From contig LFRS01000168.1 of the NCBI GenBank assembly GCA_001512435.1, positions 1-44,769 on the forward strand: DNA of 44,769 nucleotides. The letters are read 5' to 3'. The translations under genes were made by a program, and so were the position numbers. Each line of letters opens with the position of its first letter. Positions within the stretch are counted from its first letter, which is position 1. Shown here piece by piece: positions 1 through 44,769 of this stretch. Below the pieces are notes generated by a model, which ran no database searches, was not told where the DNA came from, and was given only the letters and a program-made list of their open reading frames with translations. The stretch is from Halothermothrix sp. DTU029. GTDB lineage: Bacteria > Bacillota > Halanaerobiia > Halanaerobiales > DTU029.

Positions 1-566
1 AATTCTGCCTTGTACTCACCATAGAAGCTAACAGCTGGTTTTTCTGAAGTAGCTTCTTCTAAGTCAGCAACTCTTTTTTCCAGTTTGCTAACTCTGATAC
101 CTAAATCCATTAATTCTTTATCAAATTCAATTGCCAGATCAAGCATTGTTCCATAAAGTTCTTCTGCATCTTCAGCTGTTAATGCATCTACTGGTGCACC
201 ACCAGCATTCTTTTCGATAACAGCCTGTAAGATAGCCTGAACATCTTCAGCCTGTGCTACGCTTAAGCCGGACTCAACAGAAAGTACAGTGTCATGGAGC
301 ATGAAAGTAACTTGATCCATTAACTCTGCACGTGCTTCTGCTAAGTTTTCCAGCAAACGAGCCAGGATTGTAGCAACTTCATAACGTGTTAATGTGTTTT
401 GTCCTTTAAAGGTTCCATCTGGGTAGCCAGTGATAAGACCAGCAGCTACCAGTTTGTTAACAGCTTCATATGCCCAGTGGTTTGCAGGTACATCTGCGAA
501 AGAACCAGCAAAGGCGGAAACTGTTAGTGCTAATAATAAGATAGCAATAACTAGACTCTTCTTCAT
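1..566 (-). CDS. ompM: OmpM-type SLH-domain outer-membrane porin (partial, 3' end outside window)
   Basis: The first 188 codons of a gene whose 3' end leaves the window. The ATG at 566 follows the RBS AAGGGGG by about nine bases. The N-terminus is a signal peptide (MKKSLVIAILLLALTVSAFA), then one SLH domain at about residues 22-75 with the typical FADVPANHWAYEAV and GYPDGTFKGQNTLTRYEVA signatures. An alpha-helical stretch follows and then a short coiled coil ending near residue 170 (RVSKLEKRVADLEE). The visible part ends in SFYGEYKAE, which looks like the first strand of a porin barrel. In diderm Firmicutes, OmpM proteins tether the outer membrane to the cell wall through the SLH domain and form channels through the barrel. 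The barrel itself is not visible here. Two tandem promoters and a leader of about 260-350 nt precede it, as expected for a highly expressed, regulated gene. Confidence 0.9.
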   Translation of the reverse strand, partial: MKKSLVIAILLLALTVSAFAGSFADVPANHWAYEAVNKLVAAGLITGYPDGTFKGQNTLTRYEVATILARLLENLAEARAELMDQVTFMLHDTVLSVESGLSVAQAEDVQAILQAVIEKNAGGAPVDALTAEDAEELYGTMLDLAIEFDKELMDLGIRVSKLEKRVADLEEATSEKPAVSFYGEYKAE

Positions 567-831
567 AATTTATTTTCCCCCTTGTGTTTTTTAAAATATG
601 TTCTAAAGTTCACTTTGAACTTATGAGAATTACGTCCATGAGTATCCTTGTTTCCTCATAGCCTTTTATTCTCTTTTAAGTTCTCTATGAACTATTATAT
701 AGAACCCTATCACCTCTTCCTGCCGCGTGATCCGGGGGCACCTCCTTTCCCTCACCTTCTCAGCCAGAGATGATAAGATTTATAACAAAAATAAGCATAA
801 ATAAGGCTAATTCTCTACTCCAGTAATATAT

Positions 832-860
832 ATTCTACATAGAGAATAAAAGTCCTGCAA
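832..860 (-). promoter_or_regulatory. ompM proximal promoter (WTGCAGG-N18-GAAT class)
   Basis: The minus strand reads TTGCAGG (852-860 region), 18 bases, then GAATAT, also readable as TTGCAG-N17-TAGAAT. The spacing and sequence match four other intergenic sites in the window, including its own tandem partner. The signature resembles the Bacillus SigH consensus (RnAGGAwWW / RnnGAATww). The inferred start site is near 825, giving a leader of about 260 nt. Confidence 0.65.
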
Positions 861-920
861 GTTTTTTTTAGTTTTTTTAAATTTTTTTTCAAATTTCCTG
901 CCTTATAGCTTAAATCATAT

Positions 921-949
921 ATTCTACCTCTAAATAAAAATCCCTGCAT
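921..949 (-). promoter_or_regulatory. ompM distal promoter (same class)
   Basis: The minus strand reads ATGCAGG-N18-GAATATAT, just after the YqgF-like stop codon. The core and spacing are the same as the proximal promoter about 89 bp downstream, and both share the string GTAGAATATAT. Tandem copies in front of one gene make a chance origin less likely. Confidence 0.6.
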
Positions 950-963
950 ACTAATGCAAAATT

Positions 964-1389
964 TTATCTGCCATTAATATCCACTTGTCCTTCCTGGAGA
1001 TAACGTTCTGCCAGAATAAGGGCAACATAGTCATCCAGAGGCCTCTTGGGCTTCCAATTTATAACCGGGAAAAGCCTTTTCCAGAGGCCGCCTTTCTCCT
1101 GCCAGTATCTTTTCTCCGCCTCCATGGTAGTAAAGGCTTCATCGACAAGCTCAATGGCAATGTCTGTCAGCTCCCTGATGTCCTGGATAATCTCTCTGGA
1201 AAAGGTGCCATCACCAATGATAATCTCCCTGATATTATAGATATTAATTAATTCATTTATATATGACCTCAATTCTTCTCTGCCGACAATTTTTTTACAC
1301 AAAAGTGTCTGCCTGTAATTAAGAACAGCCAGGCCGCATTTATCTTTCCCAGGGTCTATGGCTAACAGGGCTTTATCTTCTTCATTCAT
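964..1389 (-). CDS. YqgF/RuvC-like RNase H-fold protein
   Basis: About 141 residues. The N-terminal LLAIDPGKDKCGLAVL is the first acidic strand of the RuvC/YqgF RNase H-like fold, and the later IIIGDGTFSREI and VDEAFTTMEAEKRYW segments fit the family's second acidic strand and following region. Family members include the pre-16S rRNA nuclease YqgF, but this is a divergent relative and its substrate is unknown. The chosen ATG at 1389 overlaps the DUF3084 stop (ATGAATGA); an in-frame ATG at 1401 is also possible, and neither has a strong RBS. DUF3084 and YqgF-like genes occur side by side in other lineages to my knowledge, which suggests a functional link. The stop lies directly before the distal ompM promoter. 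Confidence 0.75.
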   Translation of the reverse strand: MNEEDKALLAIDPGKDKCGLAVLNYRQTLLCKKIVGREELRSYINELINIYNIREIIIGDGTFSREIIQDIRELTDIAIELVDEAFTTMEAEKRYWQEKGGLWKRLFPVINWKPKRPLDDYVALILAERYLQEGQVDINGR

Positions 1390-2680
1390 CCTGATCACCA
1401 TTTTCAGCTGCTACTACATCAAACCTGATTTTGCTGGAAAACTGATTATTCCAGCCATCTTCCCGCCAGATATCCTCAGTAGCCACTACCTGTACTTCTA
1501 CCATACCAGACATTTCCTGGACCTGCCGCAGTATCTGGTAAAAGCTGCTAAACTCGATAGAGCCAATAGAGCCCTGATCGGTAATAATCCCTTTCCTGAT
1601 AGAATTTATATTTATAATATCCAGTAATTCACTTAATTCCTTCTCCAATTCCCTGACTGAAGCCCCAGCTTTTACGATTTTGCTGGCTATAAGGTCACCT
1701 TTCTTGAATACTACAAAATCTTCATTAACCTGAAAACCAGCCGGTACATAACTATTCTGGGAAACATTCACATTAGCCACAAGATAGACTATAAATCTTT
1801 CACTTTCAGACTCCAGGATAATCCTGGTCAAAGCTGCTATCTCGCCAATATTCAGCCTCAATGCTGTGCCGGTTTCCGGGTCAACCTCTACCGGGTGTTT
1901 TAATACTTCCTGATTGGCCCGGTCCAGATAGGCAGCAATACTGTCAATAATCTCCTCCTGGGTCTCTTCTTTTTCGATAACATCTAGATAAATAATATCA
2001 CCTTTCTGATAAACCAGATCCTGCAGGTAATACCTGATAGTTGTATCACTCAGTTCCTGGTTAACCCGGGCTAGCTCCAGGTTTAGTAAACGAATTTGAT
2101 CCTCCAGGTTCCTGCGCTCTGTCTGTAGGCTGGCCAGCTGTTTTTCCTGTTCCGCCCTTGTTGCATCTAAGTCCTTGATGGCATCTGTCAGCTGATCTAT
2201 ATCCTCCTGGGCTGCTGCATATTCAAGCATAAGATTACTGAACTTATCTTCCAGCTCATTAATCTGTTCATCCAGTTCTTTATTCTCCCTCTCCAACTGT
2301 TCCTTCTGGACCTCTAAGTGAGAGAGCTCTATTTCTATACTGGCAATTTCCTCTTCTTTCTCCTTTAACTCAATATCCTTCAATTGCATTTGATGGTTCA
2401 TATAATTCAGTTGATTTTTGGAGTCTTCCAGCCTGACCAGAACCTGCTGGATATTAAACAAAGCCTGCCTTACCCCATTATTGGTAGCAAGTATTATGGT
2501 AACTGTTACAGAGGCTATGATAACTCCTGTCAGAATAGTAATTATAATCGATGTATACTTGGGTCGCAGGCCAAATAAGGAGATCCTTTTCTTCCCGACC
2601 TTCATTCCTATCCGATCTCCCAGATAAGCAATTAAACCACTTAAGCCAATAACCACTACCAACAAAAGTACCCCATACAT
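1382..2680 (-). CDS. DUF3084 membrane-anchored coiled-coil protein
   Basis: About 432 residues. The N-terminus has two membrane helices (about 1-20 and 45-65) flanking the conserved DUF3084 signature IAYLGDRIGMKVGKKR followed by SLFGLRPKYTS. A long coiled coil follows (about 85-215, rich in E, Q and L), then a C-terminal alpha/beta region of about 210 residues. The function of DUF3084 proteins is unknown; the topology suggests an inner-membrane protein with a large soluble coiled-coil part. An upstream in-frame GTG at 2704 exists, but the ATG at 2680 is preceded by GAAGGGGGG at about eight bases and is preferred. It follows the Lpt genes and overlaps the YqgF-like gene, so the pair is probably co-transcribed from an extended -10 promoter at 2759-2764. 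Confidence 0.85.
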   Translation of the reverse strand: MYGVLLLVVVIGLSGLIAYLGDRIGMKVGKKRISLFGLRPKYTSIIITILTGVIIASVTVTIILATNNGVRQALFNIQQVLVRLEDSKNQLNYMNHQMQLKDIELKEKEEEIASIEIELSHLEVQKEQLERENKELDEQINELEDKFSNLMLEYAAAQEDIDQLTDAIKDLDATRAEQEKQLASLQTERRNLEDQIRLLNLELARVNQELSDTTIRYYLQDLVYQKGDIIYLDVIEKEETQEEIIDSIAAYLDRANQEVLKHPVEVDPETGTALRLNIGEIAALTRIILESESERFIVYLVANVNVSQNSYVPAGFQVNEDFVVFKKGDLIASKIVKAGASVRELEKELSELLDIININSIRKGIITDQGSIGSIEFSSFYQILRQVQEMSGMVEVQVVATEDIWREDGWNNQFSSKIRFDVVAAENGDQDE

Positions 2681-2758
2681 ACCTGCTACCCCCCTTCTAT
2701 CCACTTATACTGAATAAATATTAATAAGTAATTTTCCAGCTTTTTTACTATATAGAGA

Positions 2759-2764
2759 ATTATA
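2759..2764 (-). promoter_or_regulatory. extended -10 promoter for the DUF3084 gene
   Basis: The minus strand has TGTTATAAT, an extended -10 of the sigma-A type, in the 90-base gap after lptF/G. No good -35 is visible at 17 bases, as is common for TGn-extended promoters. Confidence 0.5.
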
Positions 2765-2795
2765 ACATAATATTTACATTTTTTGTAGAATTAAA

Positions 2796-3893
2796 TTACT
2801 TATCAGCCCGGTATAACATGATTCCTCCTATCACCAGAAAAACAAGATTCTGTACCCAGGCCCCAAATAATGGGGGTATGGTCCCCTGTTCACCAAGGGC
2901 ACTCCCGATAGTCATGAGGGTATAATAAATAAAGATAACTATAATACTGATCCCCATTCCCGTTGCCGAACCACCGGAACGTTGGGGATAAATCCCCAAT
3001 ACAGCTGCCAATAAGGCAAAGATAAAGTTGGCAAAGGGGATGGAAATCCGCTGGTGTAAGCTTACTAATTCTTCATTTATATTCTTGCCCTGCCTGGCCT
3101 GAAATTTTATAAATTCCCTTAATTCATTAAAGTTCATATCATCAATAGCCTTGTTTAACCTGGCCACCTGGGCCGGCTGGTAATTTAAGGGTATATTCCT
3201 ATATTCACTGAAAGTCAAAGCAGGAATCCTTTCTCCGGCCTGTAAATGTATAATCCGGCCATTGATGAATACCCAGCTCCCCCCATCCTGCCAGATAGCT
3301 TCTTCTGCTTCTATCAACTGAACAGGCTTACCCTCTTCAAAGGCCTGAAAGATAACATCCTGCATAATCCCGGTAGCCCCGTTAAAGCTACGGGCATAAA
3401 GGAAGAATTCCGGCCTGCCCCTCCCATCCCGGGCAGGTAGCATTAAATTATTCTGGGTAGCCGGCCGCCGGTATCCATGTTTAAATTCCCAGACGATCTG
3501 TTCATTAAGGTAATTTGCCTGGGGAACAACTAATTCATTGACAGCAATGGTGACAAAAGTCATCAAAAGGCCCAGGAATAAGGCCGGTATAACCAGTTTA
3601 TAGATACTGATACCACTGGACCTCATAGCCGTGATCTCCCCATCACCGGAAAGGCGGCCATAACCCATGATTGTCCCCAGCAAGGTAGCCATGGGTATTG
3701 TATAAACAGCAATAGCCGGTATATTCAGGAAAAACAACTGGATTAAAGTAAGGATCCGCACACCATAATTATTATAATAATCTATTAGTTCAAATAAAAG
3801 ATCTGTACCTATAAATATAGCTGTAAAGGCAGCCACCCCAAATAATAATGGTGTCAATAATTCCAGGGTTATATATCTATAAATAAGCTTCAT
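2796..3893 (-). CDS. LPS export permease, LptF/LptG family
   Basis: About 365 residues. The start ATG at 3893 is set by AAGAAGGTG five bases upstream; longer in-frame starts would run into lptB. Three N-terminal membrane helices (about 10-35, 50-75, 95-120) include the family motif YGRLSGDGEITAMRSSGIS, which lies in the coupling-helix region contacting LptB. A periplasmic beta-jellyroll-like region (about 130-260) and three C-terminal helices follow. With LptB it forms the inner-membrane ABC complex that extracts LPS and passes it to LptC. The partner permease is probably the N-terminal half of the fusion at 14033-17179. I cannot decide LptF versus LptG from sequence. It lies 13 bases after lptB in the same operon. 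Confidence 0.93.
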   Translation of the reverse strand: MKLIYRYITLELLTPLLFGVAAFTAIFIGTDLLFELIDYYNNYGVRILTLIQLFFLNIPAIAVYTIPMATLLGTIMGYGRLSGDGEITAMRSSGISIYKLVIPALFLGLLMTFVTIAVNELVVPQANYLNEQIVWEFKHGYRRPATQNNLMLPARDGRGRPEFFLYARSFNGATGIMQDVIFQAFEEGKPVQLIEAEEAIWQDGGSWVFINGRIIHLQAGERIPALTFSEYRNIPLNYQPAQVARLNKAIDDMNFNELREFIKFQARQGKNINEELVSLHQRISIPFANFIFALLAAVLGIYPQRSGGSATGMGISIIVIFIYYTLMTIGSALGEQGTIPPLFGAWVQNLVFLVIGGIMLYRADK

Positions 3894-3906
3894 CAAGACA
3901 CCTTCT

Positions 3907-4626
3907 TTACATTGTAAATCTCTCTCCCAGGTAAAACTTCCGGGCCAACTCGCTATTGGCAACCTCCTCTGAGCTGCCGCTTAAGAGGATCTTGCCTTCA
4001 TGCATAATATAGGCCCTGTCAGTAATGGAGAGTGTTTCCCGGACACTGTGGTCTGTAATAAGTACACCCAGGCCCCTTTCCTTCAGGTAAGTAATAATGT
4101 TTTGGATATCACTGACAGCTATGGGGTCAACTCCAGCAAAAGGCTCATCCAGGAGAATAAAGGAAGGATCAGTAGCCAGGGAACGGGCAATTTCCACCCT
4201 CCGCCTTTCTCCTCCGGATAACTGGTATCCTTTACGTTCCCTCAAATGAGCAATATCAAACTCCTCCAGGAGCTCTTCCAGTTTCTGCTGAATTTCTTCC
4301 CGGCTTAATTTGCGGGCCTGTAATATAGACAGGATATTATTCTGGACAGTCATCTTCCTGAAAACAGATGGTTCCTGAGAAAGATAGCCAATACCATTGC
4401 GGGCCCGTTGAAAAACAGGCAAATGGGTAATCTCCTTCTCATCAAGAAAAATCTGGCCACTTTCTGGCTTAATTAAACCAACCACCATATAAAAGGTAGT
4501 AGTCTTACCGGCACCATTTGGACCCAGAAGGCCTACAATCTCTCCCCTTGCCACGGTTAGATCTACCTCATTAACAACCCGCTGTTTATTATATTCTTTC
4601 ACAAGGCCAGTAGCGACAATGCTCAT
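3907..4626 (-). CDS. lptB: LPS export ABC ATPase LptB
   Basis: 239 residues, the full length for LptB. Walker A GPNGAGKT is at 35-42, the Q-loop in YLSQEPSVFR, the ABC signature LSGGE at 136-140, Walker B with catalytic Glu in LLDEP at 158-162, and the switch His in ITDHSVRE. The SQEPSVFRKMTV string is typical of LptB. It powers LPS extraction from the inner membrane together with the LptF/G permeases. It abuts lptA (one base after its stop) and precedes the permease gene, giving the order lptC-lptA-lptB-lptF/G. Confidence 0.96.
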   Translation of the reverse strand: MSIVATGLVKEYNKQRVVNEVDLTVARGEIVGLLGPNGAGKTTTFYMVVGLIKPESGQIFLDEKEITHLPVFQRARNGIGYLSQEPSVFRKMTVQNNILSILQARKLSREEIQQKLEELLEEFDIAHLRERKGYQLSGGERRRVEIARSLATDPSFILLDEPFAGVDPIAVSDIQNIITYLKERGLGVLITDHSVRETLSITDRAYIMHEGKILLSGSSEEVANSELARKFYLGERFTM

Positions 4627-5289
4627 CTATTCTCCACCCTTATCTCCAAAAAGAAGTTCTGCTCTTCCCTGTAATTTGATCTTTTCACTATTTAAGTCCA
4701 GTTCCATCCGTTCTCCGGAAAGCTTCAAATCTCCATTTTGGCCATTGATATTACCTTCCAGGACCAGGAGGTCTTGCTCCCTTTCATAATTCAAGCTGTC
4801 TGCCTGAACCTGGATTTCCTTATAAAGGAGAAGAACATTCCCGGTAAAAATAAAAAGCCCCTCATTTTTCATCTCCAGGCTAATAGAGTTGATCTTTAAA
4901 TCATCAGCCTGAAAATAAACCTCATCTCTGGCAACAAAGCTCTTTTCATTTAGGTTTCCGCTAAGGCTTTTTGCCCTTAAGAAATAATCTCCAACGGATA
5001 GGGAAATATTACCCTTTATCTCTATGCTTTCACCCGGATAATCATATTCAATATAATCAGCTTTTATATGATAATCCTCATAAACCAGGAGGGCATTTCC
5101 CTCAGCAATAAGTAAGTCTACTCCATTATCGGCAAAAAAGCTAGTAATCCGATCAGCCCATAGGCCTTCAGGCTCTTCCCCTGCAGCCAAAACTGAAGCA
5201 GTGGTAAATAATAATACCAGGATTAATAGTACAGGTAAAAAATATTTTCTTAAAATAATGTTATCAGTCCTGATTCTGATCACTCCCAT
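4627..5289 (-). CDS. lptA: LptA-like periplasmic LPS bridge protein (OstA fold)
   Basis: 220 residues. An N-terminal hydrophobic segment (about 13-36) ends in an Ala-rich SPase I-type site (ASVLAAGEE). The rest is alternating beta-strands typical of the OstA/LptA jellyroll: repeated short strands such as ADYIEYDYPGESIEIKGNIS, with the recurring phrases about basal structures (IEAEGNALL-type strands, LVLEGNINGQNGDLKLSG). LptA oligomers bridge LptC to LptD across the periplasm. The start overlaps lptC by 26 bases; a GTG six bases later is an alternative. A second OstA-like gene lies at 13354-14007. Confidence 0.85.
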   Translation of the reverse strand: MGVIRIRTDNIILRKYFLPVLLILVLLFTTASVLAAGEEPEGLWADRITSFFADNGVDLLIAEGNALLVYEDYHIKADYIEYDYPGESIEIKGNISLSVGDYFLRAKSLSGNLNEKSFVARDEVYFQADDLKINSISLEMKNEGLFIFTGNVLLLYKEIQVQADSLNYEREQDLLVLEGNINGQNGDLKLSGERMELDLNSEKIKLQGRAELLFGDKGGE

Positions 5290-5851
5290 CTTTCCAGGTA
5301 AAATAAGCCTGTTTCCCTTCTCCTCCCATTATGGTAATTCTATTCAGGCTTAAATCTGTTTCCAGGCTATCTCCTTCTATAATAAAATCAGGGGAATGAA
5401 TATAAATCCCCCCAGTAGCCAGCAGGAGGTCTCCCCCATCCTGCCAGCTTATCCTGGCAGCCTGGAAATTAAGCTGATCTTTTATAATCTCTATAGGCCC
5501 ACTAATCTCCATCAGGCCTGAATCCAGTTCATAGAGGCTATTGTTGGCATAGAGCTTATAAAGGATTTCCTCCTCTGCAGTAAGGGCTGTAATATTTACT
5601 GGGAATAATTCCAGCACCCTTTGCCTGGCAAAATTATTAATACTTTCCGAATCCAGATGCCAGCTGATAGAGGCATCACTATTGAAAAAAACCAGTTGAA
5701 CATTTTTAAACTGGTCACCTGGTAATAAATTATCTTCCTCCAGCTCTCCTGGCTTATTTTGAATCCTTTCCGGCTGATAATGCAAACTCATATAAATCCC
5801 CACAATAATAATTATAAGGCCAAGTAGTATTAAAATTCTTCTATTTTTCAA
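5264..5851 (-). CDS. lptC: LptC-like LPS export protein
   Basis: About 195 residues. There is a single N-terminal membrane anchor (ILILLGLIIIIVGIYMSL), then a periplasmic all-beta domain with the LptC/YrbK pattern (WHLDSESINNF, then LYANNSLYELDSGLMEISGP). LptC takes LPS from the LptBFG complex and passes it to LptA. The TTG at 5851 is preferred because GGAG lies eight bases upstream; the GTG at 5860 overlaps that GGAG. The small size, position before lptA-lptB and topology support the call even though LptC sequences diverge strongly. Confidence 0.82.
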   Translation of the reverse strand: MKNRRILILLGLIIIIVGIYMSLHYQPERIQNKPGELEEDNLLPGDQFKNVQLVFFNSDASISWHLDSESINNFARQRVLELFPVNITALTAEEEILYKLYANNSLYELDSGLMEISGPIEIIKDQLNFQAARISWQDGGDLLLATGGIYIHSPDFIIEGDSLETDLSLNRITIMGGEGKQAYFTWKDGSDQNQD

Positions 5852-5876
5852 GTTAATCACTCCGGACTAATATGAC

Positions 5877-7019
5877 TTATAAGCCAGCCTTCTTCAGTAT
5901 CAGTTCAGCAGTCTTCTTCACTCCGCCAGGACCACCTAATTTATTCCTGATCTCCTTTAACTCCATTCTCATATTATTCAGGTGATATGGGTTTTGCAAA
6001 AGAGAACGGGCAAGAGCATAGATATCTTCCCCATTAGCCTTTTCCTGTAATAACTCTGGCAAGACCTCTTTCCCGGCAATAATATTAGGCATCCCGATAT
6101 ACTCCGGTTTCACCAGTTTCCTGGCCAGGCGATAAGTAGTAGGACTGACCTTATAGACAATTATCATGGGAGTTCCGATTATAGCTGCCTCCAGGGTAGC
6201 AGTCCCTGAAGCCGTAATCAGCAAATCAGCAATTTTCATAACCTCATAATTCCTGTTTTCCACCAGTTTGATTATTAATTCATACCTGGAAGCCAGCTGT
6301 GCTACCCGGTCCTGATCAAGATTTCTGGCCAGAGGTAAGACAAATTGGTATTGCTTATCTTCCTTCTGTAACCTTTCTGCTGTCTGCAGCATTGCCGGTA
6401 ATAAGCTTTCTATCTCCTGGGGACGGCTTCCTGGCAATAAACCGATGGTAGTTTTTTCTGGATCCAGTTCCAGTTCTGCAAAAATCTCCTCTGTATCCTG
6501 GTCTATTTTTATTGTATCCAGGAGGGGATGGCCGACAAAAACCACCTCTGCCCCTGCCTCTCTGTATACTTCTGCCTCCATAGGGAAAACCGAAGCTATA
6601 GTAGCCCGGTACCTGGCCAGCCATTTGGCCCTCCACCTGCCCCAGATCCAGGCTGAAGGGCTGAAGTAATTAACAGCTGGAATCCCTTTTTTATAGGCAA
6701 GCCTGGCCATCAGCATATTAAATTCCGCATTATCCACCAGGAAGAGGGCATCCGGTTTTTCTCTATCAATAACCTTCTTGAGGGTTTTTAAATTAGCCAG
6801 GTGGACATTCAGGTTCTTCAAGGCTTCAGTAAAACCAATAGTACTGGTTTCTGTAGGATCAATAAGGATCTCCACCCCTTCTTCCTCCAGGGCAGAAGAA
6901 CCTATGCCAAAAAACTCAGTCTCTGGTGCCAGTTGCTTAATTTCCCTAACTACCCGGGCCGCATTTATGTCACCTGAGACTTCTCCCGTTACAACCATTA
7001 TCTTGGCCAAAACCCTCAC
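5877..7019 (-). CDS. lpxB: Lipid-A-disaccharide synthase
   Basis: 380 residues, the normal LpxB length. The N-terminal IMVVTGEVSGDINAARVV is the hallmark LpxB motif (GE.SGD). Further family signatures are AFNMLMARL-type VDNAEFNM, YFSPSAWIWGRWR and FVGHPLLD. A GT-B C-terminal domain contains LLPGSRPQEIESLLP and LLITASGTATLEAAIIGTPMIIVYK. The enzyme joins UDP-2,3-diacylglucosamine and lipid X into the lipid A disaccharide at the inner membrane. It overlaps the lpxI stop by four bases (GTGA), so the two are translationally coupled. A TTG three codons later with AAGGGGGAG at eight bases is an alternative start. Confidence 0.96.
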   Translation of the reverse strand: MRVLAKIMVVTGEVSGDINAARVVREIKQLAPETEFFGIGSSALEEEGVEILIDPTETSTIGFTEALKNLNVHLANLKTLKKVIDREKPDALFLVDNAEFNMLMARLAYKKGIPAVNYFSPSAWIWGRWRAKWLARYRATIASVFPMEAEVYREAGAEVVFVGHPLLDTIKIDQDTEEIFAELELDPEKTTIGLLPGSRPQEIESLLPAMLQTAERLQKEDKQYQFVLPLARNLDQDRVAQLASRYELIIKLVENRNYEVMKIADLLITASGTATLEAAIIGTPMIIVYKVSPTTYRLARKLVKPEYIGMPNIIAGKEVLPELLQEKANGEDIYALARSLLQNPYHLNNMRMELKEIRNKLGGPGGVKKTAELILKKAGL

Positions 7020-7834
7020 TCCCCCTTCAAGGCTGCCACTACTATACCATTTTCCTCTGCTCTTTTGAGAAAGTTTTCTTTATCGATAATTAAAGTACTG
7101 CCAGCTTCCACTACCAGGCCCCTGGCCTTCACAGCAATAAGGGTATTTAAAGTACCTTCACCAACAACAGGCAGGTCAAAACGGAAATCCTGCCCTGCTT
7201 TGGCAACCTTAGCTACCACTACACCGGGGCCAGCCAGTTCTCCACCTCTTGTAATGGCCTGATCAGTCCCCTCTATAGTCTCAACAGCCAGGACTGTTCT
7301 ATTCTGGACTACTACAGTCTGGCCAATATCCAGCCGCCCTATCTCCCGGGCTATCTTAAAGGCAAATTGCAGATCTGAAAGTAACTGCTCATCAGGTTGC
7401 TGGGAACTTAATATACCAGCACTGGCCAATAATTCTTCCAGATAAATACTCTGGGGCAAAACCTGGAGGCCTGCCTGTGTAAATTCATTTACTATACCTG
7501 AAAGAATACTATCATTATTTAGATTTTCTAACCCTGCCAGGAGAAGCTGAAATCTCCTGTCCAGTTGAACCCCCTGAAAGAGCATGGTTTTATCAATACT
7601 GCCTATCATCACCAGCTCTTCAATCCCGTCTGCCAGCAGGGTCGCTATTAATTCATCCAGCAAACCCACCTTAACAGTCTTGACCTGATCAGCACTTTCT
7701 TCCAGTAATGAATTTACCCTTTCCACCAGATTATATACATATACTTCCCTGCCCTTTTCTCTTGCTGCTCTAGCCCAGATCAGGGGCAGGTCGCCTGCTC
7801 CGGCCAGTAAAGCTATTCTCTGACTCCTGGTCAT
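7016..7834 (-). CDS. lpxI: UDP-2,3-diacylglucosamine pyrophosphatase LpxI
   Basis: 272 residues. The N-terminal IALLAGAGDLPLIWARAARE and internal GSIDKTMLFQG match the LpxI (DUF1009) family, as does the C-terminal KAGQDFRFDLPVVGEGTLN with its downstream AGSTLIIDKE. LpxI hydrolyses UDP-2,3-diacyl-GlcN to lipid X and replaces LpxH in many bacteria; no LpxH is visible in the window. The start ATG at 7834 has GGGGAG seven bases upstream; an in-frame extension to 7873 would overlap lpxA. It lies between lpxA and lpxB, in the usual order. Confidence 0.93.
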   Translation of the reverse strand: MTRSQRIALLAGAGDLPLIWARAAREKGREVYVYNLVERVNSLLEESADQVKTVKVGLLDELIATLLADGIEELVMIGSIDKTMLFQGVQLDRRFQLLLAGLENLNNDSILSGIVNEFTQAGLQVLPQSIYLEELLASAGILSSQQPDEQLLSDLQFAFKIAREIGRLDIGQTVVVQNRTVLAVETIEGTDQAITRGGELAGPGVVVAKVAKAGQDFRFDLPVVGEGTLNTLIAVKARGLVVEAGSTLIIDKENFLKRAEENGIVVAALKGE

Positions 7835-7847
7835 TAGCTTACTCCCC

Positions 7848-8657
7848 TTATCTACAGATACCCCGCTGGGCATTCCGTAAGAATCTTAAAAAGTGCTCAA
7901 TCTCAGGACTGGTTTCCAGTTCCTGGTCCATTTTTTCTATAGCCTGGGAAATATTTAAATTGGATCTATAAAGGAACTTATAGGCCCTCTTTATTTCCTG
8001 TCTCAATTCCGGGGACACTCCATTACGCCGCAGGCCCACTACATTAATACCATTGACCCGGGCCGGATGACCATCTACCAGAATATAGGGTGGTACATCT
8101 TTAACAACCTTGGAATGAGCCCCTACCATAGCCATTTTGCCTACCCTGACAAACTGATGAATCCCGGTCAGGCCGGCCAGAACAGCATAATCCTCAATAA
8201 TAACATGGCCAGCCAGATTAGTGGCATTGGACATGATAATATGGTTGCCCAACTGACAGTCATGGGCAATATGGCAATAAGCCATAATCAGGTTATTGCT
8301 ACCAATACGGGTCTCCCCTCCACCCTCTTCTGTACCGCGGTGAATAGTAACATTCTCCCTGATAATATTATTATCACCGATAAATAAATAAGTCTCTTCA
8401 CCTTTAAATTTCATATCCTGTGGTTCCAGTCCTATGGAAGCACCATGGAAGATCTGGTTTCTCTTGCCTATCTTTGTCCAGCCATCAATTACTACATGGG
8501 GGCCAATGACAGTCTCTTCCCCTATTTCTACATTGGCCCCAATAATACTGTAAGGACCAATCTCAACCTTTGTTCCGATTTTTGCTCCAGGCTCTACAAT
8601 GGCAGTTGGGTGAATCCTTGCCATGTGCAGTACCTTGCTTTCCTGTTTTGCTTTCAA
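7848..8657 (-). CDS. lpxA: UDP-N-acetylglucosamine acyltransferase LpxA
   Basis: 269 residues. A left-handed beta-helix is built from hexapeptide repeats (IHPTAIVEPGAKIGTKVEIG onward) with the LpxA signatures NVTIHRGT, AYCHIAHDC (the second His is the catalytic one, as in E. coli His125) and MSNATNLAGHV, then a C-terminal helical domain. It transfers the acyl chain from acyl-ACP to UDP-GlcNAc, the first lipid A step. The preferred start is the TTG at 8657, because AAAGGGGAGG lies five bases before it; the upstream ATG at 8681 has no RBS, and the internal ATG at 8624 (MARIHPTAIV) has only a weak one. It follows fabZ, which supplies acyl chains. Confidence 0.95.
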   Translation of the reverse strand: MKAKQESKVLHMARIHPTAIVEPGAKIGTKVEIGPYSIIGANVEIGEETVIGPHVVIDGWTKIGKRNQIFHGASIGLEPQDMKFKGEETYLFIGDNNIIRENVTIHRGTEEGGGETRIGSNNLIMAYCHIAHDCQLGNHIIMSNATNLAGHVIIEDYAVLAGLTGIHQFVRVGKMAMVGAHSKVVKDVPPYILVDGHPARVNGINVVGLRRNGVSPELRQEIKRAYKFLYRSNLNISQAIEKMDQELETSPEIEHFLRFLRNAQRGICR

Positions 8658-8726
8658 GCTTTCCTCCCCTTTCAACTTCATGTCTAGAACTAAAACTAGA
8701 CCTGGAACTAGATATTATTTAAATAA

Positions 8727-9158
8727 TTAACCCTTATCCTGAATGGCAAACATCAACTCTGCTTCTGCTGCCAGTTCATCTTCTACATAAGCCCTTGCAT
8801 TGATTTTGGCTATAGTACCCCGGGCTTTCAGCATCTCTACTTCAATCCTCAGCTGGTCACCAGGAACTACTGGCCGGCGGAATCTGGCCTTATCTATACC
8901 AGCAAAAAAGGGCAATTTATCCTCCGGATTCTCCAGGTCTTTCATCATCAAAAAGCCACCAACCTGGGCCATGGATTCAATAATTAAAACACCGGGCATA
9001 ATTGGATGTCCGGGGTAATGTCCCTGAAAAAATTCCTCATTAATAGATACATTTTTTATACCAACTATCCTGCCTTCTCCTATCTCTTCAATACGGTCAA
9101 CCAGTAAAAAAGGATAACGATGAGGTAATAGATTTTGAATTTGGTTAATATATAACAC
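8727..9158 (-). CDS. fabZ: (3R)-hydroxyacyl-ACP dehydratase FabZ
   Basis: 143 residues, a full-length single hot-dog domain. N-terminal [15 protein letters not shown] is typical; the catalytic His47 and Glu61 sit in [20 protein letters not shown]. It dehydrates beta-hydroxyacyl-ACP during fatty acid elongation. Placing fabZ between lpxC and lpxA is common because FabZ and LpxA compete for the same hydroxyacyl-ACP pool. The start is a GTG with GGAGGAGAG upstream. Confidence 0.96.
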
Positions 9159-9176
9159 TACTCTCTCCTCCTATGC

Positions 9177-10028
9177 TTATTTTTGCTGATGTTTTTCATG
9201 GATTTTCCTGGCCAGTTCTACATGCAGGTAGTGGCCTGAACGGACTGCAATAATATGGCCTGCTATAAAGCCATTTAAAAACATATCCCCCACCAGATCC
9301 ATTATCTTATGCCGGACAAACTCATCACTGAACCTTAAGGGGTTGACAGTTCTATCATCTGCAACCAGGACAGCATTATCCAGGCTGCCTCCCAGGGCCA
9401 GGCCCCTTTTGTGGAGAAGTTCCACCTCCCGCTCAAAACCAAAGGTCCGGGCCGGGGCAATTTCCTTTATAAAATCATTAAGGCCTTGCTCATACTCGGC
9501 AAACTGGGTCCCAATAACCGGGTGGTCATAAACCAGGGTATAAGAGACCTTAAAACCGTCATAAGGCAGGATTACCAGGTACATGTCCCCTTTTTCCACC
9601 CAGAGGGCTTCTTCAACCTTGAGAATCTTCCTCTCTTCTCTTAACTCCTTAACACCTATCTCCTGAATTAACTCAATATAGGGTAAAGCGCTCCCATCAG
9701 CAACAGGGGTCTCGGGATTATCCAGTTCTATAATGATATTATCTATATCAGAGGCCCATAAAGCAGCCATAAGATGCTCTATTGTATGAACAGTAATGGC
9801 AGGATCTTCCTTCAGGCCAATACTGGTACACCTTCGAGATGAGACAACATTGCCTGGTTCTGCTTTAATCTCTACTTCCTGGCCCAGATCAACCCGGCGA
9901 AAAATAACACCACTATTTGCTTCTGCGGGAAGGCATCTCATTTTTACTTCCTTGCCGGTATGAAGTGCTATGCCTGAATATTCCAGTGGTCTGGCGATGG
10001 TTTTCTGCAAAGACTGAGCTGCAAACAC
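9177..10028 (-). CDS. lpxC: UDP-3-O-acyl-N-acetylglucosamine deacetylase LpxC
   Basis: 283 residues. The zinc ligands fit: His85 in HTIEHLMAAL, and His240 and Asp244 in RHKIMDLVGD. Other family strings are SGIALHTGKEV, TPVADGSALPYI and ARTFGF. LpxC performs the committed step of lipid A synthesis. The start is a GTG with AAGGAGG about nine bases upstream. A WTGCAGG-N18-GAAT promoter lies directly upstream (10065-10093), so lpxC may head its own lpxC-fabZ-lpxA-lpxI-lpxB transcription unit inside the larger cluster. Confidence 0.97.
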   Translation of the reverse strand: MFAAQSLQKTIARPLEYSGIALHTGKEVKMRCLPAEANSGVIFRRVDLGQEVEIKAEPGNVVSSRRCTSIGLKEDPAITVHTIEHLMAALWASDIDNIIIELDNPETPVADGSALPYIELIQEIGVKELREERKILKVEEALWVEKGDMYLVILPYDGFKVSYTLVYDHPVIGTQFAEYEQGLNDFIKEIAPARTFGFEREVELLHKRGLALGGSLDNAVLVADDRTVNPLRFSDEFVRHKIMDLVGDMFLNGFIAGHIIAVRSGHYLHVELARKIHEKHQQK

Positions 10029-10064
10029 TTCACCTTCCCTCCTTCCAGTTTCTCTATAATTTTA

Positions 10065-10093
10065 ATTCAATATTTGCTGAAAATCTCCTGCAT
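10065..10093 (-). promoter_or_regulatory. lpxC promoter (WTGCAGG-N18-GAAT class)
   Basis: The minus strand reads ATGCAGGA, with 18 bases between GCAGG and GAATTAAA, about 40 bases before the lpxC GTG. It is the weakest sigma-A match of the five but has the same GCAGG/GAAT spacing as the ompM, lptF-D and mreB sites. Confidence 0.5.
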
Positions 10094-10105
10094 AAACTAA
10101 ACCTT

Positions 10106-10840
10106 TTAATTGTAATTTATAATATTTTTGTACTTTTTACCTATCCATGACGAAGGCTTATTTAAAACCTGCTCCGGAGAACCACTCTCTATAAATTTAC
10201 CCTGATCCATAAAATATATCCTATCAGCTACCCGGCGGGCAAAGGCTACCTCATGGGTTACAATAATCATGGAGGTATTCTTTCTTTCCCGGGCAATTCT
10301 CTCCAGGGTATCCAGTACCTCGTAAACCAGTATTGGGTCAAGAGAGGCAGTTGGTTCATCCAGTAAAACCAGATCTGGCTCCATCACCAGGGCCCTGGCA
10401 ATTCCCACCCTTTGTTTCTCTCCGCCACTGAGCCTGTCCACCGGGCTATCAGCCAGGTCTTCCAGGCCAACATCCTGGAGAGCCAGAATGGCCTTTTCAT
10501 AAGCCTCTTCTATAGAATAACCCTTTTTTATTAATCCCAGGGAAACATTTTCTTTCACAGTCAGGCGCTGGATTAAATTAAAGTGTTGAAAGACAAAACC
10601 AATCCCCAGTCTTATTTTCTCCATTTCTTCAGCTTTTAGATTATGAATGGGAATATCATTAAAAAATATCTCCCCGGAATCAGGTTCAATTAAACGATTG
10701 ATACAACGGATAAAAGTGGATTTTCCACAACCGCTGGGGCCCATCACTGCAATAATCTCCCCTGCTTCCAGTTCTAAATTTAACCCATCTATTACTATAT
10801 CACTGCCATAGGCTTTTTTCAAATTATTTATCTTAAGCAT
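10106..10840 (-). CDS. ABC transporter ATPase, GlnQ/MetN-like
   Basis: About 244 residues. Walker A is GPSGCGKST, the Q-loop FVFQHFNLI, the signature LSGGEKQRVGIARAL, Walker B LVLLDEPTASLDP and the switch His VTHEVAF. Similarity is to importer-type (polar amino acid, methionine) ATPases, not to MlaF or MsbA by eye. The only partner in reach is the upstream gene (34-base gap), a large coiled-coil protein ending in an EAA-type coupling loop. No substrate-binding protein is nearby. The second of two adjacent ATGs (10840) has GGGAGG six bases upstream. It lies between that permease and lpxC, in the LPS gene order, which points to an envelope role; the substrate is unknown. Confidence 0.9.
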   Translation of the reverse strand: MLKINNLKKAYGSDIVIDGLNLELEAGEIIAVMGPSGCGKSTFIRCINRLIEPDSGEIFFNDIPIHNLKAEEMEKIRLGIGFVFQHFNLIQRLTVKENVSLGLIKKGYSIEEAYEKAILALQDVGLEDLADSPVDRLSGGEKQRVGIARALVMEPDLVLLDEPTASLDPILVYEVLDTLERIARERKNTSMIIVTHEVAFARRVADRIYFMDQGKFIESGSPEQVLNKPSSWIGKKYKNIINYN

Positions 10841-10876
10841 CATATACCTCCCAGGCTTATATAAATCCCTTGCTCC

Positions 10877-13234
10877 TTATTTAAAAATCATCTTGGGATA
10901 GTTCAATAAATAGAGCAGGCCAGGCTTGGCTGCTGGAATAATTATCTCCTGCATGATTTCTGCCGGAGACAGGCCCAGGGCCTTCCCTGCTTCCCATTCC
11001 TCCCTGCTGACGGGATTAAGCATCCCAGCCAGCAAAGCAATAATCAGTCCTGTTATCCCCCCAATGAGAAACTCAATGGCAAAATTCAAATAAGGGAAAC
11101 TAACCCTGCTCAAGAAACAGATCATGCTAAAAATAAAGCCTCCTGCCAAAAAGCCATAACTATAACCCTTCTTATTATTTAATCTCAAAACACTGACTAT
11201 CAAGCTATGGTCCAGAATCAATAAGAGGACAGTAAAAATAAAGGCAATAAGCATGGAGATAACAGCCTTAACCTGGCGTAGGAGATTCAGGATTTCACTC
11301 CGGGGATTAGCCTGTAATACCCCTGCCTCCATTTCCAGATAAGTCACTGCCGGATTAGCAATAATCCCCTTAATTTCCTTCAGTATTTTATCACTATTGT
11401 ACTTACCCTTAATCAATAGTTGAATCTGGTCCCCAGGGATAACCTCCCCGGCAATATAACTATCGATAAGATTAATTGTTTCTACTATCTCCTCTTCCTT
11501 CATATCTGGCAAGGAATTCTGGATATAGGATAACTGTTCCAGAACCAGGGGTAATTGAGCAGTCTGCAACTCCATTAAAATCCCCTGAATAGATCTTAAA
11601 CTTTCCTGTAAATGGTCGGTATCAAAGACAGTGATTATCTCATCTATCTCGCCGATCAGGGCAATGATTTCTTCCCATTCTGTCCCGCTATTTAAGGTTT
11701 CCTCTACCTTTAATAAAGAGGCTATTTTACTCTGCCAGCTGTCAATAGAGACCAGGACGGGGTCCATATCATCCAGCCTGGCTGCTACCAGATCATAATT
11801 ATTATCCAGGGCAGTCGACAATTGGAGGAAAACTTCTTTCAAATCCTCCAGCTGTTCATAAATACTATTACTCCGGGGCACATATATTAATCTTTCTTCT
11901 ATTAAACCGGCACCCTCTCGCAGACGGTTACTGGTCTGAATTAAGTCCCTCTGTATATCACTTATATCCCCAACATTACTTTTTAAATCCCCCAGTATTG
12001 CCAGTAAATCCTGGAGAAAACTCGAAAGCTCCTGTTCCTGCCACTCAGCCAGGGACTTACTTAATTTCCCGCTGAGTTCTTCTACCTGGCCCAGCCCCTG
12101 ATTAATATTGGCCAGATTATCATCCAGCCTGTCACTATATTCTATTAACTGTTCGCTCTGGCCAATAAAGTTATTTAAAACCGGTACTATCTCATCCAGC
12201 CTGCTCAGGGTAAGGGCCAGATCTTCCCTGGGATTATGGATCAGGCCAGTACCCAATTTCTCCCGTTCATTTCCCCGACTATCAGTGGAAAAAACCTCCA
12301 GGGGTTCTGGAGAAATATTGCCAATATCCCCCTGTTGGATGATAGCAGTAATCTTCTCCTCCTCTTTATCAATGACCTTAAGTTCCAGGTAACTACCCTC
12401 TCCTGTCCTGGCCAATAATCTGCTATTTACCGAAATACTATCAGCCAGGTCCGGCTTTTCAATGATCACCTTGCTGGCATAGGAGAGTAGAAAATTCTTC
12501 ATCTGCTGTAAACTGGTCAACATTGAGACCTGTCCTGTCTTGTTGTTCTCGGTTACACTGACCAGTTCTTCCAGCTCTCCCTTTAATAGATTAATAATCT
12601 CTTCTTCTTTTTCCAGCAAATCCCCGGGATTCTGGTTTAAGGGATACCTGATCTCCAGAAGCCGGTATTGGCCAAGGACTCTTTCTATACTGTCTTTAAC
12701 CCGGGCTATTAATTCCGGACTCTGGACAATAATATCAAAACCATCACTGGTAGGGTATAAAAAATTTATCCCCTCTATCGCTTCCAGCAGTGGCCGCAGA
12801 TAAGACCGGCTTTTACCCCTGAATCCCCTTACGGATAAACGGGGCTCAGTCATAATAGTCCTACTGCTTAAACCAGGAATATCGGCAAAATATTTGCCCA
12901 GGTTAACATAAACCCTTTCATTTTTAAACTCCTCCGGGATTTTTAATAAATAAGTACTAATCCCTACTAAATCAGGCCCCTTCTTCAGCCGGGCACCAGG
13001 CAAGGTCTCTCCAGCCACCTTCCTGATCTGCTCAAGAGCCAGTTCTTCCTGATCACTGCTGATTGTAAACAGGAGATCATACTCACCATAATCCCCGATA
13101 ATACCACTGACTATATCAGCAAAGTAGTTATCAGCTAAATAAGCTCCAATCAGTACTAAAACAGTACCCAGGAGAATGGAGCTTATCAATAAAAATACTA
13201 TATCTTTTTTAAAATTAGTCCTCCAGAGAAACAT
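10877..13234 (-). CDS. Unusual ABC permease with large extracytoplasmic coiled-coil domain
   Basis: 785 residues, not recognised as a named family. One N-terminal membrane helix (about 12-36) is followed by roughly 600 residues outside the membrane: a mixed alpha/beta part (about 45-200) and a long coiled-coil region (about 340-560, phrases such as RLDDNLANINQGLGQVEELS). Three hydrophobic helices follow (about 660-685, 695-715, 720-740). The extreme C-terminus reads EAGKALGLSPAEIMQEIIIP, which fits the EAA coupling motif of binding-protein-type ABC permeases (EAA---G---------I-LP). No membrane helix follows the motif, unlike ordinary importers. The adjacent ATPase is the obvious partner. A sigma-A promoter (13261-13289) precedes it. 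Given its place between lptA-like and lpxC, a lipid or LPS transport role is inferred. Confidence 0.7.
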   Translation of the reverse strand: MFLWRTNFKKDIVFLLISSILLGTVLVLIGAYLADNYFADIVSGIIGDYGEYDLLFTISSDQEELALEQIRKVAGETLPGARLKKGPDLVGISTYLLKIPEEFKNERVYVNLGKYFADIPGLSSRTIMTEPRLSVRGFRGKSRSYLRPLLEAIEGINFLYPTSDGFDIIVQSPELIARVKDSIERVLGQYRLLEIRYPLNQNPGDLLEKEEEIINLLKGELEELVSVTENNKTGQVSMLTSLQQMKNFLLSYASKVIIEKPDLADSISVNSRLLARTGEGSYLELKVIDKEEEKITAIIQQGDIGNISPEPLEVFSTDSRGNEREKLGTGLIHNPREDLALTLSRLDEIVPVLNNFIGQSEQLIEYSDRLDDNLANINQGLGQVEELSGKLSKSLAEWQEQELSSFLQDLLAILGDLKSNVGDISDIQRDLIQTSNRLREGAGLIEERLIYVPRSNSIYEQLEDLKEVFLQLSTALDNNYDLVAARLDDMDPVLVSIDSWQSKIASLLKVEETLNSGTEWEEIIALIGEIDEIITVFDTDHLQESLRSIQGILMELQTAQLPLVLEQLSYIQNSLPDMKEEEIVETINLIDSYIAGEVIPGDQIQLLIKGKYNSDKILKEIKGIIANPAVTYLEMEAGVLQANPRSEILNLLRQVKAVISMLIAFIFTVLLLILDHSLIVSVLRLNNKKGYSYGFLAGGFIFSMICFLSRVSFPYLNFAIEFLIGGITGLIIALLAGMLNPVSREEWEAGKALGLSPAEIMQEIIIPAAKPGLLYLLNYPKMIFK

Positions 13235-13260
13235 ACCTCATTCACTCCCATCCTGTGCCT

Positions 13261-13289
13261 ATTATACCACCGGGTGGAAGTGCTGTAAA
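13261..13289 (-). promoter_or_regulatory. sigma-A promoter for the coiled-coil ABC transporter genes
   Basis: The minus strand has TTTACA, 17 bases, then TATAAT with an extended -10 (TGGTATAAT), about 27 bases before the permease start. This is the best vegetative promoter within the LPS cluster and differs from the WTGCAGG class. Confidence 0.7.
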
Positions 13290-13353
13290 TGTTAACCATT
13301 ATGCAATATCTGGGTTGGCAGGAATTGTTTTCATAAATTTAGGCCTGGAAGTT

Positions 13354-14007
13354 TTATTCAGCTGCAAGATCCACCTCCAGCTCTACATTCCCTTCTGCTA
13401 CAAATTCCTCTGTTTTCAGATAAAAAATAGCCCGCTCACTTTTTACCCAGTCACCATTATCCTCTTCAATATAAACATCTTTAATTAACTCCAGGGTCTC
13501 TTCCTCTTCATTATAGAAGACTGTTTCCCCCTTCAGTATTCTGCCTTTATAATTAATCACTACCCCCTGCCTGGCCTGAAAGGAATTGTTTTCCTTAAAA
13601 AGTTCCAGGAAAGTACTGGTCAGATTAAAATCTCCCTCTTCCAGTATCTGCAACATCTTTACCTCTTCCCGGAAAACATAGCGGTCAGTCTCCAGAAAGG
13701 CCTCCATCTTCTCACAGGAGATTTGGCCCTTATCGTGACTTAATTGGACTCCCCCGCTGATTTCCGCCCTTTTCTCCCGTTCAAAATAAAGGAGTTTTTC
13801 CCCCTGGACTTCTACATCTCCTTTAATGAGTGTAACACCCTCACTGCCTTCTATCCTGCCATCTGTGCTATTCAATCTACCGGTTCTTATTATCAAGGGG
13901 TTCTTCCCCTTACTTTCTCCCTCAAGACCTGTCTCCCCTAATAAAACGGTGGTCCAGAGCAAGAAAAACAGTGTCAGTAAAAGGATTATACTGAAAGACT
14001 TTTTCAT
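13354..14007 (-). CDS. LptA/OstA-like periplasmic protein (second copy)
   Basis: 217 residues. An N-terminal signal peptide or anchor (KKSFSIILLLTLFFLLWTTV) is followed by OstA-fold beta-strands: RTGRLNSTDGRIEGSEG, VTLIKGDVEVQGEKLLYF, ISGGVQLSHDKGQISCEKME, VYIEEDNGDWVKSERAIFYL. It is probably another periplasmic LPS-bridge component or an N-terminal jellyroll partner of LptD, since it sits 25 bases downstream of the lptF-D fusion. It is clearly distinct in sequence from the LptA-like protein at 4627-5289. The start ATG has GAGGAGGG upstream. Confidence 0.82.
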   Translation of the reverse strand: MKKSFSIILLLTLFFLLWTTVLLGETGLEGESKGKNPLIIRTGRLNSTDGRIEGSEGVTLIKGDVEVQGEKLLYFEREKRAEISGGVQLSHDKGQISCEKMEAFLETDRYVFREEVKMLQILEEGDFNLTSTFLELFKENNSFQARQGVVINYKGRILKGETVFYNEEEETLELIKDVYIEEDNGDWVKSERAIFYLKTEEFVAEGNVELEVDLAAE

Positions 14008-14032
14008 TTACCCTCCTCCTTAAGATCCAGAA

Positions 14033-17000
14033 TTACTCTTTCCCCAGCAGTTCATCCAGTCCCAGGTCAAAGATAAAGTCATTATCCCGACTCCGGCCTA
14101 GAGAGAAAGATTGCCCGGGAAATAGGTTTATATTATATTCCAGGGAATATTCCTGTTTGACATAATCATAACGGAAGGTCAGGGAACGGCAATGGAAAAC
14201 CTTCCGGAGAGCCAGATTGGCAGTTCTAAGTTCATTGTAGCGGTAATCATAACGACTGTTCAGTTCAAGATACCATTCATCCTCCAGGTCAAAGATTAAC
14301 TGATTATCCAGTTCCTTGACCATCTTATTATTCAAATCATAGCGTAAGCCAGTATTAATCTCCCAGGGCTCTGCCTTATATTTGTTGGTCAGGACAAAAT
14401 CTCCAAAAGTATTCTCCAGGGGGTTATAGGAAGTACCTATATTCAGATTCCAGTTTTCCCTGATCTGCCACCTTAAAGTAGCTGTAATAGGTAAATACCT
14501 CAGATTATAGATATCATAGCCGGAAGCCAAGTTTATATATAAGCCCCCCCTATTGTATCTTAAATAAGTATCTACCCTCTCCCTGATGGTAGAATCAAAG
14601 GTAAAGGGACTATCACCCCAGTAATCCCGATAAGTATATTTGGTATTCCAGCTAAGTCCCGGATATAGGGGCACCTGGAGGTTATGGGAGGCACTATAAT
14701 TAACCTGATAGGGGAGGCCAAAGATACTGTATTCCTCTTCCCTGTATTCCCCATAAAAATTATTTTCTCTTTTATCTTCAAGTATCCTGTAAATACTGCC
14801 ACTTAAATTCTGCTCGGTAGTAAAGCTGCTATTCTTATATAAAGGCCAGGTCCTCCGATAATTTATACCAGCCTGGCTGCGTAAGCCCTCAACCCTGGCC
14901 CGGTCCTCATAATATCTGCCACTTTTAAAATCAAAACTCCAGGGCCCTGCCGGCCTGTAATTTAAGGAAAACTCCGGCAAACGGTAATAACTGACCTGGT
15001 CCTCTTCCTCCGCCTCAGTAAAGGTCGGGGCCCTCCGCTCCAGGGTAATCCTATAATCCAGCCGGCCCAGATTCCTGGCCAGATAGGTGGAACCTCCCCA
15101 GCGCTGTTTCAAAGGCTCCTCGGGTTTATAACGGTAATCCCGGTAAAGGTCCAGGTGGTAACGCCACTTGCCGGGCAAATTCTTATCAAAGATCAAGTCA
15201 AAATCCAGATCCTTATTATCTTTATGGTCTGATTCATAATAATCCCTGCTGAGAAAATAAGAACGTAAATCCAGTGACCAGGTATCAGCCCTGTTCGTCA
15301 GATTAACCCTGCCATTGGTATAAGAATAATCATCATAGTTGATATACCTGATAAAGGTATCTGTCTCCCACTGGCTTTTATTATTATCTATCCGCAGCTC
15401 TCCCTGCCAGTTAAATAAACCCGGTATGTCTGTCCTGTTCTCCTGGCCGTATAAATAGAGATAGCCCTTTAAATCCTTTTCATAAAGGAAATGCTGTTTG
15501 AAACCACCGGCCAGGCCGGAAATGGTATAATAATCAAGATATAATTCTCCAGGCAGCTGGTCCTGATACCAGTAACGGTAAGTAGCCTTGAGAAACCAGC
15601 CCCGGCTGGCACTATAGCCAGGTTCAAGAATCAGATTCTGTTCCCTTTCCTTTAAGGAAATATAGAGATAGGGAGTATAGAAAAGGGGTAATTTGCCATT
15701 TAATTCACGAAAGACCACATGTTTGGCAATTAAATAATCACCTGGATAGATTATAACCTCCTTAGCATCCAGGTAATAATGAGGCTTATCCAGGTCACAA
15801 CCAGTCAGTTTTCCTCCATCAATATTAATCTCATCCACCCGGTAATGGGCCTCCTCTGTCCCATCAGCCATCATAACCTTAATGGTTTCAGCCTGGATAT
15901 GATAAAGGCCATACTGGCCCAGGATCTCTCCACTAAGTTCATAGCAGGCCTTTTCATGGTCATAGGTTAATCTATCAGCACTGTAAATATTAAAGGTCTC
16001 TGCCTCTACACTAAGGCTAAAAGAAATTAAAAGGTAAAAAACCAGCAGGAAAGGCATAAACCTGTAAAGCCTGTCTAGCCAGTTTTGCCATTTCTCCCTT
16101 CCCAGCAGTAAGATAAGACCTATTAGTCCAAAGATTATATTGGGCAACCAGGCGGCCAATAAGGGATCCAGTTTGCCATTTTTGCCAAAGGATTGGGAAA
16201 TGGAGAGGATCAGGTAATATAAAAAGACAATAACAATGGTAAAAACAATGCTTACAGAACGGCTGTCCTTGCTGCTTAGACTCAGTGGAGTCCCAATCAG
16301 GATAAAAATCAAGGCCGAAAGAGGGGTAGTCAGTTTTAAATGATAATCAATCAGGAGACTATCTACATTTATGCCACTCCGTTGAAAGAGATCAATTTCT
16401 TTTTTTAACCTCTTTCTATTCATCTCGGCAGTAGTCCTCTGCTCACCATAAAAATTCTCCACTTCACTGGCAATCTCATATTCCATGGTATCAAAAAGCA
16501 GGGCCTGGTAGAGTTCACCTTCTTCATTATATTTGTGAATAATCCCCCCTTCCAGGCGCCATTTATTCCCCAGGATCCTGGCAGACCGGGCAGTAATAAT
16601 TACTGGATAGTCCTCATCTACAGGCAGCTCATAGACTATTATCCTTTCCAGGAGCCCCTCCTCCTGCTTATATTTATTAACAAAAAACAACCTTCCTTCC
16701 GGCCCCTTGAAAAAAACATTATCCTGGACATCAGGCAAAGGTTGTTTTAAGATATTAATCCGGATAATATTCTGGGCTTCATGGTGGGTCCAGGGTACTA
16801 TTTCCTCATTTATATAATAGGTAAGGCCACTGATGACTATACCCAGTATTATTAAAGGCAGGATTAGCCTGTAGAGGCTGATCCCTCCCAGGCGTAAAGC
16901 AGTAAATTCATTTTCCCGGTTTAACCTGGACATACCATAGAGGGTAGCGAACAAAATAGCAATGGGAAAAGACTGTACAATAATATAGGGTAACTGATAA

Positions 17001-17179
17001 AAGAGGAGTTTCAGCACCACATTTATAGGGATATCCTTGACAATAATCAAATCTGTGAGCTGAAACAAAAAACTGCTCAATCCGATAACTGTTACTATGG
17101 CTACCCCGGCCAGATATGGAAGCAAGACCTCTTTCATGATGTAGATATCTATTATCCTGTTTCGCCAAAATCTATACAT
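14033..17179 (-). CDS. Fusion: LptF/G permease + LptD-like outer-membrane LPS assembly protein
   Basis: 1048 residues in one uninterrupted frame. Residues 1-370 are a complete LptF/G permease: N-terminal helices, the family motif YGMSRLNRENEFTALRLGGIS, a periplasmic beta region, and C-terminal helices with TPLSLSSKDSRSVSIVF. At about 375-393 comes a signal-peptide-like segment (MPFLLVFYLLISFSLSVEA, SPase I-type V-E-A). After it comes an OstA/LptA-like domain (about 394-510, FNIYSADRLTYDHEKACYEL) and then a long Tyr/Trp/Arg-rich beta-strand region to the end, as in LptD barrels. The start ATG at 17179 follows AAGGGG by nine bases; an ATG at 17239 would be at the transcription start. The two halves normally sit in different membranes, so processing is likely. 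See findings. Confidence 0.85.
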   Translation of the reverse strand: MYRFWRNRIIDIYIMKEVLLPYLAGVAIVTVIGLSSFLFQLTDLIIVKDIPINVVLKLLFYQLPYIIVQSFPIAILFATLYGMSRLNRENEFTALRLGGISLYRLILPLIILGIVISGLTYYINEEIVPWTHHEAQNIIRINILKQPLPDVQDNVFFKGPEGRLFFVNKYKQEEGLLERIIVYELPVDEDYPVIITARSARILGNKWRLEGGIIHKYNEEGELYQALLFDTMEYEIASEVENFYGEQRTTAEMNRKRLKKEIDLFQRSGINVDSLLIDYHLKLTTPLSALIFILIGTPLSLSSKDSRSVSIVFTIVIVFLYYLILSISQSFGKNGKLDPLLAAWLPNIIFGLIGLILLLGREKWQNWLDRLYRFMPFLLVFYLLISFSLSVEAETFNIYSADRLTYDHEKACYELSGEILGQYGLYHIQAETIKVMMADGTEEAHYRVDEINIDGGKLTGCDLDKPHYYLDAKEVIIYPGDYLIAKHVVFRELNGKLPLFYTPYLYISLKEREQNLILEPGYSASRGWFLKATYRYWYQDQLPGELYLDYYTISGLAGGFKQHFLYEKDLKGYLYLYGQENRTDIPGLFNWQGELRIDNNKSQWETDTFIRYINYDDYSYTNGRVNLTNRADTWSLDLRSYFLSRDYYESDHKDNKDLDFDLIFDKNLPGKWRYHLDLYRDYRYKPEEPLKQRWGGSTYLARNLGRLDYRITLERRAPTFTEAEEEDQVSYYRLPEFSLNYRPAGPWSFDFKSGRYYEDRARVEGLRSQAGINYRRTWPLYKNSSFTTEQNLSGSIYRILEDKRENNFYGEYREEEYSIFGLPYQVNYSASHNLQVPLYPGLSWNTKYTYRDYWGDSPFTFDSTIRERVDTYLRYNRGGLYINLASGYDIYNLRYLPITATLRWQIRENWNLNIGTSYNPLENTFGDFVLTNKYKAEPWEINTGLRYDLNNKMVKELDNQLIFDLEDEWYLELNSRYDYRYNELRTANLALRKVFHCRSLTFRYDYVKQEYSLEYNINLFPGQSFSLGRSRDNDFIFDLGLDELLGKE

Positions 17180-17248
17180 AGAGCCAATACCCCTTGTCAG
17201 ATAATAAGCATTTCTATAATTCCTTCTCTTTCTACACATTATTTATTA

Positions 17249-17277
17249 TTCTACCAAGATTAAATAATACCTGCAAA
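17249..17277 (-). promoter_or_regulatory. lptF-D promoter (WTGCAGG-N18-GAAT class)
   Basis: The minus strand reads TTGCAGGT, with 18 bases between GCAGG and GAATAATA (equivalently TTGCAG-N17-TAGAAT). The predicted start near 17242 leaves about 60 nt before the preferred ATG at 17179. It heads the lptF-D and ostA-like genes and points away from the divergent subtilase gene. Confidence 0.62.
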
Positions 17278-17362
17278 AAAAGAAACTTCCATCATCTACC
17301 TAAAGGATTTTGCCCTTAGAAAGTTAATTTAAAATATAAATATAAATTGAGAAAAAGGGAAA

Positions 17363-18991
17363 ATGAAAGCAGGTATGATTATGTATAAAATAATGAAAAA
17401 ATCCAGCATTATTATTCTGGCCCTATTATCGGTCTCATTGCTTTTGACAGGTTGTAGTAATGATAGTACAAGGCAGGAACTCTTCCAGATCAAAGGCAGG
17501 GTAGAACTGTCCACATTACCTGCAGTAATGGCAGTACAGGACCTTAGGCCAAGGCATCCTGGCCAGCCAGACCAAAGAGAAAAACTGGCCATTAATTCTG
17601 TAGAAGAAAACCTCTTCACCCTTCCACTGGAAGCAGTTCAAATAAAGGCAAGGGAATATATTGTAAAATTTAATCAGGATATTGATAGGGCTTATCTCCA
17701 GAAGGAGATTTTAAAGGGAAAGGGCCAAATACTTAACAGGCTTAGAGATAATATCTATAAAATCAGCCTGGATGATGAAAACAGGGATATAATCAAGAAA
17801 TTGGAGGAAAACCCCCTGGTTTCCTATATAGAACCAGAGTATCTGGTACATATACAGCATATCCCCAATGATCCTGGTTATGCCAAACAATGGAATCTAA
17901 AACTCCTCAATCTGGAGACAGTCTGGCAGAACTGGTCAGGCAGTAAAGATACAATAGTGGCAGTAATTGATACAGGCATCCTCCCTGGCCATCCAGACCT
18001 GGCTGGCAATATCATACCCGGTTATGATTTTATCGATGATGACAATGACCCTACAGATACCAATAAGGAATTTAGCCATGGCACCCATGTTGCCGGTATT
18101 ATCGGGGCTATGACCAATAACCAGCAAGGGATAGCGGGTATAAACTGGCAGGTCAGTATTATGCCCATCCGGGTTATTGGAAAAGAAGGAACAGGAGATT
18201 ATAGTGCCCTCATCGCCGGCATCTATTGGGCTGTAGACAATGGAGCTAATGTAATCAACCTGAGCCTGGCTGGTTCCATGGATACCATCGCCCTGAGGGA
18301 GGCCATACAATATGCTGTCCAGCACCAGGTAACAGTAGTTGCTGCTGCCGGTAATAATGGTAGTAGTCCCATCCTCTACCCGGCAAGATATCCAGAAGTT
18401 ATCAGTGTTGGAGCTGTTGGACCTACCAGGGAAAGGGCCTATTACTCCAATTATGGTCCAGAACTGGACCTGGTGGCACCGGGAGGAGATAGTAGTATCC
18501 TTACAGAAGAATATAATACTATCCTCAGTACCGCCGGCTACATGGACAATAATACAGCTGTATATCAATATACCTGGGCCCAGGGTACCTCCATGGCTGC
18601 CCCCCATGTTTCTGCTTCAGTAGCCCTCCTCTATAGTGCCGGAATTACTGATCCAGTGGAGATACAGAGGCTTCTAAGGGAAACAGCTGATGATCTGGGC
18701 AGCCCCGGACCAGATAGTTTTTACGGAGCAGGCCTGCTCAATATAAAAAGGGCCCTGGCATACACTGGCTGGTATGAGGATGATACCAGTATACTGGTCC
18801 AGGCTATTAATAAAACAAGTGGGGAAAAGAAATCCGTCTTTGTAGATCCGGTCAAAAGAAACTTCACCCTGACCCTGGCCAGAGGGCCCTGGACAATAAA
18901 AGCCAGTTATGAAAACGAAACTGGCCAATACTCTGGAGAAATAGATATCCTGGTTCCTGCTGATAAGGAGATAGTAATAAAAATCCATTAA
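17363..18991 (+). CDS. Subtilisin-family (S8) serine protease, lipoprotein
   Basis: 542 residues and the only plus-strand gene. A lipoprotein signal peptide ends in the lipobox LLTGC (Cys31). A stretch of about 70 residues (95-165, REYIVKFNQDI through YIEPEYLV) resembles the inhibitor I9 propeptide. The catalytic domain has Asp203 (VIDTGILPGHPD), His239 (HGTHVAGI), oxyanion Asn331 (AAAGNNG) and Ser410 (GTSMAAPHVSAS), so it looks active. A C-terminal domain of about 75 residues is beta-rich. It should be anchored in a membrane facing the periplasm or outside and could act on envelope proteins. The start ATG has AAAGGG just upstream. It is convergent with the small OMP gene and divergent from lptF-D, interrupting the minus-strand cluster. 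Confidence 0.92.
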   Translation: MKAGMIMYKIMKKSSIIILALLSVSLLLTGCSNDSTRQELFQIKGRVELSTLPAVMAVQDLRPRHPGQPDQREKLAINSVEENLFTLPLEAVQIKAREYIVKFNQDIDRAYLQKEILKGKGQILNRLRDNIYKISLDDENRDIIKKLEENPLVSYIEPEYLVHIQHIPNDPGYAKQWNLKLLNLETVWQNWSGSKDTIVAVIDTGILPGHPDLAGNIIPGYDFIDDDNDPTDTNKEFSHGTHVAGIIGAMTNNQQGIAGINWQVSIMPIRVIGKEGTGDYSALIAGIYWAVDNGANVINLSLAGSMDTIALREAIQYAVQHQVTVVAAAGNNGSSPILYPARYPEVISVGAVGPTRERAYYSNYGPELDLVAPGGDSSILTEEYNTILSTAGYMDNNTAVYQYTWAQGTSMAAPHVSASVALLYSAGITDPVEIQRLLRETADDLGSPGPDSFYGAGLLNIKRALAYTGWYEDDTSILVQAINKTSGEKKSVFVDPVKRNFTLTLARGPWTIKASYENETGQYSGEIDILVPADKEIVIKIH

Positions 18992-19001
18992 ATATAAAAA
19001 G

Positions 19002-19046
19002 AAAGCCGCCCAGTTGAAAGAACCCTTCAAATGGCGGCTTTTTTCT
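19002..19046. terminator. Bidirectional intrinsic terminator
   Basis: An inverted repeat AAAGCCGCC/GGCGGCTTT with an inner TTGAA/TTCAA pair. It is followed by a T-run on the plus strand (GGCGGCTTTTTT) and by a T-rich stretch on the minus strand. It lies between the convergent subtilase and small OMP genes and can end both transcripts. Confidence 0.85.
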
Positions 19047-19131
19047 TCAGATAAAACCTTAAGATTATTTTACAGGCCTTAATAGGAACAGGCCAATTAG
19101 AAACTTATCTTTATACTGGCAGGCCTGAACC

Positions 19132-19728
19132 CTAGAAAAGGTAACCTATGCCCAGCCTTACCTCTTTTAAGTCTACAAAACCAAGATCCACCTTCATATT
19201 TTCCTGTAAATTCATCTGTACTCCAAAACTGACTTTACTATTCTTATATTCCCCTTTCAGATTAACAATGGGCAAAGAAGGCCTGGAACTGGTATTAATG
19301 GAAACCGGGTTTAAAATCTTATTAAAACCAATAAAGAGTCCAGCAGTACTGGCATCGGAAAAACCGATATGAGCCCGGAAACCCAGGCCTAAATCCTTGC
19401 TGGCCACAAGGTACAAATCCTCTTTCTGCAAACCTATAGCCACTGCAGGTTGTTCTGCTCCTTCCTGTACAAGGATTAATTTAGCCAGTATACCTGGCTC
19501 TGTATAATTATGGCCAAACTCTACAATCCCTCCCAGAGCCAGGGAAGGACTTACATTATATAGGCCGGAAACCTGCCGGTGGGTAGAACCAAGAAGCTCA
19601 CCAGAAATAAAGCCTTTGCCCCCTACCAAATCAGCTGTAGGGACCTCTACCAATTTATCCAGGGCTAAAACATTTATATTAATAAGTAATAAGAACAATA
19701 AGCCTAAAATAATTATATTCCTTTTCAT
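19132..19728 (-). CDS. Small predicted outer-membrane beta-barrel protein
   Basis: 198 residues, not assigned to a named family. A signal peptide (about 1-22, ending NVLA) is followed by short alternating amphipathic strands: [52 protein letters not shown]. The C-terminal strand RLGIGYLF ends in Phe, the classical BamA-recognised signal of outer-membrane barrels. It might be loosely related to YjbH-like envelope proteins ([20 protein letters not shown]). It overlaps lpxD by four bases (ATGA) and is the last gene of the tamB-bamA-lpxD operon, so it is probably co-expressed with its assembly machinery. Confidence 0.75.
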
Positions 19729-20771
19729 TCTTCCTCTTTCTCCTCCAATCGCCTGATTTTTTCCTCCAGTTCCTTTATTTTTTTCATCAGGTCAGGCAAT
19801 TTCCGGATAGCTGCCTGTTCCCTGAGGGCCGCCTTATGATCATGGGCAGGACGGCCAGAATAAAAAACCCCGGCAGGTACATCTTTAGTAACAACACTAT
19901 CACTGGCTATAACAGCCTGGTCTCCAATCCTGATATGCCCCACTACTCCTGTTTTACCAGCCAGGATAACTCTTTTACCTACTTCTGTACTGCCGGCTAT
20001 TCCAACCTGGGCAATAATTAAACAATCCGGGCCAATCTTTACATTATGGGCAATCTGTACCAGGTTATCTATCTTGCTTCCTGCCCCAATTACCGTTGGC
20101 CCACTGGCCCCCCTATCAATAGATACATTGGAACCAATCTCCACATTATCCTCTATAATCACATTACCCAGTTGAGGTATCTTATGATGGCCATCTGCAA
20201 CACTGACAAAACCATAGCCATCAGAACCAATTACTGTACCGGCATGAATAATAACATTGGAACCAATCACACTATCATACTCTACTACCACATTAGGATG
20301 AAGTACTGTATTATCACCTATCCGGCTGCCTTTACCTATAAAAACCCCTGGAGCCAGGGCAACATTATCTCCTATAACCACATCTTCTTCCACAACAACA
20401 TGGGCATGGATGGAGACATTCTTACCGATTCTGGCTTTGGGCGAGATAACAGCAGTAGGGTGTATGCCAGGGTCATAAAAGACAGCAGGAGCAAACAGGG
20501 CCGCCACCCGGGCATAGGCCAGGCGGGGATTTTTTACAGCTATAATGGTCTTCCTGCTCTCACTGATATTTTCCGGCACAATAATAGCAGCAGCCCGGGA
20601 TTTCTCTGCCTCAGCCAGATATTTTTTATCCTCAGCAAAGGTCAGGTCTTCTTCCTTGCTCTCTGCCACTCCAGCAATACCCTTTATTTTTAAGTCCGGA
20701 TCACCAATTACCCTTCCCCTTATTAATTCCGCCAATTCCCCCACAGTATAAAAGGAGCGGTCATTAGCCAT
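19725..20771 (-). CDS. lpxD: UDP-3-O-acylglucosamine N-acyltransferase LpxD
   Basis: 348 residues. An N-terminal LpxD domain ([36 protein letters not shown]) precedes a left-handed beta-helix of hexapeptide repeats ([20 protein letters not shown] on), with the catalytic-type His in [10 protein letters not shown] and the C-terminal helix ([16 protein letters not shown]). It adds the second acyl chain in lipid A synthesis, after LpxC. The start ATG at 20771 has AAGGAG about nine bases upstream and overlaps the preceding Skp-like gene's stop by eight bases. It is unlinked to lpxC-lpxA here but clustered with bamA and skp, as in Proteobacteria. Confidence 0.95.
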
Positions 20772-21216
20772 TATTGGATTCTCCTTTTTCTTTAAAATTC
20801 TCATCCAATTTTTCGCTTACCTTATCTGTTATATCCTCTCCACCATAGTAAGCGCTTTCCCTATATAAGACAATGCTGATTCCTTCCTCTTCTACCACTT
20901 CTCTGATGGCCTGGTTTAATTCTTCATTCAAGTTGTTTTCCAGTCTCTGTTTATGATCCAGATATTCCTGGGAAATCAGGTCCAGCTCTTCTTGCCCTTC
21001 TTCAGGAGAAAGCTCTGCTTCCTTCTTCAGATACTCTGCTTCCAGTCTTTGCCCTATATTCAGCAACTCTGTCTGCAATTGTTGAGCTCTTTCACTATTC
21101 TGTAAAAGGGCATCTATATCCAGTAAGGCTATCTTCCCTGTCTTCTCTTTACTACAGCCTGCCAGGGCCAGGATTATTACAACTATCAATAAGATATAGA
21201 AAGAAAACTTTTTCAT
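20764..21216 (-). CDS. Skp/OmpH-like periplasmic chaperone, lipoprotein form
   Basis: 150 residues. A lipobox (ILALAGC, Cys21) marks it as a lipoprotein. [24 protein letters not shown] and the central coiled coil match the OmpH/Skp family, ending in [27 protein letters not shown], the typical family C-terminus (YGG.DIT). Skp trimers hold unfolded outer-membrane proteins on the way to BamA. The ATG follows the previous stop directly (TAAATG). Membrane-tethered Skp is unusual compared with soluble enterobacterial Skp. Confidence 0.85.
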
Positions 21217-22182
21217 TTAATACCTCACTTCCTTTTCCAGTATCGAAAGCTCTGCTTCCAGACTAAAATACTCCTGGGAAATATCCTGAATCAGGGCTTC
21301 CAGGGTAGCCAATTCCTGCCTGCTGAAAGAGCGAATCTCCTCTACCTTTTTCTCTATCTCCTCTGCCATCTCTTTCTCCTGTTCTTCCAGATAAGACCAG
21401 ACTAGCTGCTGGTTTTTGGCCTTTTCCTCCTCCAGCTCCTTTTTTATACTATTTTCCAGTTGTTTTTGATAAGCAGCCAATTCCTCATTATATTCTGCTT
21501 CCAGTTCCCCTATTCTATTCTCCATTTCCTCTTGCAGAAGAAGCTCTTTTTCCTGGAAAGCCAGATTATACTCTTCTTCCAGCCTCTTAATTTCCTCCAG
21601 GTACCTTTCTCTTTCTTCAGCAGGTAAATCCAGTAAGTTTAATTTCAGGTCATAATTGAGTTTGGCCAGATAAAAATCCTTGACCATATCCTCTCTATAG
21701 GTAGCCAATTCTGCCAGGAAATTTTCTTCCAGTTTTCTAACTTGCTCCTGAAGTTTTTCTGTATACAATTCTTTCTTGACCAGGACCTGTTCTAAATACT
21801 CCTCTTCCTTAGTTTGCACAAATTCCTGGTATTGGCCCTCCAATTTCTCCTGGAAATTTTTCAATTCTTCCTGATATTCTGTCCTGATTTTCTCCACCTG
21901 GATTAGAATATATTCTTCTATCTCCTGCCTTCTGGCAGCCAGCAGATCCCTCTTTTCCTTTAACAGGCTTTCCTGGTAAGCCAACTCAAGCCTTTTCTCT
22001 TCCAGGTATTGGTGTATAGTCTCCCCTTTTTTCCTGATTAAGCTATTTTCTTCAATTTTTCCCATATTTATAGCAGGGGTATCTGGTACTACTACACTCT
22101 GTGAGTTAATATAGAGAAAACCCAGAGCACCAAAAATAATAAGCAATATAAGTGTTAGCAATAACCTGGGAATAACCCTCAT
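21217..22182 (-). CDS. Membrane-anchored long coiled-coil protein (envelope, unknown)
   Basis: About 321 residues. One N-terminal membrane helix (about 5-27) is followed by almost continuous coiled coil (about 50-310) very rich in Glu, Lys, Gln and Leu, with no catalytic motif. The ATG at 22182 has AGGGAGG about nine bases upstream; a GTG three codons earlier overlaps that site. It lies between two Skp-like genes in the bamA-lpxD operon and may be a much-expanded Skp relative (the tail IQDISQEYFSLEAELSILEKE has no YGG.DIT motif) or a periplasmic spacer. The role is inferred from context only. Confidence 0.7.
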   Translation of the reverse strand: MRVIPRLLLTLILLIIFGALGFLYINSQSVVVPDTPAINMGKIEENSLIRKKGETIHQYLEEKRLELAYQESLLKEKRDLLAARRQEIEEYILIQVEKIRTEYQEELKNFQEKLEGQYQEFVQTKEEEYLEQVLVKKELYTEKLQEQVRKLEENFLAELATYREDMVKDFYLAKLNYDLKLNLLDLPAEERERYLEEIKRLEEEYNLAFQEKELLLQEEMENRIGELEAEYNEELAAYQKQLENSIKKELEEEKAKNQQLVWSYLEEQEKEMAEEIEKKVEEIRSFSRQELATLEALIQDISQEYFSLEAELSILEKEVRY

Positions 22183-22218
22183 ACCAGACACCCTCCCTAT
22201 CTTTGTCTTTTACAGATC

Positions 22219-22854
22219 CTATCCTTCATTATTTTCTTGAACAGCTAAGTCATCAAGTTCTCCATTTTCCGTTTCCGCTCCGAATCCAGCAGATCCTTCA
22301 TTATTTTCTTGAACAGCTAAGTCATCAAGGCTGGCTGCTGCTTCTCCGCCAGGGTTTTCTTCTCTATTAGCACTTTCTTGCCCGGGATCATTTTCCTTAT
22401 ATTTCTCTTCAATATAATTAATCACTTCTTCAGTCAGGTCAATTCCGCCATAGATTACATTGTTCTTATCCAGTACCATTTTTAACTCTTTTTGCCCGGC
22501 CAGTTCTGCAATCTCTTTTCTAATTTTGTCGATAATATTCTGGACTAATTCCCGTTCTCTTTGAGTCAATCTGGTCTGATATTGTTCCAGCAACTCCTGT
22601 TGCTCATTTTTTGCCAGGCCTTTGGCTTTTTCCTCTAACTCTGCCTGCATGGCCTGGGCCAGCTGGTTTAATTCCTCTTCTGCTTCAACCTTTTCTGGAT
22701 GATAATTAAAGATAACCCAGAGGTCTACATAGGCAATCCGACCAGCCATATCTGACCCAAGGACAGATTCTACCGGGCTTAAAAGAAAGAATAAGCCAGT
22801 AATTAATGCCAGCATTATCACCACTACTACTGATTTAGAACTTAATAACTTCAT
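22219..22854 (-). CDS. Skp/OmpH-like periplasmic chaperone with duplicated acidic tail
   Basis: About 211 residues. A signal peptide or anchor (about 1-34) is followed by the OmpH/Skp core: RIAYVDLWVIFNYHPEKVEA, a coiled-coil middle, and LKMVLDKNNVIYGGIDLTEEVI. A low-complexity acidic tail of about 50 residues contains LDDLAVQENNEG twice. The ATG at 22854 has AAGGGGG five bases upstream. It sits directly after bamA, the usual bamA-skp-lpxD arrangement. The tail repeat is also a perfect 37-bp DNA repeat (see the repeat entries). Confidence 0.87.
   Translation of the reverse strand: MKLLSSKSVVVVIMLALITGLFFLLSPVESVLGSDMAGRIAYVDLWVIFNYHPEKVEAEEELNQLAQAMQAELEEKAKGLAKNEQQELLEQYQTRLTQRERELVQNIIDKIRKEIAELAGQKELKMVLDKNNVIYGGIDLTEEVINYIEEKYKENDPGQESANREENPGGEAAASLDDLAVQENNEGSAGFGAETENGELDDLAVQENNEG
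22221..22257 (-). repeat. 37-bp direct repeat, copy 1 (Skp tail)
   Basis: Identical over 37 bases to 22293-22329, with an offset of 72 bases (24 codons), so the frame is kept. It encodes the last LDDLAVQENNEG of the Skp-like protein and touches the stop codon. Confidence 0.95.
22293..22329 (-). repeat. 37-bp direct repeat, copy 2 (Skp tail)
   Basis: Perfect partner of 22221-22257. Synonymous sites are identical too, which suggests a recent tandem duplication or ongoing slippage. Confidence 0.95.
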
Positions 22855-22886
22855 ATTTTCCCCCTTAAATTTTCTCACTATCACCA

Positions 22887-24548
22887 TTAGAAAGTATGGC
22901 CAATGCTAAAATGAGGTTGGCCCCCACCATCTTCATTAAAGCCATAATCCAGCCTTAACTGCCCGATGGGAGTATTCATTCTAAGACCAGCACCGATGGA
23001 ATATCTAAGATCTCCCAGGTCAATACTTTCTTCTTTTTCCCAGACATTTCCGGCATCAGCAAAAACCACAGCAGTAAAATTATCAGCAATAGGAAGGCGG
23101 TATTCCAGATTTAAGAGGAGGAGAGAATCACCATAAAAGGCTCCATACTCATAACCCCTCAGGCTCTGGGAACCACCCAGGGTGTATTTCTCCAGTTGAG
23201 GCAGCTCACCTTCTCCCTTGCCTGCCTTTAAGCGTAAAGCCCAGGCATGGTTGCTCTTAAATCCTGGATAAAACCTTCTCATATCCATATTATACTTAAC
23301 AAAATTCTCAGTTCCTCCCAGGAAATTTCCAGCATATTCTATAGAAAATATATCTATTGCTCCACCAGTAGGATTAAAGGGGTGATTAGTAGTATCTCTA
23401 TCTACCTGAAAAGTTAAACTGCGCAGTGCCTTTTTTTCTATCTCCTTATCTGCCAGCCACTCCCTTTCTGTATCTTCTGCTTTAAAGGTTATTTGACCAT
23501 CCCATTCATTGATTAGATTATGGCCTAAAAGGAGGTTACCACCTCGCCGGTTTAAACTATATTCTCTATCTTCTAGTTTTCCCGTTGAAGTCCGGTCATA
23601 AAGGCCGATACCAAAGGAAGTCCTGGTACCCAGCAACCAGGGTTCATAAAAATTAATTGAGTAATTGGTTACACCCCCAAACTGCCATTGGAAGCCCAGG
23701 GTCTGGCCATTACCCAGCAGGTTCCTTTCCTGGATATCAATATAACCTAACCAACCATCCTTGGTACTATAGGTAACCCCTACTGACAGTAGGCCGGTTT
23801 TGGCTTCTGCTACCTCAATGATGATATTAGCAGTATTCTCCAGGATACTAACCCTTTCCAGTTGTGGGTTAAACTCGGCAAAGAGATTCAACCTGACCAG
23901 GTTCTGGAAGGAATTCTGCAGGACATTCATATTTAATACATCCCCAGGTTTAAATTCCAATTGCCGCAGGATAACAAAATCTTTGGTTTTCTCATTCCCC
24001 TTCAGGATAATATCATTAATATAACCTTCATTAAACCTGACTGTAAGTATACCATCATCTGAAATATGCAAATCAGTTAACATGGCCAGGATATAGCCGG
24101 CCTCCTGATATGCCTGCTCTATCTCTCTTCTGCCTTGCAAAAGGGTATTATGATTCAATACTTCACCTTTTTGGACTCCCAATAAAGATAAAATCTCTTC
24201 TTCGGAAAAAGACTCTACTCCTTCTATCAGTATATCCTTTATGACAGGATATTCAACAAGCTCAAAAATAGCCTTTAAACCACCCAGGTAAACCTCAAAA
24301 GAAACACTGGCATCCTGAAAATAACCTAGATCATAGATCCTTTGTAAATCTGCCTTTATTACCTCTTCATCCAGAGGTTTCCCTATTTCTGTCTCCAGGA
24401 GAGTCAGGATCTCTTCAGTACTAACCCGCTGGTTTCCCTCCAGCTCCAGGGCAGTTATTATATGGAAACCTTCATTTGCCAGTACCACACTATTGATTAG
24501 TAGAATAAGAAACAAAGAAACTAAAAATATCCTCCCTGCCTTTTTCAA
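22887..24548 (-). CDS. bamA: BamA/Omp85 outer-membrane protein assembly factor
   Basis: 553 residues. After a signal peptide (about 1-24) there are three POTRA-like domains: ITALELEGNQRVSTEEIL, IKDILIEGVESFSEEEIL and INDIILKGNEKTKDFVILRQ. The 16-stranded Omp85 barrel starts near 260, with the conserved LRGYEYG loop motif (L6 VRGF/Y type), FADAGNVW and the C-terminal FSIGHTF. It folds beta-barrels into the outer membrane. Three POTRAs instead of five makes it shorter than the proteobacterial protein; TamA also has three, but context (skp, lpxD) supports BamA. tamB is two genes upstream, so one Omp85 may serve both roles. Confidence 0.93.
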   Translation of the reverse strand: MKKAGRIFLVSLFLILLINSVVLANEGFHIITALELEGNQRVSTEEILTLLETEIGKPLDEEVIKADLQRIYDLGYFQDASVSFEVYLGGLKAIFELVEYPVIKDILIEGVESFSEEEILSLLGVQKGEVLNHNTLLQGRREIEQAYQEAGYILAMLTDLHISDDGILTVRFNEGYINDIILKGNEKTKDFVILRQLEFKPGDVLNMNVLQNSFQNLVRLNLFAEFNPQLERVSILENTANIIIEVAEAKTGLLSVGVTYSTKDGWLGYIDIQERNLLGNGQTLGFQWQFGGVTNYSINFYEPWLLGTRTSFGIGLYDRTSTGKLEDREYSLNRRGGNLLLGHNLINEWDGQITFKAEDTEREWLADKEIEKKALRSLTFQVDRDTTNHPFNPTGGAIDIFSIEYAGNFLGGTENFVKYNMDMRRFYPGFKSNHAWALRLKAGKGEGELPQLEKYTLGGSQSLRGYEYGAFYGDSLLLLNLEYRLPIADNFTAVVFADAGNVWEKEESIDLGDLRYSIGAGLRMNTPIGQLRLDYGFNEDGGGQPHFSIGHTF

Positions 24549-25000
24549 TCTCTAACGCCTCCCATATTATTTTCTTCCATTAAATTAATATTAATCCATT
24601 CTGGATTTCTTTCTCTCCACCCCTCATAATTTTCTCCCTGTAACCAATTCCCATAAATCAGCTTTAATTCTGTCCCTTCTTTCCTGGCCAGAATATTATC
24701 CCGATAACTGGAAAAACCAAGGGCAAAAAGCAAGATAATTACCAATAAGAAGGGAATAAATCCTTTTTTGAACCAGAAAGCCCCTGGAAGTGGCTTTTTA
24801 CGGGAAAAATAACTGTCCTCCCAGGCCTTGCGTACTTCTGCTTCAGCCAGTGACAGGTAGACCTCTCCTTCCACTATACTGCCTCTTTGAATCCTTTCTT
24901 CCGCCCTTGCTAACCAATCCCGGGCAAAGGCAATATGCTTGAGCACTCTTTTCACACTAAGTTTCTCACCTCTTCCCTTTACCCTGACCCTCTTCTTCAC
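24545..25000 (-). CDS. Small single-pass membrane protein, unknown
   Basis: 151 residues from a GTG. A basic N-terminal region with a helical stretch (HIAFARDWLARAEERIQRG...) is predicted cytoplasmic, one membrane helix lies at about 78-95 (GFIPFLLVIILLFALGF), and the acidic C-terminal tail of about 50 residues would be periplasmic. A GTG at 24955 with AGAGGTGAG upstream is an equally good start. It overlaps bamA by four bases (ATGA) and follows the sigma factor gene after a 132-base gap. The position and topology (cytoplasmic head, single helix, periplasmic tail) would suit an envelope-sensing partner of the sigma factor, but no anti-sigma motif is recognisable. Confidence 0.65.
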   Translation of the reverse strand: MKKRVRVKGRGEKLSVKRVLKHIAFARDWLARAEERIQRGSIVEGEVYLSLAEAEVRKAWEDSYFSRKKPLPGAFWFKKGFIPFLLVIILLFALGFSSYRDNILARKEGTELKLIYGNWLQGENYEGWRERNPEWININLMEENNMGGVRD

Positions 25001-25020
25001 ATCTCCTCTATTTAATATCT

Positions 25021-25048
25021 ACAGGAGCAGTGAAAAAGTGACTCCTGT
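25021..25048 (-). promoter_or_regulatory. Inverted repeat upstream of the small membrane protein/bamA genes
   Basis: A 7-bp perfect inverted repeat (ACAGGAG...CTCCTGT) with a 14-base centre lies 20 bases before the small gene's GTG. No T-run follows, so it is not a terminator. It could be an operator or an RNA hairpin near the ribosome binding site. Confidence 0.4.
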
Positions 25049-25132
25049 AAAAGCGGCTATTTCAATGATATTTGGCCTTTAATTCTGTTTATAAGGCAGA
25101 TAAGCCTCAATTTTACTATTTTGCTCCTTTTA

Positions 25133-25717
25133 TCAACCTTCTTTTATCAACTTAGCCAGTTTGCCCCGGATACGCCTGATGGCTTTTTTCTGTAATCTAT
25201 ATAAATAGGAAAGACTGATACCCAACTCCCGGGCCAGAAGACTGGCGTTTTTGTCAGCCAGATAAATCCCCTCAATAATAGCCCTTTCCTTAAGGGGTAT
25301 TTCCTCCAGCACAGCTTTAACCCGATCAAACAAACACCTTAATTCTACTTCCCTTTCCAGATAATCATGGGAAACCTGTTTGATCTCCAGTAAAGGCCTG
25401 ATTCCTTCCTGCAAATAATCCAGAATCCGGCCCCGTATATGGTAGCTGGCAAAAGTGGCAAATTTAACACCCCGTTCCGGATCATAGGAATCCACTGCCT
25501 TAATCAGGCCAAGATTAGCCTCCTGAATCAGGTCCATCAGCACTTCCTCTCTACCGGCATATTGCCTTACTATTTTATAGACAAGGGGCTGATAGGCTTT
25601 AATCAATTCCTGCCGGGCTTCCAGAGACTCTTCTTTTTTATACAGCTCCCATAATTCCTGCTCTTCTGCCGGATTCAGGAGCCTGAATTTACAGATCTCT
25701 TTAAAATATAAATCCAT
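25133..25717 (-). CDS. Alternative RNA polymerase sigma factor (sigma-70 family)
   Basis: About 194 residues. It has a region 1.2-like start (DLYFKEICKFRLLNPAEEQE), region 2 (LVYKIVRQY, DLIQEANLGLIKAVDSYDPE and KFATFASYHIRGRILDYL, including the -10 recognition helix) and region 4 with a helix-turn-helix (ASLLARELGISLSYLYRLQKK). Region 3 is almost absent. It is longer and closer to group 3 (FliA/SigB/SigF-like) than ECF factors. The ATG at 25717 has GGAAGG eight bases upstream. It lies 18 bases after tamB and before bamA in the same direction, so it is expressed with the outer-membrane assembly genes. No anti-sigma gene is recognisable. The target promoters are unknown; the WTGCAGG-N18-GAAT sites are candidates. 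Confidence 0.88.
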   Translation of the reverse strand: MDLYFKEICKFRLLNPAEEQELWELYKKEESLEARQELIKAYQPLVYKIVRQYAGREEVLMDLIQEANLGLIKAVDSYDPERGVKFATFASYHIRGRILDYLQEGIRPLLEIKQVSHDYLEREVELRCLFDRVKAVLEEIPLKERAIIEGIYLADKNASLLARELGISLSYLYRLQKKAIRRIRGKLAKLIKEG

Positions 25718-25735
25718 AACCATGACCTTCCTAAT

Positions 25736-28700
25736 CTAAAACTCATATTTTGTTTCTAAACTAAAGGAATATTCACCTTCACCCTGCCAACTACCTTCCA
25801 GAATCATATTTTCATCAAGGAAATATTGTAATTTTAATTCCTTGCCATAATCACCGTAGGGGAGCCTCTCTTCATTACCGATTATATTTACATATTCCAG
25901 ATAAAGCCGGTCATTAAGCCTTTTTCCAAGATAAAGGGAAAGCTGGTTGGCCCAGAGCCAGTTATAGGTATCTAATTCAAACCTATCCAGCTCAAAAACC
26001 TTCCGCAGGCTTTCCTGTACATCAGTAATAAAATCTAATTGAATCTGGTTATGGAGCCAGCGGAAAAACTCCCTGTAAACTACATCCCCCAGGTTACCAG
26101 AAACAAATTCCCCCAAACCACCCTTACTGGTCAAAATAGTCAGGATCTCCTCTTCACTCAAGGGGGGAGCAGAGGTAAAGGTAGCAATCATATTATTGGC
26201 TTTTCCATTTAACTGGACATTGATTCTGGCACCACCGACATTTGTCCAGGCATTTATATTCACCTGGGGAATATATCTGTCCTTTTCTACAAAGGATTGT
26301 TCAAATTTAGCCCTCCCATTTTGCAGGAAAAACTTATTATTATAAAAATCAAAGGTCCCCTGACTACTATAGAGTTCACCAAGGAGAGCCAGTTGGCCAC
26401 TGGTATTCTGGACCTTTAGCTGGCCTTCCTGGATCAAAACATTGATATTATTATTAAGCAAATAGACATCCTCTCCAGGATAGAGTACCAGGTCATATTT
26501 CCAGTTACCTATCCCTCCCATTACTGGCCATTCAAAGGGTAAACCTACATTTAAATTATGGGTCAGGAGTTCTGCTTCGATCATAGGTTCCCTGAAGGGG
26601 CCTCTTAATAAGCCTGTAAGATCAAAATATCCCTCTACAGAACCATGGGCAAAAGGCAGATTCTGTCCCTTTAATATTAAGTCCAGATTATTGTCCCTGG
26701 CAAAGGGATTGATAATACCTTCTATTTCTACCTGCCCATTGCCGTAGTTTCCTTTTATCTTTTTCAGGCTAATATCTTCTCCCTGAAAATGCACAAAACC
26801 ATTTAAATGTCTAAAATTTTCCGGTAAACGCAGGTCCAGTTCTCCCTCTTTAAGATATAAAAGCCCCTTTATCTCTAAATCTGATCCGGTAAGGGCCAGA
26901 TCCAGTTCAAGGTCACCTGTTAGAAGGCCGGCCATATAAGGGAAAGATGAGTCCAATACAGAAAGCAATTCCAGAGGGAAACTTTGTAATTCCATATTGG
27001 CCCTGGCCCTTCCCCCTTCTCTTAGATCAATTATACCTGCCAATTGCAGGGTTTGTCCCCTGGAAATATTTAATAATTGCTGGATAGACAGCAGGCCTCC
27101 CTCCTTGACCTCCAGGCTGCCCTCAATACCCTCTATCTCCATTCCTTCAATTAAGATATTCTCCAGGCAGGTATTCAGGAAGGCCTGAATATTATTCAGG
27201 TCTCCCTTCAGATCTCCTTCCAGGGCCAGTTGGCCCCTTATGTTTGCATCAATATATTTCTCCAGAAACTTATCTATAACTATCTCCTCACCCAGAACGT
27301 GGATATCCAGGTCAGGAAAAAGGTTGCCCCTGAAGAATATCCTGCTATCCTCTTTCTCCAGGTTGATCAATTGAAAATCCAGCCAGGCTGTTAAATCTTC
27401 TAAATTTCCCCTGAGGTATCCATCACCACTGATATAATAATCTGCCAGGAAAGCTTCTTCCAGAGCAGGAGGCAGTTCCAGAAAGAACAGATCAGAAATC
27501 CGGCCATGGTCTGTATTGGCACTGAGTTCCAGATAAGGTTCCAGTAGAAAATCCTTAATCTTTCCTCTAAGCCTGTATTCCTGGTCACCATTTTGCCAGA
27601 CAATATTCTCCAGGGCAAGATCCCCGGCATAATAATAAAAACTACCCTGGACCAGGCCCAGAGCTTCCCTCTGGTAGCTCAAACTGTGAATATCCAGGCT
27701 CCCGGAAAGAGCCGGTTCCAGGAAAGAACCGCTGAGCCTTCCCTCTATATTTATTTTCCCTTCCAGGTTTTCCTTCAAAGGCTTACCAAATAAATCTGTC
27801 AGGGACAAATCCTCCAGCTTATAATCCAGGGCAAACCTGTCTCCAGAGATAATACCTCCAGCCCACATGTTGGCTTCAGCCTGCTTCAGCAGAAACTCTT
27901 CCAGTAAAAATTTATCTCTCTCTTTCTTTAACTTAAAGGCCAGCTGATCAATAAAAAGCTCCTGATTACTAATATAAAGACTGGTATTCCGGGATTTCCC
28001 CTGAATCATTATTTCCGCCTGTTCCAGGGGCCCCTTAATAGTCAAAACTGTTTCCAGGCTGCCATTTAAGGGAAGCCGGCCCAATTCTCCTCCGGCCAGA
28101 TTCAAAATAGTTTTTAGATCCAGGCCAATAGAAGAAATACTGGCATCGATAAGGGGTTTGCCAGACAAGAGGTCTATCCTGGCCATACCCTGAATAAGAT
28201 TGTCACTATAATTAAGGGCTATCTCCTCCAGGCAGATTTCTCCCTGGCTGTAATTTAAGCTTGCTGCCAGATTATCATAATGTATTCCATAGATTAAACC
28301 TTCTTCACTATAGAGAGATAAAGCTACTATAGGTGATAGGATGGTCCCCTTCACTGAACCATTAAGCCTGAGCTTTCCCTTCAAATCCGGATCAGGCTCA
28401 ATTTTCAACCCGGATTCATTCATCAGGCCAGCCAGATTCAGGGAATCACCAGCAAAGTTCAGGTTTAAATCCCCATCCCTAAGCAGGCCCAGTTCTCCAC
28501 TAAAGGCCAATTTACCCCACTGGCCCAATAATTCCCCTTCCTGCAAGAGCAGCCTCTGGCCAGTTAAATAAAAATTGCTGTTTATATGATTAAAATTATA
28601 GTCTGCAAAAGATAAAGATAAGCCTGGCTCCACTAATTCCAGTTTGCCGGAAGCCAGTAGATTTTCAAAGGCCAGGCCATGGCCAAGGAAATTAACCATA

Positions 28701-30127
28701 ATATTCAGTTTCCCTCCTATTGCCAGCCCAGGTATAGGCAAGAGGGGAGTACTGCCACTGGCCTCTAAATCCTGCAAGAGGGCAAGATCCAGGTAATGTC
28801 CTTCCAGATTAAAACTATAATTATCATTTCTATTATAAATACCGTTTATGCTTAATTGTCCCGTATCTCCCAGGATAAAATTGAGTTTATCCAGATAGAG
28901 ATTACCCTGATTATAACGTGCTTTTCCTACCAGGTTTTCCAGCTTAATATTATTAATACTACCTTCAGCCATGGATAAATCGAGATTTATAGCCATATTG
29001 GCAGGAAATCCAGCCAGGGAAATATCCAGGGCTACCATACCATCAAGGGATAGATACTCTGGCCAAAAATCAATTTCCTTTAGCTGAAATTGATTGGACT
29101 TTAAATTAGCAAAGACTTCCATCTCCTCGCCAAAGAGATCATCAACCCACCCACTTAATTTAAGGGGATTCCCATTCAGGAAAAACTCGATTCCCTCTGT
29201 ATAAAGTACCCCTCCGGTGGAATCAAAGCTGAGGGTGCCAGAAAGATTTTCCAGGTTTAGCCTTTCCTCTCTTCCCTCCTGCCAAAAAGAAAACTCCCCC
29301 CGGGTATCTTTGAAAACAAAGCTGCTATTATAACTTTCCACCAGGTCCTTATTGCCAGAGACAAAGAGTAGTGGCTTCACATCCCCCTCCAGCTTGTCTA
29401 TAGCAAGGGGCAGAAGAGCAAAATCCAGCCCTCCTGGATAGGGAGCCAAGTCAGTAAGGGCAAGATAATCACTCTCCAGGACAGCCTGCCATTGCCCACT
29501 GGCCAGGGAAAAGGTCAAGTCCAGATTATCTAGCTCCAGATCTTCCAGCTGGAATTGCTGCCAGACTAATCTATCAAGGAGCAAATTAGCGGCTAATTTA
29601 ATCTGGCAATCTTCAGGACCAGAGCTTTTTACCAGTAAATCAATATCCTCCAGTGTAAATTGATTCTGCCAGTCTATAAAAGTTAATTGACCATCATTAA
29701 CCCTGAATTGGCAGGCTGGTAATAGGGGCAGCCTGTCAATAAAGGCAAAGATATCAAAATCTCCCTCCCCCAGGTCCTTATTATTAGCTATCTCTATCAA
29801 GGGGCTTTCCAGGTTAATATAATTCAAGGCAATGGCAAAATTCCCATCACTAATAAAACTAAAAAGATTGTAGTATATATTTAGCTCAGGGGTGGAGATA
29901 GAGAAGTTTTGCTCTAATGAATTTATTTGTACATCTTTTAAAGTAATCTGGTTTACAGGCCAGAAGATAAAGCTACCTACCTCTAGCTCTATTTGATAAT
30001 TCTTCTCCAGATAGGCAAAGATCTCTTCCTCCAGATTATAAAATAAACCACGAATATTATAAATAAAAATAGAGGCCAGAATTACAAACATAAGTAATAC
30101 AATTAAAAATAAATGCTTATATCTCAT
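25736..30127 (-). CDS. tamB: TamB-like AsmA-family envelope lipid-transport protein
   Basis: 1463 residues. One N-terminal anchor (about 6-28) is followed by a very long repetitive beta-rich region typical of the TamB beta-taco groove. The C-terminal DUF490/TamB domain is recognisable (INVQLNGKANNMIATFTS, PPLSEEEILTILTSK, YLGKRLNDRLYLEY) and ends in Phe. TamB spans the periplasm and carries phospholipids to the outer membrane, with an Omp85 partner. The ATG at 30127 has GGGAGGTG five bases upstream; a longer ORF to 30193 lacks an RBS. It heads the tamB-sigma-bamA-skp-lpxD operon from a sigma-A-like promoter. Confidence 0.93.
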   Translation of the reverse strand: MRYKHLFLIVLLMFVILASIFIYNIRGLFYNLEEEIFAYLEKNYQIELEVGSFIFWPVNQITLKDVQINSLEQNFSISTPELNIYYNLFSFISDGNFAIALNYINLESPLIEIANNKDLGEGDFDIFAFIDRLPLLPACQFRVNDGQLTFIDWQNQFTLEDIDLLVKSSGPEDCQIKLAANLLLDRLVWQQFQLEDLELDNLDLTFSLASGQWQAVLESDYLALTDLAPYPGGLDFALLPLAIDKLEGDVKPLLFVSGNKDLVESYNSSFVFKDTRGEFSFWQEGREERLNLENLSGTLSFDSTGGVLYTEGIEFFLNGNPLKLSGWVDDLFGEEMEVFANLKSNQFQLKEIDFWPEYLSLDGMVALDISLAGFPANMAINLDLSMAEGSINNIKLENLVGKARYNQGNLYLDKLNFILGDTGQLSINGIYNRNDNYSFNLEGHYLDLALLQDLEASGSTPLLPIPGLAIGGKLNIMVNFLGHGLAFENLLASGKLELVEPGLSLSFADYNFNHINSNFYLTGQRLLLQEGELLGQWGKLAFSGELGLLRDGDLNLNFAGDSLNLAGLMNESGLKIEPDPDLKGKLRLNGSVKGTILSPIVALSLYSEEGLIYGIHYDNLAASLNYSQGEICLEEIALNYSDNLIQGMARIDLLSGKPLIDASISSIGLDLKTILNLAGGELGRLPLNGSLETVLTIKGPLEQAEIMIQGKSRNTSLYISNQELFIDQLAFKLKKERDKFLLEEFLLKQAEANMWAGGIISGDRFALDYKLEDLSLTDLFGKPLKENLEGKINIEGRLSGSFLEPALSGSLDIHSLSYQREALGLVQGSFYYYAGDLALENIVWQNGDQEYRLRGKIKDFLLEPYLELSANTDHGRISDLFFLELPPALEEAFLADYYISGDGYLRGNLEDLTAWLDFQLINLEKEDSRIFFRGNLFPDLDIHVLGEEIVIDKFLEKYIDANIRGQLALEGDLKGDLNNIQAFLNTCLENILIEGMEIEGIEGSLEVKEGGLLSIQQLLNISRGQTLQLAGIIDLREGGRARANMELQSFPLELLSVLDSSFPYMAGLLTGDLELDLALTGSDLEIKGLLYLKEGELDLRLPENFRHLNGFVHFQGEDISLKKIKGNYGNGQVEIEGIINPFARDNNLDLILKGQNLPFAHGSVEGYFDLTGLLRGPFREPMIEAELLTHNLNVGLPFEWPVMGGIGNWKYDLVLYPGEDVYLLNNNINVLIQEGQLKVQNTSGQLALLGELYSSQGTFDFYNNKFFLQNGRAKFEQSFVEKDRYIPQVNINAWTNVGGARINVQLNGKANNMIATFTSAPPLSEEEILTILTSKGGLGEFVSGNLGDVVYREFFRWLHNQIQLDFITDVQESLRKVFELDRFELDTYNWLWANQLSLYLGKRLNDRLYLEYVNIIGNEERLPYGDYGKELKLQYFLDENMILEGSWQGEGEYSFSLETKYEF

Positions 30128-30152
30128 CTCCTCACCTCCCTGCCACAAGTTC

Positions 30153-30181
30153 ATAATATTATATTTAACTGGCTTAATCAA
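30153..30181 (-). promoter_or_regulatory. sigma-A-like promoter for the tamB-bamA operon
   Basis: TTGATT, 17 bases, TATTAT on the minus strand, between the terminator after the S55 peptidase gene and the tamB start. Matches are four of six and five of six to the sigma-A consensus. Confidence 0.55.
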
Positions 30182-30202
30182 GTTTCTTATCATGTATTTA
30201 AT

Positions 30203-30240
30203 GGAAAAATACCCTGACAGAAACTCCTTCCATCAGGGCA
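30203..30240 (-). terminator. Intrinsic terminator after the S55 peptidase-like gene
   Basis: On the minus strand CCCTGA and TCAGGG (30212-30238) form the stem, with inner GAA/TTC pairing, followed by TATTTTT. It separates the mreB-S55 unit from tamB. Confidence 0.7.
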
Positions 30241-30271
30241 TTCCTATAAGAATACTTTAGCTTTTTAAGAC

Positions 30272-32086
30272 TTACACACTGCCAGGAGCAGTATTTTCTG
30301 TCACTTCTTCAATATTAAAATCGATTACAAGATTACCTTCCAGAACATAATCAGTAGCATGGATTTCTTTTATCTCCCGGTATGAATTTTGCTCCCTGAT
30401 CTTTCTATCTGAATCAGGCCTTTTTTCCTCTTTTTCTTCTGTTTCAATTACATCATCCCCAGGGCTATTCTCTCTGGCCTGTCTTTCTTCCTGATTCTCT
30501 CCTTCTTCTTCTGTTTCTTCAATTTCCTGTTCAGGAACATAATAAGCAGGATAAACCTGCAGAATCAATTCATTATTCCTGGGCCTAGCCAGGTAATCCT
30601 TAAGGATTGATTCTAAGTCTTTATAGCCTTCAACAATAGCCTGTTTGGCCTCTGCCAATTCATAATCCTCATCAGGCAGAGCCTGGTAAGAAATCCCGGT
30701 AAGCCCTCCATCAATCACCAGGCTAGCATTGCCAGGATTAATATCATCTGGCAGTTTAAAGGCAATATTCTGGACAACCGGGTCAGAACGGTAAGGTAAC
30801 AAAGTAACCTCTATCTCCAGGGTATCCCCTGCCTTAATTTTTTCATTTAAAATCCTGGCTTCCTGAATCAAGGCAACATTATCCAGATTACTGATCTCCA
30901 CATCCACTTTAATATCTATTAACTCTACCTTCTTAAAAGGATTGATATTGATGATATTCATCAATTCATATAGTTCATATAAGGCTGTAGCAGCAATATC
31001 AGATCTGCTATAAAAGACATTTTCCCTCTCCAGGCCAAGCTCAGGCAAACCCTTTCCTGTAATCTTTAGCTTAACCCGGGCAGTACCCTTACCTACTCTA
31101 TCCAGGGTAGAATCTATAGCCTGTAAAGAAACATTGGTAATCAGGGATGTCAAATAATCCTCATCTTTGATCAGCTGAACATTTACAATTTCAGATTTAT
31201 CCCGCTCCTGGTCCTTGACCTTGACCGATAAGGGAATTATTCTAGGAACCTTCTGCAGGGTTCCGGCCAGGCCTGCATTGCGGTCAACAGTAACTGAACC
31301 AATCAGCTCATCAGTTGGAGACCCTAATTTAAAAGGGCTGGAAATGCTGGGGATAATAGCATTAATATAGGCCCGGCTTAATAAATAATCCACCTCTCCC
31401 TTATTGGTAAAAGAATGCCCCAGGGCCAGTATATTTCCACCCTCCATATAGGTTAAGGTACCAATAGCGGCTATATTTACATCCCCTCTAACCAGTTGAA
31501 CAGCTACCGCACTTCCTTCCTCCAGGGCTTCCTCTGTGTCAGTTCTGGCACCTAAACCTCCACCCTGGAGAACCTGAAAGCCCAGGTTTTCAAATACCTT
31601 CCTGGTTCTCTGAAAGGCCCTGCCCTGCATCCCACTGATATATAAGGGAGTATTTAAAGGAAAACCCCGGAATCCTTTTTCACCAGTTTGGCCAGTGGAT
31701 TCCAGGAGGGCCAGCATATCTTCAATAGGTGTAATCAGGCCAAAACGGTGGTCACTTAAGGACCAGCTATAGGCAATAGCCCCGATTAATTTGCCATCAA
31801 TATAAACAGGGCTGCCACTCATCCCGGAGGCTATACCACCTATTTCCTCGATTTTTTCTCCATAAGCCCTAAACAAAATCAGGCCAGTATTTAAATCCCC
31901 CTGAATTATATCTATTATCTTAACGGGAAATTCCTCTACCTTATAACCCTGGAAAACCGTCCTGGCAACTCCTTCCATGTCTGGCTTGATTTCATTAAGT
32001 TTCATTATTGCTTTTCCCTTTGCTGCTATAGATAATACTAGAACTAAGGCTAGAACATATATAAATAATCTCCTATTAGCTTTCAA
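30272..32086 (-). CDS. SpoIVB peptidase (S55)-like envelope serine protease
   Basis: 604 residues from a TTG with AAAGGA about nine bases upstream. After a signal peptide (about 1-26) comes an S55 domain: IGGIASGMSGSPVYIDGKLI (Ser90) and later LALGHSFTNKGEVDYL (His224). In Bacillus SpoIVB the equivalent His precedes the Ser, so the motif order is reversed here, a layout I believe is shared by other non-sporulation S55-domain proteins. The middle is beta-rich, and the end is an acidic, charged low-complexity stretch (about 520-580). It lies 22 bases after mreB and before tamB, which suggests an envelope function, not necessarily sporulation. Catalytic activity is inferred. Confidence 0.8.
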   Translation of the reverse strand: MKANRRLFIYVLALVLVLSIAAKGKAIMKLNEIKPDMEGVARTVFQGYKVEEFPVKIIDIIQGDLNTGLILFRAYGEKIEEIGGIASGMSGSPVYIDGKLIGAIAYSWSLSDHRFGLITPIEDMLALLESTGQTGEKGFRGFPLNTPLYISGMQGRAFQRTRKVFENLGFQVLQGGGLGARTDTEEALEEGSAVAVQLVRGDVNIAAIGTLTYMEGGNILALGHSFTNKGEVDYLLSRAYINAIIPSISSPFKLGSPTDELIGSVTVDRNAGLAGTLQKVPRIIPLSVKVKDQERDKSEIVNVQLIKDEDYLTSLITNVSLQAIDSTLDRVGKGTARVKLKITGKGLPELGLERENVFYSRSDIAATALYELYELMNIININPFKKVELIDIKVDVEISNLDNVALIQEARILNEKIKAGDTLEIEVTLLPYRSDPVVQNIAFKLPDDINPGNASLVIDGGLTGISYQALPDEDYELAEAKQAIVEGYKDLESILKDYLARPRNNELILQVYPAYYVPEQEIEETEEEGENQEERQARENSPGDDVIETEEKEEKRPDSDRKIREQNSYREIKEIHATDYVLEGNLVIDFNIEEVTENTAPGSV

Positions 32087-32108
32087 AATACCAAATCCTT
32101 TCTAAATT

Positions 32109-33137
32109 TTAACGTTTGTAACCAAGACCGTCATATGTTATCAGGGAATCAGTCAATTTATCCATTTCTTCCAGTGCATGTCCAGTACCCCTGGCCACAC
32201 AGGTAAGAGGATCATCAGCCAGAAAGACAGGTATGTCTGTCTCCTTACTCAATAAGGTGGTCATGCCACTCAATAAAGAGCCTCCTCCGGTCATAATAAT
32301 TCCTCGATCCATTATGTCAGCAGATAACTCTGGGGGAGTTTGTTCCAGTACACTTCTTACTGCATCAAGGATAGCATTAATTGGTTCCGAAAAGGCCTCC
32401 ACTGTCTCTCTTGAAGTCATGACCAGATTTTTCGGCAAACCGGAAATAACACTCCTACCCCTTACTTCATACTCCTTATCTTCTTCCACATAGGCAGCAC
32501 CTATATTGACCTTAATCTCTTCAGCTGTTTTTTCTCCTATTATCAAATTATATTTATCCCGGATATAACGGATCAGGGCATTATCAAAACGATCCCCGCC
32601 AATCCGTAAAGATTTGCTAACAACAATTCCTCCCAGGGATATTACTGCAATCTCTGTGGTTCCACCACCTATATCTATAATCATACTACCACTGGGATCA
32701 GCTATAGGTAGACCAGCACCAATTGCTGCAGCAAGAGGCTCTTCTATCAAAGAAGCATGACGGGCTCCAATCTGTATGGCGGATTCCAGGACAGCCCTTT
32801 TTTCCACACCGGTTATACCTACTGGCACACAGACCATCACTGAAGGTTTAAAGAGGTGTCTTTTCCGGATAGCCGTACTGATAAAATGTTTCAACATAAT
32901 CTCAGTTACCTCAAAATCAGCAATAACCCCTTCCTTCATTGGCCTGATGGCCACTATATTTCCAGGAGTTCTTCCCAACATTCTTCTGGCTTCTGTTCCT
33001 ACAGCTACTGGTTTATTGGTATTGGTATCGATTGCTATAACTGACGGCTCCTGCAGGATAATCCCTTTTCCCTCTTCAAAAACAATTACATTGGCAGTAC
33101 CAAGGTCGATTCCGATTCTTTTCGATAGAGCAAACAT
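32109..33137 (-). CDS. mreB: Rod-shape actin homologue MreB/Mbl
   Basis: 342 residues. Actin-fold ATP-binding signatures are present: IGIDLGTANVIVF (phosphate 1), MIDIGGGTTEIAVISLGG (phosphate 2) and IIMTGGGSLLSG (adenosine). VAIRPMKEGVIADFEV and EEPLAAAIGAGLP are classic MreB. It organises peptidoglycan synthesis along the cell. The spoIIID-mbl neighbourhood of Bacillus is conserved, so Mbl is the likely subtype. The ATG has AAGGGGG about ten bases upstream. A WTGCAGG-N18-GAAT promoter lies directly upstream. Confidence 0.96.
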   Translation of the reverse strand: MFALSKRIGIDLGTANVIVFEEGKGIILQEPSVIAIDTNTNKPVAVGTEARRMLGRTPGNIVAIRPMKEGVIADFEVTEIMLKHFISTAIRKRHLFKPSVMVCVPVGITGVEKRAVLESAIQIGARHASLIEEPLAAAIGAGLPIADPSGSMIIDIGGGTTEIAVISLGGIVVSKSLRIGGDRFDNALIRYIRDKYNLIIGEKTAEEIKVNIGAAYVEEDKEYEVRGRSVISGLPKNLVMTSRETVEAFSEPINAILDAVRSVLEQTPPELSADIMDRGIIMTGGGSLLSGMTTLLSKETDIPVFLADDPLTCVARGTGHALEEMDKLTDSLITYDGLGYKR

Positions 33138-33177
33138 CTGACTATTTCCCCCTTATTAGCTGACTATTATTATATAT

Positions 33178-33206
33178 ATTCTCTATTAGGTTTTTTTCTC
33201 CTGCAA
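33178..33206 (-). promoter_or_regulatory. mreB promoter (WTGCAGG-N18-GAAT class)
   Basis: The minus strand reads TTGCAGGA, with 18 bases between GCAGG and GAATATAT, in the gap between spoIIID and mreB. It is the fifth intergenic instance of this signature in the window. Confidence 0.6.
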
Positions 33207-33234
33207 TTTATTTTTAATTCCTCCTGTTCAAAAA

Positions 33235-33495
33235 CTACTGGCGTTTTTTTAGCTTTTTATACTTTTTCCTCGTTGCCTCTCCTCCCCTGATATGTCTCTC
33301 GGCCTTATTAAATTCAAGTACTTGCTTAACCCTTTTGGCCAGCTCCGGGTCCACCTTCAACAAACGCTCAGTGACATCCTTATGTATGGTACTCTTACTC
33401 ACCCCATAGACCTTTGCTGTCTGGCGAACTGTGGCTTTTGTCTCATAAATATAATTTGCGACCTCTTTCACCCGTTCCTGTATATAGTCCTTCAA
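33235..33495 (-). CDS. spoIIID: Sporulation transcription factor SpoIIID
   Basis: 86 residues. YIQERVKEVANYIYETKATV, the helix-turn-helix VRQTAKVYGVSKSTIHKDV and the C-terminal basic helix HIRGGEATRKKYKK are near-identical in pattern to Bacillus SpoIIID, a mother-cell regulator. The start is a TTG with GGGGGG seven bases upstream; a longer ORF to 33564 lacks homology in its first 23 residues. A candidate sigma-E promoter precedes it. It marks the organism as a spore former or recent descendant of one. Confidence 0.95.
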   Translation of the reverse strand: MKDYIQERVKEVANYIYETKATVRQTAKVYGVSKSTIHKDVTERLLKVDPELAKRVKQVLEFNKAERHIRGGEATRKKYKKLKKRQ

Positions 33496-33531
33496 TCTGA
33501 TTCCCCCCACATAGAAACCAATACTAATTAA

Positions 33532-33561
33532 TGTATATGCAGCCCTTTGGGGGAAATATAC
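33532..33561 (-). promoter_or_regulatory. Candidate sigma-E promoter of spoIIID
   Basis: The minus strand has GTATATT, 15 bases, CATATACA, close to the sporulation sigma-E consensus (KMATATT / CATACAMT, about 14-15 bases). Bacillus spoIIID is sigma-E dependent. The match is partial at the -10. Confidence 0.35.
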
Positions 33562-33562
33562 C

Positions 33563-33597
33563 ACAGAAAAAAATCCGGTACTTTCATACCGGAGGAT
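33563..33597 (-). terminator. Intrinsic terminator after the spoIIQ-like gene
   Basis: A perfect stem CCGGTA/TACCGG (33575-33592) with a 6-base loop, followed on the minus strand by ATTTTTTT. It overlaps the -35 region proposed for spoIIID. Confidence 0.88.
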
Positions 33598-33613
33598 AAA
33601 AGATAATTAGGAC

Positions 33614-34441
33614 TTATCTATCAAAATATGATAAAGGATCAAGAGCCCCTTCTGTATTCTTTAAAGAAAAGTAAAGAACCGGTTCAAAGGTCATCCCGCT
33701 CTCCCCTATCCGGCCAATTTCCTGCCCTTTAGCAACCTGGCTGCCAGGGGAAACTGTTGCCCTCTCCAGATGGCCATACTCTGTCAACCAGCCATTCTCA
33801 TGTTCGATAACCACCATTATTCCCCTATAGGCATCCTCTTCCACTAATACTACCTTACCTGCTGCTGCTGCCATCACTATATCACCGGTATTTCCTGCAA
33901 ACCCAACTCCCTCCTGGTAGCGCCAATCCTCCAGTACCGGATTATAATACCAGCCTGCAGTCTGGACCAGTTCTCCAGAAACTGGCCTAATTAATTCCAA
34001 CCCCTGCTCTCTATTATCATAGGTACTGACAGGCCGCAGGGCTTCAGTTACCACCCCTGTTATCTCCTCTTCCCCAATCTCCCTGGCCGGCTCTGCCAGA
34101 TCTTCTTCACTAATATTGATAAATTCATTGCTATCAAGAATATCATTTAAAGCAGGATAATTTAAGCTAAAATTACCAGGTCTGGCCTGATTATTATCTC
34201 CAGCACCCTCCTCTTTTTCATAATTGAAATGGATCAGGGGGTTTTCTGGACTGAACTCCTCCCCCTTGCCCTCCTGCACATTCCTATAGAAGAAGAAGCC
34301 CCCGGTCAGGAGAACCAGTAATAAAACCAGAGAAAGGATATTGCGCAAGGCCCCCTTCTTCCTTAACCCTTCTCCCAGATCCTTTAATTGTAATTTTATT
34401 TTATCCCGGTCCAGTTTAAAACGAAAGCTTTTTTTATCCAT
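33614..34441 (-). CDS. SpoIIQ-like M23-fold protein (degenerate active site)
   Basis: 275 residues. A cytoplasmic basic N-terminus and one membrane helix (about 37-58) precede an M23/LytM domain at the C-terminus (VGFAGNTGDIVMAAAAGKVV, YGHLERATVSPGSQVAKGQEIGRIG, ending DPLSYF). The zinc-binding HxxxD and HxH motifs are lost (EGVGFAG and VLYFSL in their places), so it is probably not an active peptidase, as in Bacillus SpoIIQ, which pairs with SpoIIIAH across the engulfing membranes. The ATG at 34441 has AGGAGGTGG upstream, buried in a 10-bp hairpin. It lies between spoIID and spoIIID, a conserved order. Confidence 0.82.
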   Translation of the reverse strand: MDKKSFRFKLDRDKIKLQLKDLGEGLRKKGALRNILSLVLLLVLLTGGFFFYRNVQEGKGEEFSPENPLIHFNYEKEEGAGDNNQARPGNFSLNYPALNDILDSNEFINISEEDLAEPAREIGEEEITGVVTEALRPVSTYDNREQGLELIRPVSGELVQTAGWYYNPVLEDWRYQEGVGFAGNTGDIVMAAAAGKVVLVEEDAYRGIMVVIEHENGWLTEYGHLERATVSPGSQVAKGQEIGRIGESGMTFEPVLYFSLKNTEGALDPLSYFDR

Positions 34442-34449
34442 AAAAATAT

Positions 34450-34482
34450 CCACCTCCTGTCCTTATTTTTGCCAGAAGGTGG
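34450..34482 (-). promoter_or_regulatory. RNA hairpin sequestering the spoIIQ-like ribosome binding site
   Basis: On the minus strand CCACCTTCTG (34473-34482) pairs with CAGGAGGTGG (34450-34459), ten pairs with one G-T, loop 13. The 3' arm contains the entire Shine-Dalgarno of the gene starting at 34441. A T-rich tract follows the stem, so it could also act as a weak attenuator. Confidence 0.65.
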
Positions 34483-34498
34483 ATAATATATACATTTC

Positions 34499-35443
34499 CT
34501 AATATATTTTTATTTTTCTAATTTCTATACCCTGGTAATAATATTCTAAAATCTCCTGATAATTATAGCCCTCTCCGGCCAAACCATTGGCCCCATCCTG
34601 GCTAAGTCCTACCCCATGGCCCTTGCCATAACAGGTAAAAACATAAGAGCCAGCCTCTAAAGATGTCTGGAATTTTGTCGAGGGCAAAGCCAGGATCTCC
34701 CTTACTTCTCTGCCGCTATAAAGCCTTTCCCCCACCCGTATCTCCAAGACCCTTCCACTGGGACTGGTTTTTTCAATCTTTAAGAGGGGGTCTCCTTTTC
34801 CTTCAATTTTAAATATCCTCTTTAATTCCTCCAGGCTATAGGAGTAACTACTGTAATAAGCCCTGGTATTTTCCTGGTCATGGGGACTCTCTATGCTTTT
34901 TAAATAAGGCAGGTCCCAGCCCCAGACATATACCGCAGCCTCTGTTCTTCCTCCAGCATTGGCATGGTAAACTGCATCAATTAAGTTTCCATTATAAAGC
35001 ATAACCTCTCCTTTAGTGGCTTCAACGGCTTTATTTATCCTGTACCAGTTGTAAAAATAGGAGAAAAAACCCCATTTTTCCTTCATACCAGCTTCTGACA
35101 GATAAGCCTGGCAATCTGTATAATCAGTGGACAGTTCTGCCCCAGGGTATTTCCGGCTCCCCTGGCCCCCATAGCGGGGTAATTGTTTCAAGGCATAGGT
35201 CCTGGCTGCCACTGCCTGGGCCTTTAAGGCCTCCATGTGATATAAGGCAGGCATTTCGGCTGCCAGTACTCCCCGTAAATATTCCTCCAGCTCCATATTT
35301 ACTATCTGGCCTCTGTAATGGTCATATACTTTCAGGACCAGGGCCTGCTCTTCCTGCCGGAAGAAATCCCCTACCAGCAAGACAGGTAAAAGAATCAGGA
35401 TTAAAAAAATAAAGATAAAAAAAATAAGAGCTTTAGGCCACAA
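34499..35443 (-). CDS. spoIID: Stage II sporulation protein D (SpoIID), lytic transglycosylase
   Basis: 314 residues. An N-terminal membrane helix (about 4-25) is followed by the SpoIID domain: MELEEYLRGVLAAEMPA with the catalytic Glu, EALKAQAVAARTYAL, VYHANAGGRTEAAVYVWG and CYGKGHGVGLSQDGANGLA. It degrades glycan strands during engulfment. The apparent start is a TTG with GAGGGAG about ten bases upstream. It lies after murA and before the spoIIQ-like gene. Confidence 0.95.
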   Translation of the reverse strand: MWPKALIFFIFIFLILILLPVLLVGDFFRQEEQALVLKVYDHYRGQIVNMELEEYLRGVLAAEMPALYHMEALKAQAVAARTYALKQLPRYGGQGSRKYPGAELSTDYTDCQAYLSEAGMKEKWGFFSYFYNWYRINKAVEATKGEVMLYNGNLIDAVYHANAGGRTEAAVYVWGWDLPYLKSIESPHDQENTRAYYSSYSYSLEELKRIFKIEGKGDPLLKIEKTSPSGRVLEIRVGERLYSGREVREILALPSTKFQTSLEAGSYVFTCYGKGHGVGLSQDGANGLAGEGYNYQEILEYYYQGIEIRKIKIY

Positions 35444-35548
35444 AATAAAACAACTCCCTCAATAATAATCATAATAAATCTTATGACTATTACCTTAGGA
35501 GTAGAACTAACCAATAAGCTATCTATTATACCTGTAATTAAATACTTA

Positions 35549-36799
35549 CTACCCTTTTACCTTTCTGATCTTGGCCCCAATGGAAGATAATTTACAACCA
35601 ATATCTTCATAACCCCGCTCTATATGATAAATATCCCTGATTTCTGTATCTCCTTTGGCTACAAGCCCGGCCAGAATCAGAGCAGCTCCTGCCCGCAAAT
35701 CAGTAGCAGTAACCTCAGCACCAGTCAGCTTGCTGGGTTTAATCAGGGCACTATGGCCATCTATTTTAATATTGGCACCCATTCTATTCAATTCATCAAC
35801 ATGCATAAAGCGGTTTTCCCAGACTGTTTCTATAACAAGGCTGGTACCATCAGCCTGGGTTAGTAAAACCATCATCTGGGACTGCAGATCAGTAGGAAAA
35901 CCCGGGTAAGGTAAAGTCTTTATATCTACAGCCTTTAAATGTCCATTACCCTTGACATAAACTCCGTCAATTTCTTCTTTAATCTCTACACCCATTTCCT
36001 TTAATTTAGCAATTAACGGTTTCACATGTTCAACCAGGACATTCCTGACAAATACTTCACCCCTGGTTACTGCTGCTGCCATCATATAGGTTCCTGCCTC
36101 TATGCGGTCAGGAATAATCCTATATTCTGCTCCCTGCAGGGATTCTACCCCTTCTATTTTGATAATATCTGTACCTACTCCTTTGATACTGGCACCCATA
36201 ACAGTGAGGAAATTAGCCAGGTCTACAATTTCCGGTTCCCGGGCAGCATTTTCAATTATTGTAGTACCCTCAGCAAGGGTGGCACTTAACATAATATTAA
36301 TTGTTGCCCCTACACTTGGGTAGTCCAGATAAATCCTATTCCCAATTAATTTTTCCGCCCTCACTTCAACAATACCATGATCTATGCTGACTTCAGCACC
36401 GAGAGCTTTAAAGCCTTTTAAGTGTAAATCTATGGGACGGTTCCCTATATTGCAACCACCTGGCAAACTACTGCGGGCCCAGCCTTTTTTACCCAGTAAC
36501 CCCCCCAATAAATAATAGGAGCCCCGGAGTTTCCTGGCCAGATCATGGTCTGCTTCCGGTTTTTCCAGGCCTGAAGGGTCTATAATAATTTCATTGCCAT
36601 TTTCCTCTACCTTACAGCCCATCCGGCGGATTATTTCACAGATATGGTTTACATCTCTAAGGACAGGTATATCCAATAATCTACTGGGACTATCCGCCAT
36701 CACAGCAGCAGCTATAATCGGTAGAGCCGAGTTTTTGGCACCACTAACACAAATCTCACCCTTTAAAGGGGTACCTCCAGTAATAATAAATTTACCCAC
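35549..36799 (-). CDS. murA: UDP-N-acetylglucosamine 1-carboxyvinyltransferase MurA
   Basis: 416 residues, full length. SGAKNSALPIIAAAV with Lys22, the catalytic Cys116 in LPGGCNIGNRPIDLH, and ETVWENRFMHVDELNRMGA are family hallmarks. It catalyses the first committed peptidoglycan step and is present beside spoIID as in Bacillus. The start is a GTG with AAGGGG nine bases upstream. It competes with LpxA for UDP-GlcNAc, so balance with lipid A synthesis matters. Confidence 0.97.
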   Translation of the reverse strand: MGKFIITGGTPLKGEICVSGAKNSALPIIAAAVMADSPSRLLDIPVLRDVNHICEIIRRMGCKVEENGNEIIIDPSGLEKPEADHDLARKLRGSYYLLGGLLGKKGWARSSLPGGCNIGNRPIDLHLKGFKALGAEVSIDHGIVEVRAEKLIGNRIYLDYPSVGATINIMLSATLAEGTTIIENAAREPEIVDLANFLTVMGASIKGVGTDIIKIEGVESLQGAEYRIIPDRIEAGTYMMAAAVTRGEVFVRNVLVEHVKPLIAKLKEMGVEIKEEIDGVYVKGNGHLKAVDIKTLPYPGFPTDLQSQMMVLLTQADGTSLVIETVWENRFMHVDELNRMGANIKIDGHSALIKPSKLTGAEVTATDLRAGAALILAGLVAKGDTEIRDIYHIERGYEDIGCKLSSIGAKIRKVKG

Positions 36800-36847
36800 T
36801 TTTATAAGCCCCTTCCATAAATCTTCCTGAAATAGGAATACACCTAT

Positions 36848-36894
36848 ATTATATGCACCTATTTATAATTCGTGAAAAAATGCAAATCTCCTTT
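36848..36894 (-). promoter_or_regulatory. murA promoter region (sigma-A and SigH-like signals overlapping)
   Basis: TTCACG-N17-TATAAT (36848-36876) fits sigma-A. Overlapping it, AAAGGAGATT with 18 bases between AAAGG and GAATTA (36868-36894) has the SigH-like AGGA/GAAT layout, spaced like the five WTGCAGG sites but with AAAGG instead of GCAGG. Confidence 0.5.
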
Positions 36895-36906
36895 ATATCG
36901 AAAAGC

Positions 36907-37467
36907 CTATTTTTCATTTTCTTTACAGAGACATTTAATCCCCAGCATCCTGTCTACAAAACTAAGTCTGCGATAATTATTTAACTCCTCCGGGGCCTTC
37001 TCCGTCAACTCCTGCCAACATTGCTCACAAAGTCTAGCACCAGGATTCTCAATAATTGTATCAGAAATCCCCTTTTCTTTCAACCGTTCTTTTCTTGACA
37101 AAACTTTCCTTTCCTCAACCTCTACTGCCTGATCACTGACAACTACCAGGCCAACATCACCTACAAAGTCGGGGGAATCAACCCTTTTATACTGCAAACC
37201 ATTTTCCAGGGCTGTTTTGATATAATCATTGGCTGCACTTAGTTCAATTTTCCGGTCTACAATAAGGGTTCTGGCGGCAGGGTGCTTGATGGCAGCAAGA
37301 ATTTCCGGATAAATACCCTTCTCCAGGACCTGCTTCCGGGTCAAATAGCGGATTACCCTTTCTTCATATTCTCCCAAATAGTGGTTACGTTCCATGCGTT
37401 TTAATTCTTTTTTCCCATAAATACCCTGCAGAAGGGCTTCCTCCAATTTACTTCTTTTCTCCCCCAT
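36907..37467 (-). CDS. YueI-family (DUF1694) protein
   Basis: 186 residues. HYLGEYEERVIRYLTRKQVL, the aspartate-rich middle and VGLVVVSDQAV fit the YueI/DUF1694 family, whose function is unknown. A C-terminal extension has four Cys (LCEQCWQEL and KCLCKENEK), a possible metal site. The ATG at 37467 has AAAGGTG six bases upstream. It lies between the ATP synthase terminator and murA, with a 7-6-7 inverted repeat at its promoter. Confidence 0.75.
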   Translation of the reverse strand: MGEKRSKLEEALLQGIYGKKELKRMERNHYLGEYEERVIRYLTRKQVLEKGIYPEILAAIKHPAARTLIVDRKIELSAANDYIKTALENGLQYKRVDSPDFVGDVGLVVVSDQAVEVEERKVLSRKERLKEKGISDTIIENPGARLCEQCWQELTEKAPEELNNYRRLSFVDRMLGIKCLCKENEK

Positions 37468-37497
37468 ATTAATCACCTTTAATGTATATTATTTCCA

Positions 37498-37517
37498 TTG
37501 TATCCTCTTTGATACAA
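37498..37517 (-). promoter_or_regulatory. Palindromic operator-like site upstream of the yueI-like gene
   Basis: TTGTATC, six bases, GATACAA: a perfect 7-bp inverted repeat about 30 bases before the ATG. Its right half on the minus strand includes TACAAT, a possible -10, so a bound protein could block transcription. No regulator gene is adjacent. Confidence 0.4.
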
Positions 37518-37546
37518 AAAAGTAAAAGCCCTGCTATTAGGGCTTC
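37518..37546 (-). terminator. Intrinsic terminator after atpC
   Basis: AAGCCCT/AGGGCTT stem (37526-37545) followed on the minus strand by TTACTTTTTT. It ends the ATP synthase operon. Confidence 0.82.
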
Positions 37547-37565
37547 TTATTTTGCCTGATGAGAC

Positions 37566-37985
37566 CTAGTCCTTATTGGCATCAGCAGCCTTTAGGCGTG
37601 CCAGAGCTCTTTCCAGGGCTGCTCTGGCCCGTACATAATCAAAATGAGCTGACTGGCTGTCTTTACCATTTAATCTTTTTTCAGCCCTTTCTTTTGCCCT
37701 TCTGGCCCGCTCTACATCAATTTCATCAGGTAATTCTGCTGTCCGCACAACAACATTAATATTGTCTGGAGTAACCTCCATAAAACCTTCACTGATTGGG
37801 ATAACCAGTCTTTCCTCCCCTTTTCTCAGCTCCAATAGGCCGATTTTCAAGGCAGTAACCAGGGGAGCATGTCCAGGTAAAATCCCTATCTGCCCATCTA
37901 TAGCCGGTGCTTTTAGATATTCAATTTCACCACTATATTTCTTCCCTGCCGGAGTAACAATCTCCAGTTTGATGGTGGAAGACAT
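37566..37985 (-). CDS. atpC: F1 ATP synthase epsilon subunit
   Basis: 139 residues. N-terminal beta-sandwich ([38 protein letters not shown]) and C-terminal helix pair ([32 protein letters not shown]). It is the rotor-stalk subunit that can inhibit ATP hydrolysis. It is last in the operon, three bases after atpD. Confidence 0.97.
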
Positions 37986-37987
37986 TT

Positions 37988-41947
<3,960 letters not shown>

Positions 41948-42496
41948 CTAACTTACTGGAATTTGTACTATCTGGTTTCTCAAAGACTCTAGATCCTTTC
42001 TGATACTTCCATCAATGAGCCGATCACCAATTTTTATGATTAAACCACCGATAATTTCTGGATCTACCTGCTCCTTGATCCGTATCTTGCTTCCAGAAAG
42101 GGTTTTTAATTTTTCTTCCAGTTTAACCCTTAATTCCTCGGGAAGACTGATAGCAGAAAGGACCTCTACTTCCAGTATATTTTCCTCTTTATCTAATAAA
42201 GCCAGATAAGCCTTATAAATATCCTGGAGAAAAAATTCCCGTCTCCGATCAATTATAAGTTTCAAAAAATTTAAAAGCTCCCTGGATAAATTTGCAGAGA
42301 AGACCTTCTCCAGCAGGAGTTTTTTATCTTCTCTCTTGACCCGGGGATGAAAAAACAACTTCTTGAAATCCAGGTATTCTTCCATTATCTGAATAAAACT
42401 ACCTAATTCATCACGATATATAAATAATTTATCCCCTTCTTTGCCCAATTCAAATAAAGCAAGACTATATCTTTTAGCAATCTCACTTTGCCTCAC
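41948..42496 (-). CDS. atpH: F1 ATP synthase delta subunit
   Basis: 182 residues. The N-terminal helical domain (IAKRYSLALFELG, LLNFLKLIIDRRRE) and the C-terminal DPEIIGGLIIKIGDRLIDGSI motif define the stator subunit joining F1 to b. The GTG start overlaps the atpF stop by one base and has AGGTGAG five bases upstream. Confidence 0.97.
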   Translation of the reverse strand: MRQSEIAKRYSLALFELGKEGDKLFIYRDELGSFIQIMEEYLDFKKLFFHPRVKREDKKLLLEKVFSANLSRELLNFLKLIIDRRREFFLQDIYKAYLALLDKEENILEVEVLSAISLPEELRVKLEEKLKTLSGSKIRIKEQVDPEIIGGLIIKIGDRLIDGSIRKDLESLRNQIVQIPVS

Positions 42497-42993
42497 TATA
42501 ACTCACCTAATTTCCCTCTATCCAGGCTATTGATATATTTTTCAATAATTTTAAGTTGTTGTTCTTTCTGTAGCTGTTCCTGTAAGTATTTTCCGGCAAC
42601 CAGTAAGGAAATAGCGGCTACTTCCTCCTTCAATTGCCTCCTGGCCTCTTCCCTGGCCAGCTCGATTTCTTCCAGATTCTTTTCCCTAATTCGACTGGCC
42701 TCTTCTTTGGCAGCCTTGATTATCTCCCTGGCCCTTTCCTTACCCCTTTCTTCAGCCATTTCAATTATTTCCTGGGCTCTTTCTCTGGCCTTTCCTATTT
42801 CAGCCTCGTATTTCTCTTTTAATTCCAGGGCTTCTGCCCTGCTGTCTTCAGCAGCCTTCAAATCTCCCGCTATCTTTGCAGAACGTTTATCAAGTATCTC
42901 AAGAAGGGGTTGATATAGGTATCTTTTTAATAAGTACACCAGGACCAGGAAATTAATCACATTCCAGAATAATGTCCAATTTATATTGATCAT
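42496..42993 (-). CDS. atpF: Fo ATP synthase b subunit
   Basis: 165 residues. One N-terminal membrane helix (NWTLFWNVINFLVLVYLLKRYLY, starting near residue 5), then a long charged helix with the hinge FLY..L and repeated E/A/R coiled coil. It is the peripheral stator stalk. The ATG at 42993 has GGGAGGTG six bases upstream. A 100-base gap with a stable hairpin separates it from atpE. Confidence 0.96.
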   Translation of the reverse strand: MININWTLFWNVINFLVLVYLLKRYLYQPLLEILDKRSAKIAGDLKAAEDSRAEALELKEKYEAEIGKARERAQEIIEMAEERGKERAREIIKAAKEEASRIREKNLEEIELAREEARRQLKEEVAAISLLVAGKYLQEQLQKEQQLKIIEKYINSLDRGKLGEL

Positions 42994-43070
42994 TCCATTC
43001 ACCTCCCGGAAGGAAAGCTGTTTTTATCCATTAATTACATTATGTAAAATAATAGTCCAGAATCTTAATA

Positions 43071-43100
43071 GAGGGGTTAAGGGTTTCCCCCCTACCCCTC
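43071..43100 (-). promoter_or_regulatory. Stable hairpin between atpE and atpF
   Basis: On the minus strand GAGGGGT and ACCCCTC (43071-43100), with further GGG/CCC pairing inside, form a GC-rich hairpin seven bases after the atpE stop. No T-run follows. It could protect the upstream atpE message or slow transcription. Confidence 0.6.
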
Positions 43101-43106
43101 ATATTT

Positions 43107-43361
<255 letters not shown>

Positions 43362-43416
43362 CTATACCTTCCTCCTTTCCCAATTGGTTATTCTGTAATC
43401 CTGTTTAATTAAAAAG

Positions 43417-44079
43417 TTAATCAGAAATAGCTACTGATATATATGAAATTGCTATCATACCAAAGATTAGAACCTGAACTAATCCCATAAACAGGTCAAA
43501 CCAGAAATGTAACGGAATCGGAAATAACCAGGGAGCAAACTGATAAAGCAGCGATATTACAATACCACCGCCAATTACATTACCGAAAAGACGGAAAGAA
43601 TGAGAGATAGGCTTGGCCAATTCCCCGAGAACATTCATGGGAAACATGAGGAAGATGGGCTCAAAAAAACCCTTTATATAAACTCCTACCCCATTTTTCT
43701 TTATGGCCAGATATTGGCTGTAGAAAAAAACCATCAGGGCCATTGCAAGGGCAGCATTGATATCACCGGCCGGGTTGACCAGTCCAGGAATTATCCCTAA
43801 TATCATAGCTATCCCTACAAACATAAAAATTGTCCCGATAAAGGGAATAAATTTCCTTCCGGCTCCTGGCATCATAGATTCAATCTGCTCTACAATAAAT
43901 GTCAATAAAATCTCTGTCCCGGCCTGCAGCCGGCCAGGCACCATTTTTAATCTGCGTTTCACTAAAGCGGCAAATATTATTAATAATATTACTGCTAACC
44001 AGGATACCAGGAGGGTATCAGTAATAGGTAAGTTTTCATTTCCTAAAAAATAAGCCAATACTTTCGGGCCTGGTTGCAA
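43417..44079 (-). CDS. atpB: Fo ATP synthase a subunit
   Basis: 220 residues. About five to six membrane helices with the essential Arg in HSFRLFGNVIGGG and the conserved LGELAKPISHS. It forms the ion path next to the c ring. The TTG at 44079 lies just after the atpI stop with GGAAGGAAGGG six bases upstream; an earlier TTG at 44100 inside atpI has no separate RBS. Confidence 0.96.
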   Translation of the reverse strand: MQPGPKVLAYFLGNENLPITDTLLVSWLAVILLIIFAALVKRRLKMVPGRLQAGTEILLTFIVEQIESMMPGAGRKFIPFIGTIFMFVGIAMILGIIPGLVNPAGDINAALAMALMVFFYSQYLAIKKNGVGVYIKGFFEPIFLMFPMNVLGELAKPISHSFRLFGNVIGGGIVISLLYQFAPWLFPIPLHFWFDLFMGLVQVLIFGMIAISYISVAISD

Positions 44080-44080
44080 T

Positions 44081-44500
44081 TTAATCCCTTCCTTCCTCAA
44101 GAGAACTTATTGTATTTGTCCATTTCTCCTTCACATAATAAAGGGCTGCTGAACCAAAAATAACAAATTTTAAGATTAGCAGTCCAGCGGCAACTGCAAA
44201 AAAATTCAATCTCTCATTTCTATGTGCAGTTATTAAAACCATTCCATATATAAGATAATTAATATAATAACGGGTCCGTATATACCTGCTTGCCCCACTC
44301 TCATCCATACCCAGGGCTTTTTGAACCTGCAAAAATTTTAACCTGAATAAAAGAAGGCTGATAGCCTGTCCATATAATATCCCAATAGCCACCGGAAAAT
44401 CCCCGGCCAAAAGGGCAGAACCGGATAAGATAAGGGCAAGAATTAAACTTCTTTTACTTAATTCAAAAACCAGTTTTTCCGGCTCTTTTCTAAAAATCAT
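44081..44500 (-). CDS. atpI: ATP synthase I-chain protein AtpI
   Basis: 139 residues with four predicted membrane helices (about 17-32, 36-55, 80-97, 101-122). Position directly before atpB, size and topology fit AtpI, thought to help c-ring assembly and Mg2+/ion handling. AtpI sequences are poorly conserved, so the name rests largely on context. It is the first gene of the atp operon and has a strong promoter about 90 bases upstream. Confidence 0.85.
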   Translation of the reverse strand: MIFRKEPEKLVFELSKRSLILALILSGSALLAGDFPVAIGILYGQAISLLLFRLKFLQVQKALGMDESGASRYIRTRYYINYLIYGMVLITAHRNERLNFFAVAAGLLILKFVIFGSAALYYVKEKWTNTISSLEEGRD

Positions 44501-44585
44501 TTACTATCACCTATTATACGCCCCTGTTCAAATCATCTGCTAAAAAAGCTATGTAATTTACAAAATATAAAATATTAACATAAAT

Positions 44586-44614
44586 ATTATACCCTTATTT
44601 TCCCTACTTTACAA
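44586..44614 (-). promoter_or_regulatory. sigma-A promoter of the ATP synthase operon
   Basis: TTGTAA, 17 bases, TATAAT on the minus strand, about 85 bases before atpI. This is the best sigma-A match in the window, as expected for a constitutively needed operon. Confidence 0.8.
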
Positions 44615-44635
44615 GAGTAATTGCTATTTACTCCT

Positions 44636-44679
44636 AATATAGCACAAATCCAGATAAAAATATAACACAATTCCAGATA
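44636..44679 (-). repeat. Two tandem 21-bp direct repeats upstream of the atp promoter
   Basis: 44636-44656 and 44659-44679 agree at 19 of 21 bases, offset 23 bp (core TATCTGGA..TTGTG on the minus strand). They lie just upstream of the -35 at 44609-44614, on the same DNA face within about two helical turns, a typical activator-site layout. Confidence 0.7.
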
Positions 44680-44681
44680 TG

Positions 44682-44712
44682 AAAAAAATCTCTCTTTATG
44701 AGAGATTTTTCT
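44682..44712. terminator. Bidirectional intrinsic terminator
   Basis: AAAAATCTCTC/GAGAGATTTTT with a small loop and T-runs on both sides. It ends the gene that precedes the atp operon. Confidence 0.88.
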
Positions 44713-44769
44713 CTAGGCTTTATTTTCCAGAGAAGTCCCCTCTGCAGGCACTTCTACCGTAAAAATGCC
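44713..44769 (-). CDS. C-terminal 18 codons of an unidentified gene
   Basis: The minus strand is open from the window edge to a TAG at 44713-44715, immediately followed by a strong terminator, so this is very probably the end of a gene (last residues FTVEVPAEGTSLENKA). Too short to identify. Confidence 0.55.
   Translation of the reverse strand, partial: GIFTVEVPAEGTSLENKA

Follow-up and report, generated by a model that had tools for sequence, protein, structure and literature searches.

The window analysed here, a stretch of 44,769 nucleotides from Halothermothrix sp. DTU029, contains a gene in which an LptF-type permease and an LptD homologue are encoded in one polypeptide. The two halves are joined by a segment resembling a signal peptide, and signal peptidase I probably cuts the polypeptide there to give separate LptF and LptD proteins. 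This cleavage is an inference, with no data at the protein level. The features of the gene and of its surroundings are collected in Table 1.

Table 1. Features of the fused gene and of the other Lpt genes in the window
Feature	Position	Strand	Basis
Fused lptF-lptD gene	14033..17179	-	1048 codons, ATG 17179, no internal stop
LptF-type permease domain, residues 1-359	16103..17179	-	PF03739, hydropathy, F-clade of permease tree
Internal signal-peptide-like segment, residues 374-393, predicted signal peptidase I site VEA/ET between 393 and 394	16001..16060	-	Small-x-Ala pattern; alignment with signal peptides of split LptD
LptD moiety, residues 394-1048 (shortened N-terminal domain, then putative barrel)	14036..16000	-	Profile-profile match to stand-alone LptD family; best PDB match LptD
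Invariant Cys461, N-domain motif SGCD..PHYY	15797..15799	-	Alignment A1; in-motif counterpart of E. coli LptD C173
Invariant Cys997 near C-terminus, HCR motif	14189..14191	-	Alignment A1; counterpart of E. coli LptD C724/C725
Periplasmic LptA/LptC-like protein carrying a signal peptide, immediately downstream of fused gene	13354..14007	-	PF06835 and PF03968 above cut-off
Subtilisin-like lipoprotein, lipobox LLTG/C, adjoining fused gene	17363..18991	+	PF00082, E 6e-61
Second permease, G-clade (LptG-type), adjoining lptB	2796..3962	-	PF03739, E 1e-90; tree
LptB-type ATPase	3907..4626	-	PF00005; position adjoining lptG
LptA-like protein	4627..5289	-	PF03968
LptC-like protein	5264..5860	-	PF06835 below cut-off; position

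The N-terminal half is a complete permease. Residues 13-359 match the Pfam family LptF_LptG with an E-value of 7.4e-95 and 318 bits against a curated cut-off of 27.9, covering positions 2-352 of the 353 in the profile. Hydropathy gives six hydrophobic segments, followed by a seventh at residues 374-392, and a gap at about 124-280 marks the large periplasmic domain between TM3 and TM4. The single uninterrupted frame, the full six-helix permease and the signal-peptide-like segment ending in Val-Glu-Ala had been described in a first-pass annotation of this DNA, and all three are found where it had placed them. An in-frame ATG at 17239, upstream of the assigned start, is a less likely initiation codon, since the frame in the sister genome G002 begins at the homologue of 17179. 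The fused permease does not reach the NCBIfam equivalog cut-offs for LptG (182.6 against 240 bits) or LptF (171.1 against 230 bits). The names F and G therefore denote here the two clades of the permease tree described below and not equivalog assignments.

The identity of the C-terminal half rests on comparison of profiles. Searched as a single sequence, these 655 residues have no significant match in Pfam or the PDB. Two alignments were used, A1 with 21 sequences of the fused LptD family and A2 with the stand-alone LptD-like family of Halanaerobiales. In hhalign the A1 profile matches A2 with a probability of 99.8% (E 5.7e-28), and the A2 profile matches the solved LptD structure 8h1r with an E-value of 3.5e-11. 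Because of this two-step match, the C-terminal half and the A2 family are both, as judged from their profiles, LptD homologues. The direct match of A1 to 8h1r is weak (E 0.0056), though LptD is its best match in the PDB, and direct alignment of A1 with the single sequence of E. coli LptD gives no meaningful match (probability 3.9%). AlphaFold2 run on the single sequence of this half, without an alignment of relatives, gives a pLDDT of 31, too low to be informative on the fold. The first-pass annotation had assigned to this half an LptD-like character and an OstA-like jellyroll. The former is borne out by the profiles. The LptA-like N-terminal jellyroll family (PF03968) is detected in 4 of the 21 members of A1, the window protein not being among them.

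The fused LptD and the A2 proteins are homologous along the chain. In all 21 sequences of A1, Cys461 and Cys997 are invariant, and A2 likewise has one invariant cysteine at each of the two places. The cysteines of E. coli LptD are at positions 31, 173, 724 and 725. A disulfide bond between the two domains, Cys461-Cys997, may be inferred from this conservation. However, the A2 proteins have their own signal peptide, are encoded by a separate gene, and possess a longer N-terminal domain, a part of which is missing from the fused LptD in the profile alignment. They are also present in genomes without the fusion.

The fused frame is conserved in many genomes, and an origin by frameshift or by an error of sequencing or assembly is thereby ruled out. 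Complete fused frames of 1040-1137 residues were found in 19 of the 38 genomes of the order, and one more is truncated by the end of its contig. The permease stands alone in six of the 38 (one of the six being a fragment at a contig end), and 12 of the 38, one of which is only 62% complete, have no close homologue of the fused permease. In the sister genomes G002 and G003 the orthologues are 83-84% identical, have identical length and frame, and differ in the permease mostly by synonymous changes. Outside the order, the fused frame occurs in two genomes of the same class, G331 and G076, and elsewhere in the phylum in families f71, f46 and f80. The search for the same fusion in other diderm Firmicutes, which had been proposed as a check in the first-pass annotation, has thus given a positive result, within the order, elsewhere in the class and in a distinct clade made up of other families. 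The same annotation had held that the joint reading would fall if the relatives all carried two separate genes; they are mostly fused. With a single frame, a PF03739 match, LptD recognised by profile and the frame kept in many genomes, the assignment of permease and LptD to one polypeptide stands. Genome G076 (L093, L108) has, in addition to the fused gene, a separate LptF of the same clade on another contig.

The segment between the two halves has the properties of a signal peptide. Around the predicted cut the sequence reads ...RLYRFMPFLLVFYLLISFSLSVEA before the site and ETF after it, and residue 394 as the new N-terminus is a prediction. The hydrophobic core and a small-x-Ala site within 2-14 residues of it are present in 27 of 27 fused proteins, in both fused groups, and a basic n-region is present in nearly all (none was counted in L132). 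The same pattern follows TM1, TM2, TM3, TM5 and TM6 of these proteins in only 0, 3, 6, 8 and 5 cases of 27, which makes signal peptidase I the best supported of three options that the first-pass annotation had left open. The background for the pattern is 23% of windows in the C-terminal half. It should be noted that the 27 sequences are related, so that test values for the site overstate their independence, and that the site is less clear in the relatives G007 and G006. The linker with the segment is the fastest-changing part of the protein, with 14-15 of 45 codons altered in amino acid compared to 26-28 of 355 in the permease. In relatives with split genes, LptD starts with an ordinary N-terminal signal peptide at the place aligned to the internal segment.

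Cleavage by signal peptidase I is favoured because the site is kept in every fused protein despite the drift of the sequence, and because internal start codons are not conserved. The latter point bears on the second option, in which LptD would be made from the internal ATG at 16057, just before the segment, and the fused frame would give mainly LptF plus some read-through product. Such an ATG is indeed present in the window. However, its Shine-Dalgarno match is only 3 bases and the codon is absent in the two closest relatives, so that this proposal is not supported. In 10 of the 27 fused genes there is no ATG, GTG or TTG in the region of the segment, and the rest have no conserved Shine-Dalgarno sequence. 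Internal initiation as a conserved mechanism is rejected on this survey, and for the window gene we regard it as very improbable. The third option is that no cleavage takes place, so that the seventh segment serves as an anchor and permease and barrel remain covalently joined across the periplasm. Nothing in the sequence alone excludes an anchor, and the fusion has been retained over long evolution. A clear small-x-Ala site in all 27 proteins would not be expected of a mere anchor, however, and relatives with split genes exist. Moreover, the distance from the segment to the LptD motif bordering the barrel is only about 100 residues, which we infer to be too short for the periplasm if folded. 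A permanently joined form is unlikely, mainly on this geometry.

Another protease could also make the cut in place of signal peptidase I, for example the subtilisin-like lipoprotein encoded next to the fused gene, or this enzyme could trim LptD or control its quality. The subtilase gene adjoins the fused gene in 12 genomes of the order, and in the split-gene genome G024 it adjoins LptD and not LptF. None was seen, however, in the retrieved flanks of the other fused genes, which are short, and a site of signal peptidase type is present in all fused proteins. Processing by a protease other than signal peptidase I thus appears doubtful, and the subtilase is only a lead as a candidate processing or quality-control protease of LptD.

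With cleavage by signal peptidase I, the gene product would be a natural precursor of two proteins. Residues 1 to about 370 would insert in the inner membrane and form the LptF-type half of the Lpt ABC exporter. Their C-terminal end would face the cytoplasm, the location established for the LptF family. The LptD half would therefore be expected to end up outside, because the seventh segment has a basic start. The basic linker and this segment would act as a signal peptide in the middle of the protein, the remainder being exported via the Sec translocon, and signal peptidase I would cleave after VEA (393/394). The freed LptD, with one disulfide between its N-domain and C-terminus, would then be taken up by the Bam complex for insertion and folding in the outer membrane; genes for BamA (Omp85) and OmpH/Skp are located nearby in the window, at 22219-24548. 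LptF may work with LptB, either as a homodimer or together with LptG. The two products would be made one to one, and together with LptA/LptC-like proteins they would belong to a single trans-envelope bridge, one at either end. The topology, the outer-membrane insertion and the stoichiometry are all inferred.

The arrangement of these genes in other diderm Bacillota may explain how the fusion arose. In many of them lptF and lptD are direct neighbours on one strand, lptF coming first, and in some pairs the two genes overlap or almost touch, so that fusion needs little more than the loss of a stop codon. A maximum-likelihood tree of 65 permeases separates two clades with 100/100 support. The permeases of the G-clade, which includes the one at 2796-3962, adjoin lptB, while those of the F-clade, which includes the window fusion, adjoin LptD or are fused with it. 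Inside the F-clade the fused genes form two separate groups, with separate genes nested in the Halanaerobia-type group, and parsimony gives five changes of the fused or split state on the tree. A single clade of all fused proteins is rejected (p 5e-10). The tree is most simply read as showing that fusion took place twice and that some of the fused genes were later split again, although a single ancient fusion with many subsequent splits is not ruled out.

The first-pass annotation did not notice the second, stand-alone LptD, the LptG-type permease, the two fused groups and the retention of LptF-LptD independently of LPS. The window genome has only two LptF/G permeases, the fused one and that at 2796-3962. 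Its stand-alone LptD, of the A2 family and with its own signal peptide, is located at C66:3145-4770, and A2 proteins occur in 35 of the 38 genomes of the order, this one included. Because of it, the main LPS translocon may be one other than the fused LptD. The LptA/LptC-like gene is also downstream in those fused relatives whose loci extend that far.

It is important to compare this arrangement with the known systems. In common with LptB2FGC/LptDE of E. coli and other Gram-negative bacteria, there are PF03739 permeases, LptB, LptA/LptC-like proteins, and an LptD with an N-domain and C-terminal cysteines. The differences are that LptF and LptD are here one polypeptide with an internal signal peptide and that a second, stand-alone LptD is present. 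In the diderm Firmicute Veillonella parvula, LptD (Vpar_0647) was found in outer-membrane fractions and is encoded by a separate gene outside the main cluster (PMC5491611); as described there, it is not fused. For the Halanaerobiales, Antunes et al. (2016) reported LptB, a single LptF/G and two proteins with OstA domains, with LptD and LptE not found (PMC5007114). This is the same order and gene cluster, and it corresponds to the block at 2796-5860 of the window. In contrast to that report, two LptD homologues are present here, one of them hidden behind a second permease, and the fusion accounts for LptD having been missed in the 2016 survey. No description of an LptF-LptD fusion was found in the literature searched, although a mention in Taib et al. 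(2020) is not excluded.

The presence of two permeases and two LptD proteins raises the question of their cargo. It was approached with 76 genomes of the phylum, selected for carrying an LptD-like match. Of the 59 genomes with LpxC, 57 have the G-type permease and 57 the F-type; of the 17 without LpxC, 1 has the G-type and 16 the F-type. The sole LpxC-less genome with a G-type permease, G193, is 85% complete. Two LptD proteins were found in 17 of 26 genomes with LpxC and in 0 of 11 without. The only permease-LptD pair retained in the LpxC-less genomes is LptF-LptD, as a fusion or as neighbouring genes. One of these genomes, G283, has the fused gene among bamA, skp, lptC-like, lptA-like and LptB-type ATPase genes, and its locus is a complete Lpt line without lipid A synthesis. 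Those members of the order that lack LptF-LptD still have LpxC together with the G-type permease and the stand-alone LptD, and two of these are single-contig genomes. It seems that either permease type can function without the other, because the F-type is kept in the former genomes and the G-type in the latter; this would imply homodimers in those lineages, again by inference.

These distributions suggest that LptF-LptD may be a second Lpt line with a cargo other than LPS, the LPS being carried by LptG and the stand-alone LptD. This possibility, compatible with the cleavage model, is a tentative one. It agrees with the tracking of LpxC by the G-type permease and the second LptD, with retention of the F-type in genomes without LpxC, with the gene content of order members that lack LptF-LptD, and with the LpxC-less locus of G283. 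However, G226 and G403 have LpxC and only an F-type permease, so that this type is probably able to carry LPS, and the fused gene of the window lies in a lipid-A cluster of a genome that has LpxC. In addition, the LpxC-less lineages are few families, and their counts are not independent. Extended to diderm Bacillota as a whole, the proposal would be of two partly independent Lpt lines, LptG with a stand-alone LptD for LPS, and LptF-LptD, adjacent genes that apparently became one precursor twice, for some other surface lipid or lipoprotein and surviving the loss of LPS. The cargo is inferred from gene content, and this wider proposal is likewise tentative.

An inner-membrane exporter subunit and an outer-membrane translocon encoded by one reading frame are very unusual, and the arrangement has apparently arisen twice. 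Genetically it couples a particular LptF to a particular LptD; it also implies that the two are made in a fixed ratio, and it predicts that signal peptidase cuts a polytopic protein partway along its chain. It is a natural handle on how the export line is built. The question of the Lpt cargo in the absence of LPS has been raised in a review (PMC11784454). Lineages without LpxC that have LptF-LptD as their only pair make this question testable, as well as that of one permease type acting as a homodimer.

Several neighbouring genes may be noted. The stand-alone LptD (L079 / C66:3145-4770) is adjoined by an uncharacterised protein of 244 residues containing ...YSPEISGNYERGERSY, with no Pfam match, and similar neighbours are found beside the stand-alone LptD in other members of the order. 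Between lpxD and the fused gene, at 19132-19728 (-), a secreted protein of 198 residues is encoded which belongs to no Pfam family; similar proteins occur there in several relatives. An ABC ATPase and a membrane protein of 785 residues are encoded at 10106-13234 (-), and the latter has a long coiled region in the periplasm and ends in a weak match to BPD_transp_1. This pair comes after the LptF-LptD-LptC/A block in distant families too (for example L143 8238-11416). It is not strictly part of the fused line, as G004 has the pair without the fusion and several fused genomes are without the pair. At 30272-32086 (-), between mreB and tamB in the outer-membrane gene cluster, there is a protein with a SpoIVB-type S55 peptidase domain, and a possibly related protein of 558 residues, judged by eye, precedes bamA in G073 (L145 3917-5593).

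Follow-up and report, generated by a model that had tools for sequence, protein, structure and literature searches.

A FliA-related sigma factor and a putative membrane-anchored partner encoded between tamB and bamA in diderm Firmicutes

Gene content of the locus

The window analyzed here, a stretch of 44,769 nucleotides from Halothermothrix sp. DTU029 (contig LFRS01000168.1), carries an outer-membrane gene cluster in which a sigma factor gene and the small gene that follows it, here called P2, stand between tamB and bamA. As an initial annotation had noted, the sigma factor gene lies in line with tamB, bamA, skp-like genes, and lpxD. These genes share the minus strand, and bamA overlaps the stop codon of P2 by 4 nt. 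The features of the locus are listed below.

30272..32086 (-), SpoIVB-like S55 peptidase, upstream of tamB (PF05580, 2.1e-11)
25736..30193 (-), tamB, upstream neighbor of the sigma factor gene (PF04357, 1.6e-21)
25133..25723 (-), sigma-70 family factor, 196 aa (Pfam, AlphaFold2, tree, synteny)
25013..25042 (-), promoter-like site GTCACT-N17-GATATTA (spacing kept in relatives)
24545..24955 (-), P2, putative membrane-anchored anti-sigma factor, 136 aa (alignments, fold, topology)
22887..24548 (-), bamA, downstream of P2 (Omp85 and POTRA)
22219-22887, 21217-22191, and 20764-21216 (-), three skp-like genes, proposed to belong to the same operon (open reading frames, synteny)
19725..20804 (-), lpxD, putative last gene of the controlled operon (open reading frame, synteny)

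The S55 peptidase carries a GMSGSP motif and was encoded directly upstream of tamB in most of the Halanaerobiales-order loci read, as well as in three genomes from elsewhere (G186, G228, and G177); across the loci of the order, its gene was found with or without the sigma-P2 pair. In Veillonella parvula, a SpoIVB-domain protein, Vpar_0521, has been reported from the outer-membrane proteome (PMC5491611). Beside mreB and the outer-membrane cluster stand three further genes (33235-35443, -): spoIIID, spoIID, and one for a spoIIQ-like M23 peptidase. On the opposite strand within the cluster is an open reading frame for a subtilisin-like serine protease (17363-18991, +), near whose place a plus-strand frame of 525-595 aa also occurs in loci L086, L087, L088, and L090. 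A single 1068-aa frame (14033-17239, -) apparently joins an LptG-like permease to an LptD-like beta-barrel, and a 785-aa membrane protein (10877-13234, -) and an ABC ATPase (10106-10843, -) adjoin lpxC, the same two genes also being found beside lpxC in L082.

A sigma-70 family protein related to FliA

The sigma factor had been described as a complete sigma-70 protein with regions 1.2, 2, and 4, a description on which Pfam and AlphaFold2 agree. Pfam placed region 1.2 at residues 3-24 (22.6 bits against a cut-off of 22), region 2 (PF04542) at residues 40-105 (73 bits, 1.7e-20), and region 4 (PF04545) at residues 139-186 (24.1 bits, exactly at the cut-off of 24.1), and found no region 3; TIGR02937 scored 100.9 bits against a cut-off of 42.9. 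With regions 2 and 4 both reaching curated cut-offs, the protein belongs to the sigma-70 family. Its AlphaFold2 model, built with 22 relatives (mean pLDDT of 86), consists of two helix blocks (residues 2-107 and 119-195) joined by a short, low-confidence link with no domain between them. Values of dN/dS were 0.09-0.17 for the sigma factor gene and, close to these, 0.07-0.13 for bamA; the sigma factor gene is thus under purifying selection.

When the sigma factor was placed in a tree with known sigma factors, the 26 members analyzed formed one clade (support 90/97) that was sister to FliA (84/92) and separate from both RpoD and the sporulation sigma factors, outside the SigE/F/G/K clade. Membership in the FliA/WhiG (sigma-28) family itself was rejected, since the protein has no region 3 and falls far below the family cut-off. 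The window's own genome carries a separate FliA-like gene. Membership in the ECF group (group 4) was likewise rejected: region 1.2 is present, and the single ECF row in the tree is far off, on a long branch.

Conserved gene order and distribution of the sigma-P2 pair

The order tamB-sigma-P2-bamA was found in all 46 sigma-bearing genomes read (8 from the window's order, 18 from a phylum sample, and 20 from a single class), such that the position seen in the window holds even in genomes far outside its order. Within the order, full-length sigma orthologues occurred in 8 of 38 genomes, namely, 7 of the 8 genomes of the window's own family and 1 of another family. P2 was found in the same eight (two further marginal matches, with E values of 0.006-0.008, were disregarded), and bamA was found in 36 of the 38. 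In G002, one of the eight carriers, the tamB-bamA junction is divided between two contigs. Order genomes read without the pair had bamA directly after tamB; in G007, the genome of the window's family that is without the pair, the two genes are 232 bases apart (L086, about 11112-11343), perhaps a trace of the pair's loss. A scan of named genomes with P2 gave matches only in four uncultured Halanaerobiales MAGs.

In the phylum sample of 299 genomes, with the sigma factor called at 160 bits or more, it was present in 19 of 60 TamB-bearing genomes and in none of the 239 TamB-less ones. Three more matches near 91 bits were other sigma factors, and the one of these placed in the tree joined SigK. 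A profile search recovered P2 in all of these carriers but one (18 of 19); in that one, G235, it was identified from its position. In all 18 carriers other than the window's own genome, the pair lay between tamB and bamA; a roughly 3-kb insertion parts the two genes in G186, with gene order kept. The 32 TamB-bearing genomes without the pair that were read had tamB directly before bamA. Apart from the two disregarded matches, P2 was never found without the sigma factor, and bamA and tamB were often found without it; because 41 of the 60 TamB-bearing genomes of the phylum sample are without the pair, it is dispensable.

The pair was widespread in the class of G180, where the sigma factor was identified in 83 of 97 genera (233 of 300 genomes), and the order TamB-sigma-P2-BamA was seen at all 20 further loci read. 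We infer that this class is Negativicutes, based on its TolC-TamB order (OEP domain), an arrangement reported to be conserved in all Negativicutes (PMC10665443), and on SpoIVA being absent from its sampled members. The gene after bamA at 19 of these loci (the contig of the twentieth ends in bamA) is, judging by its position, presumably OmpM; Pfam gave no match for it. Veillonella parvula appears to be without the pair, its tamB (Vpar_0526) and bamA (Vpar_0527) having consecutive locus tags (PMC5491611).

The history of the pair appears largely to follow that of BamA. Groups within the sigma clade reappeared in the BamA tree, and pairwise distances were correlated between sigma and BamA (r of 0.74), sigma and P2 (0.60), and P2 and BamA (0.75; p of 0.0002 for each). 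On the BamA tree, the pair's distribution requires about 11 presence changes, against a mean of 20.9 for shuffled labels, so repeated losses must be assumed. Given one clade, a largely BamA-like phylogeny, and a single fixed position, the simplest reading is an ancestral pair that was lost repeatedly, which is more probable than transfer; this falls short of proof, as some forks are weak. A mobile cassette or a recent transfer of the pair is disfavored by the congruence with BamA.

P2 is a predicted single-pass membrane protein

The initial annotation had also proposed that the next gene encodes a single-pass membrane protein with a cytoplasmic head and an outside tail, and the topology predictions fit: there is one hydrophobic helix, and in most homologues lysine and arginine are commoner before it than after it. 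Its length needed revision. The open reading frame first reported begins at 25000 and gives 151 residues, yet the protein is probably 136 aa long, as the GTG at 24955 fits the relatives better. Translation most likely starts at that GTG because relatives share the ribosome-binding site and the start there, and because a start at 25000 would lie only 12 nt past the promoter-like -10 element, leaving almost no leader.

The predicted layout comprises a cytoplasmic helical hairpin (residues 1-53), a transmembrane helix at about residues 65-83, and the outside tail. The N-terminal 50 residues are modeled as a helical hairpin with pLDDT above 90 and form the conserved part of the protein, with A, W-L, A-E, G-E-L, and A-E-x-E kept in the alignments. 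The tail is short in members of the window's order, ending near ELKL...LIN; outside the order, it is a long linker rich in P, A, and E. A short, conserved, helix-like C-terminal motif occurred in 14 of 18 of these long homologues, where shuffled sequences gave a mean of 0.45 and a maximum of 3.

That the protein bears no recognized motif was borne out, as searches of Pfam and NCBIfam with 22 P2 homologues, and of PDB sequences, gave nothing convincing, and a fold search returned generic hairpins only (E above 1). RseA family domains in particular were not convincingly found among these 22 homologues in Pfam or NCBIfam. The c-di-GMP motif E(X)3S(X)2R(X)3Q(X)3D was absent from 26 of 26 P2 sequences, and the zinc anti-sigma motif HxxxCxxC was not found, the window's P2 having no cysteine.

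A conserved promoter-like site precedes P2

The spacer between the sigma factor gene and P2 contains a promoter-like site 57 nt upstream of the P2 start. The block GTCACT-N17-GATATTA recurred with identical spacing in 8 of 8 Halanaerobiales-order loci, and the consensus, GTCA-N19-GATATTA in the window and RYCA-N19-GAYTATA in Negativicutes-like genomes, keeps the same spacing across both. The shorter pattern GTC-N20-GATA was present in 6 of 6 genus-level spacers; taken alone it is moderate evidence, since 2 of 300 shuffled sets reached 6 for some pattern. G186, held out of the matrix, scored 19.2 of 22.3 bits at the expected position; the highest score across 426 kb of loci that do not carry the pair was 17.8. 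A -10 element GAYTATA/GATTGTA was recurrent in Negativicutes-like genomes, with RYCA exactly 23 nt upstream at 10 of 31 sites and hardly ever at another distance, a pattern first noticed by eye, so that this count describes it and is no test of it. The site was weak or missing in f35, f42, G252, and several others; in family f35 (G143, G232, and G062), the spacer is only 20-50 bp and has no site. Beside the promoter-like site, no other conserved site was found.

The initial annotation had proposed that the sigma factor's regulon would include envelope genes. The conserved putative promoter before P2-bamA is in line with this; a wider envelope regulon was not found. In the window's own genome, strict site patterns gave 3-4 matches, below the reversed-pattern control and with no enrichment; apart from the site before P2, only one of these was intergenic, the rest lying within reading frames. 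A relaxed pattern did no better. A regulon beyond the P2-bamA operon is therefore unsupported, and the best reading of these sequences is that the sigma factor's target would be narrow and self-contained.

A proposed circuit for outer-membrane assembly

We consider it probable that P2 is the cognate anti-sigma factor of this sigma factor, that the two are devoted to outer-membrane assembly, and that they autoregulate the P2-bamA-skp-lpxD operon. This reading is based on the gene identities, the conserved order, the co-occurrence, the topology prediction, and the conserved promoter-like site; co-occurrence and fitting topology also speak for the earlier suggestion that the next gene encodes the sigma factor's partner. 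Points against it are the absence of the pair from many diderm genomes, the f35 spacers that have no site, the want of genome-wide enrichment of the site, and the lack of likeness between P2 and any known anti-sigma factor. The sigma factor would bring RNA polymerase to the putative promoter just upstream of P2 and so drive the operon from P2 through bamA and the skp genes to lpxD. From its anchor in the inner membrane, P2 would bind and inhibit the sigma factor through its cytoplasmic hairpin, its outside tail would sense the condition of the envelope or the BAM/TAM machinery, and the sigma factor would be freed upon demand for more assembly capacity. Since P2 comes first in the operon, that release would also yield more inhibitor and close a feedback loop. 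The S55 peptidase encoded upstream of tamB could cut P2, which is speculation, as the peptidase is present regardless of the pair. A bolder version, which we regard as rather unlikely, holds that the Firmicutes ancestrally had the pair as an outer-membrane stress system, which was lost along with the outer membrane in monoderms, and that P2 reads envelope state directly: the short C-terminal helix on its flexible outside linker would dock onto TamB, BamA, or another envelope part, undocking freeing the sigma factor with no RseA-type protease cascade.

The same genes could be read differently. P2 might be a positive partner or a BAM/TAM accessory, recruiting the sigma factor to the membrane or tethering the cytoplasm to the outer membrane: outside the window's order, its P/A/E-rich linker and C-terminal helix (14 of 18) resemble a spanning tether, and it matches no anti-sigma family. 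Against this reading, P2 never occurs without the sigma factor, though bamA and tamB often do, and we hold it to be unlikely. Still less likely, in our judgment, is that the sigma factor serves other genes, its placement reflecting genome economy, and that the site upstream of P2 is read by another sigma factor. The link between sigma factor and site is drawn from sequence, and some Negativicutes-like spacers also carry TATAAT near the ribosome-binding site; yet the position of the sigma factor gene is kept over great distances, and no sigma-70-type promoter was called on the coding strand of the window's spacer.

A role in sporulation, in which a mother-cell or forespore sigma factor would tune outer-membrane synthesis during engulfment, is hardly credible. 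The spoIID, spoIIQ-like, spoIIID, and SpoIVB-like genes directly upstream in the window bring it to mind, as does the presence of SpoIVA in most pair carriers outside the Negativicutes-like class, but all 7 of the f39/f69 genomes with the pair have no SpoIVA, and the sigma factor groups with FliA. Identity with sigma E, F, G, or K is ruled out by the tree together with these 7 carriers.

Significance and comparison with known systems

Control of outer-membrane assembly in diderm Firmicutes appears to be unstudied. The window's cluster (lpx, lpt, tamB, bamA, and skp) is the diderm gene cluster of Negativicutes and Halanaerobiales that Antunes 2016 (PMC5007114) described in a paper whose text names no sigma factor. 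In a literature search covering mainly open-access and few subscription papers, none was found joining a sigma factor with these genes or groups, and the novelty of the pair is accordingly provisional. The presence of the pair in a large share of outer-membrane-bearing Firmicutes suggests an old, apparently undescribed control circuit for outer-membrane building. With its gene kept between tamB and bamA in deeply separated lineages, and absent from every TamB-less genome of the phylum sample, the sigma factor is a concrete candidate regulator; its putative membrane partner would represent a new family, and the pair would serve as a marker tracking outer-membrane loss.

Among characterized sigma factors, the closest clade is FliA/WhiG (sigma-28), which was also among the best profile and PDB-sequence matches; unlike its members, the sigma factor here is missing region 3 and scores 60.1 bits against a family cut-off of 189.6. 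WhiG has an anti-sigma factor, RsiG, built as a helical antiparallel pair (PMC8325347). P2 would likewise grip a WhiG-like sigma factor with two antiparallel helices, but it is membrane-bound, is without the c-di-GMP motif, and has no sequence relation to RsiG. The nearest functional likeness is to sigma-E and RseA of Escherichia coli, where the sigma-E regulon includes the rseP-bamA-skp-lpxD operon (PMC2731931) and the inhibitor RseA crosses the inner membrane once (PMC3944529). Like that system, the one proposed here combines an alternative sigma factor with a single-pass membrane protein as its putative partner, with a predicted cytoplasmic N terminus, and its candidate target is bamA-skp-lpxD. 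The two differ in that our sigma factor is of the FliA/group 3 kind, with region 1.2, and not an ECF factor, that P2 shares no family with RseA, and that the sigma and P2 genes lie inside the operon. By analogy, then, the parallel would be one of function, with parts from other families, and the pair would show a similar circuit logic, a sigma factor driving bamA-skp-lpxD, put together from unrelated parts.
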